From an uncultured Lachnospiraceae bacterium (GTDB taxonomy: Bacteria; Bacillota; Clostridia; Lachnospirales; Lachnospiraceae), in assembly GCA_951802115.1 (NCBI GenBank), contig CATOPL010000005.1, positions 1 through 64,000 of the forward strand: a DNA stretch of 64,000 nucleotides. The letters are read 5' to 3'. Numbering within the stretch: the stretch's first letter is position 1; each line of letters begins with the position of its first letter. The notes below the pieces were generated by a model. It had not been told where the DNA came from, searched no databases, and was given only the letters and a program-made list of their open reading frames with translations. A program made the translations under genes and the position numbers. Positions 1 through 64,000 of this stretch are shown one piece after another.

Positions 1-1207
1 CTTTTTCTGTTGCCGCCTGATCGGCCGCTTCCTCTGCTTTCTTCAGTTCTTCATCAGCCGCCGCTTTTTCTGTTTCCGCCGCTTTTAACTCCTGTCCTGC
101 AGTTTCAACAGCCTGAGCAGCTTCGTCACGTGCAGCCTGCAGTTCTTCGGCCTGTTTCTCTGCACTGATCAGCTCACCTTCGGCATTTGTAAGATCCTGC
201 TCCGCCGTATCTTTGGCAGCTTTGGCATCGGTAAGAGTCTGTTTCGCTTTGTCAGCCGCTGTTTTTGCATCCTCAAGAGCCTGTTCCGCAGCTTTCACTT
301 TATTATCTGCATCTGTTTTATTCGCCTCTGCTGCCGTCAGCTCGGTCTGCGCTTTTTCCAGTGCTTTCTGAGCCGCCTGTGCTGCTGCCTGCGCGTCCCC
401 GCTCAGCTCTGCACCTTCCCCGATCCCGTTTTCCGCCAGAATCTTCTGAAGCTGCTCCTGTGCTGCCGCCACTTTCGCTTTGGCATCTTCATAAGCGGCA
501 TCTGCCTGTTCTTTCTGTCCGGTCAGTGCCTGAAGAGAGGTCTTTGCCGTCTCTGTTTTTTCCTGCGCCGCCGCATCTGCTGTCTGAGCTTTTGTAAGCG
601 CTTCCTCTGCAGCGTCTGCATCCGCCTGTGCCTGTTTCTTTGCCGCATCCGCCGCCGCACTGTCTTCATAGACCACACGCTGTGCGCTCTCTGCCGCATC
701 CGCCTTTTCTTCCGCTGTCCCGGCATTTTCTTCCGTCGATGCCGCCGCTTTTTCGGCCTCTTCTTTTGCATACGAAACATTTTCGGCCATAGTTCCCATA
801 TAGCCTTCTTCGTCTTGTACGATATCGTTCAAATCTTCCTTTGCTGTTCCGGCTGCCTGATTCAGCTGATCCAGTTCTTCTACAGACTCCTGAAGATTCT
901 CAACTGCTTCTTTCGAAGTTTCCAGTGATTCTTTGATTTCTTCTTTGCTTTCCAAATCCTGATCCGCCACTGTATCCTGCGCCTCTGCAACTGCATCCTG
1001 CGCCTCTGCTGACGCATTGCTCACTTCCGCATTCGGTGTCTCTGTCTCCGGCGTCTCTTCCGGCGCTTCTTCTGACTCTGAATCTTTCGGTGCCTCCGGC
1101 AGTTCTCCTTCTGCCGCCGCCATTACCGGCGTACCTGCCGTAATAAAAGCCAGAATACCGATCCCGATGGAATTGATTACTTTCCTGTTTACCAGTCTGT
1201 TTTTCAT
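1..1207 (-). CDS. Secreted Ala/Glu-rich coiled-coil protein (partial)
   Basis: About 402 codons are visible and the frame is still open at the left window edge, so the C-terminus is missing. The N-terminus is a signal peptide: a basic start (MKNRLVNRK), a hydrophobic stretch of about 15 residues, then an AxA-type cleavage site near VMAAAEG around residue 30. An acidic segment follows, and from about residue 70 onward the chain is nearly all Ala, Glu, Lys, Gln and Asp in heptad-like runs (for example AAAQAAQKALEKA), which indicates a long coiled coil. No enzymatic motif is visible. Proteins of this type in Gram-positives often end in cell-wall-binding repeats or an anchor, but that part lies outside the window. 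The ATG directly follows the stop codon of the PilZ gene, so the two are probably co-translated. Function is unknown; a surface or cell-envelope structural role is inference. Confidence 0.85.
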   Translation of the reverse strand, partial: MKNRLVNRKVINSIGIGILAFITAGTPVMAAAEGELPEAPKDSESEEAPEETPETETPNAEVSNASAEAQDAVAEAQDTVADQDLESKEEIKESLETSKEAVENLQESVEELDQLNQAAGTAKEDLNDIVQDEEGYMGTMAENVSYAKEEAEKAAASTEENAGTAEEKADAAESAQRVVYEDSAAADAAKKQAQADADAAEEALTKAQTADAAAQEKTETAKTSLQALTGQKEQADAAYEDAKAKVAAAQEQLQKILAENGIGEGAELSGDAQAAAQAAQKALEKAQTELTAAEANKTDADNKVKAAEQALEDAKTAADKAKQTLTDAKAAKDTAEQDLTNAEGELISAEKQAEELQAARDEAAQAVETAGQELKAAETEKAAADEELKKAEEAADQAATEK

Positions 1208-1546
1208 TTACCTTCCCTCCTGATTTCCTTTCCATGCGATACTGTCAAAGAGATACTGCAGGACGTCGTCCGTAAATTTTTTCGCTGCGATTCCTGCCTT
1301 GTAGCTTCCGTCTTCCTGTCTGTCCTGGCGCGCCACATCCGCATACATGATCAATGTCTCGGTGACGATGATTACATCCTTTCCCTGAATGACAGGGCTT
1401 GCAGGTTCCATACGAATCCCAACCCCCAGAGGACTGACATCCTCCACCTGGACGTAGATCTTTTCCTGTGTGTCACACACTACGACCACCCCATTTGCCG
1501 GATAGGATATCCTGTCGATTTTCCTTCTCTCTTTCTCCTCCACCAC
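1208..1546 (-). CDS. PilZ domain protein
   Basis: A 112-residue protein consisting of essentially one PilZ domain, the c-di-GMP binding fold. The signature is present: an RRKIDR box near the N-terminus (R-x3-R) and DVSPLGVG (D-x-S-x2-G) about 30 residues later, followed by the beta-strand-rich remainder. PilZ proteins bind cyclic di-GMP and change the activity or location of a partner. The first codon is GTG at 1546, preceded by AAAGGA with 7-base spacing; a second GTG follows immediately. Its TAA stop is directly followed by the ATG of the secreted coiled-coil gene, so the two form a tight transcription unit. That suggests, as inference, c-di-GMP control of a surface protein or its export. 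Confidence 0.8.
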   Translation of the reverse strand: MVEEKERRKIDRISYPANGVVVVCDTQEKIYVQVEDVSPLGVGIRMEPASPVIQGKDVIIVTETLIMYADVARQDRQEDGSYKAGIAAKKFTDDVLQYLFDSIAWKGNQEGR

Positions 1547-1665
1547 TACTGATTCCTTTCTCTTCCGAACAGCCTTATTTTACTAGTACATTTTTATTGT
1601 AGCAAAGAGACTATCCTGCAAACTGACTCATTTTCGAAAATATTCGGGATTTCTGAGAAAAGGAC

Positions 1666-1706
1666 AAATAAAAATCCAGGATTGCCGCAAAATGCGACAA
1701 TCCCGG
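1666..1706 (-). terminator. Rho-independent terminator after the SARP-like gene
   Basis: On the minus strand a stem (GGGATTGTCGC pairing with GCGGCAATCC, one wobble) closes a small AT-rich loop and is followed by TTTTTATTT. It lies about 110 bases past the stop at 1817 and separates this gene from the PilZ unit. Confidence 0.75.
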
Positions 1707-1816
1707 CTCTTTATTTTCCATCAGCACTCTTATACTCAGGAAAGCATCCGAACCGTCTGTCAAATACAAAAAACAGATTTGTCCATGTATCTGCAGCTGC
1801 CGAATATCTGAATTGT

Positions 1817-2668
1817 CTATAAAACAAACTCATCCAGCTCCTGCGTCATATCTGCATAATACCACAGCTCTCCTTTACCGGAGCTTCTGTAATACGCCGT
1901 CTCGATCCGCTGAAAAATCACACTGCAGGATTTCATATCTGTTTTCGTAAGCATCAGGATAAAATGCCGGTTCCCATAACGTGTATACGCATCTCCAATC
2001 CGCAGAGAACTGCCGACAGCCTCTTTCAGAATCTGCATCTGCCCTGAAAGATCGATCTGCCTGCGTCCATCCTTCTTTCCTCTCATGCTCAACGTGAGAA
2101 ACATAAGAACCGCGTAAAACGTACTGCGCTGTTTGGCCCGCACGACCAGACGGCAGTAATCTACAAAGCTTGGGTATGTACAGTAATACGCGCCTTTTTT
2201 CCTTTCATCCCTGAAAATCGCTTTCTTAATATCATTTTTTCTTCCCATAAATATCTGGTCCATATTTCTCCATCCGGCCAGATCATTGATATTTTTTCTG
2301 TGATTTTCTTCCACGAGCTCCAATGCTTCAAAACACTCCTGCATCTCTGATGCAGGCGGGGTCCCCATCTCCCGCGCATACAGCTCCATCGTACTGTTGT
2401 AGAGTTCCACAGCCTCTTCATAACGATATACTTCCAGATTACATTGAATCAGCTTTGCCTGCCAGTTCTCAAACGGGTAGACAGCAGCCGCTCTGGAATA
2501 CAGAAGCAGAAGATTTTTATAATCTCTTTTCTTTCTATATTCTGTTTCCAGTTCCTGAATCGTATGGACATACAGCTCCTTATAATAATTCCCTTTATGA
2601 AAAAACCACATATCCGACTGATTTCCCGGAAGCAATTCTCCGCAGTACATCTCATTCGCTTTTTGCAT
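1817..2668 (-). CDS. SARP/BTAD-type regulator, C-terminal part (split by frameshift)
   Basis: A 283-residue frame holding the helical BTAD-like repeat region (about residues 1-125, TPR-like, with the typical GELLP and YEEAVELYN stretches) and a C-terminal domain of about 130 residues. The segment YGNRHFILMLTK and its context look like a degenerate GGDEF fold without the active-site signature. It has no DNA-binding domain of its own; that lies in the upstream overlapping frame at 2652-3077. The two frames join into one normal protein if the G9 tract at 2686-2694 is one base shorter. The first Met in this frame (2668) has no good ribosome binding site, which supports the view that it is the second half of one gene. 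Family role: transcriptional activator; target genes unknown. A terminator follows at 1666-1706. Confidence 0.75.
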   Translation of the reverse strand: MQKANEMYCGELLPGNQSDMWFFHKGNYYKELYVHTIQELETEYRKKRDYKNLLLLYSRAAAVYPFENWQAKLIQCNLEVYRYEEAVELYNSTMELYAREMGTPPASEMQECFEALELVEENHRKNINDLAGWRNMDQIFMGRKNDIKKAIFRDERKKGAYYCTYPSFVDYCRLVVRAKQRSTFYAVLMFLTLSMRGKKDGRRQIDLSGQMQILKEAVGSSLRIGDAYTRYGNRHFILMLTKTDMKSCSVIFQRIETAYYRSSGKGELWYYADMTQELDEFVL

Positions 2669-3077
2669 CAGCCGAATCCGCTGTACCCCCCCCCTCGACA
2701 GATTCTGCTTCTATGATTGTTTTTTCAAACTCCTGCACATCCAGCTGCAGAGGAGTACTGCTCTTAAAACAGCACCTCCCTTCGTTTAACTCCACATATT
2801 CATCATCCGGAAGCCCGCAGGAAACCAGCTGCTTTTTCAGGCGGTAAATCAGGTTATTCAGATTCCGGTTGCGGTTAGCCATATCCGCTTTCTCATTCCA
2901 GCTGTACAGATTGTCAATCAGTTCATTCTTTGCAATGCCACCTCTGACAGTCAGCAGAAGCATCTGCAGCAAACGTACTGATTTTGAATTTCCTGCTTTG
3001 TTAAAAGCAACCGGTTCTCCTCCATAATACATAGAAAATCCTCCCAGCATCTGTACGCGCAGTCTTTTTTCCTGCAT
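2652..3077 (-). CDS. SARP/BTAD-type regulator, N-terminal wHTH part (split by frameshift)
   Basis: A 141-residue frame carrying an OmpR/SARP-type winged helix: an initial beta strand (VQMLGGFSMYYGG), then SVRLLQMLLL, the helix LIDNLYSW and the recognition helix NLIYRLKKQL, ending in the linker LQLDVQEFEK that normally leads straight into the BTAD domain. The chain then reads into a G9 tract, encoding EGGG, and ends 12 codons later. The BTAD domain continues in another frame (1817-2668). It lies about 80 bases after cca and may share its transcript. It is either a genuine slip-strand (phase-variable) regulator, a pseudogene, or a homopolymer error in the sequence. Confidence 0.75.
   Translation of the reverse strand: MQEKRLRVQMLGGFSMYYGGEPVAFNKAGNSKSVRLLQMLLLTVRGGIAKNELIDNLYSWNEKADMANRNRNLNNLIYRLKKQLVSCGLPDDEYVELNEGRCCFKSSTPLQLDVQEFEKTIIEAESVEGGGTADSADAKSE
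2686..2694 (-). repeat. G9 homopolymer tract inside the regulator gene
   Basis: Nine consecutive C on the plus strand (G9 in the coding strand), exactly where the reading frame of the SARP-like gene breaks. Removing one G makes the winged-helix and BTAD halves continuous. Tracts of this length are typical slipped-strand sites and also typical sequencing-error sites. Confidence 0.85.
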
Positions 3078-3157
3078 ATTGACGATTACCTCCCTCCTGT
3101 TTGAAACAACTTTCCGCGATCCTGCCTATCCTTAACAAACCTCTGCTTCTGATCAAT

Positions 3158-4510
3158 TCATTCCCTGAGTTCTGCGTCAGATTGGTATCTGCAGGCTTCC
3201 TCCAGAAGCCATTCCTTTTCATTTTTCCCCGGATCCTCCAGCACCAGCTCCAGCAGATACTGCAGAATCTCACCAAGCTGCGGTCCTGAAGAAAATCCCT
3301 TTTCCATCAGGTCCCGTCCGCTCACAGCCAGCTGTTTTAGTGTAATGCAGTCTTTCTCTTTTAGAATCTGTTCATAAAGCTGACTGACCTTTTCCAGCGC
3401 CTTAAGTTTGGGCTCCTGCAGATCCGGATTCTGCGCCAGAATATCTGCCCGCTGTATCTTCAGATACATTGGAAACAGATCCTCGCCAATCTGATTCAGA
3501 GTCCTGCGCACACCTGCCAGAGTCAGCGACGGATGGTAATCATGACACCAAACGAGCTTCGATACCTGACGAATAGTCTCATTATCAAAACGCAGACGTT
3601 TCAGAATTTCCCGCGCCAGCTCTTCACTGACCAGCGGATGCCGTTTAAAATGATCGATTCCTTCCTCATCCGTCGTTTTTACCTCCGGTTTCCCAAAATC
3701 ATGAAAAAGCACTGACAGACGCAGAATCCGATCTGCCTCCACGTGTTTCAGCGCATGAATCGTATGCTCGCCAACCGAATAAATATGATGGGGATTGTTC
3801 TGCTCACACTCCATACACAGATCAAACTCCGGCAACACAGCACCGGTAAGGCCATTCTCCCAGGCATCCCTGAGCTTCTCCGGATAAGGAGAAACCAGAA
3901 TCTTCACCAGTTCCGCCTGTATCCGCTCCGCACTGACCTTGACAAGATTTCCGCACAGCTTACCAATCGCCGCCCTTGTATCCGCCTCCAGCTCGAAACC
4001 AAGCTGGGCGCTGAAACGTACGGCACGCATCATCCGCAGCGCATCTTCTGTAAAACGCTCCTCTGCACTGCCTACGCATCTTATGATTCCCTGCCTCAGA
4101 TCACCGACACCGTCAAAAGCGTCCACCAGTCCTTCTTTCTCATTGTATGCCATGGCATTAATCGTAAAATCACGGCGTTTCAAATCTTCCAGAAGACTCT
4201 TTGTAAACTGCACTTCTTTCGGATGACGACCGTCTTCATACTCCCCGTCCACCCGGTAGGTTGTCACTTCGAAACCCTCATTTTCCAGCATCACCGTCAC
4301 AGTTCCATGCTGAATCCCGGTATCAATGGTTTTTCTAAAAAGCGCTTTCACTTCCACAGGCGCTGCAGAAGTTGTAATATCCCAGTCTGCCGGCTCCCGT
4401 CCAAGAACCGCATCACGAACACACCCGCCAACGGCATAGGCTTCATGCCCTGCCGCGGCGAGTGTGCGGATAATCTTATTCACTTTTTCAGGAATCTGAA
4501 TCTTCATCAT
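3158..4510 (-). CDS. cca: CCA tRNA nucleotidyltransferase
   Basis: Adds or repairs the 3' CCA end of tRNAs in the cytoplasm. The N-terminal polymerase-beta-like head has the flexible loop and metal-binding motif (VGGCVRDAVLG, then DWDITTSA) near residues 25-50. It is followed by the RRDFTINAMAYN motif near 115 and the ERF-EDALRMMRAVRFSAQLGF neck around 155-175. An HD-type domain (LFHDFGKPEV near 275) follows; class II bacterial enzymes often carry this fused phosphohydrolase domain. An in-frame GTG at 4516 lies inside the ribosome binding site AAAGAAG, so the ATG at 4510 (or the next, at 4507) is the likely start. It follows proS by about 10 bases and is co-transcribed with it. Confidence 0.93.
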   Translation of the reverse strand: MMKIQIPEKVNKIIRTLAAAGHEAYAVGGCVRDAVLGREPADWDITTSAAPVEVKALFRKTIDTGIQHGTVTVMLENEGFEVTTYRVDGEYEDGRHPKEVQFTKSLLEDLKRRDFTINAMAYNEKEGLVDAFDGVGDLRQGIIRCVGSAEERFTEDALRMMRAVRFSAQLGFELEADTRAAIGKLCGNLVKVSAERIQAELVKILVSPYPEKLRDAWENGLTGAVLPEFDLCMECEQNNPHHIYSVGEHTIHALKHVEADRILRLSVLFHDFGKPEVKTTDEEGIDHFKRHPLVSEELAREILKRLRFDNETIRQVSKLVWCHDYHPSLTLAGVRRTLNQIGEDLFPMYLKIQRADILAQNPDLQEPKLKALEKVSQLYEQILKEKDCITLKQLAVSGRDLMEKGFSSGPQLGEILQYLLELVLEDPGKNEKEWLLEEACRYQSDAELRE

Positions 4511-4520
4511 AATCACTTCT

Positions 4521-5957
4521 TTAATATGCTTTTCCCCAGTAAACCAGTTTCCGGGCCGGCTTCCCGCAGCAGACGCATTTATCAGCTATCCGGTTCTGCT
4601 CAAAAGGCATGCAGCGGCTGGTTGCAGCGGTGTCTTCTTTAATCTTATCCTCGCAGGCCTGATCTCCACACCACATAGCCCTGATAAACCCAGGACGACT
4701 TTCGACCGTATCCTTGAATTCTTCGTAAGTCACAGCATCATAAGTATGAGCATCTCTGTGAGCACGGGCCCGTTCCAGCATCTCCTTCTGCATTGTCTCA
4801 AGAATCTCAGAAAGTTTTGTCTCCACTTCATCCAGAGAGACGGCAATCTTTTCCCTCGTATCCCGTCGTACAATAACAGCCTGATTCGCCTCTATTTCCT
4901 TGGGGCCGATCTCAATTCGGGTGGGAATCCCCCTTATCTCCTGCTCTGCAAATTTCCAGCCCGGACTTTTATCTGTATCGTCTACTTTCAGTCGGAACCT
5001 TTTTGACAGACGATCACGAAGTTCATATGCCTTATCAAGAACGCCTTCCTTCTGCTGTGCAACAGGCACAATCACAGTTTCCACCGGCGCGATCCTCGGC
5101 GGCAGAACGAGACCGGAGTCGTCCCCATGAACCATAATAATGGCGCCGATCATACGGGTGGTCATACCCCAGGACGTCTGATAAACATATTTTAACTGAT
5201 TATCCTTATCCGTATACTGAATGCCGAAAGCTTTTGCAAAGCCGTCGCCGAAGTTATGGCTGGTACCAGACTGAAGCGCTTTACCGTCGTGCATCAGAGA
5301 TTCGATGGTATATGTCGCCTCCGCACCGGCAAACTTTTCTTTATCTGTCTTCTGGCCCTTGATCACCGGGATTGCCAGCACTTCCTCGCAAAAGTCCGCA
5401 TAGACATTCAGCATCCGCTCCGTCCGCTCCTTAGCTTCTTCAGCCGTGGCATGCGCCGTGTGGCCCTCCTGCCAGAGAAACTCCCTGGAACGCAGAAACG
5501 GCCTGGTCGTCTTCTCCCAGCGGACAACTGAACACCACTGGTTGTAATTTTTGGGCAAATCGCGATAAGAATGAATCTCGTTGGCATAAAAATCACAGAA
5601 TAACGTCTCCGAAGTAGGCCGTACGCACATCCGCTCCTGCAGCGGCTCCAGTCCGCCGTGAGTTACCCATGCCACTTCCGGCGCAAAGCCTTCTACATGA
5701 TCCTTTTCTTTCTGCAGCAAACTTTCCGGAATAAACATGGGCAGATACACATTCTCCACACCGGTCTCCTTGAACCGCCGGTCCAGTTCTTTCTGAATAT
5801 TTTCCCATATCGCATAGCCGGCCGGTTTAATAACCATACATCCTTTAACACTTGTATAATCAATCAACTCCGCCTTCTTCACTACGTCCGTATACCACTG
5901 GGCGAAGTCTACGTCCATGGAAGTAATATCTTTCACAAGCTTCTTGTCTTTTGCCAT
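4521..5957 (-). CDS. proS: Prolyl-tRNA synthetase (eukaryote/archaeal type)
   Basis: Charges tRNA-Pro with proline. At 478 residues it is the short form (ProS type 3) found in many Clostridia, without the editing insertion of the long bacterial form. Class II catalytic motifs are visible: [12 protein letters not shown] near 70, the motif 2 region [20 protein letters not shown] around 140-160, and [15 protein letters not shown] near 235. The anticodon-binding domain occupies about 290-390. The chain ends with the typical zinc-binding C-terminal domain (several Cys including CVCCGKP) and a terminal tyrosine (YWGKAY). The 170-base leader shows no T-box signature. It is the first gene of the proS-cca unit and divergent from the permease gene at 6129. 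Confidence 0.95.
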
Positions 5958-6128
5958 ATCCGTAAATTCTCCTTATTCATAACAATTCTAAACTGATTTT
6001 CATTGTAAAAAGGATTGTGAGGTTTGTCAAGTGCAGATGCGTGAAGTTTAAATATGGAAGTCCTTCCAATACTTAGCTGCCATATTCCGTTTCGATTTGC
6101 AGATACTGTATATAACGGAGGTGAACCC

Positions 6129-7070
6129 ATGAAATTACAGACCAGACTTTATTTTCAAAAAACAGGTATTTTGCTGGCAGTTTATCTGATGCTTCGTTTT
6201 CTGCTGCCTGTCATTCTGCCTTTTTTTCTTGCATGGGTCACTGTCGGATGTCTGACTTTCTTGCAGAAAAAATTCCAGATACGTCTTTTCTCTCTGGGAA
6301 TCTTCTATATTCTGCTGTTTCTTCTGCTTCTTGGCATCTCCGTTTTCTGCGGCTGCTTTCTGCTGTACGAACCCTGCTGCCGCCTGCTTCCGGTCTGTCA
6401 GAGTTACTGGACACGGTTTTCTGAGTATCTTGCCTGGCTGCCTGGATCCCTGTCCGGACACCTTGCGGTTCTCATGCCCGCCGCGCTTTCCTGTATGTTC
6501 GGTATTTTTTTATATTTGATTTCTGTTCTGCTCTTTGCCAGGGACTGGGATCACTTTCACGCACTGCTCTATAAACTTCCGTTCGCTGTTCCGGTCTCCA
6601 ACGCCGGCAGACGAATTCTCCAGTGCGTAAAAGGCTGGATTCATGCACAGTTTCGAATCATGATCATCGTATCACTGGAATGCGCCGTCGGATATTATTT
6701 TCTGCGCATCCCTGGCTTTCCCTTCTGGGCCGTTCTTACCGGCATTATCGATGCTCTCCCGGTCTTCGGAACCGGAACCGTCTTCTTTCCATGGATCGTC
6801 ATCGTCATCCTGCAGGGAGACTATACGTTCGCGCTGTGGCTGGCTCTTCTCTATCTGATCACCTGGATGACCCGGGAACTGCTGGAACCGAAACTTCTGG
6901 GTGACGGACTCGGACTGCTGCCGATCTGTTTTCTTATGTCCGTGATCGCCGGACTTAAATTGTTCGGAGCCCTCGGCTTTTTCTCCGGGCCCTTTGGAGT
7001 GCTGCTCATACGGGAGCTCTGGATTGAACTGGAGATGTCCAGCTCCCAGAGAAGCAACCTGAATCTTTAA
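6129..7070 (+). CDS. AI-2E/YtvI-family membrane protein
   Basis: A 313-residue polytopic membrane protein of the AI-2E transporter superfamily. Hydrophobic segments cover most of the chain: two near residues 10-35, one near 50-75, one near 120-145, then a cluster of four after about 190. The segment DALPVFGTGTVFFPW near 220-235 matches the conserved region of the sporulation protein YtvI and relatives. Family members have been linked to export or ion transport, and YtvI to sporulation; the substrate here is unknown. The start was chosen at the ATG with GGAGGTG six bases upstream, which is further downstream than the longest open frame allows. Its stop overlaps the convergent pseudouridine synthase gene by 4 bases. 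Confidence 0.8.
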   Translation: MKLQTRLYFQKTGILLAVYLMLRFLLPVILPFFLAWVTVGCLTFLQKKFQIRLFSLGIFYILLFLLLLGISVFCGCFLLYEPCCRLLPVCQSYWTRFSEYLAWLPGSLSGHLAVLMPAALSCMFGIFLYLISVLLFARDWDHFHALLYKLPFAVPVSNAGRRILQCVKGWIHAQFRIMIIVSLECAVGYYFLRIPGFPFWAVLTGIIDALPVFGTGTVFFPWIVIVILQGDYTFALWLALLYLITWMTRELLEPKLLGDGLGLLPICFLMSVIAGLKLFGALGFFSGPFGVLLIRELWIELEMSSSQRSNLNL

Positions 7071-7813
7071 CACTGCGGCAGTTCCGGACGACCGTCCATA
7101 GCAGGATGTATATCGGCATGCAAAAATGACGGTTCTTCCTGCACATCCATTCTTTTTTTCGTCTTTGGATGCCAAAAGCAGATTCTGCAGGCGCAGAGCA
7201 TCAGCTGTCTGCAGGCCGCATCTGCTTTTCCGTATTTCCGATCCCCTGCAACAGGAGCTCCTGCATGGGCAAGCTGTACACGGATCTGATGATGGCGTCC
7301 TGTCCGGAGACGAATCTTCACAAGACTCTTTTCTTCCTGTTCTTTTATGACCTCATAGGCAAGCTCACACCGCTTCGCCCCTTTCGTCTTGGCCGAAACG
7401 ACCCGTGAGGTATTGGTCCGTCCGTCTTTTAAAAGATAATCCACCAAAATACCGTTTGGAGAAGGCAGTTTTCCACATACCACCGCCTGATACCACTTTT
7501 CCGTGTGGACATGATCGCTGATCTGCCGGCACAGGTCCGACGCCACGTATTCTGTCTTCGCCACCAGAAAGATCCCCTCCACCGGCTGGTCCAGCCGGTT
7601 TATAAGACGCAGACAAATATCTTTCATTCCTCTTTCAGCCAGATCATTCCGCAGCAGACTCATCACATCCGGCTCCGATATCCTCGCACTCTGCACCGCT
7701 GTTCCTGACGCCTTCCATACAACAAGCAGTTCTTCATCCTCATACAAAATTCTGTACTTTTTCACTTTCCGGTTGCTCCTTTTCACTATACGTCGTTCAT
7801 GAGGCAACGGCAT
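7067..7813 (-). CDS. RluA-family RNA pseudouridine synthase
   Basis: Isomerises specific uridines in rRNA or tRNA to pseudouridine. A 248-residue protein with the RluA-family catalytic segment INRLDQPVEG near residues 90-100, whose Asp is the nucleophile, and the later RTGRHHQIRVQLAHAG block near 170-185 with KYG shortly after. It lacks the N-terminal S4 domain of larger RluA proteins. Two starts are plausible: ATG at 7813 (GGAG 9 bases upstream) or an in-frame GTG 16 codons later that has AAGGAG. The RNA target cannot be told from sequence. It lies downstream of pgi, separated by a hairpin element at 7870-7964. Confidence 0.88.
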   Translation of the reverse strand: MPLPHERRIVKRSNRKVKKYRILYEDEELLVVWKASGTAVQSARISEPDVMSLLRNDLAERGMKDICLRLINRLDQPVEGIFLVAKTEYVASDLCRQISDHVHTEKWYQAVVCGKLPSPNGILVDYLLKDGRTNTSRVVSAKTKGAKRCELAYEVIKEQEEKSLVKIRLRTGRHHQIRVQLAHAGAPVAGDRKYGKADAACRQLMLCACRICFWHPKTKKRMDVQEEPSFLHADIHPAMDGRPELPQC

Positions 7814-7869
7814 ACAATCTTACTCCTGCGGCAAGTCCTGCATAAGATCATCCTGCACAGATCAAAAAA

Positions 7870-7964
7870 GCTGCTGCAAATATGCCCGCGTCCCCATAAC
7901 CGCTGTCCGCTCCAATCCACACAGAATTGTTGGCTACGAGAACTGATCCGCATATTGCAGCAGC
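7870..7964 (-). other. Long inverted repeat with T-run (terminator-like or structured RNA)
   Basis: Arms GCTGCTGCAATATGC and GCATATTTGCAGCAGC (one bulged base) enclose about 64 bases; on the minus strand the second arm is followed by TTTTTT. It sits in the gap between pgi and the pseudouridine synthase gene, so it could end pgi transcription. The large loop is unusual for a plain terminator. Confidence 0.5.
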
Positions 7965-7988
7965 CCTGCAGATTACATAAAATTCATA

Positions 7989-9335
7989 TTACAGTCTCTT
8001 TAACAGTTCTTCGCGCTCCGCCTCATAACCCGGCTTTCCAAGCAGCGCAAACATGTTCTTCTTGTAGCTTTCCACACCCGGCTGATTAAACGGATTCACA
8101 CCCAGAAGATATCCGCTGATCCCGCATGCAAATTCAAAGAAGTAGAACAGCTGTCCAAGAGAAAACTCATCCTGACGCGGAATCTTCACCATCAGATTCG
8201 GCACATTGCCGTCCGTATGTGCCAGAATCGTTCCGTTCATGGCGTTCTTGTTGATGAAGTCAATATTCTTTCCTGCCAGGTAGTTCAGACCATCAAGATC
8301 TACCGGCTCCTCATTCATAATGATCTCCTGATCGCACTCTTCTACAGAGAGGACGGTTTCAAACATGATTCTTGCACCGTCCTGGATAAACTGCCCCATA
8401 GAATGCAGATCGGTAGTCAGATCAACAGACGCCGGGAAGATACCTTTTTGGTCTTTACCCTCAGACTCGCCGTAAAGCTGTTTCCACCACTCGGAAATAT
8501 AGTGAAGGCTGGGTTCATAATTTGCCAGGACTTCGGTGGATTTTCCTTTTCTGTGGAGAATATTGCGCACAACCGCGTACAGAACTGCGTCATTCTCCTC
8601 ATACGGCGTATTCAGAGCCGCCTCGCGTCCACTGGCTGCTCCCTCCATCAGCTTTTTGATATCTGCACCGCTGGCTGCGATCGGAAGCAGTCCCACTGCT
8701 GTCAGAACCGAGAAACGTCCTCCTACATCATCCGGAACGACAAAGGTCTCATATCCCTCTTCCGTGGCCAGGCTCTTCAGGGCTCCTCTTGCCTTGTCTG
8801 TTGTTGCATAGATTCTCTTTGCCGCCTCTTCTCTGCCGTACTTGTCTTCCAGTTTTTTCTTAAACACCCTAAAAGCGATTGCCGGCTCCGTCGTTGTACC
8901 GGATTTGGAAATTACATTTACAGAAAAATCGCGGTCTCCGATCACATCCATCAGATGGCTTAAATAGCGGGTGGAAATGCTGTTTCCTACAAAATAGATT
9001 TCAGGAGTCTTTCTGACCTCTTTGGACACAATATTGTAAAAGCTGTGTCTTAAGAACTCCACCGCTGCGCGGGCTCCCAGATAAGAACCGCCGATACCAA
9101 TCACAATCAGCACCTCGGAATCGCTCTGAATCTTTGCTGCCGCTTTCTGGATTCTCGCAAACTCTTCCTTATCATAGTCAACCGGAAGATCAATCCAGCC
9201 CAGAAAATCATTTCCGGCTCCGGTCTTTTTCAGCAGAACCTCTTTCACAGCCGCCGTCTGCGCTTCCATGAATTTCACTTCCTCTGCGCCGATAAAAGAT
9301 GCTGCTTTTGAATAGTCAAATGTAACTTTTCCCAT
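7989..9335 (-). CDS. pgi: Glucose-6-phosphate isomerase
   Basis: Interconverts glucose 6-phosphate and fructose 6-phosphate in glycolysis and gluconeogenesis. At 448 residues it is the short form typical of Firmicutes. Sugar-isomerase (SIS) signatures are visible: [17 protein letters not shown] near 80-95, [16 protein letters not shown] near 145-160 for phosphate binding, and [14 protein letters not shown] near 205. The C-terminal [12 protein letters not shown] helix and the [14 protein letters not shown] segment are also present. The ATG is preceded by AAAGGAG. A promoter (TTGATT-18-TACAAT) precedes it at 9445-9474. Confidence 0.96.
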
Positions 9336-9444
9336 GTGTTCCTACACTCCTTTTCTGTACGAGTCCCCCCGTATATTTATAACTGCAAAAGTTTTGGACA
9401 ACAGCCTGACAAAACTGCCTGCGCAGACTTATCCATTTAAAGAC

Positions 9445-9474
9445 ATTGTAGCACCCTGATATACTAAAAATCAA
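9445..9474 (-). promoter_or_regulatory. Probable pgi promoter
   Basis: On the minus strand, TTGATT and TACAAT are separated by 18 bases, about 110 bases upstream of the pgi ATG. The -35 box overlaps the last codons of the upstream gene. Confidence 0.5.
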
Positions 9475-10136
9475 GTGGATGTACCTAAAAAGTCGGAAAG
9501 AACTTCCTCAAAGATCCTTTCTTCTTCTTTTTCCAGAATCAGTCCGGTGTCCAGTTCCTCCAACGCTTCTTCTATATCCTGTTTCTTTGCCTCTTTGGAT
9601 TCTTCTTTTCCTTCAAATCCCTCATAGACATGCATCTGCCTTGGATACAGGGTGTTGGATACATAGTCCAGAAGATATACCTGTGCCTGTTCCCACAGGC
9701 TGTCCGATTCAAACCAGAGCGCTGCAACCCGCACAACTGCCGCCGCTGTGACAGCTGCCAGAAACCGGTTCAGGCAGAAGGCCCCTTCATAGCCCAGATA
9801 ATACAGCGCCGCCGCTTCTGTCAATCCAACACCGAATACAATGCCTGTCCACCGTTCAGGAAGCCGTTTCCACTGTCCAAGCGAAATACCAAACCTTTTT
9901 TCCTGACACAGGTATTTCCGGACAAATACTCCAATGTCATAAATTCCCACATTGACCTCATAACTTTTTTCAAATTTCAGCGTCATGGCTTTGAGCATCC
10001 TGCCTTTATTGCCGCTTCCAAGCGCTGCATCCCTGCAAAGTCCTCCAAACAGTATTTTCCTTGCCAGTGCAAAGATGATTCCCCATACACCCAGCACCAG
10101 AAATTCTCCGTAGTACAATGCCCATATCTGATACAT
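9471..10136 (-). CDS. Hypothetical membrane-associated protein
   Basis: A 221-residue protein that I do not recognise. The N-terminus has one hydrophobic helix (about residues 5-25). A basic segment follows, then a region around 95-145 with two further hydrophobic stretches, and the last 45 residues are very acidic (runs of Glu and Lys). This gives a three-helix membrane protein with a charged cytoplasmic tail. The first in-frame ATG (10157) lies within the ribosome binding site AAGGAGAGGAG; the ATG at 10136 has correct spacing and was chosen. The gene stands alone between mtnN and pgi, so context gives no function. Confidence 0.65.
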   Translation of the reverse strand: MYQIWALYYGEFLVLGVWGIIFALARKILFGGLCRDAALGSGNKGRMLKAMTLKFEKSYEVNVGIYDIGVFVRKYLCQEKRFGISLGQWKRLPERWTGIVFGVGLTEAAALYYLGYEGAFCLNRFLAAVTAAAVVRVAALWFESDSLWEQAQVYLLDYVSNTLYPRQMHVYEGFEGKEESKEAKKQDIEEALEELDTGLILEKEEERIFEEVLSDFLGTST

Positions 10137-10255
10137 AAAAAGCTCCTCTCCTTGCATATTCTTCAGATGAGCTCATTATAACAGAACTCTCAGCCAGGAG
10201 AGGCCGAACTTATCGGTAAATTATGACAGTGCATGTCTGTTCCTGTCTTCTGCAG

Positions 10256-10957
10256 TTACAGACGCTTTACAAAATTGTCCACCAGCGCTACACTGTGTGC
10301 AATCGCCTGACGTTCAAAGGTCGGGTAATCAACCGTTGCACTGTCATCCGCCTTGTCCGAAATCGCACGGATAATTACAAAGGGAATCTGATTCAGATAA
10401 GCCGCCTGGGCGATCGCAGCCCCTTCCATTTCCGTACACATTCCGTCAAACTGTTTTACAATCCGTTCTTTTACTGTTCTGTCTGAAATAAACTGGTCTC
10501 CGCTGACGATCCTTCCGGTAAACACCTGAATCTCCGGCACAGCCTCTCTGCAGGCTGTCACTGCTTTTTCCAAAAGCTTTTCGTCAGCCCGAAAACAGCT
10601 TATATCCATCTGCGGAATCACTCCCGGCTCATAGCCGAATCCCGTAGCGTCCATGTCATGCTGCAGCGTATCCGTGGAAATCACAATATCTCCGATATTG
10701 ATCTCTGCTTTTAGAGAGCCGGCAATTCCTGTATTGATCACCGCATCTACCTGAAATATATCTGCCAGAATCTGTGTGCAGACCGCGGCATTGACCTTTC
10801 CTATTCCGCTGCGGACAACCACCGCTTCCATTCCATTCAGTTTTCCTGAATAAAAATTCATCGAAGCTTTCTGAAGCAGCTCCATATCCGTCAGCTTTTC
10901 TTTCAGAGCCGTAACCTCTTCTTCCATGGCGCCAATAATACCGATTTTTTTTATCAT
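10256..10957 (-). CDS. mtnN: 5'-methylthioadenosine/S-adenosylhomocysteine nucleosidase
   Basis: Cleaves the glycosidic bond of S-adenosylhomocysteine and methylthioadenosine, recycling SAM by-products and giving the ribosylhomocysteine used for AI-2. The 233-residue chain begins IGIIGAMEEEV, the family start. It continues with GIGKVNAAVCTQIL near 65-80, INTGIAGSL near 90-100, and the catalytic region GDQFISD near 150 followed by CTEMEGAAIAQAAY near 170-185. RAISDKAD near 195 supplies the catalytic Asp. The open frame extends 27 codons further upstream, but those residues are not part of the family, so ATG 10957 was chosen. The upstream Shine-Dalgarno is weak (GTGAGG). Confidence 0.93.
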   Translation of the reverse strand: MIKKIGIIGAMEEEVTALKEKLTDMELLQKASMNFYSGKLNGMEAVVVRSGIGKVNAAVCTQILADIFQVDAVINTGIAGSLKAEINIGDIVISTDTLQHDMDATGFGYEPGVIPQMDISCFRADEKLLEKAVTACREAVPEIQVFTGRIVSGDQFISDRTVKERIVKQFDGMCTEMEGAAIAQAAYLNQIPFVIIRAISDKADDSATVDYPTFERQAIAHSVALVDNFVKRL

Positions 10958-11034
10958 ATACAGAAATACCTCACTTTCCTGACTTTCTTTCCTTAACAGT
11001 ATAGCGAATGTCCGGCTGTTTGACCAGTGGATTC

Positions 11035-13149
11035 TCAAATTTCATCCAGAAGTTCTCCGCTGTCCCGACTGTATGCACGGACCGTCCCGTTTTCATAGAG
11101 AAGATAAAGCGTATCGCCGATGAAGCTACCTCTTACTCTGTAATATTCGTGGTCTTTCTGTCCGGTAGCAATCTTCAGCGTCCGGACAAAATCATGGTTT
11201 TGGTAGGCGTAAAGAAGATAGTCCTCCTGACGTTCTCCCTGCCGGCTTCCCTCTGCCTGAAAACCGATTATATTTTCTTCCACATCTATCAGTACCGCCC
11301 GGTGGTCGTACAGAGCTTCACTGTAATCATACTCTGCCAGCGAATATCTTGATACCTCTTTTAATTCTTTCGGATTGGAAATATCAAACATGGACAGTTT
11401 CATCCCCTGTTCCTGTCCGGTCTCTTCATCTGCCTCCATACCGATCCCCAACAGCATGTGTTCCCCATAAAAATGCAGATATTCCGAAAACCCGCTTACC
11501 TTCAGCTCTCCGAGAACCTCCGGCTGCTCCGGGTCGGATAAATCCACCGCAAACAGGGGATCTGTCTGACGGAATGTCACAAAATATCCGCTATCCCCCA
11601 GAAATCGGGAGGAATATATTTGCTCTCCTTCTGCCAGACCTTCCATCTTTCCTATTATCTGCAGAGACGGATCTAGAATATATAAAGCGTTACTTTGGGC
11701 CGCTTCTGCATAATCATACCCCAGACGCTCACCAGTCCGGTCGTCAGTTATTTCCCTGACCTGGTATTCCTGTATCGTCGAGACCATACGAAGATTGTCT
11801 TCATATTCGTCCATCGAGAAGCTGCTCTTAAGCCTTCCTGGAATCTCTCCCTCAGCCTGTGCATAAAACCGTCCTTTCCTGTAGGAAAACCGAAGCAAAC
11901 TGGTCGCGTCCTCAATCAGCCCCTTTTCTGAAGGCTCCCTTTCAAAAGCCGATCGGTAGCTTGCCACATAAATATTCTGCATATTTACATAATAAATACC
12001 GGATCCGGACAGCACGGCCCGGCTGTCTGCGAACGAAGAAGGATCTGACAGATCAATAGAAACCAGAACCAGATAATCCGCGCCGTTTGTGTTCTCCGGG
12101 CAGTAGATCCGGTCTGCTTCCATCCGTTTTCCATCCATAAACGGAATATATGCGTCATAATCCTGCTCCCCTTCTCCCGGAACTGCTGTAAAGCGGCTGA
12201 TTCCATAAAAATATCCCTCTGACACCCTGGAACATTCATAGCTCCCCTGCAGCGTAAACGTCTTCATCTTCCTCGGTCTGCTTTTATCCACAGTCTGATA
12301 AATGCTGATTTCATGGTAACCTTGTTCCATACGAAAATCTCTGTCAGTTGCTATATCTTCTGCCGCTTCCATCTTCCCTGCGGAAAGTGACAGCGGGATA
12401 TGATGATAGGATTTGTTTTCAACAGTGATCAGCAGATCATTCCACACATAGAATTCTTCCAGACTTTCAAAATCATTCAGAAACGCCGTTTCTTTCAAAC
12501 CGTCTTTTGTATCCACAATCTGGATCCCGACTGGATGCATGTTTTCTCCGTTTGCTTCCTCCTGCTCTTTTCTGACGATCTGGTACAGATATCTGCCGTC
12601 ATTTTTAATCTGGTCCGCCTCGTCAACCTGTTCCACCTGTCTGTTGGTCGTGCCAAAAGCTTCTTTTGACATCTGCAGTTCTCCGACGGAGTCTGCAGCT
12701 TCTGCCTCCGCTTCTTCTATATCCATTCTTCTTCTCTGCTCCTCCTGTCTGCGCCAGGTTTCAGACAGACAGGCATAGATTTCCTCATAAGATTTGCCGG
12801 AAAAAACCTGCAGTTTTTGTTCCTCTTCCGGATTCGCCGGCGACACACCCCGCTCCGCTGTTTCCTGTTTTTTCGCCTCTTTCTGCACAAAACTTTTGTC
12901 CGGCAATGTGTGTACCGGCTGATAAAAAAGAAGTGTCGTTCCCATAGCCAGCAGAAAACAGGCTGCCGTTACCAGCGCCGGACGGATGTTTTTCCAGCGA
13001 AACATAGGGCTTTGTTCCGTAAATTTCCTGCGACTTTTTCCGCATTTTCCGAGAATTTTATCCATCTGATCCGGTTGCAGATTTTCCGGAATCAAAAGAG
13101 TTTCTCCCTTTTCTCTAAGAAAATCTTCTATTTTTCCGTTTCTTTTCAT
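11035..13149 (-). CDS. Membrane-anchored beta-propeller protein, likely sigma-factor partner
   Basis: A 704-residue protein of the secreted C-terminal beta-propeller family (WD40-like, COG4880 type, from memory). Residues 1-50 are cytoplasmic and basic. A single hydrophobic helix lies at about 53-75 (ALVTAACFLLAMGTTLLFY), and the rest is extracytoplasmic. The region NRQVEQVDEADQIKNDGRYLYQI near 165-190 is the characteristic entry to the propeller; repeated blade-like strands follow to the end. Its ATG overlaps the stop of the ECF sigma gene (ATGA). By position and topology the cytoplasmic head may act as an anti-sigma factor with the propeller as sensor; this is inference. Confidence 0.82.
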   Translation of the reverse strand: MKRNGKIEDFLREKGETLLIPENLQPDQMDKILGKCGKSRRKFTEQSPMFRWKNIRPALVTAACFLLAMGTTLLFYQPVHTLPDKSFVQKEAKKQETAERGVSPANPEEEQKLQVFSGKSYEEIYACLSETWRRQEEQRRRMDIEEAEAEAADSVGELQMSKEAFGTTNRQVEQVDEADQIKNDGRYLYQIVRKEQEEANGENMHPVGIQIVDTKDGLKETAFLNDFESLEEFYVWNDLLITVENKSYHHIPLSLSAGKMEAAEDIATDRDFRMEQGYHEISIYQTVDKSRPRKMKTFTLQGSYECSRVSEGYFYGISRFTAVPGEGEQDYDAYIPFMDGKRMEADRIYCPENTNGADYLVLVSIDLSDPSSFADSRAVLSGSGIYYVNMQNIYVASYRSAFEREPSEKGLIEDATSLLRFSYRKGRFYAQAEGEIPGRLKSSFSMDEYEDNLRMVSTIQEYQVREITDDRTGERLGYDYAEAAQSNALYILDPSLQIIGKMEGLAEGEQIYSSRFLGDSGYFVTFRQTDPLFAVDLSDPEQPEVLGELKVSGFSEYLHFYGEHMLLGIGMEADEETGQEQGMKLSMFDISNPKELKEVSRYSLAEYDYSEALYDHRAVLIDVEENIIGFQAEGSRQGERQEDYLLYAYQNHDFVRTLKIATGQKDHEYYRVRGSFIGDTLYLLYENGTVRAYSRDSGELLDEI

Positions 13150-13667
13150 TTCTGCCCCTCCTTTCCCCGGCTTTTTCCGTATCGGTATCCGGCGCCGTTT
13201 ATCCGGAGCAGCTCCTGCTCCAGCTTTTTTAAAGCTCTTCTGTATTTTGTACGTATTGTATTGTGATTTCTTCTCAGCATTCTGGCAATCTCTTCTCCTT
13301 TATAGCCGCCAAATACCGTCAACGTCACGATCAGCCGTTCCTCATCGTTCAGTACGCTCAGAAGCTCCAGCATTTCCGTCTGAGAATCAAACGCCGTCTC
13401 ACCTGATTCCAATGTCTTATTCATCTCTTCTGCAGGAATTGCCTGTCGTTTCCGATTCTTCAGACTTTTTTTGCAGCGGTTGACCAGGATACGGAAGATC
13501 CATGATCGGAAGGATTCTTCTTTTTTCAATCCGCCAAAATGCTCATACGCCGACAGCACCGCGTCCTGAACGGCATCCTCTGCATCCTGCGCATTTCCCA
13601 TATAATAATAAGCCAGACGGTACAGATCACCATACACCGTCTGGTACAGTTCCATAAATCGCTCCAT
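13146..13667 (-). CDS. ECF-type RNA polymerase sigma factor
   Basis: A 173-residue sigma-70-family factor of the extracytoplasmic-function class. Region 2 is clear: DLYRLAYYYMGNAQDAEDAVQDAV (residues about 14-37) with the -10 contacting segment SFRSWIFRILVNRCKK near 53-68. Region 4 helix-turn-helix is near 110-150 (VFGGYKGEEIARMLRRNHNTI). The start has GAGGTGG four bases upstream. The downstream beta-propeller gene overlaps by 4 bases, so the pair is co-translated and the partner is probably its regulator. A TATAAT-like -10 lies about 65 bases upstream, without a convincing -35. Confidence 0.88.
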   Translation of the reverse strand: MERFMELYQTVYGDLYRLAYYYMGNAQDAEDAVQDAVLSAYEHFGGLKKEESFRSWIFRILVNRCKKSLKNRKRQAIPAEEMNKTLESGETAFDSQTEMLELLSVLNDEERLIVTLTVFGGYKGEEIARMLRRNHNTIRTKYRRALKKLEQELLRINGAGYRYGKSRGKEGQK

Positions 13668-13774
13668 TCTTCCACCTCGCCCCCGGAATCTGCCAGATAA
13701 TGCCCTCAGTGTACAAGGGTATGTTTCTTATATTATATAGAGTCACACAATCCCCCAAAATGTTGCAAGCAAAA

Positions 13775-13819
13775 TATAAAAACCTCACAGCAGGCCGACA
13801 GAGCGGCAAAGCTGTGAGG
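13775..13819 (-). terminator. Terminator of the fatty acid operon
   Basis: On the minus strand CCTCACAGC pairs perfectly with GCTGTGAGG around a 19-base loop, followed by TTTTTATATTTT. It lies 25 bases past the fabZ stop and ends the fab operon. Confidence 0.85.
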
Positions 13820-13843
13820 AATTTAATGATTCCATATTTTATT

Positions 13844-14269
13844 TTATCCGACTGCAAACGTCATCTCCGCCGTGACCGCAATTTTTCCGTCCACAGTTGC
13901 AGTCGCCTTTCCTACGCCGATCGGACCTTTCTGTTTGATAATCTCCAGTTCCAGTGTCAGCACATCCCCCGGAACGACCTTTTTCTTGAATTTTGCCTTA
14001 TCAATGCCGCCAAAATAAGCAGTTTTTCCTTTATTTTCCGGCTGACTCAGAATCGATACCGCGCCTACCTGCGCCAGCGCTTCCAGAATCAGAACACCCG
14101 GCATCACCGGCTCCTGCGGAAAATGTCCGTTGAAAAACGGCTCATTATAAGTCACGCATTTTCTTCCCACCGCTCTTTTTCCCGGCTCCAGCTCATCAAT
14201 GCGGTCAATCAAAAGGAAAGGCTGCCTGTGGGGAATGATCTCCATGATTTCTTTTATATCCATTGTCAT
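13844..14269 (-). CDS. fabZ: (3R)-hydroxyacyl-ACP dehydratase
   Basis: Removes water from 3-hydroxyacyl-ACP in each fatty acid elongation cycle. The 141-residue hot-dog-fold protein has the family pattern: [13 protein letters not shown] at the N-terminus, then the catalytic His in [14 protein letters not shown] (His49), with the conserved Glu of LEALAQ about 14 residues on. [12 protein letters not shown] near 95-105 is also typical. AGGAG lies 7 bases before the ATG. It is the last gene of the operon and is followed by a strong terminator. No fabA/fabN-type isomerase and no acc genes are in the cluster; acetyl-CoA carboxylase must be encoded elsewhere. Confidence 0.95.
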
Positions 14270-14302
14270 GTTATTTCTCCTAATCGAATTACAGGCCCCT
14301 GC

Positions 14303-15538
14303 CTATGAGTTAAATTTTTTAATAAGGATGCTGGCGTTATGTCCGCCGAAGCCCAGAGAATTAGACAGCGCATAGGTCAGCTCCATTGATACGCCTTTTC
14401 CCTGTACATAGTCCAGATCCAGCTCTTCATCCGGATTCTCAAGACCTCTGGTCACATGGACAAAGCTTTCTTCCATTTCTTTCACGCAGGTGATAAATTC
14501 TACCGCTCCCGCCGCGCCGAGAAGATGGCCGATCATGGATTTGGTGGAATTAATCTTCATGTTTTTCGCATGCTCCCCGAACGCCAGCTTGACAGCACGG
14601 GTCTCAAACAAGTCATTGTGATGTGTGCTGGTCCCATGTGCATTGATATACATAATGTCTTCCATGGCCGCACCGGACTCTTTCACTGCCCATTTCATAG
14701 CCGTCGCCGCACCCATGCCGTCCTCAGCCGGAGAAGTGATATGATATGCGTCACTCGTAGCGCCGTATCCCACCACTTCTGCCAGAATTCTGGCTCCGCG
14801 TTTTTCTGCATGCTCCAGTTCTTCCAGAACCACCACTCCTGCGCCCTCTCCCATGACAAAACCGTCCCGGTCTTTATCAAAAGGAATGGAACAGCGATCC
14901 GGATCCTCACTGCCGGAAAGCGCGGTCAGCGCTGCAAAACCCGCTACACCAGTAGGACAGATGCAGCTCTCCGTTCCGCCTGCCAGCATCACATCCGCAT
15001 CTCCCGCCTGAATGCTCCGGTAAGCCTCGCCGATCGAATGGGTTCCCGTCGCGCAGGCAGTCACCACATTCAGACTTTTCCCCTTTAATCCGTAAGCAAT
15101 GGAGACATTTCCCGCCGCCATATTGGAAATCATCAAAGGAACCATCAAAGGAGCCACCCGATTCGGTCCCTTCTGCATCAGTCTGCTGTATTCCTTTTCA
15201 ACCACATCCAGACTGCCGATTCCGGAACCTATGGAACATCCTACACGGTAAGCATCCTCATGCTCCATGTCCAGTCCTGACTGCTCCAGGGCTTCTTTAG
15301 CCGCCGCCACCGCATACTGCGAAAAAGGCTCCATTCTTTTAGCCGCTTTAAAATCCATAAATTCTTTTGCAGAAAATCCTTTAACTTCCGCCGCCACATG
15401 AGCTTTATACCCCGAAGCGTCAAATTTGGAAATAGTGCCAAAACCATGATTGCCGGCCTTGATATTTTCAAAAAAATCTTTTACATTCAGTCCAAGGGGA
15501 GTGATCGCTCCCATTCCAGTCACAACTACTCTTTTCAT
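14303..15538 (-). CDS. fabF: 3-oxoacyl-ACP synthase II
   Basis: Condenses malonyl-ACP with acyl-ACP during chain elongation. The 411-residue chain has the complete KAS II triad: Cys near residue 162 in VTACATGTHSIG, His in NAHGTSTHHND near 300, and His in KSMIGHLLGAAGA near 335. It starts RVVVTGMGAITPLG and has the glycine-rich C-terminal NSLGFGGHNAS. Its ATG overlaps the fabG stop by one base (TGATG), so the two are translationally coupled; fabZ follows after 33 bases. Confidence 0.97.
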   Translation of the reverse strand: MKRVVVTGMGAITPLGLNVKDFFENIKAGNHGFGTISKFDASGYKAHVAAEVKGFSAKEFMDFKAAKRMEPFSQYAVAAAKEALEQSGLDMEHEDAYRVGCSIGSGIGSLDVVEKEYSRLMQKGPNRVAPLMVPLMISNMAAGNVSIAYGLKGKSLNVVTACATGTHSIGEAYRSIQAGDADVMLAGGTESCICPTGVAGFAALTALSGSEDPDRCSIPFDKDRDGFVMGEGAGVVVLEELEHAEKRGARILAEVVGYGATSDAYHITSPAEDGMGAATAMKWAVKESGAAMEDIMYINAHGTSTHHNDLFETRAVKLAFGEHAKNMKINSTKSMIGHLLGAAGAVEFITCVKEMEESFVHVTRGLENPDEELDLDYVQGKGVSMELTYALSNSLGFGGHNASILIKKFNS

Positions 15539-16278
15539 CAGATTGCCATACCTCCATCTACGCTGATAATCTGTCCTGTGATATAAGCCGCTTTTTCAGA
15601 AGCCAGATACGCCACCATATTGGCAATATCCTCAGGCTTTCCAAATCTTCCCAGGGGAATCTGAGCAGTTGCCGCTTCTTTCACACTGTCTGAAAGTACC
15701 TGAGTCATATCTGTGTCCACGAATCCGGGAGCCACCGCATTGACTGTGATTCCGCGGCTGGCCAGCTCTCTTGCCATGGTTTTCGTCAAACCGATGACCC
15801 CGGCTTTGGATGCAGCATAATTGGCCTGACCGGCATTGCCGAGAATACCGGAAACAGAAGTGATATTGATAATGCGTCCGGCCCGCTGTTTCAGCATCTG
15901 ACGGCTTACGGCCTTGATGGTATTAAAACACCCCTTCAGGTTGGCGCTGATCACCATGTCAAAATCCGTCTCCGACATTTTCATGATCAGGTTGTCTCTT
16001 GTGATCCCCGCATTATTGACCAGAATATCCAGCCGTCCATATCTGGCTGTTACTTCTTTAATCATGGACAAAGCCGCCTCTGTATCTGCCACATTGCACT
16101 GATATGCGCACCCTTCTGCCCCCAGAGCATGAATTTCTTCTACTGTCTGTTCCGCTTTCTCTTTTGAACCATTGTAATTGACGATCACTGTCGCCCCCTC
16201 CGCCGCCAGAGCCAGGGCAATGGCGCGGCCGATTCCTTTTGCAGCCCCTGTCACCAGGGCAATCTTTCCTTTCAGCAT
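15538..16278 (-). CDS. fabG: 3-oxoacyl-ACP reductase
   Basis: NADPH-dependent reduction of 3-oxoacyl-ACP. A 246-residue short-chain dehydrogenase/reductase: cofactor motif [12 protein letters not shown] (residues 10-21), NNAG near 87, catalytic Ser in ITSVSG near 138, and YAASK near 151-155. PGFVDTDM lies near 182. The C-terminus [16 protein letters not shown] is characteristic of FabG. AGGAG precedes the ATG. A 160-base gap separates it from fabD, without a visible promoter or terminator. Confidence 0.96.
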
Positions 16279-16437
16279 CCTAATTCTCCTGATTAAAGTT
16301 CTGCATCCGCCGGTTGCATCCGCGCCCTGAAATTCTCCTGGCGCTGCTTCGGGCTGATGCTGTTTTATTGTTCCGCACCTGCTGATACTTTCTCTGTACT
16401 GTTACACAGATCAGCGGATTGTAAACAACATTTTCAG

Positions 16438-17355
16438 TTACAGTGCTGACATGACTTTTTCAAAATCCGCCATATTTTCTATATTCATCATTTTTACGTC
16501 ACGGCTGATCTTCCTCACGAAACCGGAAAGGGTTTTTCCCGGACCCATCTCAATAAACGTATCCACGCCGTCTGCGATCATACGCTCCACGGACTGCTGC
16601 CAGCGCACACTGGATGATACCTGGCGGCAAAGCAGATCCTTAATCCCGTCCGTAGTCTTTACATAATCCGCCGTCACATTCGTGATATAAGGCGTCTCAA
16701 ATGCCGTAAGCTCCACTTCTGCCAGCACCTCTGCCAGCTTCTCTCCTGCACCTGAAAGCATTGGGGAATGAAATGGTCCGCTTACATTCAGACGCAAAGT
16801 TCTCTTGGCTCCGGCTGCCTTCAGCGCTTCACAGGCCGCATCCACCGCTGCCTCCTCCCCGGTGATCACGATCTGTCCCGGACAGTTATAATTGGCAATC
16901 GATACGATACCCGCCGTCTCTTTGCAGATCTCTTCGATCTTCTTTGCATCCATGGCCAGCACTGCTGCCATAGCTCCTCCGGTCGGTACCGCTTCCTGCA
17001 TGAGAATTCCGCGCTGGCGCACAACTTTGCATGCGTCGGCAAGGCTCATGACCTTCGACGCCACCAAAGCACCGTACTCGCCCAGACTCAGCCCGGCATT
17101 CACAGAAGACGCAAGTCCTTTGGCTTCTGCCGCCCTGAGTACCGCCATCTCTGCAGCAAGCATGCAGATCTGCGTATATTCTGTCTGATTGATCTGTTCA
17201 TTTTCCTCAAAACAAATTTTTGCGATATCCAGTCCCGACGCTTCAGAGGCAACATCAAATACTTCACGGCACTCTGAAAACGTCTCATAAAAATCCTTTC
17301 CCATGCCTACATACTGCGCGCCCTGACCCGGAAATACAAATGCGATCTTGCTCAT
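16438..17355 (-). CDS. fabD: Malonyl-CoA:ACP transacylase
   Basis: Loads malonyl groups onto acyl carrier protein. The 305-residue protein starts with FVFPGQGAQYVGMG. It has the nucleophile elbow GLSLGEYGAL (Ser near residue 90), an Arg about 25 residues later (RQRGILMQEA), and the catalytic His in SGPFHSPML near 198. IEMGPGKTLSGF lies near the C-terminus. GGGGAGG precedes the ATG. The 320-base gap before it holds a terminator-like hairpin and a degenerate FabT-like box, so fabD-fabG-fabF-fabZ may have extra regulation of its own. Confidence 0.96.
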   Translation of the reverse strand: MSKIAFVFPGQGAQYVGMGKDFYETFSECREVFDVASEASGLDIAKICFEENEQINQTEYTQICMLAAEMAVLRAAEAKGLASSVNAGLSLGEYGALVASKVMSLADACKVVRQRGILMQEAVPTGGAMAAVLAMDAKKIEEICKETAGIVSIANYNCPGQIVITGEEAAVDAACEALKAAGAKRTLRLNVSGPFHSPMLSGAGEKLAEVLAEVELTAFETPYITNVTADYVKTTDGIKDLLCRQVSSSVRWQQSVERMIADGVDTFIEMGPGKTLSGFVRKISRDVKMMNIENMADFEKVMSAL

Positions 17356-17520
17356 ATTCCTGTCCTCCCCTGTCTTTTATATACGCTCGGAGTCCCGCTG
17401 AATCTGATGATACGAATTGCTTTTTCCAGATATACAGCCGGAGAAAACTCAGCCGCAAAGAAATGTACTGAGAAGGTCCGAGTCTACATTTTATATATCA
17501 ATTCATATGGTCTCACATAT

Positions 17521-17533
17521 TTTGAAACCCAAA
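17521..17533 (-). promoter_or_regulatory. Degenerate FabT-like box upstream of fabD
   Basis: TTTGGGTTTCAAA on the minus strand, one mismatch from the TTTGA-N3-TCAAA dyad found twice, perfectly, upstream in the same operon. No convincing promoter boxes are seen around it, so its activity is uncertain. Confidence 0.35.
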
Positions 17534-17583
17534 GTTTTTATTTTAAAACAGGGACTGCCATGCGATCCTGCACAGCAGTCCTT
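17534..17583 (-). terminator. Terminator-like hairpin between fabK and fabD
   Basis: GGACTGC and GCAGTCC pair around a 16-base loop on the minus strand, followed by TGTTTTAAAATAAAAA. It lies about 95 bases past the fabK stop and could partly end the upstream half of the operon. The remaining 180 bases of this gap are AT-rich and show no gene. Confidence 0.5.
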
Positions 17584-17676
17584 CTCTTACCTAAACATTA
17601 CCCAGACACAGGCTGTACAGCAGGTGTCCCAATCGTCATAAAACAGATCATGACATTCTAACAGCAAATCATTGTA

Positions 17677-18603
17677 CTATCTCAGCTTCAGCAGCGTCTC
17701 CGCCTGCTCCATGATCTCATCAATAATTTCCCGGCAGCTCTGCCTTCTGGTCACCATACCTGCAATCTGTCCCGCCAGAACAGAACCGTTATCCGTATCG
17801 CCTTCCACAACTGCCTTGCGCAGACCACCAAGAGTCAGCTTCTCAAGTTCTTCAAAAGAAGCTCCCGATGTCTCCAACTTCAGATATTCACGCGTCATCC
17901 GATTGCGCAGTCCCCTGACCGGATGTCCATGACTTCTCCCGGTCACTTCAGAATCAATGTCTTTGGCCTTCAGAATGCGCTCTTTATAATTATCATGTAT
18001 CGTACACTCATCGGATACACAGAAACGGGTTCCCATCTGAACTGCCTCTGCACCCAGCATCATAGCTGCTGCAAAACCTCTGCCGTCTGCGATCCCTCCG
18101 GCTGCAATAACCGGAATAGACAGCACATCCACTACCTGCGGCACCAGTGTCATTGTTGTTGCCTGACCAATATGCCCGCCGGACTCTGTTCCTTCGGCAA
18201 CAACCGCATCCGCACCGCAGCGTTCCATGCGCTTTGCAAGAGCTACGGACGCAACCACCGGAATGACCTTAATACCCGCCGCTTTCCACTGCGCCATGTA
18301 TTTTTCCGGATTCCCGGCTCCCGTTGTCACGGCCGCCACGCCTTCTTCTGTCACAACCTGTGCAATATCGTCCGCAAAAGGACTCAGAAGCATGATATTT
18401 ACTCCAAAAGGTTTGTCGGTCAGCTCTTTCGCTTCGCGGATATAATTTCTTACCACATCAGCCGGCGCGTTAGCAGCACCGATCAGACCAAAGCCGCCCG
18501 CCTCCGATACGGCTGCTGCCAGATGCGACTCTGCCACCCACGCCATACCGCCCTGGATAATCGGCTTCTCTACTCCCAACAGTTCCGTAACTCTTGTCTT
18601 CAT
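17677..18603 (-). CDS. fabK: Enoyl-ACP reductase II (FMN-dependent)
   Basis: Reduces the enoyl-ACP double bond, the last step of each elongation cycle, using FMN and NAD(P)H; FabK replaces FabI in many Firmicutes. The 308-residue protein shows the nitronate-monooxygenase-like TIM barrel: PIIQGGMAWVA near 15-25, GGFGLIGAAN near 38-48, VAEGTESGGHIGQ near 140-150, VIAAGGIADGRG near 170-180 and MGTRFCVSDE near 195. A GTG three codons upstream is an alternative start; ATG 18603 has AGGTG at six bases. It follows acpP by about 30 bases. Confidence 0.93.
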   Translation of the reverse strand: MKTRVTELLGVEKPIIQGGMAWVAESHLAAAVSEAGGFGLIGAANAPADVVRNYIREAKELTDKPFGVNIMLLSPFADDIAQVVTEEGVAAVTTGAGNPEKYMAQWKAAGIKVIPVVASVALAKRMERCGADAVVAEGTESGGHIGQATTMTLVPQVVDVLSIPVIAAGGIADGRGFAAAMMLGAEAVQMGTRFCVSDECTIHDNYKERILKAKDIDSEVTGRSHGHPVRGLRNRMTREYLKLETSGASFEELEKLTLGGLRKAVVEGDTDNGSVLAGQIAGMVTRRQSCREIIDEIMEQAETLLKLR

Positions 18604-18633
18604 AACAGACACCTGCTTTCCTCTTACTTTTCC

Positions 18634-18867
18634 TTACTCTTCGATCCCTTTCGATTTCAGATAGTCTGCAACCGCACCGACCGTCGTAAGCTTCTCCAGC
18701 TCCTCAGACGGGATCTCGATCTCATATTCATCCTCAAGGTTGGTTACCAGTTCAAACAGATCCAGAGAATCCGCCCCCAGATCTTCTTTAAAGGAAGTCT
18801 CCGCTGTCAGATCCGCTGCTTCTACATTCAGCTGTTCTGCTACCATCTCTTTAATCTTCTCTAACAT
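18634..18867 (-). CDS. acpP: Acyl carrier protein
   Basis: Carries growing acyl chains on a phosphopantetheine arm. At 77 residues it is of standard length and very acidic, with the attachment site GADSLDLFEL (Ser near residue 34) and the helix III region IPSEELEKLTTVGAVADYL. Two ATGs are available; the second (18867) is 9 bases from AAAGGAG and gives the usual ACP start MLEKIKE, so it was chosen. It has its own consensus promoter with a FabT-like operator. Confidence 0.96.
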   Translation of the reverse strand: MLEKIKEMVAEQLNVEAADLTAETSFKEDLGADSLDLFELVTNLEDEYEIEIPSEELEKLTTVGAVADYLKSKGIEE

Positions 18868-18913
18868 TTTCATCTTCTCCTTTTTATAAATTATTTTTCT
18901 TTTCTCATTTTAT

Positions 18914-18954
18914 TTTGACAATCAAAGTATATAGTCGCCATCTCGTTTTGTCAA
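18914..18954 (-). promoter_or_regulatory. acpP promoter with FabT-like operator
   Basis: On the minus strand TTGACA (18949-18954) and TATACT (18926-18931) are 17 bases apart. A perfect dyad TTTGA-N3-TCAAA at 18914-18926 overlaps the end of the -10 box. The dyad matches what I recall of the FabT (MarR-family) site of streptococci and lactococci. Confidence 0.8.
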
Positions 18955-18973
18955 TATCCTTTTTAACAATTTT

Positions 18974-19939
18974 TCACCACTCTACCACACAGGCTCCCCA
19001 GGTGAGACCGGCTCCAAATCCGGAAAGAATCAGCCGGTCTCCGGAATGCAGTTTTCCCTGTTCATTCATCTGCGCCAGCAGGATCGGAAGACTAGCCGCC
19101 GAGGTGTTGGCACACTGATCAATATTCATGGGAAACTTCTCTTCCGGCTGTCTGAGGCGTTTCGCCACAGACTGGATGATTCGTTTATTCGCCTGATGCA
19201 GAAGAAACCAGGTTACTTCTTCTGCCGAAAGATCTGCTTTCTTCAGAACATCCTCGATACATAAAGGAACCGTCTTTACAGCAAACTTAAATACTTCCTG
19301 ACCGTTCATCTGAAGATAACCAAGTTCGGACTCTTCCCTGCATACAGGATTATGGTTGGAACGACCCCTGCAGGAAAGCACCTCCCACCGACTTCCGTCG
19401 CAGCCTGTCACCTGCGCGGTCACGCCGCCCTTTTCCGTCGCAGTAAGCACCGCCGCCCCGGCTCCGTCTCCAAAGAGTACGCAGGTACTTCTGTCTGTCC
19501 AGTCCACCAGTTTGGACAAAGTTTCCGCTCCGATCAGCAATACATTTTTATAGATGCCGCTCTTGATAAAAGCATCCGCCGTATGTAATGCATACAGAAA
19601 ACCCGAGCAGGCGGCATTTATATCAAACGCAACCGCATTTACAGCTCCAAGCTCCGCCTGAACCCGACAGGCCGTACTCGGAGTCTCTGTATCAGATGTA
19701 ATAGTTGCCACGATCAAAAGGTCGATCTGTTCTGGCTGCAGTCCTGAAGCTTCCAGCGCTTTCTGAGCGGCTCCTGTCGCCAGAGAAGTCGTAGTTTCCT
19801 TTTTTGCCAGATATCTCTTTCTGATACCGGTACGTTCTGCAATCCATTCATCACTGGTATCCATGATCGTTGATAAATAGTCATTATCCGCTGCATACGC
19901 CGGCAGCTGCCAGCCGGTTCCGATAATTTTTGCGTTCAT
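18974..19939 (-). CDS. fabH: 3-oxoacyl-ACP synthase III
   Basis: Starts fatty acid synthesis by condensing acetyl-CoA (or branched acyl-CoA) with malonyl-ACP. The 321-residue chain has the KAS III triad: Cys near residue 111 in DINAACSGFLYAL, His in WFLLHQANKRI near 243, and Asn in CANTSAASLPILL near 273. The GTG-IRKRY region near 37-43 and the closing GFGAGLTWGA are also typical. The open frame extends 13 codons upstream, but ATG 19939 has AGAGGA at six bases and gives the family N-terminus (AKIIGTGWQLP). It is the first gene of the fab operon, under a consensus promoter and operator. Confidence 0.95.
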   Translation of the reverse strand: MNAKIIGTGWQLPAYAADNDYLSTIMDTSDEWIAERTGIRKRYLAKKETTTSLATGAAQKALEASGLQPEQIDLLIVATITSDTETPSTACRVQAELGAVNAVAFDINAACSGFLYALHTADAFIKSGIYKNVLLIGAETLSKLVDWTDRSTCVLFGDGAGAAVLTATEKGGVTAQVTGCDGSRWEVLSCRGRSNHNPVCREESELGYLQMNGQEVFKFAVKTVPLCIEDVLKKADLSAEEVTWFLLHQANKRIIQSVAKRLRQPEEKFPMNIDQCANTSAASLPILLAQMNEQGKLHSGDRLILSGFGAGLTWGACVVEW

Positions 19940-19966
19940 TCTGTATCCTCTATTCCGCAATATTAT

Positions 19967-20020
19967 TTTGACTTTCAAAGTATTCGCCTAAAGTATATAC
20001 GGGAAGCCGGTGTTTGTCAA
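19967..20020 (-). promoter_or_regulatory. fabH operon promoter with FabT-like operator
   Basis: On the minus strand TTGACA (20015-20020) and TATACT (19992-19997) are 17 bases apart. A perfect TTTGA-N3-TCAAA dyad at 19967-19979 lies just downstream, across the expected transcription start. It is the same dyad as at the acpP promoter. Confidence 0.82.
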
Positions 20021-20030
20021 GCCAAAATCT

Positions 20031-20801
20031 TCAGCTGATGGTCACTGTCTGATATGGAATCGTAATTCCATTCTCCCTGAACCTTTTCACCAGCGCCGCC
20101 CGGATATCGCTGCACGCCTGAAAGCTGTCGTCCAGATTCTTGGTCCATACAGTCGTCTTGAGAATAATTCCGTTTGACGTATAGGTTTTAATGAACACTT
20201 TGTTTTCCACTGTATTCAATGTCAGCTCATGTTCTATACAGATTTTCTGCATCTCATCCATTGCCTTGTCGATATCGGAATCGTAAGAAATCTCTATTTC
20301 CATAAAATTTCCCACATTTTCAATAAAATTGGTATTGGTAATCACCGCTGTATCCATGACGGAATTGGGAACGATACAGCACTCCCCGTTAAACTGCCGG
20401 ATAATTGTATGGCGAATCGTTATATCCTTCACTATGCCCTCAGCAATCACACTGCTGCCCTGAACGACCCTGATTTTCTCGTCCACATTATAAGGTCTTG
20501 ACATGGACAAAGAGATTCCGCTGATTACATTGGCCAGCGCCTGCTGAGCCGCAAAAGTAGCGATTGCCACCATCAAAGAACCGCTCTGCAGCAAAGCCTT
20601 GCTGATATCTCTTGTCACTTCGAACTGCTGCAGAAAACTGTAAACAATGATAACATTGAGCACAACGTTAATCACGCTCTTTGTAAATCTCAGATGTACA
20701 GAATTGTGTTTTCTTGTCATGAATCTGAACACCAGATCAACCACTCGGTTGGTCAGTATTTCAGTAACAATAAAGATACCTATTTTCAACAGATTACTCA
20801 T
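20031..20801 (-). CDS. MscS-family mechanosensitive channel
   Basis: A 256-residue small-conductance mechanosensitive channel, which releases solutes under hypo-osmotic stress. N-terminal hydrophobic helices lie near residues 5-25 and 40-65. The pore-lining helix and following beta domain are near 75-115: GSLMVAIATFAAQQALANVISG, then the typical Gly/Ala-rich packing. The middle domain includes VQGSSVIAEGIVKDITIRHT and PNSVM (near 150), hallmark MscS segments. It is smaller than E. coli MscS by about 30 residues. AAGGAG precedes ATG 20801; the open frame upstream of it lacks a better start. It sits immediately upstream of the fabH promoter. Confidence 0.87.
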   Translation of the reverse strand: MSNLLKIGIFIVTEILTNRVVDLVFRFMTRKHNSVHLRFTKSVINVVLNVIIVYSFLQQFEVTRDISKALLQSGSLMVAIATFAAQQALANVISGISLSMSRPYNVDEKIRVVQGSSVIAEGIVKDITIRHTIIRQFNGECCIVPNSVMDTAVITNTNFIENVGNFMEIEISYDSDIDKAMDEMQKICIEHELTLNTVENKVFIKTYTSNGIILKTTVWTKNLDDSFQACSDIRAALVKRFRENGITIPYQTVTIS

Positions 20802-21033
20802 TTTTCTCTCCTTATATCTTTTCCGCCAAGTCATATCTCTAATCACCTGACAGATCCATATTCCTCGACGGCTGCATATATGACAGAATTTACCCGGTCA
20901 TTGAAAACTCATTCCATCAGCAATTCCTGCATTTTTTCGGCCAACCGAAAAAGCAAACAACAAAATGTCCCTGAAAATAACAATACTGCAGCCCTGTCAA
21001 TATAAATTACGGATTATTTGAAAAACAGTGCGA

Positions 21034-22107
21034 TTATGTAAGTTCCTTACTCAGCAAAACATACTCATACTCCTCAGCCACCAGTTCCTGAAAATAACCG
21101 CGGTTTATATTGCCCTGACGAATCAGCGCTCCTACGGACGGCACGCCGGCTTTCTGCAGTTCTTCTTTAACAGCCTCTGCCAGAGCTTTTCCCAGTCCGC
21201 GGTGCGATGCGTCAACGCCCATATAGAGCATAACATAGGAACGCGGTCTGACGCGCGTCAGAAGAATGCGCACATAATCGGCGGCAGTAAGCCTGCCATA
21301 GACGGTATTTCCATAGTCCGGAATACTGATAAAAAATCCTACGGCTTTTCCCTGATAATAAGCCATCTTTACCATAGAATACCGGATCAGAGGTTTCAGA
21401 TAACTGTACAGAGCGGCAAATTCATCTCTGCTGATCGGTTTATATACGGGAAAAGTCCGGTAAAGCCTGATGATGAGATTATAAACTTCGTCCAGCGTAC
21501 GGTCAAATGTCCCGCTGGACGGACTTAGAATCTGATATCCTTCCTGCCGCTTCTGATGAAGCCTTGAAGAAAATATTCGATCCTCATAAGAATGTTCTAC
21601 AATCCGATAGCGATTGGAAAAATACCGCTCCGTAATATCACAGCCTGCTTTCTGCCACAGCCGCACATAATAATCCCTGTTATATGGTTCTCCTGTATAA
21701 AAACGTTGAAAATGACTGGCTTTAAATCGGTAGCGAAGCCAGAAGGAAGCATCGACCGGTCCGGTCATTTTAACGCATCCTTCTGCCTTTGCGATAGTTT
21801 CCGCCTCCCGGAATAAAAGCCCGACCGCTTCCTCGCAGTCCTCACTTTCGAAAAAGCCCAGATACCCCTCCGGATCTTCCGGATAGACCGTAAGAACCGC
21901 CCGGCTTACAGCCCTTTTTCCGTCATCCAGAACAAGCAGCGGAAAAACCTTAAAGTAATGACTGAGAATGTGAGTTCCTTCCAGAATCTTCTGCTCTTCC
22001 TGCGGCTGCTGTACCATTTCTTTCTTTGTATAAAGCCTGCGAGGAAGCTCCAGAAATTTATTGATCAGATCTTTTTCCCCGGAAAACGACAATACTGTAT
22101 AATTCAT
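21034..22107 (-). CDS. GNAT-like acyltransferase, last gene of the UbiA operon
   Basis: A 357-residue protein with a C-terminal GNAT-type acyl-CoA binding loop (MGVDASHRGLGKALAEAVKEEL near residues 300-320) and a less conserved N-terminal half containing EGCVKMTGPVDASFWLRYRF near 110-130. The two-part layout resembles large GNAT-like proteins that N-acylate amines or amino acids. Its ATG overlaps the stop of the adenylate-forming ligase (22104-22107). Working next to an acyl-activating enzyme it could transfer an activated acyl group, but this is inference; the substrate is unknown. The gap after it (to 20801) has a short TTTTTCGG hairpin at 20932-20952 without a T-run. Confidence 0.7.
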   Translation of the reverse strand: MNYTVLSFSGEKDLINKFLELPRRLYTKKEMVQQPQEEQKILEGTHILSHYFKVFPLLVLDDGKRAVSRAVLTVYPEDPEGYLGFFESEDCEEAVGLLFREAETIAKAEGCVKMTGPVDASFWLRYRFKASHFQRFYTGEPYNRDYYVRLWQKAGCDITERYFSNRYRIVEHSYEDRIFSSRLHQKRQEGYQILSPSSGTFDRTLDEVYNLIIRLYRTFPVYKPISRDEFAALYSYLKPLIRYSMVKMAYYQGKAVGFFISIPDYGNTVYGRLTAADYVRILLTRVRPRSYVMLYMGVDASHRGLGKALAEAVKEELQKAGVPSVGALIRQGNINRGYFQELVAEEYEYVLLSKELT

Positions 22108-23534
22108 TTGATCCGTCCTCCCGGCGTATCCGCCTTGATATAAATCTGTCGGATCTGCTTATATCGGGGCAGCAGATGATTGACCTGTTCGATATGTTCT
22201 CTCACTTCCTCTTCCGTAAGATCACTGACCACCGATGCGGTTGGATGATGGTTCTCCTCAAAGACCTTTACTGCTTTTATCTGCGGATGCTGCAGAATCA
22301 GTTTTTCCAGTTCATCCACATAGACATTTTTGCCGTTGGCAGTCAGAATCATGCGCTTCTTCCGCCCTTTCAGATACAGGTGACCGGTATCAGAAAGAAT
22401 TCCCAGATCTCCGGTATGATACGCTCCGTCCTGATCAAACTCCGAATAACGGCCATTCTGATCCAGATATCCCCGCGACACGCTTTCTCCTTTTACAATG
22501 ATCTCCCCGACCCCTTCTTTATCCGGATCCAGAATCCGGACATCCAGATTCTCAAAGACCACTCCATTCGAAGCAAGATCCGGATCACCGGGAACGGCAA
22601 GCGCAATGACAGAAGAAGTCTCCGTCGTTCCGTACGCTTCCAGAAGGCAGACTCCCTGCTGAATAAAATACTGCTTGACTGCGGAATCTGTAAAACTTCC
22701 GCCGCAGTAAAGAAACCGGATATGCCGCAGAACCTCCAGAAGTTCCGCTGTCATGATATCGTACATCCGGTACAGAAAAAGCGGAACCGTACATACCACT
22801 GTAGGACGCACTTCCACCATCTCTGCAATCAACTGCTTCAGATCAGAGCAGAGACAGAGCTGCATGCCCGAAATAACCGTATATAAAATGTTTGCCACCC
22901 CGGTATAGACGTGATGAAACGGAAGAAAGACATAGGCGCTGTCCTCCTCTGTCATCGGCGTCCGCCTGTACAGAGTCTCCCAGTTTGCAAACAGATTCCG
23001 CTGTGTAAGCGGAATCGCTTTAGGCACATCGGTAGTGCCGGATGTAAACAGAATCAGAGCAGTCCGCTCCTCATCTTTGATGCCGTCCGGCCTAAGCACC
23101 ATTTTCTGTCCCTCCCGGATCAAAGCGGGCAGATCCTCCTCTATACTGAACCAGGCCATTTCCGGATGCTTTTTTTCCAGTATTCTTCTTTTTTCCTTTT
23201 GAGAACAGGAATAAAAAACTGCAGAGACAGGAATCACAGACATCGTATGCTCCAGATCATATTCTGTCCATGTCGGGTCTACCGGCACGCAGGTTCCCAC
23301 ATACCCCATGATACTAAAATAAAGAAGAATCCATTCGCGGGAATTTTCTGCACACAGCATCAGATTTTTATTTTGAAACCCCTGTTTTAAGAGAGCTTTG
23401 GCAATACTTTGGACATCGCCGATCACCTCATGAAACGTATGCGCAACCCAGCTGCCGCCGCTCCTGGTACGAATATAGGGACGATCCGTCCACTTTCTAT
23501 CATCTTCTTCTAAATATTCACTGATCGTTTTCAT
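22104..23534 (-). CDS. Class I adenylate-forming enzyme (acyl-CoA synthetase/ligase-like)
   Basis: A 476-residue ANL-superfamily enzyme that activates a carboxylic acid as acyl-AMP. Core motifs are visible: LFTSGTTDVPKAIPLT near 165-180 (the P-loop-like A3), FLPFHHVYTG near 210, LEAYGTTETSS near 305-315 (A5), YHTGDLG near 385 (A7) and KGRKKRMILTANGKNVY near 400-415 (A8). The chain ends GGRIK, exactly at the A10 lysine, so the C-terminal subdomain is complete but without extension. There is no carrier-protein domain, so the acyl group must go to CoA, a separate carrier or an amine. It lies 107 bases after the phosphotransferase-like gene and is coupled to the GNAT-like gene. Confidence 0.85.
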   Translation of the reverse strand: MKTISEYLEEDDRKWTDRPYIRTRSGGSWVAHTFHEVIGDVQSIAKALLKQGFQNKNLMLCAENSREWILLYFSIMGYVGTCVPVDPTWTEYDLEHTMSVIPVSAVFYSCSQKEKRRILEKKHPEMAWFSIEEDLPALIREGQKMVLRPDGIKDEERTALILFTSGTTDVPKAIPLTQRNLFANWETLYRRTPMTEEDSAYVFLPFHHVYTGVANILYTVISGMQLCLCSDLKQLIAEMVEVRPTVVCTVPLFLYRMYDIMTAELLEVLRHIRFLYCGGSFTDSAVKQYFIQQGVCLLEAYGTTETSSVIALAVPGDPDLASNGVVFENLDVRILDPDKEGVGEIIVKGESVSRGYLDQNGRYSEFDQDGAYHTGDLGILSDTGHLYLKGRKKRMILTANGKNVYVDELEKLILQHPQIKAVKVFEENHHPTASVVSDLTEEEVREHIEQVNHLLPRYKQIRQIYIKADTPGGRIK

Positions 23535-23641
23535 ATGATCTCCTCATCATCTCTCCCGCAAACTGCCGCTGACCATATTCCTGCCTCTGTGCCGTCTTCT
23601 GTGTTTGCCGTTCATGTGACAGTTGTGAGAATACATGTGTT

Positions 23642-26029
23642 TTACTGCAGAACAGTTACTGTTCCGCTGTCCCCGTCGATTCTTACCAGATCCCCGTCCT
23701 TCAGGTACTCGGTAATATGCGGGATTCCAACTACGGCAGGCTTTCCAAGCTCCCGCGAAATAATCGCTGTGTGCGACAAAAGAGAACCTTTTTCAGAAAT
23801 AAGCCCTCTGGCGCCTGCGATCAGAAATACCCAGCCCGGATCTGTCATCCTGGCGACAAGAATCCGGCCTTTTGTATCAACCTCCAAAGACGGTTCCCTG
23901 ACAATCTTTACTCTGCCCTCTGCAATTCCCTGAGAACATGCGGTTCCTCTGAATACTCTCTGACCGCTGTCATATTCCCTGTTTTGGACTCCCCGGGAGT
24001 GCTTGTCTGTCACTTTCCCGGAAAAGACAAGGCGCGACCAGGCGGGAAGTGCTCGAAAGCCCTCATACAGTTCTTTTCTCTTCCGGATCAGCTCTTTAAG
24101 ATCACGTAAAGTACCAGAAGCCTCCTGTTCGATCTCACCGCATTCCAGCCAGAAAATATCATCCGGATGTTCGATCTGTCCCCGCCTGTGCAGATTTCTT
24201 CCCATCTGCCGCACCAGCGTGCGCATCATACCGTATAACCGACTTCTGTTCAACCGCGATTTTTCCCGGTTACGGATACCAAGAGCCGCCCGGCCCGCCA
24301 GGAAAAGAGACAGCCTGTCAAGATAACCCTCATCCTTTTTCCGCTGACTGTCCGGGCCGGAAGAACCGGCGTTTTTTTCAGAATCCAGGACGCTGTCCGC
24401 ATATGAAAGAATATACCTGACCAGCAGCTGCGGATCTGTCCGGAAGGTCCTGCTCTCCAGCTTCAGTTCTTCTGTATTCCGGTCACCATACCTGCAGATA
24501 TATGCCTTTATCCGCCTTGTAAAATCATCCCCGGTATTTTCAGCATATCTGTCATAGTCTTCCCGGGTCCGAATCCGGCGAAGCTCCTCCAGCCGTTTTT
24601 CTTTTACTGCCTGTTCTGCCAGACGGCGCAGTTCCTGTACCGGGCCGAGACTTTCCAGATTATGCAGACCGGATATGGCACGCTTTGCCTCCAGTCCATA
24701 ATCCGGAACATGTCCGGCTTTCAGACGCGCTTTCAAAAGCCCCGTAAAAAGAAAGGCATACATATCATTTACAAGCGTCATATCCCACCTTTTTACCGTC
24801 ATTTCCTGAAGTAAATGATAATGTTCAAGCAACACTCTGTTATCCTCTGTGGCCGTATCCAGCATTTCAAATCGTCCGATAATTTCTTTAAAATATTCAT
24901 CAAGCCGCCTCATCTCTTCCGGGCAGGTCAGAAGCAGACGAAAAAAAGAAACCGTAACTTTCAGACGTACGCCGGGCCGGATCTTTCCCTGAAGACTCGA
25001 ACTGACCGCCTTCTCTTCCACTCCCATCATTTCCTGCCATATGGGAATAAGTTTTTTGCTGAATGGAAGAAAAAGAAGTACGTCATACCAGCTGCTGATG
25101 CGGTAATAAACGCGCCCATTGGCCATATCCACCATATGTTTCAGCACTTCATCGATCTTCTGAACCGTTTCTGATTCTCCCGTCAGACGATTGAGAAGAT
25201 TTTTAAATACCTGATAATATGCTTCTCTGATAAAGCTCTGCGTCAGAGGAAGCGTAATTCCGGGATAGCTCTCCACAATATTGCTGTTATCCAGAATGAT
25301 AACCGAAGCCTCTTTATCCAGACCGGTAATCGGACGCGTCTGAAGAAGCCACAGCTTTCCGTTTTGCAAAGCATACTCCATATCGCATTCCATCCCGAAC
25401 AGGTCCCTGACCTGACCCGATATGCAGATCAGCTCCTCCACCTGTCTCTCATCCAGAAGAGGAGCCTCTCCTGTCTGTTCAAAATAATAGACGGCGTCCG
25501 ACCGATTATAATAATAAGTAGTCGTGTCCGTCCGTTCCTCCACCACCTGCTCCCCGGTCCCGGCCCCAAGAACAATCACCGTCTCATTTAAAAGGCCCTG
25601 CGGATTGACTGTAAACAGCACCCCGGACAATTCTGCTTCGACCATTTCCTGAACGATGACATGCATGCCCGTCTTACCGGAGGCCATCCCACACGATCCG
25701 CCATATGCAGAGACTCTGCTTTCTTCCGCCTGTGAAAACACTTTCCGGATGCAGGCGCAGACTTCTTCTTCGCGTACCCGCAAAAATGTACAGAACTGCC
25801 CGGCAAATGAATATTCCGCTCCGTCTTCCACCGACGCGGAAGAACGGACAGAAAACAACTTGCTTCCGGAAAAACAACGGTTCAGGCGCCTGATAACCTC
25901 TTCTTCCTCAAAAGCTTCATCCACGCAGAAAAACGGCGGGACCGGATATCCGTTTTCAAGAAGCCGGAACAAATTCCACGCCTTCGAACCCGGCGCATGG
26001 TTTTTATAATTATCTGCATCGATAATCAT
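23642..26029 (-). CDS. PEP-synthase-like phosphotransferase with terminal His domain
   Basis: A 795-residue protein with an N-terminal PPDK/PEP-synthase ATP-grasp domain: GSKAWNLFRLLENGYPVPPFF near 14-34, FSVRSSASVEDG near 58-70, ELSGVLFTVNP near 133-143 and LWLLQTRPITG near 228-238. A helical middle region of about 400 residues follows. The phospho-histidine swivelling domain is at the very C-terminus (GSLLSHTAIISRELGKPAVV, His near 753). The C-terminal PEP/pyruvate-binding barrel of true PEP synthase is absent. This order (ATP-grasp, helical acceptor domain, His domain) is that of rifampin-phosphotransferase-type enzymes, so it probably phosphorylates another acceptor with ATP. Four bases separate it from the UbiA-like gene. 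Confidence 0.85.
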   Translation of the reverse strand: MIIDADNYKNHAPGSKAWNLFRLLENGYPVPPFFCVDEAFEEEEVIRRLNRCFSGSKLFSVRSSASVEDGAEYSFAGQFCTFLRVREEEVCACIRKVFSQAEESRVSAYGGSCGMASGKTGMHVIVQEMVEAELSGVLFTVNPQGLLNETVIVLGAGTGEQVVEERTDTTTYYYNRSDAVYYFEQTGEAPLLDERQVEELICISGQVRDLFGMECDMEYALQNGKLWLLQTRPITGLDKEASVIILDNSNIVESYPGITLPLTQSFIREAYYQVFKNLLNRLTGESETVQKIDEVLKHMVDMANGRVYYRISSWYDVLLFLPFSKKLIPIWQEMMGVEEKAVSSSLQGKIRPGVRLKVTVSFFRLLLTCPEEMRRLDEYFKEIIGRFEMLDTATEDNRVLLEHYHLLQEMTVKRWDMTLVNDMYAFLFTGLLKARLKAGHVPDYGLEAKRAISGLHNLESLGPVQELRRLAEQAVKEKRLEELRRIRTREDYDRYAENTGDDFTRRIKAYICRYGDRNTEELKLESRTFRTDPQLLVRYILSYADSVLDSEKNAGSSGPDSQRKKDEGYLDRLSLFLAGRAALGIRNREKSRLNRSRLYGMMRTLVRQMGRNLHRRGQIEHPDDIFWLECGEIEQEASGTLRDLKELIRKRKELYEGFRALPAWSRLVFSGKVTDKHSRGVQNREYDSGQRVFRGTACSQGIAEGRVKIVREPSLEVDTKGRILVARMTDPGWVFLIAGARGLISEKGSLLSHTAIISRELGKPAVVGIPHITEYLKDGDLVRIDGDSGTVTVLQ

Positions 26030-26033
26030 ATCA

Positions 26034-26933
26034 TCATATCCTCCCCCAGATCAGATAAACCGGTATCGTCAGCAGCATCAGGGATTCCTGAATATAGGTA
26101 TACCGTTCCACCTTATCTACAATCGCAAACTGCGAGGGTTCTTTTATAAACTGCAAAAACTTCACAGTCATCCAGGAAACATCAAGAAGCAACGCTGCCA
26201 CTGTGATCCGGTTCAGATTCCAGACCAGCAGGAAGTTGGTCATAATGTCCACCCAGGTCAACAACAGAATGAACCGCACCGGTTTCCGATAACCGAACAG
26301 ACTGGAATAGGTGACATATTCTGTCTCATCCTCTGGTGCACGGATTTTACGGGAGATTTCCCAGATCAGAGCCGGAAAATACAGTGTCCATGCAGCAAGG
26401 AAATTAACCCATGTAAACAGAGGCAGTCCATATTTCCGGCAGGTAAAAGAGATGATATAAATATTCATAATCATCTGCACTGGATTATGAGTAACAAGCG
26501 CCAGCGGAAGACTTTTCTGTATCTTTTTTTTGCTGAAAAACCACAGAGACATGAGAGTACCGTAAATATAAAGAAACAGAAAAAAGCCAAAATTATTCAT
26601 GAACACAAAATTCAACAATACAGTAACGGCAATTAAAACTGTCACAAAGACAGCCAGGTCTTTTTTATGTACTCTGCCTGACGGCAGCGGACGGTGTGCA
26701 AACAGTCTGCAGTCCAGCTCGTAATCTTTAAAATCATCCGCAATCCTCAGCCATAAAAGAAAGCTGAAAACCGTAAAACCGCCGATCAGTTCCTGTATTC
26801 CAAGATGGAATGAGCGGATACCGGCATTGAGCAAAATGATAAAATGAATCTCTCCAAAGATAATCAGACCAAGAGCAAATCTTGGCAGAATAGGATACAT
26901 CTCTTGAAAATAAACAGACAGCCGCCGGAACAT
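26034..26933 (-). CDS. UbiA-family prenyltransferase-like membrane protein
   Basis: A 299-residue polytopic membrane protein. The first metal-binding motif of the UbiA family is recognisable as RIADDFKDYELD near residues 62-74, followed after a few residues by RPLPSGRV, which is highly characteristic of UbiA members. About eight further hydrophobic helices run to the C-terminus. The second Asp motif is less clear (APEDETEYVTYSSLFGYRKP near 200-220). UbiA enzymes move a polyprenyl group from a diphosphate to an aromatic ring or other acceptor. GGAGG lies 7 bases before the ATG. It is the first gene of a four-gene operon with the PEP-synthase-like, ligase and GNAT-like genes. The acceptor is unknown. 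Confidence 0.8.
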   Translation of the reverse strand: MFRRLSVYFQEMYPILPRFALGLIIFGEIHFIILLNAGIRSFHLGIQELIGGFTVFSFLLWLRIADDFKDYELDCRLFAHRPLPSGRVHKKDLAVFVTVLIAVTVLLNFVFMNNFGFFLFLYIYGTLMSLWFFSKKKIQKSLPLALVTHNPVQMIMNIYIISFTCRKYGLPLFTWVNFLAAWTLYFPALIWEISRKIRAPEDETEYVTYSSLFGYRKPVRFILLLTWVDIMTNFLLVWNLNRITVAALLLDVSWMTVKFLQFIKEPSQFAIVDKVERYTYIQESLMLLTIPVYLIWGRI

Positions 26934-27027
26934 GAAAAGCCTCCTCAGTCATACTGGAAGAATCAATCCTCAGTCTTTTATTCAGTATACAATATTCTGT
27001 CCGGAAAGAGAAGACCTGACAGATTGA

Positions 27028-27056
27028 TTGTGTTTTCCTCCACGATCCGTTATACT
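27028..27056 (+). promoter_or_regulatory. Probable rarA promoter
   Basis: TTGTGT and TATACT separated by 17 bases, about 60 bases upstream of the rarA ATG. Confidence 0.5.
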
Positions 27057-27116
27057 TATTTCGTTCACCAAATTTTTGTAAGGCTGTACAGACACAAAAT
27101 GAAAAGGAAACAGTAT

Positions 27117-28442
27117 ATGGAACAGTTGAGTTTATTTGACGACCGAAAGACAAGCGCGCCTCTTGCCAGCCGTCTGCGGCCGGAGACACTGGAAGAATAT
27201 GCAGGACAAAAGCACCTGCTTGGCAGAGGAAAAATCCTGCGCCAGCTCATTGACAAAGACCAGATATCCTCCATGATTTTCTGGGGACCGCCCGGCGTCG
27301 GCAAGACTACGCTGGCGCGGATCATAGCCCGGCAGACACAAGCTTCCTTTGTGGAGTTCAGCGCAGTGACCAGCGGAATCAAAGAAATCAAAGAAGTTAT
27401 GGCGCAGGCAGAACAGAACCGTCAAATGGGAATCCGTACGCTTTTATTCGCTGATGAAATCCACCGTTTTAACAAGGCCCAGCAGGACGCATTTTTGCCT
27501 TACGTCGAAAAAGGGAGCATCATTCTGATCGGTGCAACAACAGAAAATCCTTCTTTCGAAATCAACTCGGCTCTGTTGTCCAGATGCCGGGTATTTGTAC
27601 TCAAATCACTGGAAGAAGGAGATTTAAAGGAACTTCTTTCCCATGCACTGACAAGTCCGAAAGGACTTGGTATGATGGAAATCTCCATTGACAGCTCCCA
27701 TCTTGACGCGATCGCCCGCTTTTCCAACGGAGATGCCAGAACAGCGCTGAACACACTGGAGATGGCGGTGCTGAACGCAGAGATGGACCGGAGCGGAAAG
27801 ATTCATGTCAGTGATGAGGTTCTCTCCCAGTGCATGAACCGGCGTTCTCTGCTCTATGATAAAAACGGGGAGGAACACTATAACCTGATATCAGCACTTC
27901 ATAAGTCCATGCGGAACAGCGACCCAGACGCGGCGGTCTACTGGCTGTGCCGGATGCTGGACGGCGGAGAAGATCCTCTCTATATTGCCAGAAGACTGGT
28001 ACGGTTTGCCAGTGAAGACGTCGGTATGGCGCAGCCCCAGGCACTGCAGACTGCAGTCGCCGTCTATCAGGCCTGTCATTTCCTGGGAATGCCGGAATGC
28101 GACGTCCATCTGACTCACGCCGTAGTCTGTCTTTCCATGGCGCCCAAGTCCAACGCGCTGTATATAGCATGCGAAAGCTGCAAAAAAGATGTGAAGGAAC
28201 TCCCGGCAGAACCGGTGCCTTTTCAGATCCGCAATGCACCGACCGGTCTTATGAAAGATCTGGACTACGGGCGCGGATATGTATATGCTCATGATACCAT
28301 GGAAAAGCTGTCCAAAATGAAGTGTCTGCCGGCAAGCCTGGAAGATCGAAGATATTACCTGCCTACAGAAGAAGGACAGGAAAAAGAAGTGAAAGAGCGT
28401 CTGGAGCAAATACTGGCCTGGAAAAAGGAAGACCTTAGCTGA
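27117..28442 (+). CDS. rarA: Replication-associated recombination protein A (AAA+ ATPase)
   Basis: A 441-residue AAA+ ATPase of the RarA/MgsA/WRNIP1 family that acts at stalled replication forks. Walker A is [13 protein letters not shown] near residues 58-70 and Walker B is [20 protein letters not shown] near 110-130. The sensor 1 segment is [19 protein letters not shown] near 140-158, with an Arg finger in LSRCRVF. The C-terminal part has [16 protein letters not shown]-like (here [14 protein letters not shown]) and the conserved tetramerisation region. An open frame continues far upstream, but ATG 27117 (MEQLSLFDD) has AAAAGGA at about 8 bases and the family-typical N-terminus. It is divergent from the UbiA operon. 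Confidence 0.94.
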
Positions 28443-28522
28443 ACATCCGCAGTTCAATAAGTATAGAATATTTCCGGCAGGTTTATAATAAGCGTACAAT
28501 CACTGGACGAAAAGGAGACCTT

Positions 28523-30523
28523 ATGCCAAATCTGTTAAACAGTCAGAAATCCCCCTATCTTCTGCAGCATGCGCAAAATCCCGTCAACTGGTATCCCTGG
28601 TGCAGTCAGGCATTTGAGACTGCCCGGAAAGAAGACCGGCCTGTTTTTCTGAGCATCGGCTATTCCACCTGTCACTGGTGCCATGTGATGGCGCATGAAT
28701 CCTTTGAGGACGAGGAGGTCGCTCAGCTTCTGAACCATTCCTTTGTCCCCGTCAAGGTAGACCGGGAAGAGCGTCCTGACATAGACGCCGTTTATATGTC
28801 GGTCTGTCAGGCTATGACCGGCTCCAGCGGGTGGCCGCTGACCATCCTGATGACTCCGGATCAGAAACCTTTCTATGCCGGCACCTACCTTCCAAAGCAT
28901 TCCCGCTATGGTCACCTCGGGCTGATAGAACTGTTAAATCAGGTGGAAGAGCTCTGGCAGAATCAGCGTGAAAAACTGTCCCGCACCGGAGACAAAATTC
29001 TTGCATGGCTGCAGACGCCGGACAAATCTTCTGAACAGGAACCTTCCTTCGAACTTCTGCACCGTGCCGCCGCCGATCTGTCTGAAAGTTTTGATCCCAA
29101 ATGGGGAGGTTTCGGCAGTGCACCTAAATTTCCCACTCCTCACAATCTTCTCTTTTTAATGCGTTATGCCGCTTTCAGACAGGATAAAAATATCATGCAG
29201 ATCATAAACAAAACACTGGAATGCATGGCTGAAGGAGGTATTTATGACCACATCGGCGGCGGTTTTTCCCGATATTCAACAGATGAAAAATGGCTGATTC
29301 CCCATTTTGAAAAAATGCTTTATGACAATGCTCTGCTGATATACACTTACAGCGAAGCGTATCAGATCACCCAGGATCCCTTTTTTCTCTCCGTAATCAG
29401 AGAAACCGTCGCCTACGTGCTGCGTGAACTGACAGATAAAAACGGTGGGTTTTTCTGCGGACAGGACGCAGACAGCGATGGCGTCGAAGGAAAATATTAT
29501 GCCTTGACTCCCTCAGAAATACGGTCTGTTCTGGGAACAGATGACGGAAATGATTTCTGTTGTTTCTTCCACATTACAGAAAAAGGAAATTTTGAGGGAA
29601 AAAACATACCCAGCCTTCTGGGCAGAAAAGAACGGAAGAACTTGAAAATGCAAAAGCTGTGCGACAAACTTCAGGCCTATCGCCTCACCCGTACCGCTCT
29701 GCACACAGACGACAAAATCCTTACCTCCTGGAACGCCCTGATGATTGCGGCGCTGGCCAGAGCCTCCTTTCTCTGCCGGGAACCTTCCTGGCTGCATGCG
29801 GCCGAAAAAGCGCAGCGCTTCCTGGAAACCCGGCTGACAGGCTCCGACGGACGGCTGTATGTCAGATACCGGGACGGTGAGGCTGCGCATCCGGGTAATT
29901 TAGACGACTACGCCTGCTATGCCTGGGCTCTTCTGGAACTGTACCAGACAACATGGAACGCTGGTTGTCTCGAAAAAGCCGTACGCACAGCCGAACAGAT
30001 CAGCCGTCTGTTTTCCGACCAGGAACACGACGGTTTCTATCTGTATGCCAGGGACGCAGAGCAGCTGATCAGCCGTCCCAAAGAAACCTGGGACGGCGCT
30101 CTTCCCTCCGGCAATTCCGTCGCCGCACTGGTTTTCTCTCTTCTGTATGAACTGACCGGACAGAAATCCTGGCGCACGGAACAAGAACACGTCCTGCGTT
30201 TTCTTGCCGGAAAAGCCCGGGCTTTTCCATCCGCCCACTGCTTTGCCCTGCTCTCCATGTACCATGTGCTCCGCCCTTCCTCACAGCTGGTCTGTGTTTC
30301 TGCAGATCGTCAGATGCCGGAAGAAGTGCAGGATTTCCTCTGCCGAAATTATTTTCCCGAACTCACAGTACTGCTTCTGACTACGGACAACCGGGACACG
30401 ATTGTCCGCATGGCGCCTTTCACCGCACAGTATCCAATTCCCGACAGCGGCACTGTCTATTATCTGTGCCACAACAATGCATGCAGCACCGGCACGAGAG
30501 ATTTTCGTTCACTGCTTGAATAA
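28523..30523 (+). CDS. yyaL: Thioredoxin-domain protein YyaL/DUF255 family
   Basis: A 666-residue protein. The N-terminal thioredoxin-like DUF255 domain starts [19 protein letters not shown], then has the redox motif [16 protein letters not shown] (CxxC near residues 50-53). [20 protein letters not shown] follows near 95-115. The remaining about 450 residues form an alpha/alpha toroid resembling glycan epimerases/glycosidases ([20 protein letters not shown] near 235-255). Biochemical function is not established; the human relative is SPATA20. AAAGGAG lies seven bases before the ATG. It follows rarA by 80 bases on the same strand and meets the anti-sigma gene convergently. Confidence 0.92.
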
Positions 30524-30537
30524 ATTTTAACGGCGCA

Positions 30538-30599
30538 GGAGCGTGAAGCAGACGGAACAGAACATTTTCAAATATTCCCTTTGACTGTCTTCACGTTCC
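30538..30599. terminator. Inverted repeat between convergent genes
   Basis: GGAGCGTGAAG and CTTCACGTTCC (one wobble) frame a 40-base loop between the yyaL stop and the convergent anti-sigma gene stop. A weak T-rich stretch follows on either side; possibly a bidirectional terminator. Confidence 0.35.
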
Positions 30600-30621
30600 G
30601 ATTTGCACTGCATTTTCATGA

Positions 30622-31827
30622 TCAAAATACAACTTCCGTCTGATAAACAGCCTTCTTGGGTAGATTATGATAATTGTTGCCCTTACACTCATGCATATAA
30701 GTGAGGTAATCCACCACATAGACATACAGTTTGCTCACATCTCTGTTATAGACAGAATAAATTTCCGAAAATTCGGCCTGCGATTCCAGAGGTTTTCCCT
30801 GCGCATCGCAGATTGCCACAACATAATCCCCTCTGCTTTTTCCCTCCGGGATTACCAGATCCGCATACACCTCATAGGCGGTTTTGGTGACCGTTCCGAT
30901 ACCGACCCCATCTTCATTGCTTCTGTTAATCTCTTTTCGTACTGTATGTTCATGGTTCAGTTTTACGTCCAGTGCAAACTCCCATTTCCCGGACAAATGT
31001 TCTCCTTCAAAATCCGCAAATATTTCTGTTATCTGTAACGTATAGCCAAATACATCCGGCAGATCCGTATTGTCGATCTCAAGCCAGTCTCCGTTTTCAC
31101 TGACGATTCCCATATTCATCAGGTCCACACGGATAATTCCTGCAAACGTATGCTCGTCTATAAATTTTCCTGTAAGATAGTAAGGCGAAACGGTTCCTGC
31201 TGCAGGATCACCTTTATAGATCCCTTTGCCGGATGCAGAGAAATCCGCCGTAGAAGTACTGTTCATATACAGGCTACTGTATGTCTGACTCATCTCAGAC
31301 TCATCCGTTTTCTCATAGGAACCATAACGGGCAAAATTCCTCATATCTTCGCTGAAACCATTTTCTGACTCAATGACGACTGCCAGATACATGGCCATAC
31401 TCTCATAGTTGCACTCTGAAATTGTAAATGTAATCCCGTTGTCTGTCTGTACATACGGACTCTGTGTTGTACCATCCTCCTGTACTTCGTCCGGCGATAC
31501 CAGCTGTACCGCATTTTCTTCAAAATCTCCCGCATAGCCCGAATCTTCCCCTACTGTCTGAAAAATTCTGCCAATAAACGGCAGCTTTGCCGCCAGAGAC
31601 GGATTGGCCACACATACAGTTACGCTCAGCACCATCGCCGCCGCTACCGCCGACATGCCTGTCACCAGTGCCTGCAGGCCTCTTCTCCTGCACCCCTTCT
31701 GTCTGTTTTTACTGTCTGTACGAATTATATGGTAAGCTTCCTGCACCTTTTCTTCAATAATTGCTGATTTTTTCAGTTCCACACTTAATGCCTTTTCATA
31801 TTCCTTTTTTGTATATTCCTGTCTCAT
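30622..31827 (-). CDS. DUF4179-type transmembrane anti-sigma protein
   Basis: A 401-residue protein: cytoplasmic N-terminal segment of about 60 residues, one transmembrane helix near 66-88 (ALVTGMSAVAAAMVLSVTVCVA), then an extracytoplasmic domain beginning ANPSLAAKLPFIGRIFQ. That junction is characteristic of DUF4179 proteins encoded after ECF sigma genes. It follows the sigma gene (32016-32513) on the same strand, so it likely holds that sigma factor inactive until an envelope signal arrives; the signal is unknown. The open frame extends 31 codons upstream, but ATG 31827 has AGGAG at the right distance and was preferred. Confidence 0.8.
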   Translation of the reverse strand: MRQEYTKKEYEKALSVELKKSAIIEEKVQEAYHIIRTDSKNRQKGCRRRGLQALVTGMSAVAAAMVLSVTVCVANPSLAAKLPFIGRIFQTVGEDSGYAGDFEENAVQLVSPDEVQEDGTTQSPYVQTDNGITFTISECNYESMAMYLAVVIESENGFSEDMRNFARYGSYEKTDESEMSQTYSSLYMNSTSTADFSASGKGIYKGDPAAGTVSPYYLTGKFIDEHTFAGIIRVDLMNMGIVSENGDWLEIDNTDLPDVFGYTLQITEIFADFEGEHLSGKWEFALDVKLNHEHTVRKEINRSNEDGVGIGTVTKTAYEVYADLVIPEGKSRGDYVVAICDAQGKPLESQAEFSEIYSVYNRDVSKLYVYVVDYLTYMHECKGNNYHNLPKKAVYQTEVVF

Positions 31828-32015
31828 AATCTGTCTCCTGACTAAAATTTTGTGTTCATCGCTCTTAGCCGCTTCCTTTCGGAACCGTTTTCTTCCGAAA
31901 CTGTATTCTGGATTCTCCATTCAGATCATCCGGGCAAAATGCTGTTTCATGGAGGCCCGCATTCTGTAAGATCTGCTGTTCAGACATCTGAAGCGTGTTT
32001 CAAAATTTAATTTGT

Positions 32016-32513
32016 TTACACCACCTGCATTTGCATCCGCAGTTTTTGCTTCCCTCTGTGAAGTCTGCTCTTTACTGTCGCTTCCTTCATATGCAGCATC
32101 TGCCCGATTTCCCGGGTTGTAAACTGTTCTCCATAATACAGCAGAAAAATCACTCTGCTGTCCTCCGGAAGTGTGCGCAGCATCTCATGAAACTCCACAT
32201 CCGACGTACCGGAAATATCTCCCGCCGCCTCTGGCAGTTCTTCGAGCCCGCAGCTCTTTCGGTTCTGATTATAAAGCCGGTTACAGTTATTCATCAGAAT
32301 TCTCACCAGCCATGTACGGAAATATTCCGGCTTTTTCAACTCCCGAAGGTGTTCAAACGCATCCAGGATTGTATCCTGAATGGCATCCGCCACATCCTCT
32401 TCCCCCCGGAAGTATCCATAAGCGACTCTCTGGAGAGTCATCTTGTTCCTCTCGATTAATTCAATAAAAGCATCCGCATCTCCCTGCTGCGCTTTTTTTA
32501 CCAATATTTTCAT
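32016..32513 (-). CDS. ECF-type RNA polymerase sigma factor
   Basis: A 165-residue sigma-70 family protein. Region 2 runs through AFIELIERNKMTLQRVAYGYF and EEDVADAIQDTILDAFEHL (about residues 15-55), with YFRTWLVRILMNNCNRLYNQ near 65-85. Region 4 follows near 110-160 with the HTH (FTTREIGQMLHMKEATVKSRL). GGAGG precedes ATG 32513; an open frame 26 codons longer is unlikely to be used. It is paired with the downstream DUF4179 anti-sigma gene after a gap of about 190 bases, and divergent from the BlaI-like gene. Confidence 0.88.
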   Translation of the reverse strand: MKILVKKAQQGDADAFIELIERNKMTLQRVAYGYFRGEEDVADAIQDTILDAFEHLRELKKPEYFRTWLVRILMNNCNRLYNQNRKSCGLEELPEAAGDISGTSDVEFHEMLRTLPEDSRVIFLLYYGEQFTTREIGQMLHMKEATVKSRLHRGKQKLRMQMQVV

Positions 32514-32732
32514 ATCTTGTTCCTCCACCCATGCCATGTATCTGCCTGGACAATTCTTTTTAAAGGATTCTGTATGCATATTCATTTTCAAGCTCTTGTA
32601 AAATTGTATACCGACAGATATGCTCCGGTATCTGGAAGCCCGGCCGGGGACTTCGTCTGTCTGTTTCCATCTATTAGATCAGTATACTGCAGATTTCGAT
32701 GCAGAAAAATAAAATAAGATGCAGAAGAACGC

Positions 32733-32790
32733 TTGACAAATGATACTACAAAGAGTAGTCTGTATATAAAGACTACTCTTTGTAGTATCA
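32733..32790 (+). promoter_or_regulatory. BlaI-type operator with 20-bp perfect arms and promoter
   Basis: A perfect inverted repeat, arms 32741-32760 and 32771-32790 around TGTATATAAA. Each arm itself contains the dyad ACTAC-N5-GTAGT, so two repressor dimers could bind side by side. TTGACA at 32733-32738 lies just upstream, with a weak TAGTCT at 17-base spacing. The site is 15 bases before the BlaI-like ATG, indicating autoregulation. Confidence 0.75.
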
Positions 32791-32804
32791 TCAGGAGGAA
32801 ACAG

Positions 32805-33167
32805 ATGGCAGAGATTCAATTAGGCGTAATCGAAGCCCGTTTTGCGGATCTGATTTGGTCGCGGGAACCGGTGACCACTTCAGAGCTGGTAAAGCTGGCG
32901 CAGCAGGCATTTCAGTGGAAACGAACGACCACCCATACCGTCGTCAAACGACTGTGCGAAAAAGGACTGTTTCAGAATCAGAAAGGAACTGTGACTTCTC
33001 TGATCTCCAAGGGACAGTTTGAAGCCATGCAAAGCCGCAGCTTTGTAGAAGACACCTTTGGCGGGTCCCTGCCCGCATTTCTCGCCGCGTTCACCCAGGG
33101 CAGCACCCTGACGCCGGAGGAAGCGGTCAGGCTGCACCGGATCATCGATCAGGCAATGGAGGACTGA
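32805..33167 (+). CDS. BlaI/MecI/CopY-family repressor
   Basis: A 120-residue winged-helix repressor of the BlaI family. The typical start LGVIEARFADLIWSREPVT, the segment TTHTVVKRLCEKGLF (recognition helix region, near 45-60) and a C-terminal dimerisation helix are visible. Family members dissociate from DNA after cleavage triggered by a BlaR1-type membrane protease, encoded here 2 bases downstream. AGGAGG precedes ATG 32805. No beta-lactamase or penicillin-binding gene is nearby, so the controlled function is the operon itself or genes elsewhere. Confidence 0.88.
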   Translation: MAEIQLGVIEARFADLIWSREPVTTSELVKLAQQAFQWKRTTTHTVVKRLCEKGLFQNQKGTVTSLISKGQFEAMQSRSFVEDTFGGSLPAFLAAFTQGSTLTPEEAVRLHRIIDQAMED

Positions 33168-33169
33168 CT

Positions 33170-34972
33170 ATGGAGATCATCTTTTTGAAATTATTGAACA
33201 GGAGTATCGCTGCCGGATGGCTGATCCTGGCAGTCCTGGCGCTGCGGTCTCTTTTCCGAAAAGCCCCCGGATGGTTCTTCTGTGCCCTTTGGGGCATCGT
33301 CGCTCTCCGCCTGCTCTGTCCCTTCTCCCCTGTAAGTCCGCTCAGCCTCCTGCCAAGCGGCGAGACACTCAGTCCGTATACGATACAATTTTCAACGGAA
33401 CCTGAGATTCAAAGCGGCGTTCCTGTTCTGGATCATACACTGAATCCGATCATCCTGGATACGTTCGCACCCTCTCCGGGCGCCAGTGTCAACCCTCTGT
33501 ATGTCTGGACATTCTTTGCCGCTGTCCTCTGGGGGATCGGAGCTTTTTGTCTGCTTGCCCGCGGACTTGTTGCCCTGATCCGGATTCGCAGCAGAATCCG
33601 GGAGTCCGTTCCTTTCAGAGACAATCTAAGGCTCTGCGATTCCATAAACGCTCCCTTTATTCTTGGAATCCTGCGCCCCCGGATCTATCTTCCTGCTGAT
33701 ACTGACCAGGCTCATCTTCCGTATATTCTGGCCCATGAGCAGGGCCATCTGAAACGTCTGGACCACTGGTGGAAACCGCTTGCCTATCTGCTGCTTTCGG
33801 TCTACTGGTTTCATCCCCTCATCTGGGCGGCCTACTACCTGTTCTGCCGGGATCTGGAACTTGCATGCGATGAAAAAGTGATCCGGGATCTGTCTTTGGA
33901 AGAAAAGAAAGCCTACTCCCATGCACTGGTATCCTGCAGCCTGCAGCAGCGACTGGTCCTGACCTGTCCTCTGGCATTTGGAGAGATCAGTGTAAAAAAG
34001 AGAGTAAACCGAATCCTGCACTATCAAAAACCCGCATTCTGGCTCCTGGTCGTGGCTGCCGCTGCCGGTATCATCACTGCCGTATGCTTTCTGACCAACC
34101 CTCCTGAAAATATTGCCGGCTCACAGCCGCATCACGAAGACCCGTTAGATGCTTCGGACGCACAGACTCCGCACAAGACCACAGAACCATTAACAGACGA
34201 CACCGATCCTGCCGTCGCGTCTCTTTTGCAGGCGGCCAACACTGCCATCTTAGAGCGCAACGCCTCATCCGGACCGGAAACGTATGACCTGGCCTGCAGC
34301 GATTTTGCCATACTGGGAACGGAATCCCAAAGTCTGGCCTCCGAAAACAGTGAACAAACATTCACTGCCTATGGCTGGGCATTATATCAAACCTATGGTA
34401 TATCGGAAACGGGGATTGAAGATGTGGGCGGAAGCCATATCCCGGTGGCACTGACCTTTGAAGTAAAAGAAGATGCATATAGTTTAAAAGATTACTGGGA
34501 ACCCCGGGAAGGCATCTATTTTGCAGAAGATATCCGAAATCGGTTTCCGGAATTTCTGGCTGCTGACGGAATGGACAGCCAGAAATTCATCCTGCCCCAG
34601 ATTCAGAGCTGCTACCGGCAGGCGGTGGAGTACAGCGGGCTTGACACGGACGCGGTCATCCGCCGCCTGCTGAACACCATATGTTCCGATCCTGCGGTCT
34701 CCTCCGCACCCCGGGACTATATTCAGGCTCATGGGCTGGAATACCGGGAACTTACTTATTATGGAAGCTATACGCTTCAATACTGCTTCCGCCGTTTTCA
34801 GAAGGGCGGTGAGACCGGGCTGGAGGGCTGGATCATGGCCCTTGTGTGCGAAGACCTGCTTGGGACCAGAGAAACGCTGCCAGCCAATGCTGATACTGTA
34901 CAAACTGGACAGCTCTGGTATGATACACTCTATGCCCATGCTTCCAACCAGGTGGAACCGTATCTGCAGTGA
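33170..34972 (+). CDS. BlaR1-like M56 family membrane metallopeptidase
   Basis: A 600-residue membrane protein. N-terminal helices lie near residues 5-27 and 33-52, with a further helix near 108-135. The zinc protease motif HEQGH is at about 189-193, with downstream ELACDEKV near 232-240 supplying the third ligand. A fourth helix (FWLLVVAAAAGIITAVCFL) follows near 288-308. The extracytoplasmic C-terminus of about 290 residues does not resemble the penicillin-binding sensor of classic BlaR1, so the signal may differ from beta-lactams. It is translated right after the BlaI-like repressor, which is its likely cleavage target. Confidence 0.85.
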   Translation: MEIIFLKLLNRSIAAGWLILAVLALRSLFRKAPGWFFCALWGIVALRLLCPFSPVSPLSLLPSGETLSPYTIQFSTEPEIQSGVPVLDHTLNPIILDTFAPSPGASVNPLYVWTFFAAVLWGIGAFCLLARGLVALIRIRSRIRESVPFRDNLRLCDSINAPFILGILRPRIYLPADTDQAHLPYILAHEQGHLKRLDHWWKPLAYLLLSVYWFHPLIWAAYYLFCRDLELACDEKVIRDLSLEEKKAYSHALVSCSLQQRLVLTCPLAFGEISVKKRVNRILHYQKPAFWLLVVAAAAGIITAVCFLTNPPENIAGSQPHHEDPLDASDAQTPHKTTEPLTDDTDPAVASLLQAANTAILERNASSGPETYDLACSDFAILGTESQSLASENSEQTFTAYGWALYQTYGISETGIEDVGGSHIPVALTFEVKEDAYSLKDYWEPREGIYFAEDIRNRFPEFLAADGMDSQKFILPQIQSCYRQAVEYSGLDTDAVIRRLLNTICSDPAVSSAPRDYIQAHGLEYRELTYYGSYTLQYCFRRFQKGGETGLEGWIMALVCEDLLGTRETLPANADTVQTGQLWYDTLYAHASNQVEPYLQ

Positions 34973-34984
34973 GGGAGGGGACTG

Positions 34985-35614
34985 TCAGGATCCCTGAATC
35001 TGCCCATATCGCTCCCAAAGGTCTTTGAACGGGTGGGATTCCTGTTCCATGTCGGTCATATCAACATTCCGATATCGAAAGCCTGACCACTGTTTTGCCT
35101 CCTCGGTAAAACCATGCATTTCCAGCCTTTTAAAATCTGTGAAAAATTCAAATTCCTCCCCGGTAATGATACGCCTGTCTTCCAGACCGCTGCGGCCCAG
35201 ACGTGCTATGAACGCAGCGTCCATCACCCGGTCTTCTCTCCGGGTCAATCCCAGAACATAGGGCACCTGATCTTCTCCGAATTCAATCCATTTCGGTTCA
35301 ATCCGGTCATTATCCTCGTACATCTTACCGAGACATGTGTAGCTCTTTGTTTCGTATACGGATATACAGCTGTTCGTGGATCTTTTCTGGCGTTCTATGT
35401 TGATAAAATAAGTCCCCTCCGGATTCTCCAGGAGCCGATTCAAATTTTTCTCAGTAACAACACCAGATCTCAGAATGAGCCACTCAAACGATTCCGGAAG
35501 ATATAATAGGATTCCATTTTTCTGTCTGATCCATTTCATGACCCGTTCCATTTCCGGTCCGAATGCAGCTCCATCCGCAATCACAAGTATTTCCTGATCC
35601 TGCCTTTTCATCAA
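34985..35614 (-). CDS. C-terminal part of a frameshifted ATPase-like protein
   Basis: A 209-residue frame starting MMKRQDQEILVIADGAAFGP. The stretches VIADGAAFGPEMERVM and LYLPESFEWLILRSG match, from memory, the C-terminal region of a family of Lachnospiraceae proteins of unknown function whose upstream part is ATPase-like. In this window the upstream part is the preceding frame (35611-36192), overlapping by 4 bases. One extra T in the T5 run at 35621-35625 would fuse the two (reading IFFAELMKRQDQE). It is therefore a fragment of a broken gene or, less likely, a coupled second subunit. Confidence 0.6.
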   Translation of the reverse strand: MMKRQDQEILVIADGAAFGPEMERVMKWIRQKNGILLYLPESFEWLILRSGVVTEKNLNRLLENPEGTYFINIERQKRSTNSCISVYETKSYTCLGKMYEDNDRIEPKWIEFGEDQVPYVLGLTRREDRVMDAAFIARLGRSGLEDRRIITGEEFEFFTDFKRLEMHGFTEEAKQWSGFRYRNVDMTDMEQESHPFKDLWERYGQIQGS

Positions 35615-36192
35615 TTCTGCAAAAATATTTGATTTTTCCCGGCACTGACCACTTTGTCACCGCCTGCCTCGGACAGATCTTCATAAAACTCATACCCGGC
35701 ATTGGAATCTTCCACAATCACCTGCCTCACTTTTACCGGCTTTGTAATATCCTTCCTCCCGTAAATTCGGAAAAACTCATGAAATGTCTGTTTCAGTGAT
35801 GCATATTTCCCGGATTCACAGATCCCATAGATCTCGTCCACACTATAGGGAAGATTCGACAGACTTTCTCTTGTCACAATGACATAATAATTATCCGACC
35901 CGCGAACCTCCTCTGCAAATTCTCTGGTGGACAAAAACGCATTATCTTCGTCTATAAAAATAATATGATCTTTCGTAGCCGACAGGATCAGCTTCCAGTC
36001 TCTGCCAGAGAGCGTCCGGCAGGCCTTCGAACAAGTAAGCTTTATGCCGCTGCTCTCCCCCGACTCATAGTACTCCCGGATCATCTCTTTGGACAGTTCA
36101 TCCGTGATCCATTCATTTGTATAGGTGTTTTTAAAATAAACCACCGGATCATAGATCGCCTCCGGCATGTCACCGTAAAACACAGAAAGCAT
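35611..36192 (-). CDS. Composite N-terminal part of a broken ATPase-like gene
   Basis: A 193-residue frame starting MLSVFYGDMPEAIYDPVVYF at an ATG just past the stop of the DUF4132 gene. The first about 43 residues resemble the start of small proteins that I associate with DUF4869 (from memory). After that the sequence changes to an ATPase-like region with a Walker-B-like strand (IIFIDEDNAFL) and a sensor-like strand (YYVIVTRESL). No P-loop is present, although relatives have one upstream. This looks like an in-frame fusion of two unrelated gene fragments. The frame ends just after a T5 run, and the remainder of the ATPase-like protein continues at 34985-35614. Probably non-functional. Confidence 0.55.
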   Translation of the reverse strand: MLSVFYGDMPEAIYDPVVYFKNTYTNEWITDELSKEMIREYYESGESSGIKLTCSKACRTLSGRDWKLILSATKDHIIFIDEDNAFLSTREFAEEVRGSDNYYVIVTRESLSNLPYSVDEIYGICESGKYASLKQTFHEFFRIYGRKDITKPVKVRQVIVEDSNAGYEFYEDLSEAGGDKVVSAGKNQIFLQN

Positions 36193-36197
36193 CTTCG

Positions 36198-39100
36198 TCA
36201 GTCTCCCACCACTTTCGTAACCTGCAGCACCACCTCGCTGAAATATCTGGGCTCGACTTCCCCCGTCAGGCACCGGTTTTCTTTTCGGAATGCACCGCTT
36301 CCGGGTACGTCTTCGGGCAGGCGGTAGAAAGAAAGCTGACGGACTGTCACCTCCTGGTTCTCGCAACCCACCGAACAGCCCGAGAACGTCAGTTCTGCAC
36401 CAAATGCCCCGTCCCTGCGGTAATAATTTTCAAAATGTCCCGCATCCATGGTCGGTCCCCGGAACCATCCTGCCTTCAGAAGCTGTCCGGACAAAGACAG
36501 ACCGTTCAGCGTCCTGTCCTCGAATCGGGCAAGAACCGTCTTATCTCTTTCTTCCTGCGTCACCCGGAAAACCGGACGGCACAGCTGTTCAAAGGGCTGG
36601 CTAATCTCATAATCCGAAAGCTGTTCCTTCCATGCCGCAAGTACTTCATCGGACAGCTCAAGGGGATGCACAAGGCCGATCTTTCCGGATTCCGGGAAAG
36701 GACAGGTTTCCTCTTCTTCGGTATTAAAGCTTCCATCCTCCATATACCGGAAAGTCCCCTGAAGCTCTGATCCCTCATAGACACCCCAGATCAGCCCCAT
36801 GGCAAAGGACTGCATGACCGGATTGTTCACAAACAGCGCCCGCCATTTCTCCGGTTCCCAGAAACGCGCCGCCAGCAGGGCCTGTTCCAGACGAAGCTTC
36901 TGGCTGGCAGTCACCTCTTTTAACTGTTTTTTCATCTGCCGGAAGGCCTGATTTGCAGACGCTGCTTTTTCCGGATCATCCTGTCTGCCGGGAGCGGGCA
37001 GATTCTTCAGACGCTTTCCGGTGCTGTCATAGATCTCTGCTTCCAGCGCCGCATTCAGGCGCACGGTAAAACTTCGGGGACCATAATCAAAGACCTGTTC
37101 CATCTTCCCGTCAAAACCCAGATCCGGCACCAGGCGGTCTTCCAGTTCTTCCCGGCTGATGCCAAGGGCTGTTGCCGCCTGCCGAAGCGCTTCTCCCGCT
37201 GCATTTTTTACCTGACGGAACTTGTATTTTCTTGACATCTGATCCACCAGACGCAGCGCCTCCGGACTTCCGTTCAAGGCAAGGGCGCGCACCGCCTCCG
37301 CCGCCATAGCCCCTCTTTGATGCTCTGCCCAGTCTTTGATCTGTCCGCAGAGCACCGGGATCACAGTCTGTCCGCCGTGTACGGACAAAGCATAGAGTAC
37401 CCAGCGTTTTTTTGCCTCCGCTCCCGCCGACAGCCAGCCTTCATACAACGCCCGCATATATCCGGAAAGCACTTCCGGTTCCAGAGGCGAGGCCAGCTTT
37501 TTTGCATCCTCGCTGAGCCCTGCAGGTTCCTGATCCGCATAGGCTGCCAGGATCGAAAGCAGATATTCTTTTGGAACAGTCTCCCCGTCCCTGCGATGCA
37601 CCTCCGGAAGCGTCAGGCTCTGGACCCACTCTACCTTTTTCTTCCGGCTTCCTCGGAAGATCTCTGCCGACAGCCGTTCCTCCATCCGTTTCGTCCGTCC
37701 GGACCCGTCCACATCCTTCGCTTCCTGTTCCAGCTCTTCTGCCAGCGCCGCCAAAGAAGCTGCCAGCTTTTGATTCTTCTCCCGGTCGCAGGCCGTTCTG
37801 ACAGCCTCCAGACAGGACGGGTCTCCCCATTCCCCTAAAAGCCAAACGGCGAATTCCCGTTCTTTTACTTTCTTTGATTCCAGAAACGCCAGCACTTCCG
37901 GTTTCCACTCCGGATGCTCCCGGCCGATCTCAAGAACTTTTGTACGTACCTGCTTTGTGCCGGTTCCCACACAGGAGAGAAACAGGTCCCGGTAACGGCC
38001 GCCCTGATGGGCCAGAATCTCAAGCCCCAGACAGCAGGCCGGACCGCTCCCCTCTCTTATGGTCCTGGTCATTCCCTCTTCCCAGCGCTCCATATCCTGT
38101 GCCGCCGCACACTCTGCCAGCGCTTTCGCACACCGTTCCAAGTACAACGCTTTCTCCTTTTTACTCAGATTCTCTCCCATGGCACTCAGGGCATCCATCT
38201 GATAAAAGACCGGAATGTGTTCTTCGGCAAAAAGGTCCAAAATTCCGCGGATCTGACGCGGATCACACAGCAGTTCCTCCGGCTTCCCGCCAAAAGCTTC
38301 CTCCTGAAACACCGGATAATATGCAAAATACCCTGCCATTTTCCGCAGCGCTTCCAGCACCATTCCCCTTCTGTACAGGGACGGTTCCTGCCGTTTCAGT
38401 TCAGAAAACCGCTGATGATTTTCCTTTTCCGCATACAGATCATTGCCCCATTCCTTTATATGGGGTTCCAGCACCTCTGCAGAGCAGGCGCCCAGCACAT
38501 ACTGCCTCGCATCCTCTTTTCCCGGACTGACCCGGGACACGATCTCGGACGCCAGCTTCTCCCGCCAGGTCGTCTCAAACTCGTCCTGAAGCTCCTGGCA
38601 ATATCCCGTATGACGTATGATTCTCATTAGCTCCCTGTATAGTCTGCTGTCCGCTTCCGCCGCCGCTTTTTTGACTCCTTCCGGACATCTGGACGCCATG
38701 CGCTCCACCGCTTTTGTGTAACCCAGATTCACACAGTACAGAACATAATCCTCATCCGGGATCGGCAGCATCTCTTCCATCGCCTTCATGCGGGCGTCAA
38801 ACCAGTCTTCTTCTGCGATTCTCATACAGGTTTCCAGCACCGGATTTCTTCCCTGGCGCCGCAGATTCATTCCCACAGATGCCCTGCCCGCCGTGTTGAC
38901 CGCCGCCATCATCCGCAGGATAATCTCAAAACGCAGGGAATGTTCCAGTGCCAGAAACGCACAGCCGGAGAGAAACCCGGTCTCCATGCTGCCCGACCGC
39001 CGTTCTTCATAAATGGACAGAATCCGATGGGGAAAGGGGGTATCCTTGCCTGCATTTTGGGCATAGGACTCCAGGGACACCAGTTCCTGCTTCTCAAACG

Positions 39101-39746
39101 CCGACAGATCCGGAAAAGAAGCGATCAGGCTCTCTTCCAGCTCCTTTACAATCATCGGCGCCGTACCTGGTTCTGTATGATGCAGATACATGGCCAGAAG
39201 GAGCATCCTTGTACTGCTCACCTTCCCGAACCGGGTACGATCATAGCAATACGCCGCGGCCCGCAAAAACAGGTCCGGATCCTCTGCCCCGGACTGACAC
39301 AGCGCTTTCACCTCTTCCGGTTTCCGCCAGTGAAGATATTGCACACACATCCCTGCACGAATCGCCGTCTTCTGCTCTTCGGCCTGGGTACCGCTCAGAA
39401 ACACCAGTGATCCTTCCAGTTCAGAAAGACAAGACGGCTGTTTAAAGTCGGTCAGCAGTATTCCCGCTGTAGACCCGCCCACGGCCGCCAGAAAACGCAT
39501 ACAGCGCCCAAACTCTTCTGTCTGTTTCTTTTTCCTTAGCCAGCCTGGATAATCCCCGTTTTCCCACAAGTAAGCGGGCATCGTCAGTTCCAGACTTTGA
39601 TGCACTACCAGAGAAAGAAGCCCTTCGTCCTCCGGCAGATCCATATCCAGATAACGTTCTGCAAGTTTTCGATTGGCTTTGAGCATGCCAATCGCCTTGA
39701 AAAATTTTTGTCGGATTGCTCCTCCCTCTGTATCTTTTATAATCAT
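36198..39746 (-). CDS. DUF4132 domain protein (copy 2)
   Basis: A 1182-residue, mostly helical protein. About 800 residues of HEAT-like helical repeats precede a conserved C-terminal DUF4132 region: LGISREELEDRLVPDLGFD near 860, FTVRLNAALEAEIYD near 890, GLIWGVYEGSELQGTFRYM near 1000, and DYEISQPFEQLCRPVF near 1070. E. coli MolR/YehI belong to the same broad family; the biochemical role is unknown. It is a paralog of the 40727-44188 gene, with colinear similarity over the whole length. The start at 39746 has a modest AAGGAA about 12 bases upstream. It is followed after 5 bases by the composite broken gene. Confidence 0.8.
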   Translation of the reverse strand: MIIKDTEGGAIRQKFFKAIGMLKANRKLAERYLDMDLPEDEGLLSLVVHQSLELTMPAYLWENGDYPGWLRKKKQTEEFGRCMRFLAAVGGSTAGILLTDFKQPSCLSELEGSLVFLSGTQAEEQKTAIRAGMCVQYLHWRKPEEVKALCQSGAEDPDLFLRAAAYCYDRTRFGKVSSTRMLLLAMYLHHTEPGTAPMIVKELEESLIASFPDLSAFEKQELVSLESYAQNAGKDTPFPHRILSIYEERRSGSMETGFLSGCAFLALEHSLRFEIILRMMAAVNTAGRASVGMNLRRQGRNPVLETCMRIAEEDWFDARMKAMEEMLPIPDEDYVLYCVNLGYTKAVERMASRCPEGVKKAAAEADSRLYRELMRIIRHTGYCQELQDEFETTWREKLASEIVSRVSPGKEDARQYVLGACSAEVLEPHIKEWGNDLYAEKENHQRFSELKRQEPSLYRRGMVLEALRKMAGYFAYYPVFQEEAFGGKPEELLCDPRQIRGILDLFAEEHIPVFYQMDALSAMGENLSKKEKALYLERCAKALAECAAAQDMERWEEGMTRTIREGSGPACCLGLEILAHQGGRYRDLFLSCVGTGTKQVRTKVLEIGREHPEWKPEVLAFLESKKVKEREFAVWLLGEWGDPSCLEAVRTACDREKNQKLAASLAALAEELEQEAKDVDGSGRTKRMEERLSAEIFRGSRKKKVEWVQSLTLPEVHRRDGETVPKEYLLSILAAYADQEPAGLSEDAKKLASPLEPEVLSGYMRALYEGWLSAGAEAKKRWVLYALSVHGGQTVIPVLCGQIKDWAEHQRGAMAAEAVRALALNGSPEALRLVDQMSRKYKFRQVKNAAGEALRQAATALGISREELEDRLVPDLGFDGKMEQVFDYGPRSFTVRLNAALEAEIYDSTGKRLKNLPAPGRQDDPEKAASANQAFRQMKKQLKEVTASQKLRLEQALLAARFWEPEKWRALFVNNPVMQSFAMGLIWGVYEGSELQGTFRYMEDGSFNTEEEETCPFPESGKIGLVHPLELSDEVLAAWKEQLSDYEISQPFEQLCRPVFRVTQEERDKTVLARFEDRTLNGLSLSGQLLKAGWFRGPTMDAGHFENYYRRDGAFGAELTFSGCSVGCENQEVTVRQLSFYRLPEDVPGSGAFRKENRCLTGEVEPRYFSEVVLQVTKVVGD

Positions 39747-39859
39747 GATCTTTTATTCTTCCTTACTGCTTTTATTCAGAGGTTCTCCGCCGGCAGCCCT
39801 GACCGATGCTATTAGTTTAATTTTCATGTCAGACGATGGGACTGCGGACAACACAGAAA

Positions 39860-39975
39860 GTCAACAACCCCGCTGCAAGCAACGGGTCATCAAGCTTGCA
39901 ACGCTGCAGAGCAGCGGGGTATGTGACCTTCGCGGCATTCGCCAAATGCCCGTGCAAGCACGGCACTTGGCTCAT
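39860..39975. repeat. Structured extragenic element
   Basis: Between the hypothetical gene and DUF4132 copy 2. CCCCGCTGC (39868-39876) pairs perfectly with GCAGCGGGG (39911-39919). Next to it is a near-perfect hairpin at 39941-39971 (GCCAAATGCCCGTGC, loop AA, then GCACGGCACTTGGC, one wobble and one bulge). Composition is GC-richer than the surrounding gap. I recall similar GC-rich dispersed intergenic elements from Lachnospiraceae, but only one copy is visible here. Confidence 0.5.
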
Positions 39976-40023
39976 TGCTCGCGGGAATCAAACAAATATC
40001 ACAGTTCAGTGTGTGCGTTCTCG

Positions 40024-40578
40024 TCAAAGAACAGACTTCAGTCTTGCGATAATCGCTTCACGATACTCTGCATGATGCGGCATACCTCCACCAAGTCCGC
40101 CACGTTTTGGAAATATGAGTTTGAAATAATTTTCGTTTTTCATAGTAATCGTACATTTCACAGATCCCATCCAGCCTTTTTTTATTTCACAGCTTTGAAT
40201 GTCCGACAGCAAAAAGCATGTCCCAATATCAGCGAAAGGCAGATTTGAAGTGATTTCCTGTACATCGCCTTCGTCCCCGCTCCACTTATTGCTGAACTGG
40301 TAAAAGTATTTATTTCTTTCACATTCCACAATCGTCAGGAGAGACTGTGTAAACCCAATATATACATCATAAGCTACATACTTTCTCTTACTAAGTGCAA
40401 TGATACCGCCGTTTCCGTCCGGAGCCAGACCATCTTCCGTACGCACACACTTTCCAAAAACACCCGTCACTTTCATTTCTTTCATTACCGCATGTATGCC
40501 GGCCAGTAACGTTTCCCCATCAGGTATATAGTTTCCTAACGCCCGCCTCATATTTGTTTCATCAAAAATATCTGACAT
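40024..40578 (-). CDS. Hypothetical protein between the DUF4132 paralogs
   Basis: A 184-residue soluble protein that I do not recognise with certainty. It opens SDIFDETNMRRALGNYIPDGE, has beta-rich segments (KRKYVAYDVYIGFTQSLLTIVE near 70-90) and ends with a basic strand-turn (KLIFPKRGGLGGG) and a C-terminal helix (EYREAIIARLKSV). The pattern is compatible with a PH-like beta-barrel, but this is a guess. AGGAG lies eight bases before ATG 40578, which was preferred over an upstream in-frame ATG. Its position between two DUF4132 genes on the same strand suggests a shared, unknown role. Confidence 0.6.
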   Translation of the reverse strand: MSDIFDETNMRRALGNYIPDGETLLAGIHAVMKEMKVTGVFGKCVRTEDGLAPDGNGGIIALSKRKYVAYDVYIGFTQSLLTIVECERNKYFYQFSNKWSGDEGDVQEITSNLPFADIGTCFLLSDIQSCEIKKGWMGSVKCTITMKNENYFKLIFPKRGGLGGGMPHHAEYREAIIARLKSVL

Positions 40579-40726
40579 ATTATATTCTCCTTTCCTGCAC
40601 CGATGCAAAACAGATTTTCTGCTTTTTTATTGGATTTTCAGACAATTATATTTTTTCTGAATCATGTTTGTTGTTTAGTCTGTGATTAGAATTTCGATCT
40701 GTTTTCCCTTTTTCACAGACCCGGTG

Positions 40727-43700
40727 TCACTGTTTATTTCCGGTCGCCTGTGCAAGTTGCAGCACGATCTCACTGAAATACCGGGGGCTGACTTCTCCTA
40801 ATATACCGTTTTCTTCCCGGCCCCTCTGGTCCGCATCTGTGCCCGGCCGGTAGAAGACGGCGTCATACACCACGACTTCCGTATTTTCGCCGGTGATGCC
40901 GCAGCCGGAGAAAGACAGCCTCACACCTGTTTTTCCATCTTCCCGGTAAAAGGTATCATATTCTCCGTTGTCTCCCACCGGCCCTTTATTCCAGCCAAAC
41001 CTGGTCAGCTTGCCGGAAAGCGACAGGGCATTCACCACATTTCCTTTAAAACGGGACAGTTCCATCCGGGACTGCTCTTCTTCGGTGGGACGAAAGATCG
41101 TACGGGCCAGCTGTTCAACAGGCTGTGTAATCTCATAATCCGAAAGCTGCTCTGCCCATGCCGCCCGCTCTTCTTCGGAGAGCTCCACCGGATGCACAAG
41201 CCCGATGGTCCCCTGTTCCGGAAATGCAAAAGGCTCTTCCTCCCGGGTGTTGAAACTACCGTCCTCCATATACCGAAAAGTCGCCTTTAACCTCCCGTCC
41301 TCATAGACGCCCCAGATCAGCCCCGCCGCAAACTGGTGCATAACCGGATTTTTCACAAAAAGCTCTTTCCAGCCGGCTGCCTGCCAGTACCTTCCGGCGA
41401 TCAGCGCCTGCTCAAGCCGAAGCTTCTGACCGGCTGCCACGGTCTTCAGCTGCTTTTTCAGCTGCTTAAACGCAAGGTTTGCCTCTTCTGCCTTCTCCGG
41501 GTCATCCTGCTTTTTGGGGGACGGCAGATTTTTTAACCGCTTTCCATCTTCGTCATACACTTCCGCTTCCAGAGACAAGGTCAGCCGGACCGTAAAGCAT
41601 CGGGAACCACAATCGAACATCCGTTCCATTCTTTCATCAAATCCCAGATCCGGCACAATCCGGTCCTCCAGATCTTCCCGGCTGATCCCAAGCTGCAAAG
41701 CCGCCCCGGCAAGCGCATCGGCCGCTCCTTTTTTTACCTGACGGTATTTGAACTTTCTGGAAATCTGATCCACCAGAAGAAGCGCGGCAGAGGAACCGTT
41801 CAGCGTGAGCGCCTTCACCGCCTCCACCGCCAGCGCACCCCGGAACTTCCCGGGCAGTTCTTTGATCTGCTGATGCAAAAGGGGAATCATTGCTTCCCCG
41901 CCGTGGATGGACGCCGCGTACAGAACCCATTTCTTCTTGGCCTCCGCTCCGGTCTCCAGCCAGCGGAAAAACAGATCCCGCATACATGCGGACAACTCAG
42001 CCTGTTCCAGCGCATCTGCCAGCCTCCCTGCATCCTTTGAGATACCCGGCACTTCCATAAATGCATAGCAGGCCATGATCGCCTTTAAATAATCCTCCGG
42101 CGCTTCCATACCGCCCTTTGTATGGATCTTTTCGTAAGGTTCCTGAAAGGCCCACTGTACCTTCTGTCTGCCGCCGTTTTTCAGGCAGTCTCCAGCCAGC
42201 TGTTCCAGATCCACCGTCTCCTGTTCTGCGCCCAGAAGCTTCTGCAGATATTCGGATATCTTTTTATTCTTTTCCTTCTGAAGCGCTTTTTCAAGCTCCG
42301 GCCGGTACTGCTCCACACCCCACTGTTTCAGTACCCACACTGCCATCTGACGCTCTTTCTGCTTTCTGGATGCGAGCATGGCTTTAATCTCCTGCTCCCA
42401 TTCTCTGTGTCCTCCGTACACGGACAGCAGGACCTGCTGCACCTGTCTGGAACCATCACCGGCGCAGGCAAGAAGCGCATTTTTATATTCCTGCCCATGA
42501 CGGTCCATAGTAAGGATACAGAAAATCCGCGTCATGGCAGCACCACTAAGAGCGACCTTTTTGTATTCCTCCCCCCACACGCTGATCCTCCGGTCCAGAG
42601 CCTCCACGCACTCCTTCTGAAAAGCGTCCTGGTCCTGCGCTTTATGGTAGCACTCATGGATACTGGCCAGAGTATCCAGCTGATAAGATACAGGAACCCG
42701 CTCATCCTGGAAGATCTGAAAAATACTTCCAATTTCCTGCACAGTCAAAAGCTCACTAAGGCCAAATTCCTCCAAACGGAACATATAAAACCGGAAATAG
42801 CTGCCGTGCATCAGAAGCCCTTCCATGGCCACCGCACGCCGATAGAGTTTCTGCATCTTTGGATCATCCCGCAGAAGTTCCAGCCGGTCATTCTTATATC
42901 CATAATAGCCGCTGGCATCTTTGCGCCACTCCTTTACGAAGGGCAAGACTTCCGAAAGCTCTGCTTTCCCGAGAAAATACTTCCGGGCAACCTCTTCATT
43001 GCTTTCAAAGTTAGTGACCAGTTCCTCTGCCGCCTTCTGCAGGTACTTCTCCTGCTCATAGATCTTCTCGTGCAGCGCCGGAGCCTGCCGCCTGGCCGTC
43101 TGAAGCAGATTGTCATACTGCCAGAGAGACAGACTTTCGGTCACTTCCGTAATCGCAGACGGATATTTGGTGAATACCATCTTCCAGATATCATCCAGCC
43201 GCTCCCGGATGCCCCACCGGGCCCAGTCTGCCGGAGAGATGGGAAGTTCTTCCAGCAAAAACTTCCGGTGCCGGTTAAACCAGTCAGCATCCGCCATATA
43301 ACGGCAGATGCCAGGAAAACAGCTTCTGCTTGCTTCCTGATCCGCCGCCGCCAGAAGCTTCAGTGCTGTCTGGAAAGACTCCCTGTGTCCAAGGGAGAGA
43401 TACGCGCATCCGGTCAGAAGGGCCAGCCGGTCCGCAGAACTTGTCCGGCCTCTTAAAATCTTCCGGATTTCTGCGGGAAACGGCATATCCCCATATGTAT
43501 GAAGAACATAGTCCTGAAGTTCTGACAGTTCTGCATCTGTCAGCGCATTACCTCCAAAAAGTTCCGGAAGTCTTTCAAGAAATCTCTGTTCCAGCCATCC
43601 GGACAGCGCCTCTGTCTGCTTATTTTTCACAGAGTCCAGACTCATACAGCACAGCCAGATCCCGACCAGCAGCATTTTCGGTGCATCTTCAGAGCCCCGG

Positions 43701-44188
43701 CAGAGCTCCACGGCCCGGATCAGAACCTCCGGATCTTTCCGCCCCACACTGAACAGTACGCTTAAGCGTCCCTGCTGCAGGGTATTAGCTTCATGGGCGT
43801 ACATCTCCGCCCAGAACGCCGCACGCTGTTCCTTTGTAAGCCACCGAAGAAGCCAGTTTTCATTTTTATATCGGACCAGCACACAGACCGCGGAAGAACC
43901 GCCTGCTGCCGCCACGAACTGCACATAGCGCCCAAGCAGCTCTTCTTCTTTTTCATCTCTGAGCGCCTGACACCAGTCCAGGCACGCCTCCTGCTCCAAA
44001 GCGCTGAGCAGCGAAAAGTCCTGGTACTCCATCTGTGCAAGAAGATCAGATGTTCCATTCACAGACAGATCCGGTCCCTGTGAGGACTCCAGATACCTTT
44101 TTGCAATTCTTCGGTTTTTTTCCGTCAGCTTCAGACTGTCCAAAGCGTCTGTCAGAAGCTGCGGCAGACAGTCGTTCTTGAAATTCAT
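40727..44188 (-). CDS. DUF4132 domain protein (copy 1)
   Basis: A 1153-residue helical-repeat protein, paralogous to the gene at 36198-39746. Matching landmarks occur in the same order: GYHREWEQEIKAMLASRK-type repeats, AEAKKKWVLYAASIHGGEAMIP near 770, LGISREDLEDRIVPDLGFD near 835, GLIWGVYEDGRLKATFRYM near 975, and DYEITQPVEQLARTIF near 1045. The DUF4132 part is the best conserved; no catalytic motif is apparent. ATG 44188 has AGGAGG seven bases upstream; an upstream in-frame ATG at 44236 lacks one. It is the first gene of a same-strand run with the 184-residue hypothetical gene and the second paralog. Confidence 0.8.
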   Translation of the reverse strand: MNFKNDCLPQLLTDALDSLKLTEKNRRIAKRYLESSQGPDLSVNGTSDLLAQMEYQDFSLLSALEQEACLDWCQALRDEKEEELLGRYVQFVAAAGGSSAVCVLVRYKNENWLLRWLTKEQRAAFWAEMYAHEANTLQQGRLSVLFSVGRKDPEVLIRAVELCRGSEDAPKMLLVGIWLCCMSLDSVKNKQTEALSGWLEQRFLERLPELFGGNALTDAELSELQDYVLHTYGDMPFPAEIRKILRGRTSSADRLALLTGCAYLSLGHRESFQTALKLLAAADQEASRSCFPGICRYMADADWFNRHRKFLLEELPISPADWARWGIRERLDDIWKMVFTKYPSAITEVTESLSLWQYDNLLQTARRQAPALHEKIYEQEKYLQKAAEELVTNFESNEEVARKYFLGKAELSEVLPFVKEWRKDASGYYGYKNDRLELLRDDPKMQKLYRRAVAMEGLLMHGSYFRFYMFRLEEFGLSELLTVQEIGSIFQIFQDERVPVSYQLDTLASIHECYHKAQDQDAFQKECVEALDRRISVWGEEYKKVALSGAAMTRIFCILTMDRHGQEYKNALLACAGDGSRQVQQVLLSVYGGHREWEQEIKAMLASRKQKERQMAVWVLKQWGVEQYRPELEKALQKEKNKKISEYLQKLLGAEQETVDLEQLAGDCLKNGGRQKVQWAFQEPYEKIHTKGGMEAPEDYLKAIMACYAFMEVPGISKDAGRLADALEQAELSACMRDLFFRWLETGAEAKKKWVLYAASIHGGEAMIPLLHQQIKELPGKFRGALAVEAVKALTLNGSSAALLLVDQISRKFKYRQVKKGAADALAGAALQLGISREDLEDRIVPDLGFDERMERMFDCGSRCFTVRLTLSLEAEVYDEDGKRLKNLPSPKKQDDPEKAEEANLAFKQLKKQLKTVAAGQKLRLEQALIAGRYWQAAGWKELFVKNPVMHQFAAGLIWGVYEDGRLKATFRYMEDGSFNTREEEPFAFPEQGTIGLVHPVELSEEERAAWAEQLSDYEITQPVEQLARTIFRPTEEEQSRMELSRFKGNVVNALSLSGKLTRFGWNKGPVGDNGEYDTFYREDGKTGVRLSFSGCGITGENTEVVVYDAVFYRPGTDADQRGREENGILGEVSPRYFSEIVLQLAQATGNKQ

Positions 44189-44386
44189 ATCTGTTCCTCC
44201 TAATATTAAAATCCCGACTTTTAAACATCTTACCAAAGTATTGAATTATACCTACCAATTTTTGTTGCTGTCGGCTCCATTATACCGTATTTCCAGGATC
44301 AGTAAAAGTCCTCGCGTAAAGAAACCGTTTTCCACATCAGGCCAGTGTACCGGAACCCCAGCCTTTCAGAAATAATTATAATTTTT

Positions 44387-44421
44387 TAAAAAAAACAAAA
44401 AAACAGGGCACATTTTGCCCT
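44387..44421 (-). terminator. Strong terminator of the cysK-metY-GNAT unit
   Basis: On the minus strand AGGGCA pairs with TGCCCT around a five-base loop and is followed by GTTTTTTTGTTTTTTTT, directly after the GNAT gene stop at 44431. The rest of the gap to 44188 is AT-rich without a gene. Confidence 0.92.
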
Positions 44422-44430
44422 TTTCAAAGT

Positions 44431-44952
44431 TCAAAATGCATCCTGTATTTTATAAAAACACACTCTTCTACAGTTTCCTTCCTGATCTGTTCTGCTCACA
44501 TAAGTGTTTTCCTGCAGAAAACCACATCTTTCAAACAGTTTCCGGGACGCCGTATTATATTCCAGAATATTAGAGCAAATGCAGTTCAGCCGCAGTTCAT
44601 GAAAAGCATATGAAACCAGTGTATTGACAGCATCCTGCCCATATCCTCTTCCCCTGGCAGACTTTATAAGTTTTATATGAATCTCAGCCGTACCGTTTTC
44701 AGAATCTATATGAGATAGCATGATAATTCCCAGCCCCGTTCCCGGACTTTCTTTATCTGCAATAATCCTGCGTATACTGCAGGCGGAACTTTGTCCAAAG
44801 CTCTGCCGGTTCATCTGATATGCGCAGGTTATTGGCCTGGCATATCCTTTTGTCACCTTAATGATCTCCGGATCCCGGCTCAGATTCCAGAAGATCTCCC
44901 GGTCCTGTCCTTCGACATGCCGAAGAATCACTTTTTTCCCTTCAATATCCAT
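44431..44952 (-). CDS. GNAT-family N-acetyltransferase
   Basis: A 173-residue RimJ/RimL-like acetyltransferase. Expected segments are present: VILRHVEGQDREIFWNLSRD at the start, HIKLIKSARGRGYGQDAVNTLV near 95-115 (acetyl-CoA binding loop RGRGYG), and NILEYNTASRKLFERCGF near 130-148. Substrate cannot be predicted. ATG 44952 (GGAG 8 bases upstream) was preferred; an upstream frame would overlap metY. It starts 17 bases after the metY stop, shares the terminator and so belongs to the sulfur operon transcript. Confidence 0.85.
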   Translation of the reverse strand: MDIEGKKVILRHVEGQDREIFWNLSRDPEIIKVTKGYARPITCAYQMNRQSFGQSSACSIRRIIADKESPGTGLGIIMLSHIDSENGTAEIHIKLIKSARGRGYGQDAVNTLVSYAFHELRLNCICSNILEYNTASRKLFERCGFLQENTYVSRTDQEGNCRRVCFYKIQDAF

Positions 44953-44969
44953 AGGTCCTTCTCCATACG

Positions 44970-46319
44970 TCATTGCTGAAAAAGGAAGGGTTTGTCTGAA
45001 CATACTGTTTCTGTCTGTTTTACCGCCTCAAACGCCGCTTCCAGTGCAGCAATCAAATCGTCTGCATTCTCAATCCCGATCGAAAGTCGAATGGTGTTGG
45101 GCCTGATTCCCTGGTTCAGCAGTTCTTCTTCTGTGCACTGACTGTGTGTAGTGGTCGCCGGATGAATGACCAGCGACTTGACATCCGCCACATTCGCCAG
45201 CAGAGAAAAAATCGCCAGATGATCAATAAAAGTCCGGGCAGTCTTTGCATCTCCTTTTATCTCAAATGTAAAAATCGACCCGCCGCCGTTTGGAAGATAT
45301 TTTTTATACAGCTCGTAACTCGGCTCACTTTCCAGCGACGGATGATGCACTGCTTCCACCTGCGGATGTCCTGCCAAATAAGCAACAATCTTCAGCGCAT
45401 TGCGAACATGGCGTTCCACACGCAGCGACAGTGTCTCCAGTCCCTGCAGGAAGAAAAACGCATGAAATGGAGAAAGTGTTGACCCGGTATCCCTCAGAAG
45501 TACTGCACGAATATAAGTCACAAAAGCCGCAGCTCCCGCTGCATCTGAGAAAGAAACTCCGTGATAACTGGGATTCGGTTCTGAAATCCACGGATAGGTT
45601 TCGGCCGATTTCCAGTTAAAATTGCCGCTGTCAATGATCACACCGCCGATTGCCGTACCGTGACCTCCGATAAATTTTGATGCTGAATGAATCACGATAT
45701 CTGCGCCGTAATCAACAGGCCGAATCAAATATGGGGTTGCGAATGTAGAATCTACCACCAGCGGAATTTGATGCCGGTGCGCGGTTTCCGCCAGTTTTTC
45801 CAAATCCACAAGATTGGAATTCGGATTTCCCAGAGTTTCTGCAAAAATAGCTTTTGTATTTTCCCTGATCGCGGCTTCAAAAGCTCCCTCCTCTTCCGGA
45901 TCTACAAACGTCGCAGTAATGCCATTCGTAAGCGGCAGGGTATGCGCCAGCAGATTGTAGGTTCCTCCATAGATTGTCTTGGACGCCACAATGTGTTCTC
46001 CTGATTTTGCCAGCGCCTGAAATGTATAAGAAATTGCCGCAGCTCCCGAAGCTACTGCCAGCGCCGCCACGCCGTTTTCAAGCGATGCAATCCGCTGTTC
46101 AAAGATATCCTGTGTAGGATTTGTCAGTCTTCCGTAAATGTTTCCTTCCTCTTTAAGACTAAAGCGGTCAGACGCATGTTGAGAGTCATGAAATACATAC
46201 GAGGTTGTCGCATAAATCGGAACCGCTCTCGCATCTGTGACCGGATCTGCCTGTTCCTGCCCGATATGCAGCTGTCTGGTCTCAAAACTCCAGTTTCTTG
46301 AATCTCTGATATCTGTCAT
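44970..46319 (-). CDS. metY: O-acetylhomoserine sulfhydrylase (PLP enzyme)
   Basis: Makes homocysteine (or methionine from methanethiol) from O-acetylhomoserine and sulfide. The 449-residue chain has Cys/Met-metabolism PLP-family hallmarks: ETRQLHIGQ at the start, YGRLTNPTQDIFEQRIASLE near 75-95, ASGAAAISY near 105, and the PLP-lysine segment SASKFIGGHGTAIGG near 210-225. The C-terminal LSIGIENADDLIAALEAAF is also typical. The insertion near 230-260 (WISEPNPSYHGVSF) favours MetY over MetB/MetC. ATG 46319 follows a directly duplicated ribosome binding site. It lies downstream of cysK and is regulated with it. Confidence 0.9.
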   Translation of the reverse strand: MTDIRDSRNWSFETRQLHIGQEQADPVTDARAVPIYATTSYVFHDSQHASDRFSLKEEGNIYGRLTNPTQDIFEQRIASLENGVAALAVASGAAAISYTFQALAKSGEHIVASKTIYGGTYNLLAHTLPLTNGITATFVDPEEEGAFEAAIRENTKAIFAETLGNPNSNLVDLEKLAETAHRHQIPLVVDSTFATPYLIRPVDYGADIVIHSASKFIGGHGTAIGGVIIDSGNFNWKSAETYPWISEPNPSYHGVSFSDAAGAAAFVTYIRAVLLRDTGSTLSPFHAFFFLQGLETLSLRVERHVRNALKIVAYLAGHPQVEAVHHPSLESEPSYELYKKYLPNGGGSIFTFEIKGDAKTARTFIDHLAIFSLLANVADVKSLVIHPATTTHSQCTEEELLNQGIRPNTIRLSIGIENADDLIAALEAAFEAVKQTETVCSDKPFLFQQ

Positions 46320-46326
46320 TTTTTCA

Positions 46327-46348
46327 TATCCTCCTGTTATCCTCCTGT
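46327..46348 (-). repeat. Tandem duplication of the metY ribosome binding site
   Basis: ACAGGAGGATA occurs twice in direct succession on the minus strand, just upstream of the metY ATG. The proximal copy has the correct spacing. Confidence 0.8.
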
Positions 46349-46395
46349 TATCCTTCCGCTGCTGCTCTTTCAGACGCTGATCTGCTGCGGCGGCT

Positions 46396-47328
46396 CTATT
46401 CTGCAAACAACCGCGTGGAATAGTACCGGTCAGCAGTATCCGGAAGAAGCGCTACAATCAACTTTCCTTTGTTTTCCGGCCGCTTTGCCAGTTCAATAGC
46501 CCCATGAAGCGCTGCTCCGGAAGAAATCCCAACCAGAATCCCTTCCTTTCTGGCAAGTAGTTTTGCAGCTGCAAACGCGTCTTCACTCTCTGCTTTAAAG
46601 ACTTCGTCATAAACAGCCCTGTTCAGAACTTCCGGAACAAATCCTGCCCCGATCCCCTGGAGCTGATGTGTTCCTGCCCTTCCTTCCGACAAAACCGGAG
46701 AATCGGCAGGCTCCAATGCGACTACCTGAATTTTCGGATTCTTCTCTTTCAAATATTCACCAATTCCGGTGATGGTACCGCCGGTTCCCACCCCGGCAAT
46801 AAAAATATCCACTTTTCCATTGGTGTCCTTCCAGATTTCCGGCCCTGTTGTCGATCTGTGGACGGCAGGATTCGCCGGATTGACAAACTGACCGGGAATA
46901 AAACTGCCTGGTATCTCTTTTGCCAGTTCCTCCGCTTTTGCAATCGCGCCGTTCATCCCCCTGTCTCCTGCTGTCAGCACCAGCTCTGCACCATACGCTT
47001 TCAAAATATTTCTTCGTTCTGCACTCATAGTCTCCGGCATGGTCAGGATGATTCGATAGCCTTTAACCGCTGCGATAGCCGCCAGACCAATCCCGGTATT
47101 TCCCGAAGTCGGCTCGATGATAACAGAACCTTCCTTCAAAATTCCTTTTGCTTCTGCTTCTTCAATCATCGCTTTGGCAACCCTGTCTTTTACACTCCCT
47201 GCCGGATTCAGATATTCCAGCTTTATCAGAATCGTTGCCTCCAGTCCAAGCTCTTTCTCAAGATTGACTGCCTCGACCAGCGGAGTATTTCCAATCAGAT
47301 CCAATATATTTCTGTAATAGCCCGACAT
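46396..47328 (-). CDS. cysK: Cysteine synthase A (O-acetylserine sulfhydrylase)
   Basis: Forms cysteine from O-acetylserine and sulfide. The 310-residue PLP enzyme has IGNTPLVEAVNL at the N-terminus, the PLP lysine in NPAGSVKDRVAKAMIE near 40-56, and the substrate loop EPTSGNTGIGLAAIAA near 72-87. GVGTGGTITGIGEYLK lies near 180-195 and GISSGAALHGAIELA near 270. AAGGAAG precedes the ATG. It has its own promoter (TTGACT-17-TACGAT) with an ACCTAT-N7-ATAGGT dyad, and is divergent from an Rrf2-type regulator gene. Confidence 0.95.
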   Translation of the reverse strand: MSGYYRNILDLIGNTPLVEAVNLEKELGLEATILIKLEYLNPAGSVKDRVAKAMIEEAEAKGILKEGSVIIEPTSGNTGIGLAAIAAVKGYRIILTMPETMSAERRNILKAYGAELVLTAGDRGMNGAIAKAEELAKEIPGSFIPGQFVNPANPAVHRSTTGPEIWKDTNGKVDIFIAGVGTGGTITGIGEYLKEKNPKIQVVALEPADSPVLSEGRAGTHQLQGIGAGFVPEVLNRAVYDEVFKAESEDAFAAAKLLARKEGILVGISSGAALHGAIELAKRPENKGKLIVALLPDTADRYYSTRLFAE

Positions 47329-47362
47329 ATTTGCTTCCTTCTTTCTTCCTTATTCTGGATGA

Positions 47363-47396
47363 ATCGTATCACTTTTTACCTATCAAGTCAATAGGT
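47363..47396 (-). promoter_or_regulatory. cysK promoter with dyad over the -35 box
   Basis: On the minus strand TTGACT (47386-47391) and TACGAT (47363-47368) are 17 bases apart. The dyad ACCTAT-N7-ATAGGT at 47378-47396 covers the -35 region. A related AATAGGT sequence occurs in the divergent regulator promoter. Confidence 0.7.
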
Positions 47397-47534
47397 TTTT
47401 TGGAAGCAAGAAATATTTCTGTTCTTCAACATCCTTCTGTCATTTCCCGCCCTGGTATCTGCAGCTATCTTGCCGGCTCTAAATTTCAAATTACAGACTA
47501 TTTGGTTGACTTCTGCTTTGTCACCTTCCATCTT

Positions 47535-47575
47535 TTGACAACCCAGTTACCCTGCTTTATAATAGGTTTATTATA
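47535..47575 (+). promoter_or_regulatory. Promoter and operator of the Rrf2-type regulator gene
   Basis: A perfect consensus promoter: TTGACA (47535-47540), 17 bases, TATAAT (47558-47563). The dyad TATAATA-GGTT-TATTATA (47558-47575) overlaps the -10 box, fitting negative autoregulation. Confidence 0.8.
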
Positions 47576-47597
47576 AGAAAGCGGGAGGAATACAAAA

Positions 47598-48008
47598 ATG
47601 ATATCAACCAGAGGACGTTATGCACTCCGCGTGATGCTGGATCTGGCTCAGCAGAATTCCGGACATTACACACCATTAGATGAAATCGCCGCCAGACAGG
47701 AAATTTCCAAAAAATATTTGGAAATTATCCTCAAAACGCTGGTACAAAACAGGCTTTTGGTTGGTCTTCGGGGGAAAGGCGGCGGTTATAAGCTGACCAG
47801 AACTCCTGCGGAATATACGGTCGGCGAAATCCTGGAATTGATGGAAGGCACTCTGGCCGTTGTGGCCTGCCTGCAAAACGATGCAGAGTCCTGTAAAAGA
47901 AACCCCATATGTATCACACTGCCTATGTGGAAGCGCTTTGATGAGATGATCCATGATTTCTTCTTTCACATTACTTTGGAAGACTTGATACAGGGCAGAT
48001 ACTCATGA
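47598..48008 (+). CDS. Rrf2-family transcriptional regulator (CymR/IscR-like)
   Basis: A 136-residue winged-helix protein of the Rrf2 family. The N-terminus STRGRYALRVMLDLA and the helix-turn-helix with EIAARQEISKKYLEIIL (near 28-45) followed by GKGGGYKLTR are diagnostic. Three cysteines (VACLQNDAESCKRNPIC near 92-108) are spaced as in IscR-type Fe-S ligands. Divergence from cysK and shared operator elements suggest it controls cysteine biosynthesis, as CymR does in Bacillus, although CymR itself lacks the cysteines. GGGAGG precedes the ATG. Its stop lies directly against the convergent 2-hydroxyacid dehydrogenase stop. Confidence 0.88.
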   Translation: MISTRGRYALRVMLDLAQQNSGHYTPLDEIAARQEISKKYLEIILKTLVQNRLLVGLRGKGGGYKLTRTPAEYTVGEILELMEGTLAVVACLQNDAESCKRNPICITLPMWKRFDEMIHDFFFHITLEDLIQGRYS

Positions 48009-48953
48009 TCATCGCCTGACCACATTTCGAAGCGGTTCTCCCGCCGCATATTTTCCTGCATTTTCTATTGCTATATCCACCACATTGCGCAGCGTCTCCG
48101 GCAGATGATAAAAACCGGAGACATGCGGCGTCACAAAAGCATTGGGAATATCCCACAGCCGATGGTCCTCTGGAAGCGGTTCCGGATCTGTCACATCCAG
48201 CGCTGCACCCGCAAGATGCCCGGATTCAAGCGCATCGCAGAGAGCTTCTGTATGCACCAGATCTCCTCTTCCTCCATTGACAAAAAAACTGCCCGGGCGC
48301 ATGAGAGCAAACATTTTCTGATTAAAAAGTCCTCTTGTCTCGTCTGTACTCGGCAGAAAAGAAACTACCACATCTGCTTTCGGAAGCAGACTTGACAGTT
48401 CTTCTGTCGTATGCAATTCATCCATACAGGGCGGACACTCACCCGGACTTCTTTTTACTCCAATCACATATGCACCCAGGGCATGCGCCTGTTCTGCAAA
48501 ATGCCGCCCGATGTCTCCGGCTCCAAGGATCAGAATTGTGGAATCCGTAATAGATACAACTTCCCCTTCCTCTCCCCACACATGACGTTTCTGATCATCT
48601 CTGTAAAGATGAAGTTTTTTCTGCATTGCCAGCAGCATGGAAAACAGATGCTCTGAAACCGCTTTCCCATATGCACCGCTGCTGGTCGTCAGCACGGTAT
48701 GCCTGCCTAGAATTCCTTCTTTCACATATGGGTCATATCCTGCAGAATTCAGATGAAGCCATACAAGCTTTTCCGAACACTGTATTTTATTCACCGGCGC
48801 ATTTCCAAAAATGATTTCCGCCTGCTGTATCTGCTCCTCTGTTGCTTCCTCAATACTTGCGTAAGTATATTCCGCTCCCGGAAGAGCCTGTTCCAGCCGT
48901 TCTTTTTGCCTCTGCGTCATAGGGATCATAACCAGTACTTTCTTCTGTGCCAT
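48009..48953 (-). CDS. D-isomer-specific 2-hydroxyacid dehydrogenase family protein
   Basis: A 314-residue NAD(P)-dependent dehydrogenase. The Rossmann motif is ILGAGDIGRHFAEQAHALG near 140-158. The catalytic Arg is in FVNGGRGDLV near 230, the Glu in DPEPLPEDHRLW near 258, and the His in TPHVSGFY near 278. Substrates of the family include 2-oxo acids such as glyoxylate, hydroxypyruvate and phenylpyruvate; this one is undetermined. The long open frame upstream is unlikely; ATG 48953 has GAGG at 9 bases. A promoter lies at 48987-49015. It is convergent with the Rrf2 gene without spare bases. Confidence 0.87.
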   Translation of the reverse strand: MAQKKVLVMIPMTQRQKERLEQALPGAEYTYASIEEATEEQIQQAEIIFGNAPVNKIQCSEKLVWLHLNSAGYDPYVKEGILGRHTVLTTSSGAYGKAVSEHLFSMLLAMQKKLHLYRDDQKRHVWGEEGEVVSITDSTILILGAGDIGRHFAEQAHALGAYVIGVKRSPGECPPCMDELHTTEELSSLLPKADVVVSFLPSTDETRGLFNQKMFALMRPGSFFVNGGRGDLVHTEALCDALESGHLAGAALDVTDPEPLPEDHRLWDIPNAFVTPHVSGFYHLPETLRNVVDIAIENAGKYAAGEPLRNVVRR

Positions 48954-48986
48954 TTTCCATTTCCTCTCTTCGTTTTGTTTGGGTTT

Positions 48987-49015
48987 ATTATAACCGAAAA
49001 TAATCCCGCCAACAA
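48987..49015 (-). promoter_or_regulatory. Probable promoter of the 2-hydroxyacid dehydrogenase gene
   Basis: TTGTTG (49010-49015), 17 bases, TATAAT (48987-48992) on the minus strand, 33 bases before the ATG. Confidence 0.6.
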
Positions 49016-49034
49016 CTGCTGATCTGCACATGTA

Positions 49035-49076
49035 AAAGAGCCATCCGATCATCATTTCTGAATCGAATGGCTCTTT
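49035..49076 (-). terminator. Terminator-like hairpin ending the candidate small RNA
   Basis: AAAGAGCCATTCGAT and ATCGGATGGCTCTTT pair almost perfectly around a 12-base loop; TTTTAC follows on the minus strand. It ends a roughly 310-base region headed by a strong promoter. Confidence 0.7.
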
Positions 49077-49343
49077 ACCTGTCAATCTGAAGTTTCACCT
49101 TGATTATCTCCTTTCAAGATTATTTTTGGCTACTGCCAGATTGTTTAGACCCCCTGTTCTGTTTTCATCTCCTATCATATCCGGGAAAGGATCGGCAATT
49201 CTGCTTTTTGACTTCTTATCTTCCAGATATTGTCATCTTTTCTGCTGACATTCGGATCGTTCCCAACTATGATTAAAGTTTCATCTTCCCATTGGACCTT
49301 TCCTCCATTTCCAGAGACTTTTATGTGTCTCTTTCGTTTTGGT
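49035..49343 (-). ncRNA. Candidate small RNA or long leader
   Basis: A strong promoter (TTGACA-17-TAATAT, 49350-49378) would start a transcript near 49343. The region begins with an AGAGAC/GTCTCT hairpin, has no well-supported open frame with a ribosome binding site, and ends at the terminator hairpin 49035-49076. Near the 3' end AAAGGAG is followed by a GTG-started frame of only seven codons. It could be a free small RNA or an attenuated leader of the 2-hydroxyacid dehydrogenase gene. No T-box, SAM or other riboswitch class was recognised. Confidence 0.45.
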
Positions 49344-49349
49344 GATTTT

Positions 49350-49378
49350 ATATTACAATATTTTTCTGTATTTGTCAA
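49350..49378 (-). promoter_or_regulatory. Strong promoter in the gene-poor region
   Basis: TTGACA (49373-49378) and TAATAT (49350-49355) on the minus strand, 17 bases apart, in very AT-rich sequence. The next annotated gene start downstream is almost 400 bases away. Confidence 0.75.
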
Positions 49379-49531
49379 CTGTTTTCTGATAATTTTTTTA
49401 TATTTTTTCAATTATCTGTTATTATTTCCATGGTTGTCTCTGCCCTGAAAATCAAACAACGTTGCATAATCATTGTCAAAAGCTGCGGATAATGCTGCGC
49501 TTGTTCTCTGCAGACATGCTCTGGAAACCAT

Positions 49532-49711
49532 ATGGGAGAAAATCTGGAGGAAAAGCGCTGGACCGCCAATTCCAGCCAGTATGAGATTCTTACAGGCAAA
49601 TTCGGAAAAGCGAAAGACTGCATTGAGTGCGGACAGTGTAAAAGCGTCTGTCCGCAGCATCTGCCTGTTATGGAGAAACCGAAGAAAGTATCGGCGCATT
49701 TTGATCATTAG
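49532..49711 (+). pseudogene. Fe-S C-terminal remnant of an aldo/keto reductase
   Basis: A 59-codon frame, starting MGENLEEKRWTANSSQYEIL and ending HFDH, that carries a complete ferredoxin-type cluster motif CIECGQCKSVCP (C-x2-C-x2-C-x3-CP). It is followed by QHLPVMEKPKKV. This is the typical C-terminus of aldo/keto reductases with a 4Fe-4S tail; the about 300-residue catalytic barrel is absent upstream. No ribosome binding site is evident. The fragment is best read as the remnant of a deleted gene. The remaining sequence between 49378 and 49849 holds nothing else recognisable. Confidence 0.6.
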
Positions 49712-49848
49712 AACAGTTCTGAACGTTGCTTTTGTGCCTGTATGTTACCGTCTGTAAAAAAATACAATATATTTACGACAAAACAGAACTGTATAACATT
49801 TGCTTGAAAATCCGTACAGATGGCGGAAATGAATGGTAATCTGCCCGG

Positions 49849-50775
49849 TTATACAACCAGCACCCCTCTTTCCGGTGCAACCTCCACCGTAATCTCTGTT
49901 CCGGCGTTAAATTCAATGGCATCGCTTTCCATCCCATCAGAAAAGACAACGCCGCTTTCCGGCATCTGAGATAAAACCCGGAAAGTATCCTGTTCTGTAA
50001 GTCTGCCGCACACAATACCCGCCTGGGTCCGGCGGCTGGGAAAGGGCTCTCTGACTACAAAGGTCAGAGCTCTTTCTTCCCATTCCGGTCCCCGGCTTAT
50101 AAAACGCAGACCGTCGAAGTTTTCCGCGATGGCGGATACCTGAGCGATGACTGACCGGTACCAGCCGCTGGAACCAAGACCGGTAGAGATAATAATTCCG
50201 CTGGAAGACTGGCTTTCCTGCCGGTCATTCCAGGCGAGGTTATAGCGGGCGGAGGCATGAGTTTTCCGGCCTATAAACAAATCGTTAACCGCCAGCATCG
50301 TCTGACCGTCCTGCGTCCTGGCCCGGGCCATCGTGATCTCCCGGAAACCGGCTTTTTGCTGAAGAATTTTTACGAGAATGCGCTCTGTATCCCCGGCCTC
50401 AAAAGGAAGCAGAGTCCCATCCCACCTGGCCGGCTCCGGGTTTACGCCAATCAGCGGCTGTCCGTCCAGATATTTGAGGATATTTGCCACCAGTCCGTCC
50501 TGACCCACGGCAATCACGATATCCTGCCGGCCAAAGATCATATTGGGGAGAAAGTCTCTGTCTATCCGCTGAAGTCTGGCGTATTTTTCTGCTGTCTGCA
50601 TCACCGCTGACACTGCTTTTTGGTACGCCTCTTCTTCCTTAATATAATCTGAAAAATCTGCACCCAGATGTTCCATATAAAATCGGGCCTGTTCGATCGT
50701 ATTATATTTGCGTATCAAATCTTCAAGCCTGGTTCTTCTGGTGACCAGGATCACCTTGTTCATTCCTCTTTCCAT
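49849..50775 (-). CDS. NAD kinase-like protein
   Basis: A 308-residue protein of the NAD kinase/diacylglycerol kinase fold. The GGDGT motif of true NAD kinases appears as AVGQDGLVANIL (residues 89-100). The NAD-binding NDL segment occurs as AVNDLFIG near 162. The conserved STGSTAY block is ISTGLGSSGWYRS near 197. The C-terminal beta-sandwich (VVFSDGMESDAIEF) is also present. Replacement of the second Gly suggests altered or lost kinase activity. It lies downstream of the SPFH gene on the same strand with about 250 bases between. GGGAGG precedes ATG 50775. NAD phosphorylation is possible but unproven. Confidence 0.72.
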   Translation of the reverse strand: MERGMNKVILVTRRTRLEDLIRKYNTIEQARFYMEHLGADFSDYIKEEEAYQKAVSAVMQTAEKYARLQRIDRDFLPNMIFGRQDIVIAVGQDGLVANILKYLDGQPLIGVNPEPARWDGTLLPFEAGDTERILVKILQQKAGFREITMARARTQDGQTMLAVNDLFIGRKTHASARYNLAWNDRQESQSSSGIIISTGLGSSGWYRSVIAQVSAIAENFDGLRFISRGPEWEERALTFVVREPFPSRRTQAGIVCGRLTEQDTFRVLSQMPESGVVFSDGMESDAIEFNAGTEITVEVAPERGVLVV

Positions 50776-51023
50776 GATATCCTCCCTGGAACATAAGCAA
50801 ATATTTTTCTCTGCCGGCCGTTACCATATGAGAAAAATCTGATTCTAATGATCGCAGCATAACGGACGACATCCAGTGGACTTAGATCAAATCCACCGCT
50901 TTTATACATTTCCATACATACCTGACTGCCCTTATTAAAATGCGAATATCACGCGGCACATGTATCCATCTGAAAAAACAGTCGATCTGCACTGTGTCTG
51001 ACGAAATCTTTCAGAATAACTCT

Positions 51024-52037
51024 TTATTCTGTCAGCGCATTCAGAAGATCCGGCGATACGTTCAGAGTACCGATCTTCCCTGCCTTGTCGCCCATCTCCA
51101 GAAATGCCCTGGCGATCAGCGACCGGCTGTCCATTCCACTGATGGCCAGCGCTTTCACAATCTCCTTATCCACCCCGGAAAAGGTTTTAAGCAGCGCCTC
51201 GGAATCATAGGCTTTCGCATCAGATTTTTTCTTTTCATTTTCTGTCTGCAGATCCACCAGACGGCAGTTCTCTTCTTCCAGACGAATCTCACTGGCGATT
51301 CTGCGCGCATCCAGCTCCGCCTGCTTTTCCTGCACCAGCCGTTTCATCTCCATCTCTTTTTCTCGTTTTTCCTTCTGCTTTTCCGCCACCCGGATCTCTG
51401 TGTTCAACTCATTTTCTTTCACAATCCGCTCCTGTTCAATGGCTGCATTCCTGCGTTTATAAATAGCGTCGTCCTGCTGTTTCAAGATTTCTTCTCTGGC
51501 CGCTGCCTCCAGTGCCTTTCTGGTATCGCTTCGCGCCAGAACACCCAAAATGGAAACGGACACCAGCTCCAGGCCGAAATCTTTCAGTCCCACATCCTCC
51601 CTCATTCTTTCCCGCAAAGCGCCGGCCAGCTCATCGGCGGATATGATCGCTTCCCGCACCGTCTTACCGCTGATGAATTTGGTGATACATACCTTTACAA
51701 GATTCAGTACCCGCCTGGACATTTTCTGCCTGGCCTCCGTGAGTACCGCCGCATATTCCTTTTTTCTTTTCCAGGAAAAATCCACCATCTGGGACGCCCG
51801 TTTATAATCGGTGATGATATAAGAAATATCCCCCTGCACGCTGACGCTCTGAAAGTCCGCGGTCATCAGTTCATCAAAAGTAAAACCTGTGTCAAAAGCC
51901 GTAGCCGGGATCACGGTCATGCTTGTAGTCATCGTATTATAGAAAAACGACAGGCCCGGCCCTTTCTGTACAACTCTTCCTTTTCTTACCTTGATGACAT
52001 ATTCTGTCGGCTCAAACTTCTTGTACGCAATACCCAT
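51024..52037 (-). CDS. SPFH/Band 7 domain protein
   Basis: A 337-residue protein. Residues about 1-170 form an SPFH (stomatin/prohibitin) domain: VRKGRVVQKGPGLSFFYN near 18-35, then DISYIITDYKRA near 70 and ILGVLARSDTRKALEAAA near 163-180. A charged coiled coil (about 180-260, rich in Glu, Lys and Arg) follows, then a C-terminal helical tail. Unlike typical flotillins it has no N-terminal transmembrane helix. AAGGAGG precedes the ATG. The promoter (TTGACA-17-TATCAT) carries a 17-base perfect palindrome. It is paired with a NAD-kinase-like gene, a partnership of unknown meaning. Confidence 0.85.
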   Translation of the reverse strand: MGIAYKKFEPTEYVIKVRKGRVVQKGPGLSFFYNTMTTSMTVIPATAFDTGFTFDELMTADFQSVSVQGDISYIITDYKRASQMVDFSWKRKKEYAAVLTEARQKMSRRVLNLVKVCITKFISGKTVREAIISADELAGALRERMREDVGLKDFGLELVSVSILGVLARSDTRKALEAAAREEILKQQDDAIYKRRNAAIEQERIVKENELNTEIRVAEKQKEKREKEMEMKRLVQEKQAELDARRIASEIRLEEENCRLVDLQTENEKKKSDAKAYDSEALLKTFSGVDKEIVKALAISGMDSRSLIARAFLEMGDKAGKIGTLNVSPDLLNALTE

Positions 52038-52087
52038 AACGTTCCTCCTTTTTGTTATTATCTTTTTGATAACTTCTTTGATTTTCT

Positions 52088-52118
52088 ATATGATACTATC
52101 ATATTAATAATATGTCAA
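52088..52118 (-). promoter_or_regulatory. SPFH gene promoter with perfect palindrome
   Basis: On the minus strand TTGACA (52113-52118) and TATCAT (52090-52095) are 17 bases apart. ATATGATA-N-TATCATAT (52088-52104) is a perfect dyad covering the -10 box, so a repressor probably controls the SPFH/NAD-kinase-like pair. Confidence 0.75.
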
Positions 52119-52170
52119 GAGTTTTTTCGAAATAATAATCAGCAGTCAGAGAACAGACCAGGTACTGACA

Positions 52171-52205
52171 AAAAAAGTGAGTATGCCCTGTATGGAATAC
52201 TCACT
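52171..52205 (-). terminator. Terminator after trpB2
   Basis: GTGAGTAT and ATACTCAC pair around a 12-base loop; TTTTTT follows on the minus strand, about 55 bases past the stop of the TrpB-like gene. Confidence 0.9.
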
Positions 52206-52258
52206 CTTGAAAACTGTTTCAACTTACTGATACTGACTTTGCAGCAGAATTCTGCTGC

Positions 52259-53632
52259 TTATTCTACTTCCGGAAGTTTATTGCGGCAGACTTCCAGTTC
52301 TTTGTCGGTGGGAATATAATCGTTCATTTCTCCTTCATGGAATTTCTCATAGGCGACCATATCGAAATAGCCGGTTCCGGTGAGGCCAAATACAATCGTT
52401 TTCTCTTCCCCGGTTTCTTTGCATCGAACCGCCTCATCAATAGCAGCACGAATCGCATGCGAGCTCTCCGGCGCAGGCAGAATTCCTTCCACTCTTGCAA
52501 AATATTCCGCTGCTTCAAATACTTCCGTCTGCTTCACACTGATTGCTTCCATCAATCCCTGATGGTACAGTTCAGAGAGCGTGGAATTCATGCCATGATA
52601 GCGAAGACCTCCCGCGTGGCTGGCAGAGGGGATAAATCCGCTGCCCAGCGTATACATTTTGGAAAGAGGGCAGACCATTCCCGTATCACAAAAATCATAC
52701 GCATATACCCCGCGGGTAAAACTGGGACAGGAGGCCGGTTCCACCGCGATGATCCGATAGTCTGCTTCCTGGCGAAGTTTTTCGCCCATAAACGGCGCGA
52801 TCAATCCACCCAGATTCGAACCGCCCCCGGCACAGCCAATGATAATATCCGGTTTCACATCATATTTGTCCAGGGCTGCCTTGGCCTCCAGACCAATGAC
52901 CGACTGATGAAGAAGCACCTGATTGAGTACACTGCCCAACACATAACGATATCCTTCGCTTGTCACCGCCTTTTCCACAGCTTCTGAAATCGCACAGCCA
53001 AGGCTTCCTGTTGTACCTGGATGTTCCGCAAGAATCTTCTTTCCCACTTTCGTTTCCATAGACGGCGACGGAGTTACCGACGCCCCGTAAGTGCGCATCA
53101 CCTCTCGCCGGAACGGTTTCTGTTCATAAGAACATTTTACCATGTATACCCTGCAGTCAAGACCAAAATAAGAACATGCCATAGAGAGCGCAGTTCCCCA
53201 CTGACCGGCGCCGGTCTCGGTAGTCACACCTTTCAGCCCCTGTTTCTTTGCATAATATGCCTGCGCGATGGCAGAGTTCAGTTTATGGCTGCCGCTGGTG
53301 TTATTCCCTTCAAATTTGTAGTAGATCTTCGCCGGCGTATCCAGCTTTTCTTCCAGACAATATGCGCGGACCAGCGGGGACGGCCGATACATCTTATAAA
53401 AATTACGAATCTCCTCAGGTATTTCAAAGAACGCCGTTTTATCATCCAGTTCCTGAGTGATCAGTTCCTCACAGAATACGCCCTCCAGCTCTTCCTCTTT
53501 CATAGGCTCCAAAGTGCCGGGATTTAAGAGCGGCGCCGGTTTTTTCTTCATATCTGCACGCAGATTGTACCACGCCTCTGGCATCTCGTCTTCATTCAGA
53601 TAAATTTTATAAGGGATTTTTTCCTTGTTCAT
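52259..53632 (-). CDS. trpB: TrpB-like pyridoxal-phosphate enzyme (TrpB2)
   Basis: A tryptophan synthase beta-chain of the TrpB2 class (457 residues, longer than TrpB1). PLP lysine is in NNTSGSHKLNSAIAQAYYA near 105-120. ETGAGQWGTALS lies near 135, AGGGSNLGG near 265 and GLRYHGMNSTLSEL near 345. TrpB2 enzymes condense indole or another nucleophile with serine, often without TrpA; no trp operon is adjacent. ATG 53632 has GAAGG at 7 bases and was preferred over an in-frame ATG five codons upstream. A consensus promoter is at 53684-53712 and a strong terminator follows. Confidence 0.9.
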   Translation of the reverse strand: MNKEKIPYKIYLNEDEMPEAWYNLRADMKKKPAPLLNPGTLEPMKEEELEGVFCEELITQELDDKTAFFEIPEEIRNFYKMYRPSPLVRAYCLEEKLDTPAKIYYKFEGNNTSGSHKLNSAIAQAYYAKKQGLKGVTTETGAGQWGTALSMACSYFGLDCRVYMVKCSYEQKPFRREVMRTYGASVTPSPSMETKVGKKILAEHPGTTGSLGCAISEAVEKAVTSEGYRYVLGSVLNQVLLHQSVIGLEAKAALDKYDVKPDIIIGCAGGGSNLGGLIAPFMGEKLRQEADYRIIAVEPASCPSFTRGVYAYDFCDTGMVCPLSKMYTLGSGFIPSASHAGGLRYHGMNSTLSELYHQGLMEAISVKQTEVFEAAEYFARVEGILPAPESSHAIRAAIDEAVRCKETGEEKTIVFGLTGTGYFDMVAYEKFHEGEMNDYIPTDKELEVCRNKLPEVE

Positions 53633-53683
53633 TGTTGTTACCTTCATCTTTGCTTTAATGATTTGACGTGTTAAATTTCACAT

Positions 53684-53712
53684 ACTATACCATTGTTATC
53701 TGTACATGTCAA
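53684..53712 (-). promoter_or_regulatory. trpB2 promoter
   Basis: TTGACA (53707-53712), 17 bases, TATAGT (53684-53689) on the minus strand. It sits in the short gap after the MATE gene. Confidence 0.75.
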
Positions 53713-53729
53713 CTATTTTCCGGAAATCG

Positions 53730-55064
53730 CTAATACCCATATCGCTTCCTCTTTCCCGCCAGAAACAAGAAAGTGATCCCTGCTGCCATAATTTCTGCCG
53801 CTACGATGGACATCCAGATCCCGTCGACAGACCAGAAGACCGGAAAGATCAGAACCGCCAGGCACTGGAAGAAAAACGTCCGCAAAAAGGAGATCAAAGC
53901 GGAAGTAAGCCCGTCTCCAAGGGCGGTAAAAAAGGAGGAGCCGAAGATGGCAAAGCCGGAACATAAAAAGGAACAGGAAAAGAAGCGGAACCCGCGAACC
54001 GTCAGTGACATCAGCCCCGGGTCATATCCCACAAACAGATACGACAAAGGTTCTGCCAGAAATTGTCCGGCCCCAAACATCAGAACGGCAGATACAGCGA
54101 CCAGAAACTGACTTTTCTTTAACAGCCCGTTCAGCTCCTCATGATTCTGCGCTCCATAGTGATAACCGATCACCGGTGCGCTGCCCACAGAGTATCCGAT
54201 AAACACTGCCTGAAAAATCAGGCTGACGTACATAAGAACGCCGTAGGCAGCGACTCCGTCTTCCCTGGCATATCTCATCAGCTGGATGTTATACAGCATA
54301 CTGACCAGCGACATGGAGATATTGCTCATCAGTTCAGAGGACCCGTTGGTGCACGTGCGCACAAGCGACCTTACATCTAGTCGTCCGCTTAATCTCACCA
54401 GCCGCAGAAGACTTTTATTCTCCCGGCCAAAATAGATCAGCGGCACTATGCCTCCTACAAACTGGCTGAAAGCTGTGGCTATGGCAGCCCCTTCCATACC
54501 CAGATGAAACACCGCCACAAGCAAGGCGTCAAAAAACATATTGGAAACGCCGGATACCACTGTCACATACAGGCCCAGCTTCGGCTTTTCTGCTGTCACG
54601 AACAAACACTGAAATTCAAACTGCAGTACATAAAACGGAAGGGCCAACAGTACGATTCTTCCATATCGTACGCTGTCTTCCAAAAGCCTCCCTTTTGCTC
54701 CCATGAGAGAAGCAGCCGGGCGAATGCATGCCAAACCCAAAAACGCCAGCACCACGCCGCAGACTATGGACGTATAAACGATCAATGAGAACAGTTCGTT
54801 GGCCTTTTCCTGTTTCCCTTCTCCCAGCCTCTTTGCAATCAGCGCACTTCCGCCTGTACCAAACATAAAGCCTGCACAGCCCAGAATCATCAATAAAGGC
54901 ATAATAAAATTTACAGCTGCAAAAGGGGTCTTCCCTGCATAATTGGACACAAAAAATCCGTCCACCACCCCATAGAGCGAGGTAAACACCAGCATGATGA
55001 CAGACGGAAAAGTGAAGCGCAGAAGACGCCCATATGTAAAATGATCTGATAAGCGGATTTTCAT
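53730..55064 (-). CDS. MATE-family efflux transporter
   Basis: A 444-residue multidrug and toxic compound extrusion protein with about twelve membrane helices arranged as two repeats. The first repeat opens with FTFPSVIMLVFTSLYGVVDGFFVSNYAG (residues 15-45), the usual MATE start. FGTGGSALIAKRLGEGKQEKANE near 68-90 is the loop signature, and AAYGVLMYVSLIFQAVFIGYSVGSAPVIGYHYGA near 265-300 is its second-half counterpart. It exports drugs or metabolites with a cation gradient; substrate unknown. Its ATG overlaps the MarR stop (ATGA) with GGAGG upstream, so the regulator most likely controls its expression. Confidence 0.92.
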   Translation of the reverse strand: MKIRLSDHFTYGRLLRFTFPSVIMLVFTSLYGVVDGFFVSNYAGKTPFAAVNFIMPLLMILGCAGFMFGTGGSALIAKRLGEGKQEKANELFSLIVYTSIVCGVVLAFLGLACIRPAASLMGAKGRLLEDSVRYGRIVLLALPFYVLQFEFQCLFVTAEKPKLGLYVTVVSGVSNMFFDALLVAVFHLGMEGAAIATAFSQFVGGIVPLIYFGRENKSLLRLVRLSGRLDVRSLVRTCTNGSSELMSNISMSLVSMLYNIQLMRYAREDGVAAYGVLMYVSLIFQAVFIGYSVGSAPVIGYHYGAQNHEELNGLLKKSQFLVAVSAVLMFGAGQFLAEPLSYLFVGYDPGLMSLTVRGFRFFSCSFLCSGFAIFGSSFFTALGDGLTSALISFLRTFFFQCLAVLIFPVFWSVDGIWMSIVAAEIMAAGITFLFLAGKRKRYGY

Positions 55065-55516
55065 AGTGGTTCCTCCACTTTCATCTGTTCTGATTTTTCC
55101 TGAAGCGCTCTCAGAAAACGCTCCGTCAGCCCCAGATATCTTTCTACGTCCTCATCCGTCCAGGAAGCAAAAATATCATTCTCGGCCTGCAGGATCCGTC
55201 TTGCCGTCCGTTCAGCCAGATTCGATCCCTTTTCGGTCAGACATACATTCTTATTCCTGGAACCGGCAGACTCCAGAAAGATAATGCCCTCTGTTTCCAA
55301 TTTGCGGATCGCAGAATTAATTGTCTGTTTACTCAGTCCGGAATGCCGGCGAATATCCCGAAGCAGGCACTTCTCCCCCTGATCGCAGATCGTGTAGAGA
55401 ATAATCATAGCGCTGTCCGACAATCCAAGCTTGAGCGACATTTCATGGTAGGCTGCATCCAGTTCACCCAGAAGATAATTAAAACGTTTCCTGATTTTTG
55501 AACCCGGCTCTCTCAT
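55061..55516 (-). CDS. MarR-family transcriptional regulator
   Basis: A 151-residue winged-helix regulator. The N-terminal dimerisation helix (KIRKRFNYLLGELDAAYHEM) leads into the HTH with LRDIRRHSGLSKQTINSAIRKLETEGII near 60-88, the wing (AGSRNKNVCLTEKG) and a long C-terminal helix. ATG 55516 was chosen, with GGAGG six bases upstream, over an upstream in-frame ATG. It is translationally coupled to the MATE exporter. Two near-identical 14-base dyads in its own promoter indicate autoregulation and derepression by an exporter substrate. Confidence 0.9.
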   Translation of the reverse strand: MREPGSKIRKRFNYLLGELDAAYHEMSLKLGLSDSAMIILYTICDQGEKCLLRDIRRHSGLSKQTINSAIRKLETEGIIFLESAGSRNKNVCLTEKGSNLAERTARRILQAENDIFASWTDEDVERYLGLTERFLRALQEKSEQMKVEEPL

Positions 55517-55531
55517 CCTATACCTCCACAT

Positions 55532-55580
55532 AGTACGAAATCATACCATAGATTATAGTATGATTTCATACTGATGTCAA
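55532..55580 (-). promoter_or_regulatory. MarR-MATE promoter with two operators
   Basis: A perfect consensus promoter on the minus strand: TTGACA (55575-55580), 17 bases, TATAAT (55552-55557). The dyad GTATGA-N2-TCATAC fills the spacer. A second copy with one mismatch lies at 55532-55546, just past the -10 box. Together they form a large inverted repeat of 15-base arms. Confidence 0.88.
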
Positions 55581-55583
55581 GCA

Positions 55584-56783
55584 TCAGATATTTGAAAAAT
55601 CTCTGTCGGCATCCGGAAGACTCCCGCCCAGGTACTGCACCGCAATCCGGTTTTCCGGTTCCGTGTCAAAAAGATACAAAACCATTATAAACAGATATTC
55701 AAGCGGTTTCATCAAAACATACACTGCATCCGCCGTCCAGCGGCTGCGAATATGTCTGGCAACAGGATAACCGCAGGTATCATAAAACCGGCGCAGCTGT
55801 CTGTGTACGCCCGGAAGCCGCTCAGACAGGAGGTCTTCAAACGCATTCGCTACCAGAAGCTGCCTGTTCACTACAATCCGATGTCCATGCCGCTCTCCCA
55901 TCCGCAGAGGTTTTACGAGTTTTGGATGACCGCCTGCGGCTACCGTACAGAGATAATGCTCATCATAAAGCACATTCGGCGGAGCTTTCTGCAGAGACAG
56001 CGTCCAGTCGCTGGTCTGCGTCCATGCCTGTATAATACTGTCCGGTTTCTGTCCGAACAGTGTCAGAACAGCCACCAGAATTCCAAGAAGCGGCCACATA
56101 AGTACAAATGCAACCCACAACCACCTGCGGGCCTGCTCATGCTGCGAACAGACCTGACGCACCGTCTTTCCGAAAATCAGAAGCAGGTTGAACGGATAAA
56201 CTGCCAGCAAAAAATCAAAGCTATCTCCCAGCAGCTGAATAATAAAAAGGATACAAAGTCCAATTCCCAGATACATGGCGGACATGGCAAGAACCGTCAA
56301 AAGCGGAGGCTGTTTTCTGAGCGGAATAAAGCGCAAAATCAGATATCCTAAACATGCTGTCACACCCACAGCAATCAACGTTGGAAATGTCCATGTTGCA
56401 ATGGGTGTATGAACTTCACTATTTACCAGCGTCTCTGTCCAGTCAGCCATACGGATATCCGAGATCGCCAGATAACAGCAGACACAGACTGCTCCCCAGA
56501 TGATCGTAACTGCGTCTGTGATCCTTGCCACGTTGATACGCTCATTTTGATAGTGAAGTTTACAGAGCTGCCACAAATTCTGGAAAGTAAGCACTGCCGG
56601 ATAAAACAGAAAAATGCCAATCACACTTCCGACCAAAAGCAAAGATGACAACACACTCAAACCTTCAGAACTGTAGAAAAGTATAAACTGAGGCAACACC
56701 AATGCAATCCCCGCCAGGACAGTTCCGATAACGATACACAAATTAGGATGTTTTCTGCAACTGGTCTGTATTTTTTTCAGCAT
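55584..56783 (-). CDS. Polytopic membrane protein (possibly DUF6688)
   Basis: A 399-residue membrane protein with about seven hydrophobic segments in the first 240 residues, starting near 17-38 and 43-66. A soluble C-terminal domain of about 140 residues follows, containing HYLCTVAAGGHPKLVKPLRM, HGHRIVVNRQLLVANAFEDLL and CGYPVARHIRSRW. The C-terminal part matches what I recall of family DUF6688, whose function is unknown. The repeated His, Arg and Asn residues could form a binding or catalytic site, but nothing is established. GGAGG precedes the ATG. It follows the pseudo-ABC gene by about 100 bases on the same strand. Confidence 0.68.
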   Translation of the reverse strand: MLKKIQTSCRKHPNLCIVIGTVLAGIALVLPQFILFYSSEGLSVLSSLLLVGSVIGIFLFYPAVLTFQNLWQLCKLHYQNERINVARITDAVTIIWGAVCVCCYLAISDIRMADWTETLVNSEVHTPIATWTFPTLIAVGVTACLGYLILRFIPLRKQPPLLTVLAMSAMYLGIGLCILFIIQLLGDSFDFLLAVYPFNLLLIFGKTVRQVCSQHEQARRWLWVAFVLMWPLLGILVAVLTLFGQKPDSIIQAWTQTSDWTLSLQKAPPNVLYDEHYLCTVAAGGHPKLVKPLRMGERHGHRIVVNRQLLVANAFEDLLSERLPGVHRQLRRFYDTCGYPVARHIRSRWTADAVYVLMKPLEYLFIMVLYLFDTEPENRIAVQYLGGSLPDADRDFSNI

Positions 56784-56881
56784 ACTTTCCTCCGCTTATC
56801 TAGCAAATCTCTCACTGGCTGTTATGTTCATGAATATTCTTACATTTATAAAATACCACAGCATGTATATTTACTGCAGCA

Positions 56882-58318
56882 TTAATGTTCAATCTTATCT
56901 ACAATCACACGCCGTCCCTCCAGTTCCTCCACCTCCTGAATATTGGAGGTAATTACCAGCACCGCAACTCCTCTTTGCAGCAGAGCCTGAATCATCTCTT
57001 TTGCGATGATACGGACACTGTCAATATCCACAGCGGCAAACGGCCTCACACAGATCAGCATTTTGGGTGCAAATAACAGCCATTTGCAGAATACCGCCCG
57101 GTATGCAATCTTAAGCGGAAGATCCTTGATCTTCTCACTGAAATATTTTTTCTCAATAAAACGCTCCAGCATCATTTCAATGCTGTTCTGATATTTTCTC
57201 TGCATCCATAAGCCGGAAATTTTCCTGCTCAGGCACAGACACAGATTATCCATCAGCGTCATATCAGCAACCAGATCATTTTCCAGCGGCTGTTCTTCCA
57301 TAATACCAATATCGTTTTCCAGCATTCTCCATGTCTCATGATAGGGAATCTTCCTGCCCTTCAGAAAGATTGTTCCTTTCAGCGGCTGCTCTTCCCCTTT
57401 CAAAAGCGCTGTCAGCGCCCGGCATACATAATCGTCCCTGCACCGCATGACAACAAATTCTCCCTGCCGGATGGAAAAAGACAAGTCCTTGACAATTCCG
57501 GTTTCCACATGCATAAACTCTAGAAGCAGTGCCCGATTTCCCGAATCAGGAAGCGGATTGAAAATCATCGGGTCTTCCCTGAATTTCAGATAATATTCGT
57601 GAACATCCCTGTTATTCATCTGCATAAATGTCAGCTTTTGAATCGTGTCTACTCCATAATAACCGGAAATTCGTCCGTCGTCTACTACATAATAGTCATC
57701 TGCACATTTTAAAACCTGTTCTTCAAAGGAATCCAGCATTAAAAAGGAATATCCTTCCTCCTTCATCTTATGAATCACTCCCTGAAGCTGTTCAAACCCG
57801 GCGTCGTCCAGCCGGTTTGTAAGCTGATATAAAACAATCAGTCTCTGTTTTCTGACATAGGCCTGCATTACCTCAACCAGAACCATTCCATAAAAACTCA
57901 GTTCATCTCCTTTATGTTCCACCTCCAGGCATATATCAAATTTTTCTTCCAGGCATCTGGACATCTGTTGATAATACTGATCTCTTTTGAATATAAAATT
58001 TTCCGAAACATACAGACCGATATTCTCGCCGACAGTCATATAATCATACAGCTTTTTCTCTCTTCCAACCACAGCAATATGAGAACGAACCGTCTTTCTC
58101 CATTCTTTTTCTTCAACCCTGCGATCGAACAGAAAAATCCTGCCCTCATCAAAAAAAACCTTTCCCTCCAGAATTGTGGACAACAGCTTTTTTTCATCCG
58201 CATTCAGAAAGATCATACCGGAAGAATGTCCCAGATAACACTGGATATGCAGATTTTTCAGAGAAAATGTTCTCTCTTTTTTTACTCCTCCTTCAATTCG
58301 CAGTATTTCTCTTTTCAT
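56882..58318 (-). CDS. Catalytically dead RbsA-like double ABC protein
   Basis: A 478-residue protein laid out as two ABC ATPase halves, like the sugar importer ATPase RbsA, but with every catalytic motif erased. In the first half the Walker A position reads LNADEKKLLSTIL, the Walker B DE is YQ (LIVLYQLTNRLDDAGF, near 170-185), and there is no LSGGQ. In the second half the Walker A position reads RCRDDYVCRALTALL (near 292-306) and the Walker B DEP is VRP (PKMLICVRPFAAVDID, near 430). Flanking secondary structure is retained, e.g. MTVGENIGLYV and GVAVLVITSNIQEVEEL. It cannot hydrolyse ATP normally. The ATG overlaps the histidine kinase stop, so it is probably a signalling partner. Confidence 0.82.
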   Translation of the reverse strand: MKREILRIEGGVKKERTFSLKNLHIQCYLGHSSGMIFLNADEKKLLSTILEGKVFFDEGRIFLFDRRVEEKEWRKTVRSHIAVVGREKKLYDYMTVGENIGLYVSENFIFKRDQYYQQMSRCLEEKFDICLEVEHKGDELSFYGMVLVEVMQAYVRKQRLIVLYQLTNRLDDAGFEQLQGVIHKMKEEGYSFLMLDSFEEQVLKCADDYYVVDDGRISGYYGVDTIQKLTFMQMNNRDVHEYYLKFREDPMIFNPLPDSGNRALLLEFMHVETGIVKDLSFSIRQGEFVVMRCRDDYVCRALTALLKGEEQPLKGTIFLKGRKIPYHETWRMLENDIGIMEEQPLENDLVADMTLMDNLCLCLSRKISGLWMQRKYQNSIEMMLERFIEKKYFSEKIKDLPLKIAYRAVFCKWLLFAPKMLICVRPFAAVDIDSVRIIAKEMIQALLQRGVAVLVITSNIQEVEELEGRRVIVDKIEH

Positions 58319-59316
58319 ATATTCTCCAATTCTGTCAGCGATGTCAGCTTAGGAAGTGTATAGATCACCTGCGTTCCAAATTCTTCAACGCTGAACAGCT
58401 TGATCCCGTAATACTCTCCAAAAAGCAGTTTAATTCTCCGCGACACATTGGCAAGCGCGATCCCATGATGTCCTTCTGAAACAATAATTCTGTCCGGATT
58501 AGCCAGATTTTCATTGATCTTTTGTACCATCTCTTTTGCAATTCCTACCCCGTCGTCAGATACTGTGATCAGCAGACGACTGTCTGTCAGTTCAATCTTA
58601 ATAAAGATTTTACCTCCTGCTCCTCTGCCTTCCAGTCCATGATAGATCGCATTTTCTACAATCGGCTGAAGGATCAGTTTTGGCACCATCAGTTTCAGAG
58701 CCTCTTCACCTGCATCTTCATGGATCTGTTCCAGAGCGATCCGGTCTCCAAACCGGTATTTCTGAATAATAAAATAATTGTCCACATGATCCAGTTCCCG
58801 CTCCAGAGGCACAAGCGTCTCCGGTTCCGATATTGTATACCGAAAAAAGGTCGACAATGCTTCTGTCGTTTCCGCAATCGTTTCCACTCCCTCACAAAGT
58901 GCATCTCCGCGGATCGCTTCCAGGGTATTGTAAAGAAAATGCGGGTTAATCTGCGTCTGCAGCGCCAGATACTCCGCATAGGTTCCCTGATAATATCGGT
59001 TCTGTTCCTTCAGTTCCCTCAACAGCTCTCCGACAATCTGACAAAATTCTGCCGATAGCCAGTTTTCCTCCTCCTCCAGCAGCTTTGATTCATTTGACTC
59101 CAGCTCTGAAAGCATCCGCCGCTCCCGCTTTTTCTGTTTTTTTCTTACAGTCATCAGCAGAAAGACATACACGAATCCAAATACTGACGACAGCAGGAAA
59201 ACCCAGTCTCCAGAATATACCGCCAAACCGGTCATCACCAGATTCTGAAATATATAAAACAGGCTGAACGCACAGATAAGCCGGTCAGCATTCCACTTTC
59301 TGATTTTTTTACCCAT
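58315..59316 (-). CDS. YesM/LytS-type sensor histidine kinase with minimal sensor
   Basis: A 333-residue kinase. Two hydrophobic helices (about residues 13-34 and 38-57) are separated by only a few residues, so no extracytoplasmic sensing domain exists. A coiled-coil linker (about 58-110) follows, then the His_kinase domain with LQTQINPHFLYNTLEAIRGD (phospho-accepting His near 126). The HATPase domain has PIVENAIYHGLEG (N box, near 215) and DDGVGIAKEM. ATG 59316 was chosen; a TTG five codons upstream and weak GTGG signals make this uncertain. It is encoded between its response regulator and the pseudo-ABC protein and coupled to the latter by an ATGA overlap. Confidence 0.9.
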   Translation of the reverse strand: MGKKIRKWNADRLICAFSLFYIFQNLVMTGLAVYSGDWVFLLSSVFGFVYVFLLMTVRKKQKKRERRMLSELESNESKLLEEEENWLSAEFCQIVGELLRELKEQNRYYQGTYAEYLALQTQINPHFLYNTLEAIRGDALCEGVETIAETTEALSTFFRYTISEPETLVPLERELDHVDNYFIIQKYRFGDRIALEQIHEDAGEEALKLMVPKLILQPIVENAIYHGLEGRGAGGKIFIKIELTDSRLLITVSDDGVGIAKEMVQKINENLANPDRIIVSEGHHGIALANVSRRIKLLFGEYYGIKLFSVEEFGTQVIYTLPKLTSLTELENI

Positions 59317-59334
59317 ATCCACTATCCACAAAGA

Positions 59335-60960
59335 TTACTTGTACATTTTTCTGAATTTATTAGGGCTTAGTCCAAGCACCTTCTTAAAAATTCTGGAAAA
59401 ATATTTAACGTCGCTGTAACCAACCAGTTCTGCAATCTCATTTACAGAATCATCCGTTTTCAGCAAACATTCTTTGGCATGATCAATCCGAAGCTGCGTC
59501 AGATACTCCAGAAAATTCATCGAAGTTTCTTTTTTAAATAAGTTCGAAAAATATGACGCGTTAAATCCCACATAAGCGCTGACTTCTTCCAGAGTCAGAG
59601 CCCTGAAAAAATTTTCCTGCATATACTCCTTCGCCTGCAGAATTGGTCTGCGCTCTTCCCGTTTTTTATTTTCTGCCCAGTTTTTCAGACTTTGAATCAT
59701 TAAATTCCCCAGACCTTCAAAGAGAATACTGATCGAAGCTCCCAGTAAAAATAAATGTTCTGCTCTGATTTTAAACTCTTCCCGTCCAATATGAATCCTG
59801 TTTACTTCCAGACTGTAAAAATAATCTTCCACGAACTTCCAGTAAACCAATTTTACCATACCTGCGTTCAGGCCAGAAATATGAAGCAGTTTTTCACTGC
59901 ATTCGTGAATACAGTTCTGTATTCTCGGATAATCCAGGAGTTCGATTCCTCTTTGAATATCCTTGCGTATATCAAGACTGTACAGTAACTCCGGCGTACA
60001 TTCTGCACTGTAGCTGCTCTGATACCACAAAACGGTCTCTGTCTCCGACAGAATATAGTTCGCAGCCGCTTCAACCGCCTGATCCATACTCCGAAAAAGC
60101 TGCCCGACCGAGGCCATTCGTTCTCCCAGTCCAAAGCAAACCCGAATCCCATGGAAAACCTCCCGCCATCCCATAACTTTAATTTGTACATGGTTCATCA
60201 GACGGTTCAACTGCATATCTGTGATCTCCGGCGCATTCAGCGCAGCATAAATCACCCCTTGATTAACGCTGATCACACACTCCGAAAACTGGCCTGCGAA
60301 ATCCTGACTGAGAATGTTTTCCACCTTCGCAACTGCCATGGAAAATACAGGACTTTCCGGCTCACAGTCTGCCACCAGAACTTTTACCGCAATCCCCATA
60401 AACTCTCCCGGTACAAAGTTGCAGGAATATTCATGATTTACCGCTTCCAGAGTATCTGTATCCATATCTTTCAGAGCCTGACCTTTCTTCCTGAAATATT
60501 CTGTAAACAGACTCTCTTTGATTTTGCTGGCATAATGGTCCATAAACTGTTCCAGATGTTCTTTCTCCGCTTCCACTTTCCTGGTCAATTCATATTTTTC
60601 TATGATTTTTTTGACCGCCTCTGTCAGTTCTTTTTTCTTCAGGGGTTTCAGAAGATAGTCCTCCACCCCGTATTTAATTGCATGCTGCGCATATTCGAAC
60701 TTGCTGTATCCGCTCACGACAATGAAATAGGTTTCCGGCTTTTCTTTTTTTACATTGCGTATCAGAGTCAGACCATTCTGTTCCGGCATACGAATATCCA
60801 CAATCACAATATCCGGACTCTTTTCCATGATTACCTGAAAGGCGCTGTTTCCGTCATAAGCCTCGCCAATGATCTCTACTCCAAGAGAATTCCAGTCCAC
60901 CAGATAGCGAATCAGCTTGCATACCCTCATTTCGTCATCAGCTATCAGTAATTTTAACAT
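59335..60960 (-). CDS. YesN-type response regulator with AraC DNA-binding domain
   Basis: A 541-residue regulator. The receiver domain is residues 1-120 (LLIADDEMRVCKLIRYLV; phospho-acceptor Asp near 55 in IVIVDIRMPEQNG; Lys in DYLLKPLKKKEL near 107). A central region of about 300 residues follows, and two AraC-type HTH motifs occupy the last 100 residues: LTLEEVSAYVGFNASYFSNL and DSVNEIAELVGYSDVKYFSRI. YesN-like regulators usually activate neighbouring carbohydrate uptake and catabolism genes. It lies 38 bases after the isomerase gene and 18 before the kinase start, so it is probably part of the tetrose operon transcript. Confidence 0.93.
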   Translation of the reverse strand: MLKLLIADDEMRVCKLIRYLVDWNSLGVEIIGEAYDGNSAFQVIMEKSPDIVIVDIRMPEQNGLTLIRNVKKEKPETYFIVVSGYSKFEYAQHAIKYGVEDYLLKPLKKKELTEAVKKIIEKYELTRKVEAEKEHLEQFMDHYASKIKESLFTEYFRKKGQALKDMDTDTLEAVNHEYSCNFVPGEFMGIAVKVLVADCEPESPVFSMAVAKVENILSQDFAGQFSECVISVNQGVIYAALNAPEITDMQLNRLMNHVQIKVMGWREVFHGIRVCFGLGERMASVGQLFRSMDQAVEAAANYILSETETVLWYQSSYSAECTPELLYSLDIRKDIQRGIELLDYPRIQNCIHECSEKLLHISGLNAGMVKLVYWKFVEDYFYSLEVNRIHIGREEFKIRAEHLFLLGASISILFEGLGNLMIQSLKNWAENKKREERRPILQAKEYMQENFFRALTLEEVSAYVGFNASYFSNLFKKETSMNFLEYLTQLRIDHAKECLLKTDDSVNEIAELVGYSDVKYFSRIFKKVLGLSPNKFRKMYK

Positions 60961-60998
60961 GCAAATCCCCCCATATCTCTCCCTGAACAGTGCTGATC

Positions 60999-61793
60999 CT
61001 ATTTTGACGCCTGGTTTTTATATGCCTCCATGGATTCCCGAATCAGACGATCAAACGCAGAAGCTTCCCAGGCTGCACGTCCGACATATAAACCGTCAAC
61101 ATATTTTCGGGTGATCAGTTGACAGGTATTTCCCGGATTCACACTCCCTCCATAAAGTACCGGTATGGTCCGTCCATCTTCTCCAAATATTTCTGCAAGC
61201 ACACTTTTGATCTCTTTATGCATCTTCTCCGCGTAATCCGCCGTTGCAGGAGTGCCGTTCACACCAATCGACCAGACAGGCTCATATGCCACCCGAAGGC
61301 TGGGAATTTTCTCCCTCTCCACTCCTGAAAATCCGATTTTAAGCTGTGTACGAAGGACTTCTGCGCTGACGCCGTAGGCTTTGTCTTCTGCGGTTTCCCC
61401 GACGCAGAGCAGAGCGGTAAATCCATGCTTCAGAGCCGCCTTTACTTTCTGATTCTCCTCTGTATCCGTCTCTCTGAATACATGCCTCCTTTCTGAATGA
61501 CCGATCATAACCAAATCAAGATTCAGCTCTTTTAGCATAACCGGAGAGATGTCGCCGGTAAACTGTCCTTCGTCCTCCCAGTTCATATTCTGTGCACCGA
61601 GCCTGACCACATGATTGTCCGTACTCTTTACCGCACTCTCCAGAGAAGTATAGGACGGAAGAACGAACAGCTCTATCTCGTCTCTGCTGATGTCTCTGGT
61701 CAGCTCCTCCAGCTGCTGCAGATAATCTACGGTCATCCGTATCGTTTTATACATCTTAAGGTTCGTGCCAAAATATAATTTCTTTGTTTTCAT
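60999..61793 (-). CDS. Triosephosphate isomerase-like protein, probable erythrulose-1-phosphate isomerase
   Basis: A 264-residue TIM-barrel isomerase. All catalytic residues are kept: Asn11 and Lys13 (GTNLKMYKT), His99 (IGHSERRHVF) and Glu171 (VAYEPVWSIG). The phosphate loops GVNGTPAT and YGGSVNPGNT are also present. NLK in place of the usual NWK, a longer chain and the operon context (dhaK, dhaL, rpiB) argue that it is not the glycolytic enzyme. In erythritol catabolism a TIM homolog (LerI/EryH type) isomerises L-erythrulose 1-phosphate to D-erythrulose 4-phosphate; I propose that role. ATG 61793 has AAGGAC at 7 bases; the upstream frame is not conserved. Confidence 0.82.
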   Translation of the reverse strand: MKTKKLYFGTNLKMYKTIRMTVDYLQQLEELTRDISRDEIELFVLPSYTSLESAVKSTDNHVVRLGAQNMNWEDEGQFTGDISPVMLKELNLDLVMIGHSERRHVFRETDTEENQKVKAALKHGFTALLCVGETAEDKAYGVSAEVLRTQLKIGFSGVEREKIPSLRVAYEPVWSIGVNGTPATADYAEKMHKEIKSVLAEIFGEDGRTIPVLYGGSVNPGNTCQLITRKYVDGLYVGRAAWEASAFDRLIRESMEAYKNQASK

Positions 61794-61852
61794 AGTTAAA
61801 GTCCTTTCTATTATATCACAGGTCCACATGTTTGTCTTTTTCCAAATATTTC

Positions 61853-61891
61853 AAAGGCCACTTCTCTGACGTGTTTTGAAAAGTGGCCTTT
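61853..61891 (-). terminator. Hairpin between the rpiB-like and tpi-like genes
   Basis: AAAGGCCACTT pairs perfectly with AAGTGGCCTTT around a 17-base loop, but with only a short T-run on either strand. It may attenuate rather than stop transcription of the downstream isomerase and regulator genes. Confidence 0.5.
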
Positions 61892-61909
61892 TGTCAAATA
61901 TTCATTCTT

Positions 61910-62374
61910 TTATGACTGTTTAAAATATTTTTTCTCAATCTCACAGATTGCTGCAACTTTTGGAGTGGAGCTTCCGTCTTTAAACTCCAGCCCAATCCAT
62001 TCGTTCACAATCTTCTTGGCCAGCTCCACACCGACGATCCGCTCTCCCAGGCACAAAATATTACCGTTATTACTGAGTATTGACCGCTCCGCTGCAAAAT
62101 TGTCATGACATACAGCTGCCCGGATACCAGGATATTTATTCGCCGTCATTGCCATTCCAATCCCGGTACCGCAAATCAGAATTCCGCGTTTTTCATAACC
62201 GCTCTCCTGGATTTTACTGCATACCCGCTCTGCTATGTATGGATAATACGTAGGATCTTCTGCACTGTCGCAGCCCACATTCTCCACTTCCACACCTTTG
62301 CTTTTCAAAAAATCAATGATGACATTTTTCAGGTTTACCGCTGCATTATCACATCCGATTACAATGGATCTCAT
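61910..62374 (-). CDS. RpiB/LacAB-family isomerase, probable erythrulose-4-phosphate isomerase
   Basis: A 154-residue RpiB-fold isomerase. The N-terminus VIGCDNAAVNLKNVIIDFLKSKG matches RpiB, but with Asn where most family members have His after the Asp. The active-site Cys is present in GILICGTGIGMAMTANKYPGIRA (Cys68). NNGNILCLGERIVG near 106-120 and the closing helix are also typical. In tetrose catabolism an RpiB homolog (DerI) converts D-erythrulose 4-phosphate to D-erythrose 4-phosphate, and the neighbours here fit that. Its ATG overlaps the dhaL stop by one base (TGATG). Confidence 0.85.
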   Translation of the reverse strand: MRSIVIGCDNAAVNLKNVIIDFLKSKGVEVENVGCDSAEDPTYYPYIAERVCSKIQESGYEKRGILICGTGIGMAMTANKYPGIRAAVCHDNFAAERSILSNNGNILCLGERIVGVELAKKIVNEWIGLEFKDGSSTPKVAAICEIEKKYFKQS

Positions 62375-63015
62375 CAGGCTTCCTCCTTTTCCACAAACTC
62401 CCTCATAGAGCGAAAAATAATCGCTACAGAAGTAGCTCCTGCATCCTGATGCCCGATTGCACGCTCAAGAAGAGATTTGGCACGCCCGTATTTTGCAAGC
62501 TGATTTTTTGTATTTTCCACCCCCTGATATGCTGCTTTCTCTGCCTCTTTCAGCATTTCCAGAAGTCCTTTTTCACTGCTTGCCTCCATGGCTTCCACCG
62601 CAGGTTCCAGCGCATCCACCATTGTTTTATCTCCTACGGAAGCCTTTCCCCTCTCTTTGATTGCCTCCAGACTCTTCCTCTCCATCGCCGCCAGATCACC
62701 GGCTGTCAACTCTGTTTTCGGTTCCATTCCTTTAGCGCCGGCCAGATACAGACTCCCGAAAATCACGCCGGACGCCCCACCCATGGACATGAGCATCGCT
62801 TTTCCTGCGGTTGCAAATACATCATAGACGCTATCAAAGGAAGCCTGACCTTCCAGTTTTGTCTTTGCTTTCTGCATACCACCCGCCATGCCGATCCCGT
62901 GATCGCCATCCCCGATTGCACTGTCGATTTCTGTCAGATATGGCTTGTTCTCTATGATTTTGTCCGCCACATAAATCAGCATTTCTTTTGCTTTTTCAAT
63001 CGAAATTGTCTCCAT
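62374..63015 (-). CDS. dhaL: Dihydroxyacetone kinase-type subunit DhaL (nucleotide-binding)
   Basis: A 213-residue all-helical ADP/ATP-binding subunit of a dihydroxyacetone-type kinase. The magnesium-binding motif DSAIGDGDHGIGMAGG (three Asp, near residues 28-42) is intact. GGASGVIFGSLYLAGAKG lies near 80-97, ASVGDKTMVDALEPA near 125-139, and GHQDAGATSVAIIFRSM near the end. Encoded separately from DhaK. Two adjacent ATGs exist; the second (63015) is 7 bases from AAGGAGG. The start region overlaps the dhaK stop. Context suggests phosphorylation of erythrulose rather than dihydroxyacetone; that is inference. Confidence 0.9.
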   Translation of the reverse strand: METISIEKAKEMLIYVADKIIENKPYLTEIDSAIGDGDHGIGMAGGMQKAKTKLEGQASFDSVYDVFATAGKAMLMSMGGASGVIFGSLYLAGAKGMEPKTELTAGDLAAMERKSLEAIKERGKASVGDKTMVDALEPAVEAMEASSEKGLLEMLKEAEKAAYQGVENTKNQLAKYGRAKSLLERAIGHQDAGATSVAIIFRSMREFVEKEEA

Positions 63016-64000
63016 CATCTCGCCTCCTTGGAATAATAAGGACAATAGCAGGGCATGTCATAATATTTCTTTAATTCCGGGTCCACTTTCATGATGGTAA
63101 TGGAAAATCCGCCCATTTCCTGACAGGTGCAAAAGCTGTTGAGGTCGGAATCATATACCCTGACCCCTTTTTCATCCAGAAGTTCCCGAAGCTTTCTGTA
63201 AACAATCGCCAGCTCAAGAATTGTAGTAGAGCCAAGTCCGTTTACCAGCACGCAGACCTCTTCTCCTGCTTCCAGGGGCATATCTTTCAACAGATTGGTA
63301 AACAGAGTCTCTGTCAGCTCGTCTGCCGGTTTCATCGTTGTTCTCTGGATTCCCGGTTCTCCGTGCAGTCCCATTCCGTATTCAATTTCTTTTTCTCCCA
63401 GTTCAAAAGTTGGCTTCTCCAGTCCGGGAATCATTCCGGGGGAAGTCGCCACCCCGATCGTCCTGAGCTGGTCACGCGCCTTTTCCGTAATCCTTTTTAC
63501 TTCCTCCAGGTCTGCTCCGCTGTCGCACGCCGCACCTGCAATCTTCATTACAAACACATCGCCTGCAATTCCTCTCCGGTCGGATGTTCTTTCAGCCGGC
63601 GCCGATGCACAGTCATCCCATACACGCACATGAGCGGTCTTGATGCCGTCGTCATTCAGTATCTCTTCCCCCATGTCAAAATTCAGATTATCTCCTGCAT
63701 AATTTCCATACACAAACAGGACTCCATGTCCGTCTTCCACCGCTTTTGCCGTCTCGTAAATGGTATTCGGATCAGGGGAGGCGAAAATATTTCCGCATGC
63801 CGCCGCGTCTGCAAGTCCTTTTCCGACAAAACCGCTGAACAGAGGTTCATGGCCTGAACCGCCTCCCACAACCAGAGACACCTTACCCTTTCTGCGTTCT
63901 TTCAACAGAACTCCGTTTACTTCCGGATGTTTCTCATAATATTTCTCGTATGCTTTCACATACCCTTCCATCATTTCAGATACTACCTGTTCCGCATCAT
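63015..64000 (-). CDS. dhaK: Dihydroxyacetone kinase-type subunit DhaK (partial)
   Basis: Substrate-binding subunit; about 328 codons are present and only the first few residues lie beyond the right edge (the visible start reads DAEQVVSEMMEGYVKAYEK, the normal DhaK N-terminus). The phosphate and substrate loop GGGSGHEPLFSGFVG, the LFVYGNYAGDNLNFDMG segment, and the covalent-binding His in YGMGLHGEPGIQR are all intact. VNGLGSTTILELAI lies near 245. The DhaK His forms a hemiaminal with a keto substrate such as dihydroxyacetone or erythrulose. It is translationally coupled to dhaL and is the first visible gene of the tetrose-like operon. Confidence 0.92.
   Translation of the reverse strand, partial: DAEQVVSEMMEGYVKAYEKYYEKHPEVNGVLLKERRKGKVSLVVGGGSGHEPLFSGFVGKGLADAAACGNIFASPDPNTIYETAKAVEDGHGVLFVYGNYAGDNLNFDMGEEILNDDGIKTAHVRVWDDCASAPAERTSDRRGIAGDVFVMKIAGAACDSGADLEEVKRITEKARDQLRTIGVATSPGMIPGLEKPTFELGEKEIEYGMGLHGEPGIQRTTMKPADELTETLFTNLLKDMPLEAGEEVCVLVNGLGSTTILELAIVYRKLRELLDEKGVRVYDSDLNSFCTCQEMGGFSITIMKVDPELKKYYDMPCYCPYYSKEAR

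Follow-up and report, generated by a model that had tools for sequence, protein, structure and literature searches.

The protein designated here as pABC is a paralogue of the importer ATPase RbsA that keeps the tandem layout of two ABC domains with both ATP sites destroyed. Its gene is found almost invariably beside those of a YesM-type histidine kinase with hardly any outer loop and of a YesN-type response regulator, mostly in the surroundings of an ordinary sugar importer of the RbsABC type. With a confidence that falls a little short of an even chance, pABC may be read as a non-hydrolysing adaptor that docks on the importer, likely on its RbsC-type permease, and relays the state of the importer to the kinase.

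The window, i.e. the whole analysed stretch of 64,000 nucleotides from an uncultured Lachnospiraceae bacterium, carries the signalling trio on the minus strand, within a gene run that begins just past the window with an ordinary RbsA-RbsC-RbsB importer. In the direction of reading, RbsA with its motifs intact, RbsC, RbsB and a Zn-ADH lie outside the window (up to contig position 68822) and upstream of the gene for a DhaK-type kinase subunit (63015..63998; PF02733), which is cut by the window end and runs on to contig position 64091. The operon context continues, on the same minus strand, with a DhaL-type dihydroxyacetone kinase subunit (62374..63045; PF02734, and TIGR02365 above its cut-off), a sugar-phosphate isomerase of the RpiB/LacAB type (61910..62374; PF02502) and a triosephosphate isomerase paralogue (60999..61829; PF00121). 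These are followed by the YesN-type regulator with a receiver and an AraC-type HTH (59335..60960; PF00072, PF12833 and PF00165), the YesM/LytS-type kinase with PF06580 and HATPase_c domains and two transmembrane cores (58315..59331), and pABC itself (56882..58318; 478 aa), recognized as an open reading frame with matches to RbsA profiles. The initial annotation was right in that the regulator adjoins the kinase, but had placed it after the latter; its gene lies upstream of that of the kinase, so that the regulator comes first, the kinase second and pABC third. The overlap between the kinase and pABC genes, also claimed there, is seen at the junction, the stop codon of the former and the start codon of the latter sharing 4 nt (ATGA), with a GGAG ribosome site in front. 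The likelier start codon of the kinase is ATG 59316 (333 aa), not TTG 59331. Between 56600 and 62500, there are 10 promoter-like sites versus 10.8 in shuffled sequences, and 9 terminator-like sites versus 3.5, several of the latter being located within genes.

Concerning the protein, the pABC family aligns with the RbsA profile over 481 columns (hhalign 100%, E 8e-70), i.e. as two ABC domains in one full-length chain, and the window member exceeds the Pfam ABC_tran cut-off (38 bits versus 25). Its NCBIfam matches to YtfR, XylG, AraG and RbsA are nearly full-length and far under the cut-off, the best curated equivalog score being 109 bits versus 850. The homology to these four ATPases over almost the whole length and the tandem ABC layout are common to all of them, whereas the destruction of both ATP sites and the position in a separate clade set pABC apart. 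In the alignment with three neighbouring RbsA proteins, all of which retain the motifs, the N-half P-loop of the window protein has changed from GENGAGKST to FLNADEKKL, with a single lysine left at the Walker A Lys column, Walker B from MDEPT to LYQLT, and the H-loop histidine is absent, so that one of the six checked N-half residues is retained. In the C-half, GLMGAGRTE is lost, the signature LSGGNQQ reads LPLKIAY, and the Walker B FDEP reads CVRP. The comparison with the intact neighbours thus confirmed the two-domain RbsA-like protein with both ATP sites replaced, as originally described. A search for a solved RbsA-type structure at E 1e-30 returned only chains of the ABCB1/ABCB4/pgp-1 type (29 sequences).

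The family was followed through 75 pABC loci, some of them closely related; L204, from the culture Muricomes intestini DSM 29489, and L216 had been dropped beforehand, sharing contigs with L136 and L126, respectively, and four candidates that turned out to be ordinary RbsA (L150, L198, L199 and L203) were left out. Profile searches succeeded in finding such loci; a peptide-pattern search in genome contigs matched 20 stretches, none of which was confirmed as pABC. All eight canonical N-half residues are kept in none of the 75 pABC proteins versus 93 of 93 RbsA sequences, and all seven C-half residues in none versus 82 of 93. In the tree, the 75 proteins form one clade apart from the 93 RbsA (support 1.0), present in several families of the phylum and, by named assemblies, also in a Treponema. 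Judged from the sequences, pABC is under purifying selection, the dN/dS ratio being 0.04-0.18 in the eight pairs, out of 12 closely related ones, for which it was computable.

The three-gene arrangement that the initial annotation had suggested looking for in homologues is practically fixed: the kinase lies directly upstream of pABC at 74 of the 75 loci and the complete regulator-kinase-pABC trio is present at 72, so that the objection raised in advance, a lack of conserved linkage to two-component genes, clearly fails. The exception, L189, has a regulator-kinase-RbsA-RbsC-RbsB run without pABC elsewhere in the same genome. The commonest kinase-pABC gap is -4 (23 of 74), the large negative values depending on the first-start-codon rule. 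An ordinary RbsA (counted at >400 bits and >350 aa) occurs within the fetched stretch at 64 loci and is absent from it at the other 11; at 31 of the 75 it is the next downstream gene on the same strand, a count that omits two weak cases, the 162-aa piece with which the contig of L188 ends and the match of L209, which scores 68 bits. At three loci pABC takes the place of RbsA beside RbsC or RbsB-RbsC, an RbsC gene overlapping the pABC end in L148 and L213, and pABC preceding RbsB-RbsC in L138, where the stretch holds no ordinary RbsA.

The kinase is distinctive as well. The domains of the window kinase, together with a 40-row alignment, exhibit the conserved histidine and the N/G boxes of the YesM/LytS type, and its hydrophobic cores at residues 18-34 and 44-60 leave a very short outer loop. 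Two transmembrane cores were found in 72 of 72 measured pABC-linked kinases (L126, a fragment, and L209, of 283 aa, being left out), with a median gap of 10 and a largest gap of 26 residues, i.e. no large extracytoplasmic sensor between the helices; the two membrane helices with almost no outside loop, noted originally for one protein, hold for all those measured. The control kinases have at least two cores in 63 of 66 measured cases, with a median largest gap of 257 and a smallest one of 31. These controls come from a kinase-similarity scan, of which 80 named loci, the best of at least 590, were inspected and which is not independent of kinase type, because its query was built from pABC kinases. 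In this set, pABC is present at 12 loci and absent at 68; the kinase has 283-361 aa at 11 of the former (in L216 it is split into two frames) and 369-721 aa at the latter, the control L238 combining a short kinase (369 aa, gap 31) with no pABC in its stretch. Chance neighbourhood was rejected in view of the adjacent kinase and of this split of the scan by kinase length.

As regards the parts of pABC that have been preserved, the most conserved of 438 windows of 15 residues each are 90-104 and 347-361, just past the two Q-loops, and the four most degraded in comparison with RbsA cover both P-loops, the C-half Walker B and the C-half signature. Further conserved patches are located at residues 1-15, 58-72 and 375-389. 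The segments just after the Q-loops are those that would receive the permease. Among 70 of the 75 proteins (five divergent members being left out), the fraction of RbsA residues kept after the Q-loop is 0.36 in the N-half and 0.20 in the C-half, the average being 0.21; the C-half value does not exceed the average, and the conservation there is therefore partly pABC's own or structural.

Co-divergence was assessed by mirror trees for 59 or 56 of the 75 loci, i.e. those having all the needed genes, without L126 and L209. When each signalling gene is examined with the other two controlled for, pABC alone follows the divergence of the importer: the partial correlation with the RbsC distance is 0.57 for pABC, -0.06 for the kinase and -0.16 for the regulator (56 loci), the maximum of 300 permutations being 0.25 and pABC ranking first in 400 of 400 subsamples. 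The ordering of pABC above kinase and regulator is robust to a control for GC content, to the use of near or far importers and to trimming of pABC to 100 columns. The values are about equal across the importer (RbsC 0.57, RbsA 0.53, RbsB 0.55) and, for that reason, name no particular subunit; in a model that includes all six genes, the value for RbsC drops to 0.18-0.29 and that for RbsA to 0.09-0.24. Sliding windows over the 56 loci did not localise the importer contact in pABC, the signal of 0.47-0.49 at residues 90-133 being equally high at 179-223 and 450-475, and all windows of RbsC giving 0.38-0.60. Around the C-half post-Q segment (windows 326-388), the importer signal is 0.12-0.18 and the kinase signal 0.21-0.33.

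Since the ATPase is dead and the adjoining kinase almost sensor-less on the outside, pABC probably tells the kinase of importer activity. It would represent a dedicated third partner in a two-component system linked to a transporter, an RbsA paralogue presumed to have lost ATP hydrolysis while keeping the two-domain fold and the segments adjacent to the Q-loops. Its most likely docking partner would be the RbsC-type permease, or else the importer complex, and the short-loop kinase would be presented with the state of that importer (loaded or cycling). The kinase would then phosphorylate the regulator, and the latter, acting from a position upstream of rbsA, would turn on the importer and catabolic operon. 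In at least one lineage, that of L213, pABC might pair with its own strongly diverged permease paralogue as a pseudo-importer sensor. The docking on a permease, already proposed in the initial annotation, is in agreement with the conservation behind the Q-loops, the co-divergence with the importer and the gene order in L138, L148 and L213, whereas the low importer signal after the C-half Q-loop speaks against it.

An unlikely competitor is a cytosolic ligand sensor, i.e. a pABC that binds a sugar phosphate or a nucleotide and controls the kinase directly, leaving the permease untouched. The obligate kinase linkage would be equally expected here, the importer-related signal of pABC does not map to both grooves, and residues conserved in pABC and absent from the RbsA consensus (e.g. 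E4, R7, L90, F192, F427 and R436 in the comparison of 70 of the 75) could form a pocket or a kinase contact; the enzymes encoded in the window operon, moreover, suggest that sugar-phosphate intermediates are its product. It is, however, pABC, not the kinase or the regulator, that carries an independent importer signal, the windows of highest conservation sit behind the Q-loops, and an RbsC gene overlaps that of pABC in two loci. It seems distinctly improbable that pABC is mainly a regulator of transport, capping the permease as an unproductive ATPase and throttling import, with the kinase cotranscribed only for expression. The RbsA layout and the conserved post-Q-loop segments would suit such a role, but the linkage to the kinase comes first and that to the importer second, and pABC co-diverges with the kinase and the regulator (partial values of 0.45 and 0.43) approximately as these do with each other (0.48).

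Very improbable is also a pABC that binds ATP in an unusual manner, at the N site at least, and acts on the kinase as a nucleotide-gated switch. The initial annotation had named homologues with intact motifs as evidence against its proposal, and some do exist in part: the N-terminal P-loop is complete in two of the 75 proteins (L151 and L211), L178 keeps GKS and DE, and 24, the window protein among them, have lysine at the Walker A Lys column. A complete ATP site is nevertheless found in none of the 75, at most two of the eight N-half residues are kept in 58 and none of the seven C-half residues in 63, with the window protein being reduced to the single N-half residue mentioned above. Finally, a functionless decaying duplicate or passenger, although compatible with the loss of the catalytic motifs and the high divergence (mean p-distance 0.70), is scarcely credible and was rejected in the light of the low dN/dS, the single intact clade spanning several families, the fixed position and the conserved residues of its own.

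The putative target of the regulator may lie upstream of rbsA/rbsB, where k-mer enrichment gave nothing clear and where a direct repeat, TYCMAAAGAWT with a 21-nt period, is suggestive as a candidate binding site at a minority of loci. On the contig of the window, it lies upstream of rbsA at about 68898-68929. It scores at least 18 of 22 at 11 of 37 loci of the source set and near relatives, at 3 of 26 others and at none of 28 controls. For the independent loci versus the controls, the Mann-Whitney test gave p = 0.14 and the Fisher test (3/26 versus 0/28) p = 0.10, and the period of 21 versus four other periods (3/26 versus 0/104) p = 0.007 by the Fisher test.

It is possible, with slightly less confidence than for the relay itself, that the loci represent an undescribed signalling device of single origin, spread over a number of families of the class, in which a catalysis-free importer ATPase serves as an adaptor reading a sugar permease from the inside and driving a kinase, the pseudo-importer of L213 included; no description of such a system was found in the open-licence literature searched. 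MalK is a working importer ATPase that acts on a transcription factor, MalT, and would resemble pABC, if the proposed role is correct, in being an importer-type ATPase subunit engaged in gene regulation, whereas pABC is a dedicated paralogue whose sites are dead and which is linked to a histidine kinase. XylFII-LytS-YesN is a three-component system with a solute-binding protein. CuaDSR of Ruminiclostridium cellulolyticum is another one (PMC10384115). Such systems and the pABC loci are alike in that a paralogue of one importer subunit is encoded next to the two genes of a two-component system and to a sugar ABC importer, the ordinary RbsA being present in 64 of the 75 stretches; they differ in that the accessory of the former is the solute-binding protein outside and their kinase has an outer domain, whereas at the pABC loci it is an ABC ATPase homologue inside and the outer loop of the kinase is almost absent. 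Among the 68 control loci (from the best 80 of at least 590), an RbsB-type gene directly follows the kinase at 19, with RbsA in the stretch at 18 of them. In the BceAB-BceRS modules, the kinase lacks a sensing domain on the outside and signals in what state an ABC transporter is, a flux-sensing mechanism having been proposed; BceS is in direct contact with the permease BceB (PMC10314905, PMC7828314). The kinase without an outside sensor, tied to an ABC transporter, is common to these modules, as the cited passages present them, and the pABC loci; the sensing partner is, however, a working antimicrobial-peptide transporter in the former, those passages naming no dedicated dead ATPase, whereas the latter have an importer of the RbsABC type as neighbour and a dead ATPase linked to the kinase.

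Should the proposed relay hold true, the pABC system would be the inside counterpart of the three-component systems with solute-binding proteins, and one kinase family would have recruited importer subunits as sensor accessories on either side of the membrane, with the solute-binding protein serving outside and the ATPase inside. It would also provide a natural split of the permease contact of an ABC ATPase from catalysis. The combination of a dead RbsA with a short YesM-type kinase, as a sequence mark, should aid in assigning regulators to sugar importers, and transport-state sensing would reach beyond antimicrobial-peptide transporters to the ordinary sugar uptake of Lachnospiraceae and their relatives.

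In the window, the conserved trio is encoded on the minus strand, starting in transcription order with the gene of the YesN-type response regulator (60960–59335), continuing with that of the YesM/LytS-type histidine kinase (59331–58315; likely ATG start at 59316) and ending with that of pABC, the RbsA-like tandem pseudo-ABC ATPase (58318–56882). Upstream lie co-directional genes (minus) of the TpiA, RpiB, DhaL and DhaK types, and beyond the window the contig carries genes of a zinc alcohol dehydrogenase, RbsB, RbsC and RbsA—named from ORF sequences and later matches—the motifs of this RbsA being intact. The enzymes of the operon are similar to those of tetritol/tetrulose pathways; with RpiB reaching 150 bits against the D-erythrulose-4-phosphate isomerase model, under the cut-off of 240, any substrate is a guess. 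Immediately 3' of pABC, on the same strand, is the gene of a DUF6688 protein (55584–56783). The window further encodes an SPFH/Band 7 domain protein (51024–52037) and DUF4132 in two adjacent large proteins, 1182 and 1169 aa long (36198–39746 and 40727–44236), and between 56600 and 62500 there are nine terminator-like sites, several of them intragenic, versus 3.5 in shuffles.

In a profile comparison, the alignment between the pABC family and RbsA spans 481 columns. Yet neither P-loop and neither Walker B pair survives, and the signature of the C-half and the H-loop histidine are likewise replaced; the sole remnant in the window's pABC is the aligned Walker A lysine. Across 75 pABC homologues, 0–5 of the eight canonical N-half residues and 0–1 of the seven C-half ones are kept, all eight being present in 93/93 RbsA and all seven in 82/93. 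The full N-terminal P-loop is found in two divergent members (L211 and L151), and a third (L178) retains GKS and DE. The loss of the N-site is graded and that of the C-site general, and both halves are predicted to be dead as ATPases.

The first survey, with a four-member pABC profile at E 1e-66 or better, matched 36 of the 397 genomes of the window's family; of its 39 places, 38 were fetched (window excluded), 37 having pABC and one (L150) an ordinary RbsA. With a 41-row profile, members at 348 bits or more were found in 14/392 genomes of the order, several also in the family sample, while the class and phylum searches matched 15/391 and 5/299 genomes, the window's own counted in both, with two of the class and one of the phylum matches (L198, L199, L203) mapping as ordinary RbsA. 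Few candidates per genome were scored, so these genome counts are lower bounds. Among the best 80 of 590 kinase-similarity matches in named genomes, those carrying pABC included Muricomes intestini as well as assemblies whose titles name Tepidanaerobacter, Treponema, Herbinix, Lachnospiraceae and other groups. Trios in MAGs titled Holosporaceae (L215) and Treponema (L206) belong to other phyla by title, which may reflect either transfer or mis-binning.

After two duplicates were dropped, the pABC set comprised 75 loci, some closely related. The initial annotation had claimed a dead RbsA-like ATPase linked to a kinase; this was borne out and even fell short of the case. The kinase lies immediately upstream of pABC in 74/75 loci. 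The order regulator–kinase–pABC holds in 72/75, and by the first-start rule the kinase and pABC frames overlap in 49/74 and are at most 25 nt apart in 71/74. The loci missing this order are one at a contig edge (L119), one with broken kinase frames (L126) and one with pABC separated (L189), standing alone, by ORF reading, between isoleucyl-tRNA-synthetase-like and peptidase-like genes. The last genome (G1054) has regulator–kinase–RbsA–RbsC–RbsB on another contig (L288), the place of pABC being empty, and represents a natural split of the trio. The window's genome has one short kinase of the pABC type and one pABC. An ordinary RbsA is present within the fetched stretch in 64/75 loci, being the next gene in 31/75. 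Regulator, kinase and pABC form a widespread, conserved three-gene system.

In the evolutionary tree, the pABC sequences group as a single clade (support 1.0), separate from the 93 RbsA, with weak support for its deepest branching (0.40–0.41). The dN/dS values of 0.04–0.18 in the computable 8 of 12 close pairs show that pABC is under selection. Degradation versus RbsA is strongest in four windows: those of the two P-loops and those of the C-half Walker B and signature. The two most conserved of 438 15-residue windows (90–104 and 347–361) immediately follow the two Q-loops, and the Asn after each Q-loop is retained in 73/75 and 75/75 members. In solved ABC transporters, the post-Q-loop region takes the permease coupling helix. 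Computed on 70/75 members, the share of RbsA residues kept in the C-half post-Q segment is no higher than average (0.20 vs 0.21; N-half 0.36), so that its conservation is a feature of pABC itself and not a legacy of RbsA. In the same 70 members, pABC also has conserved positions that deviate from the RbsA consensus, including E4, R7, F192, F427 and R436, which are candidates for contacting the kinase.

Concerning co-divergence, the three signalling genes (pABC, kinase, regulator) have strongly correlated distance matrices (0.90–0.91). With the other two signalling genes controlled, the partial correlation with RbsC is 0.57 for pABC, −0.06 for the kinase and −0.16 for the regulator, the maximum of 300 permutations being 0.25; pABC ranks highest in 400/400 subsamples. 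Its lead over kinase and regulator survives GC control and is stable for adjacent (32 loci) and non-adjacent importers (24 loci; kinase up to 0.14), inside (0.51) and outside (0.41) the largest clade, and with pABC trimmed to 100 columns (0.43). Because the values for RbsA (0.53) and RbsB (0.55) are like that for RbsC, the test points to the importer, not to one subunit; in a six-gene model, the remaining pABC signal is 0.18–0.29 for RbsC, 0.09–0.24 for RbsA and −0.09 to 0.04 for RbsB. Of the signalling cassette, pABC is the member linked to the importer. In sliding windows, the importer signal within pABC is 0.47–0.49 at 90–133 and equally high at 179–223 and 450–475, and around the C-half post-Q segment only 0.12–0.18, with a kinase signal of 0.21–0.33; all RbsC windows give 0.38–0.60, and the windows over these two proteins did not localise a contact between pABC and the importer.

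In two loci, L148 and L213, the last 4 nt of pABC are shared with an RbsC-type gene, although an importer equipped with RbsA and RbsC of its own is present in the locus too. The strongly diverged L213 protein (10095–11003), with the longest RbsC tip of 106 (2.17; median 0.18), is possibly a pseudo-permease; that of L148 is the seventh longest (1.07). In L138, the genes after pABC are those of RbsB and RbsC, and the stretch has no ordinary RbsA. These loci, three only, would fit a pABC–permease pair. Importer solute-binding proteins of ~600–620 aa adjoin the trio in L122 (3416–5260), L127, L183 and L194, the first having Peripla_BP_1 (56–294) and Peripla_BP_4 (347–599) in a single chain.

The best-supported reading, to which we give somewhat less than an even chance, is that a sugar permease serves as docking partner of the dead ATPase, which passes information on to the kinase. 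Its main rival would have pABC act as a sensor of a cytosolic ligand. As to the output, a direct repeat (period 21 nt) precedes the first gene of the importer in part of the pABC loci; the copy in the window's operon reads ATCCAAAGAAT/CCCCAAAGAGA, begins 107 nt ahead of the rbsA start and is directly followed by a TTGATA-17-TAATAT pair, read by eye. The repeat statistics being mixed, control of rbsA by the regulator is only plausible.

No such system was found described by title or abstract in open-licence PubMed Central papers, a scope outside which most subscription papers and all preprints lie. The trio would work in the manner of Bce modules (PMC10314905, PMC7828314) and likewise of solute-binding-protein three-component systems, but is a member of neither group. 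One of the latter is CuaDSR, with a solute-binding protein as the accessory component (PMC10384115). Systems of its type are matched by those control loci (68 without pABC among the best 80 of the 590 kinase matches) in which an RbsB-type gene follows the kinase.

This is the case, directly after the kinase, in 19/68 control loci, 18 of them with RbsA in the stretch. Two TM cores are present in each of the 72 pABC-linked kinases (out of 74) that were measured, a set without the fragment of L126 and the 283-aa kinase of L209, the gap being 10 residues in the median and 26 at most, so these kinases would be almost blind to the outside. Among the controls from the best 80 of 590, 63 of 66 measured kinases have at least two TM cores and the median largest gap is 257, the single short exception being a 369-aa kinase (L238; gap 31) in a stretch without pABC. 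The RbsB pattern of the controls and the short pABC-linked kinases therefore point to one kinase family beside one importer family with two accessory forms: it appears to combine either an importer paralogue outside with a large sensor, or an importer paralogue inside with almost no sensor.
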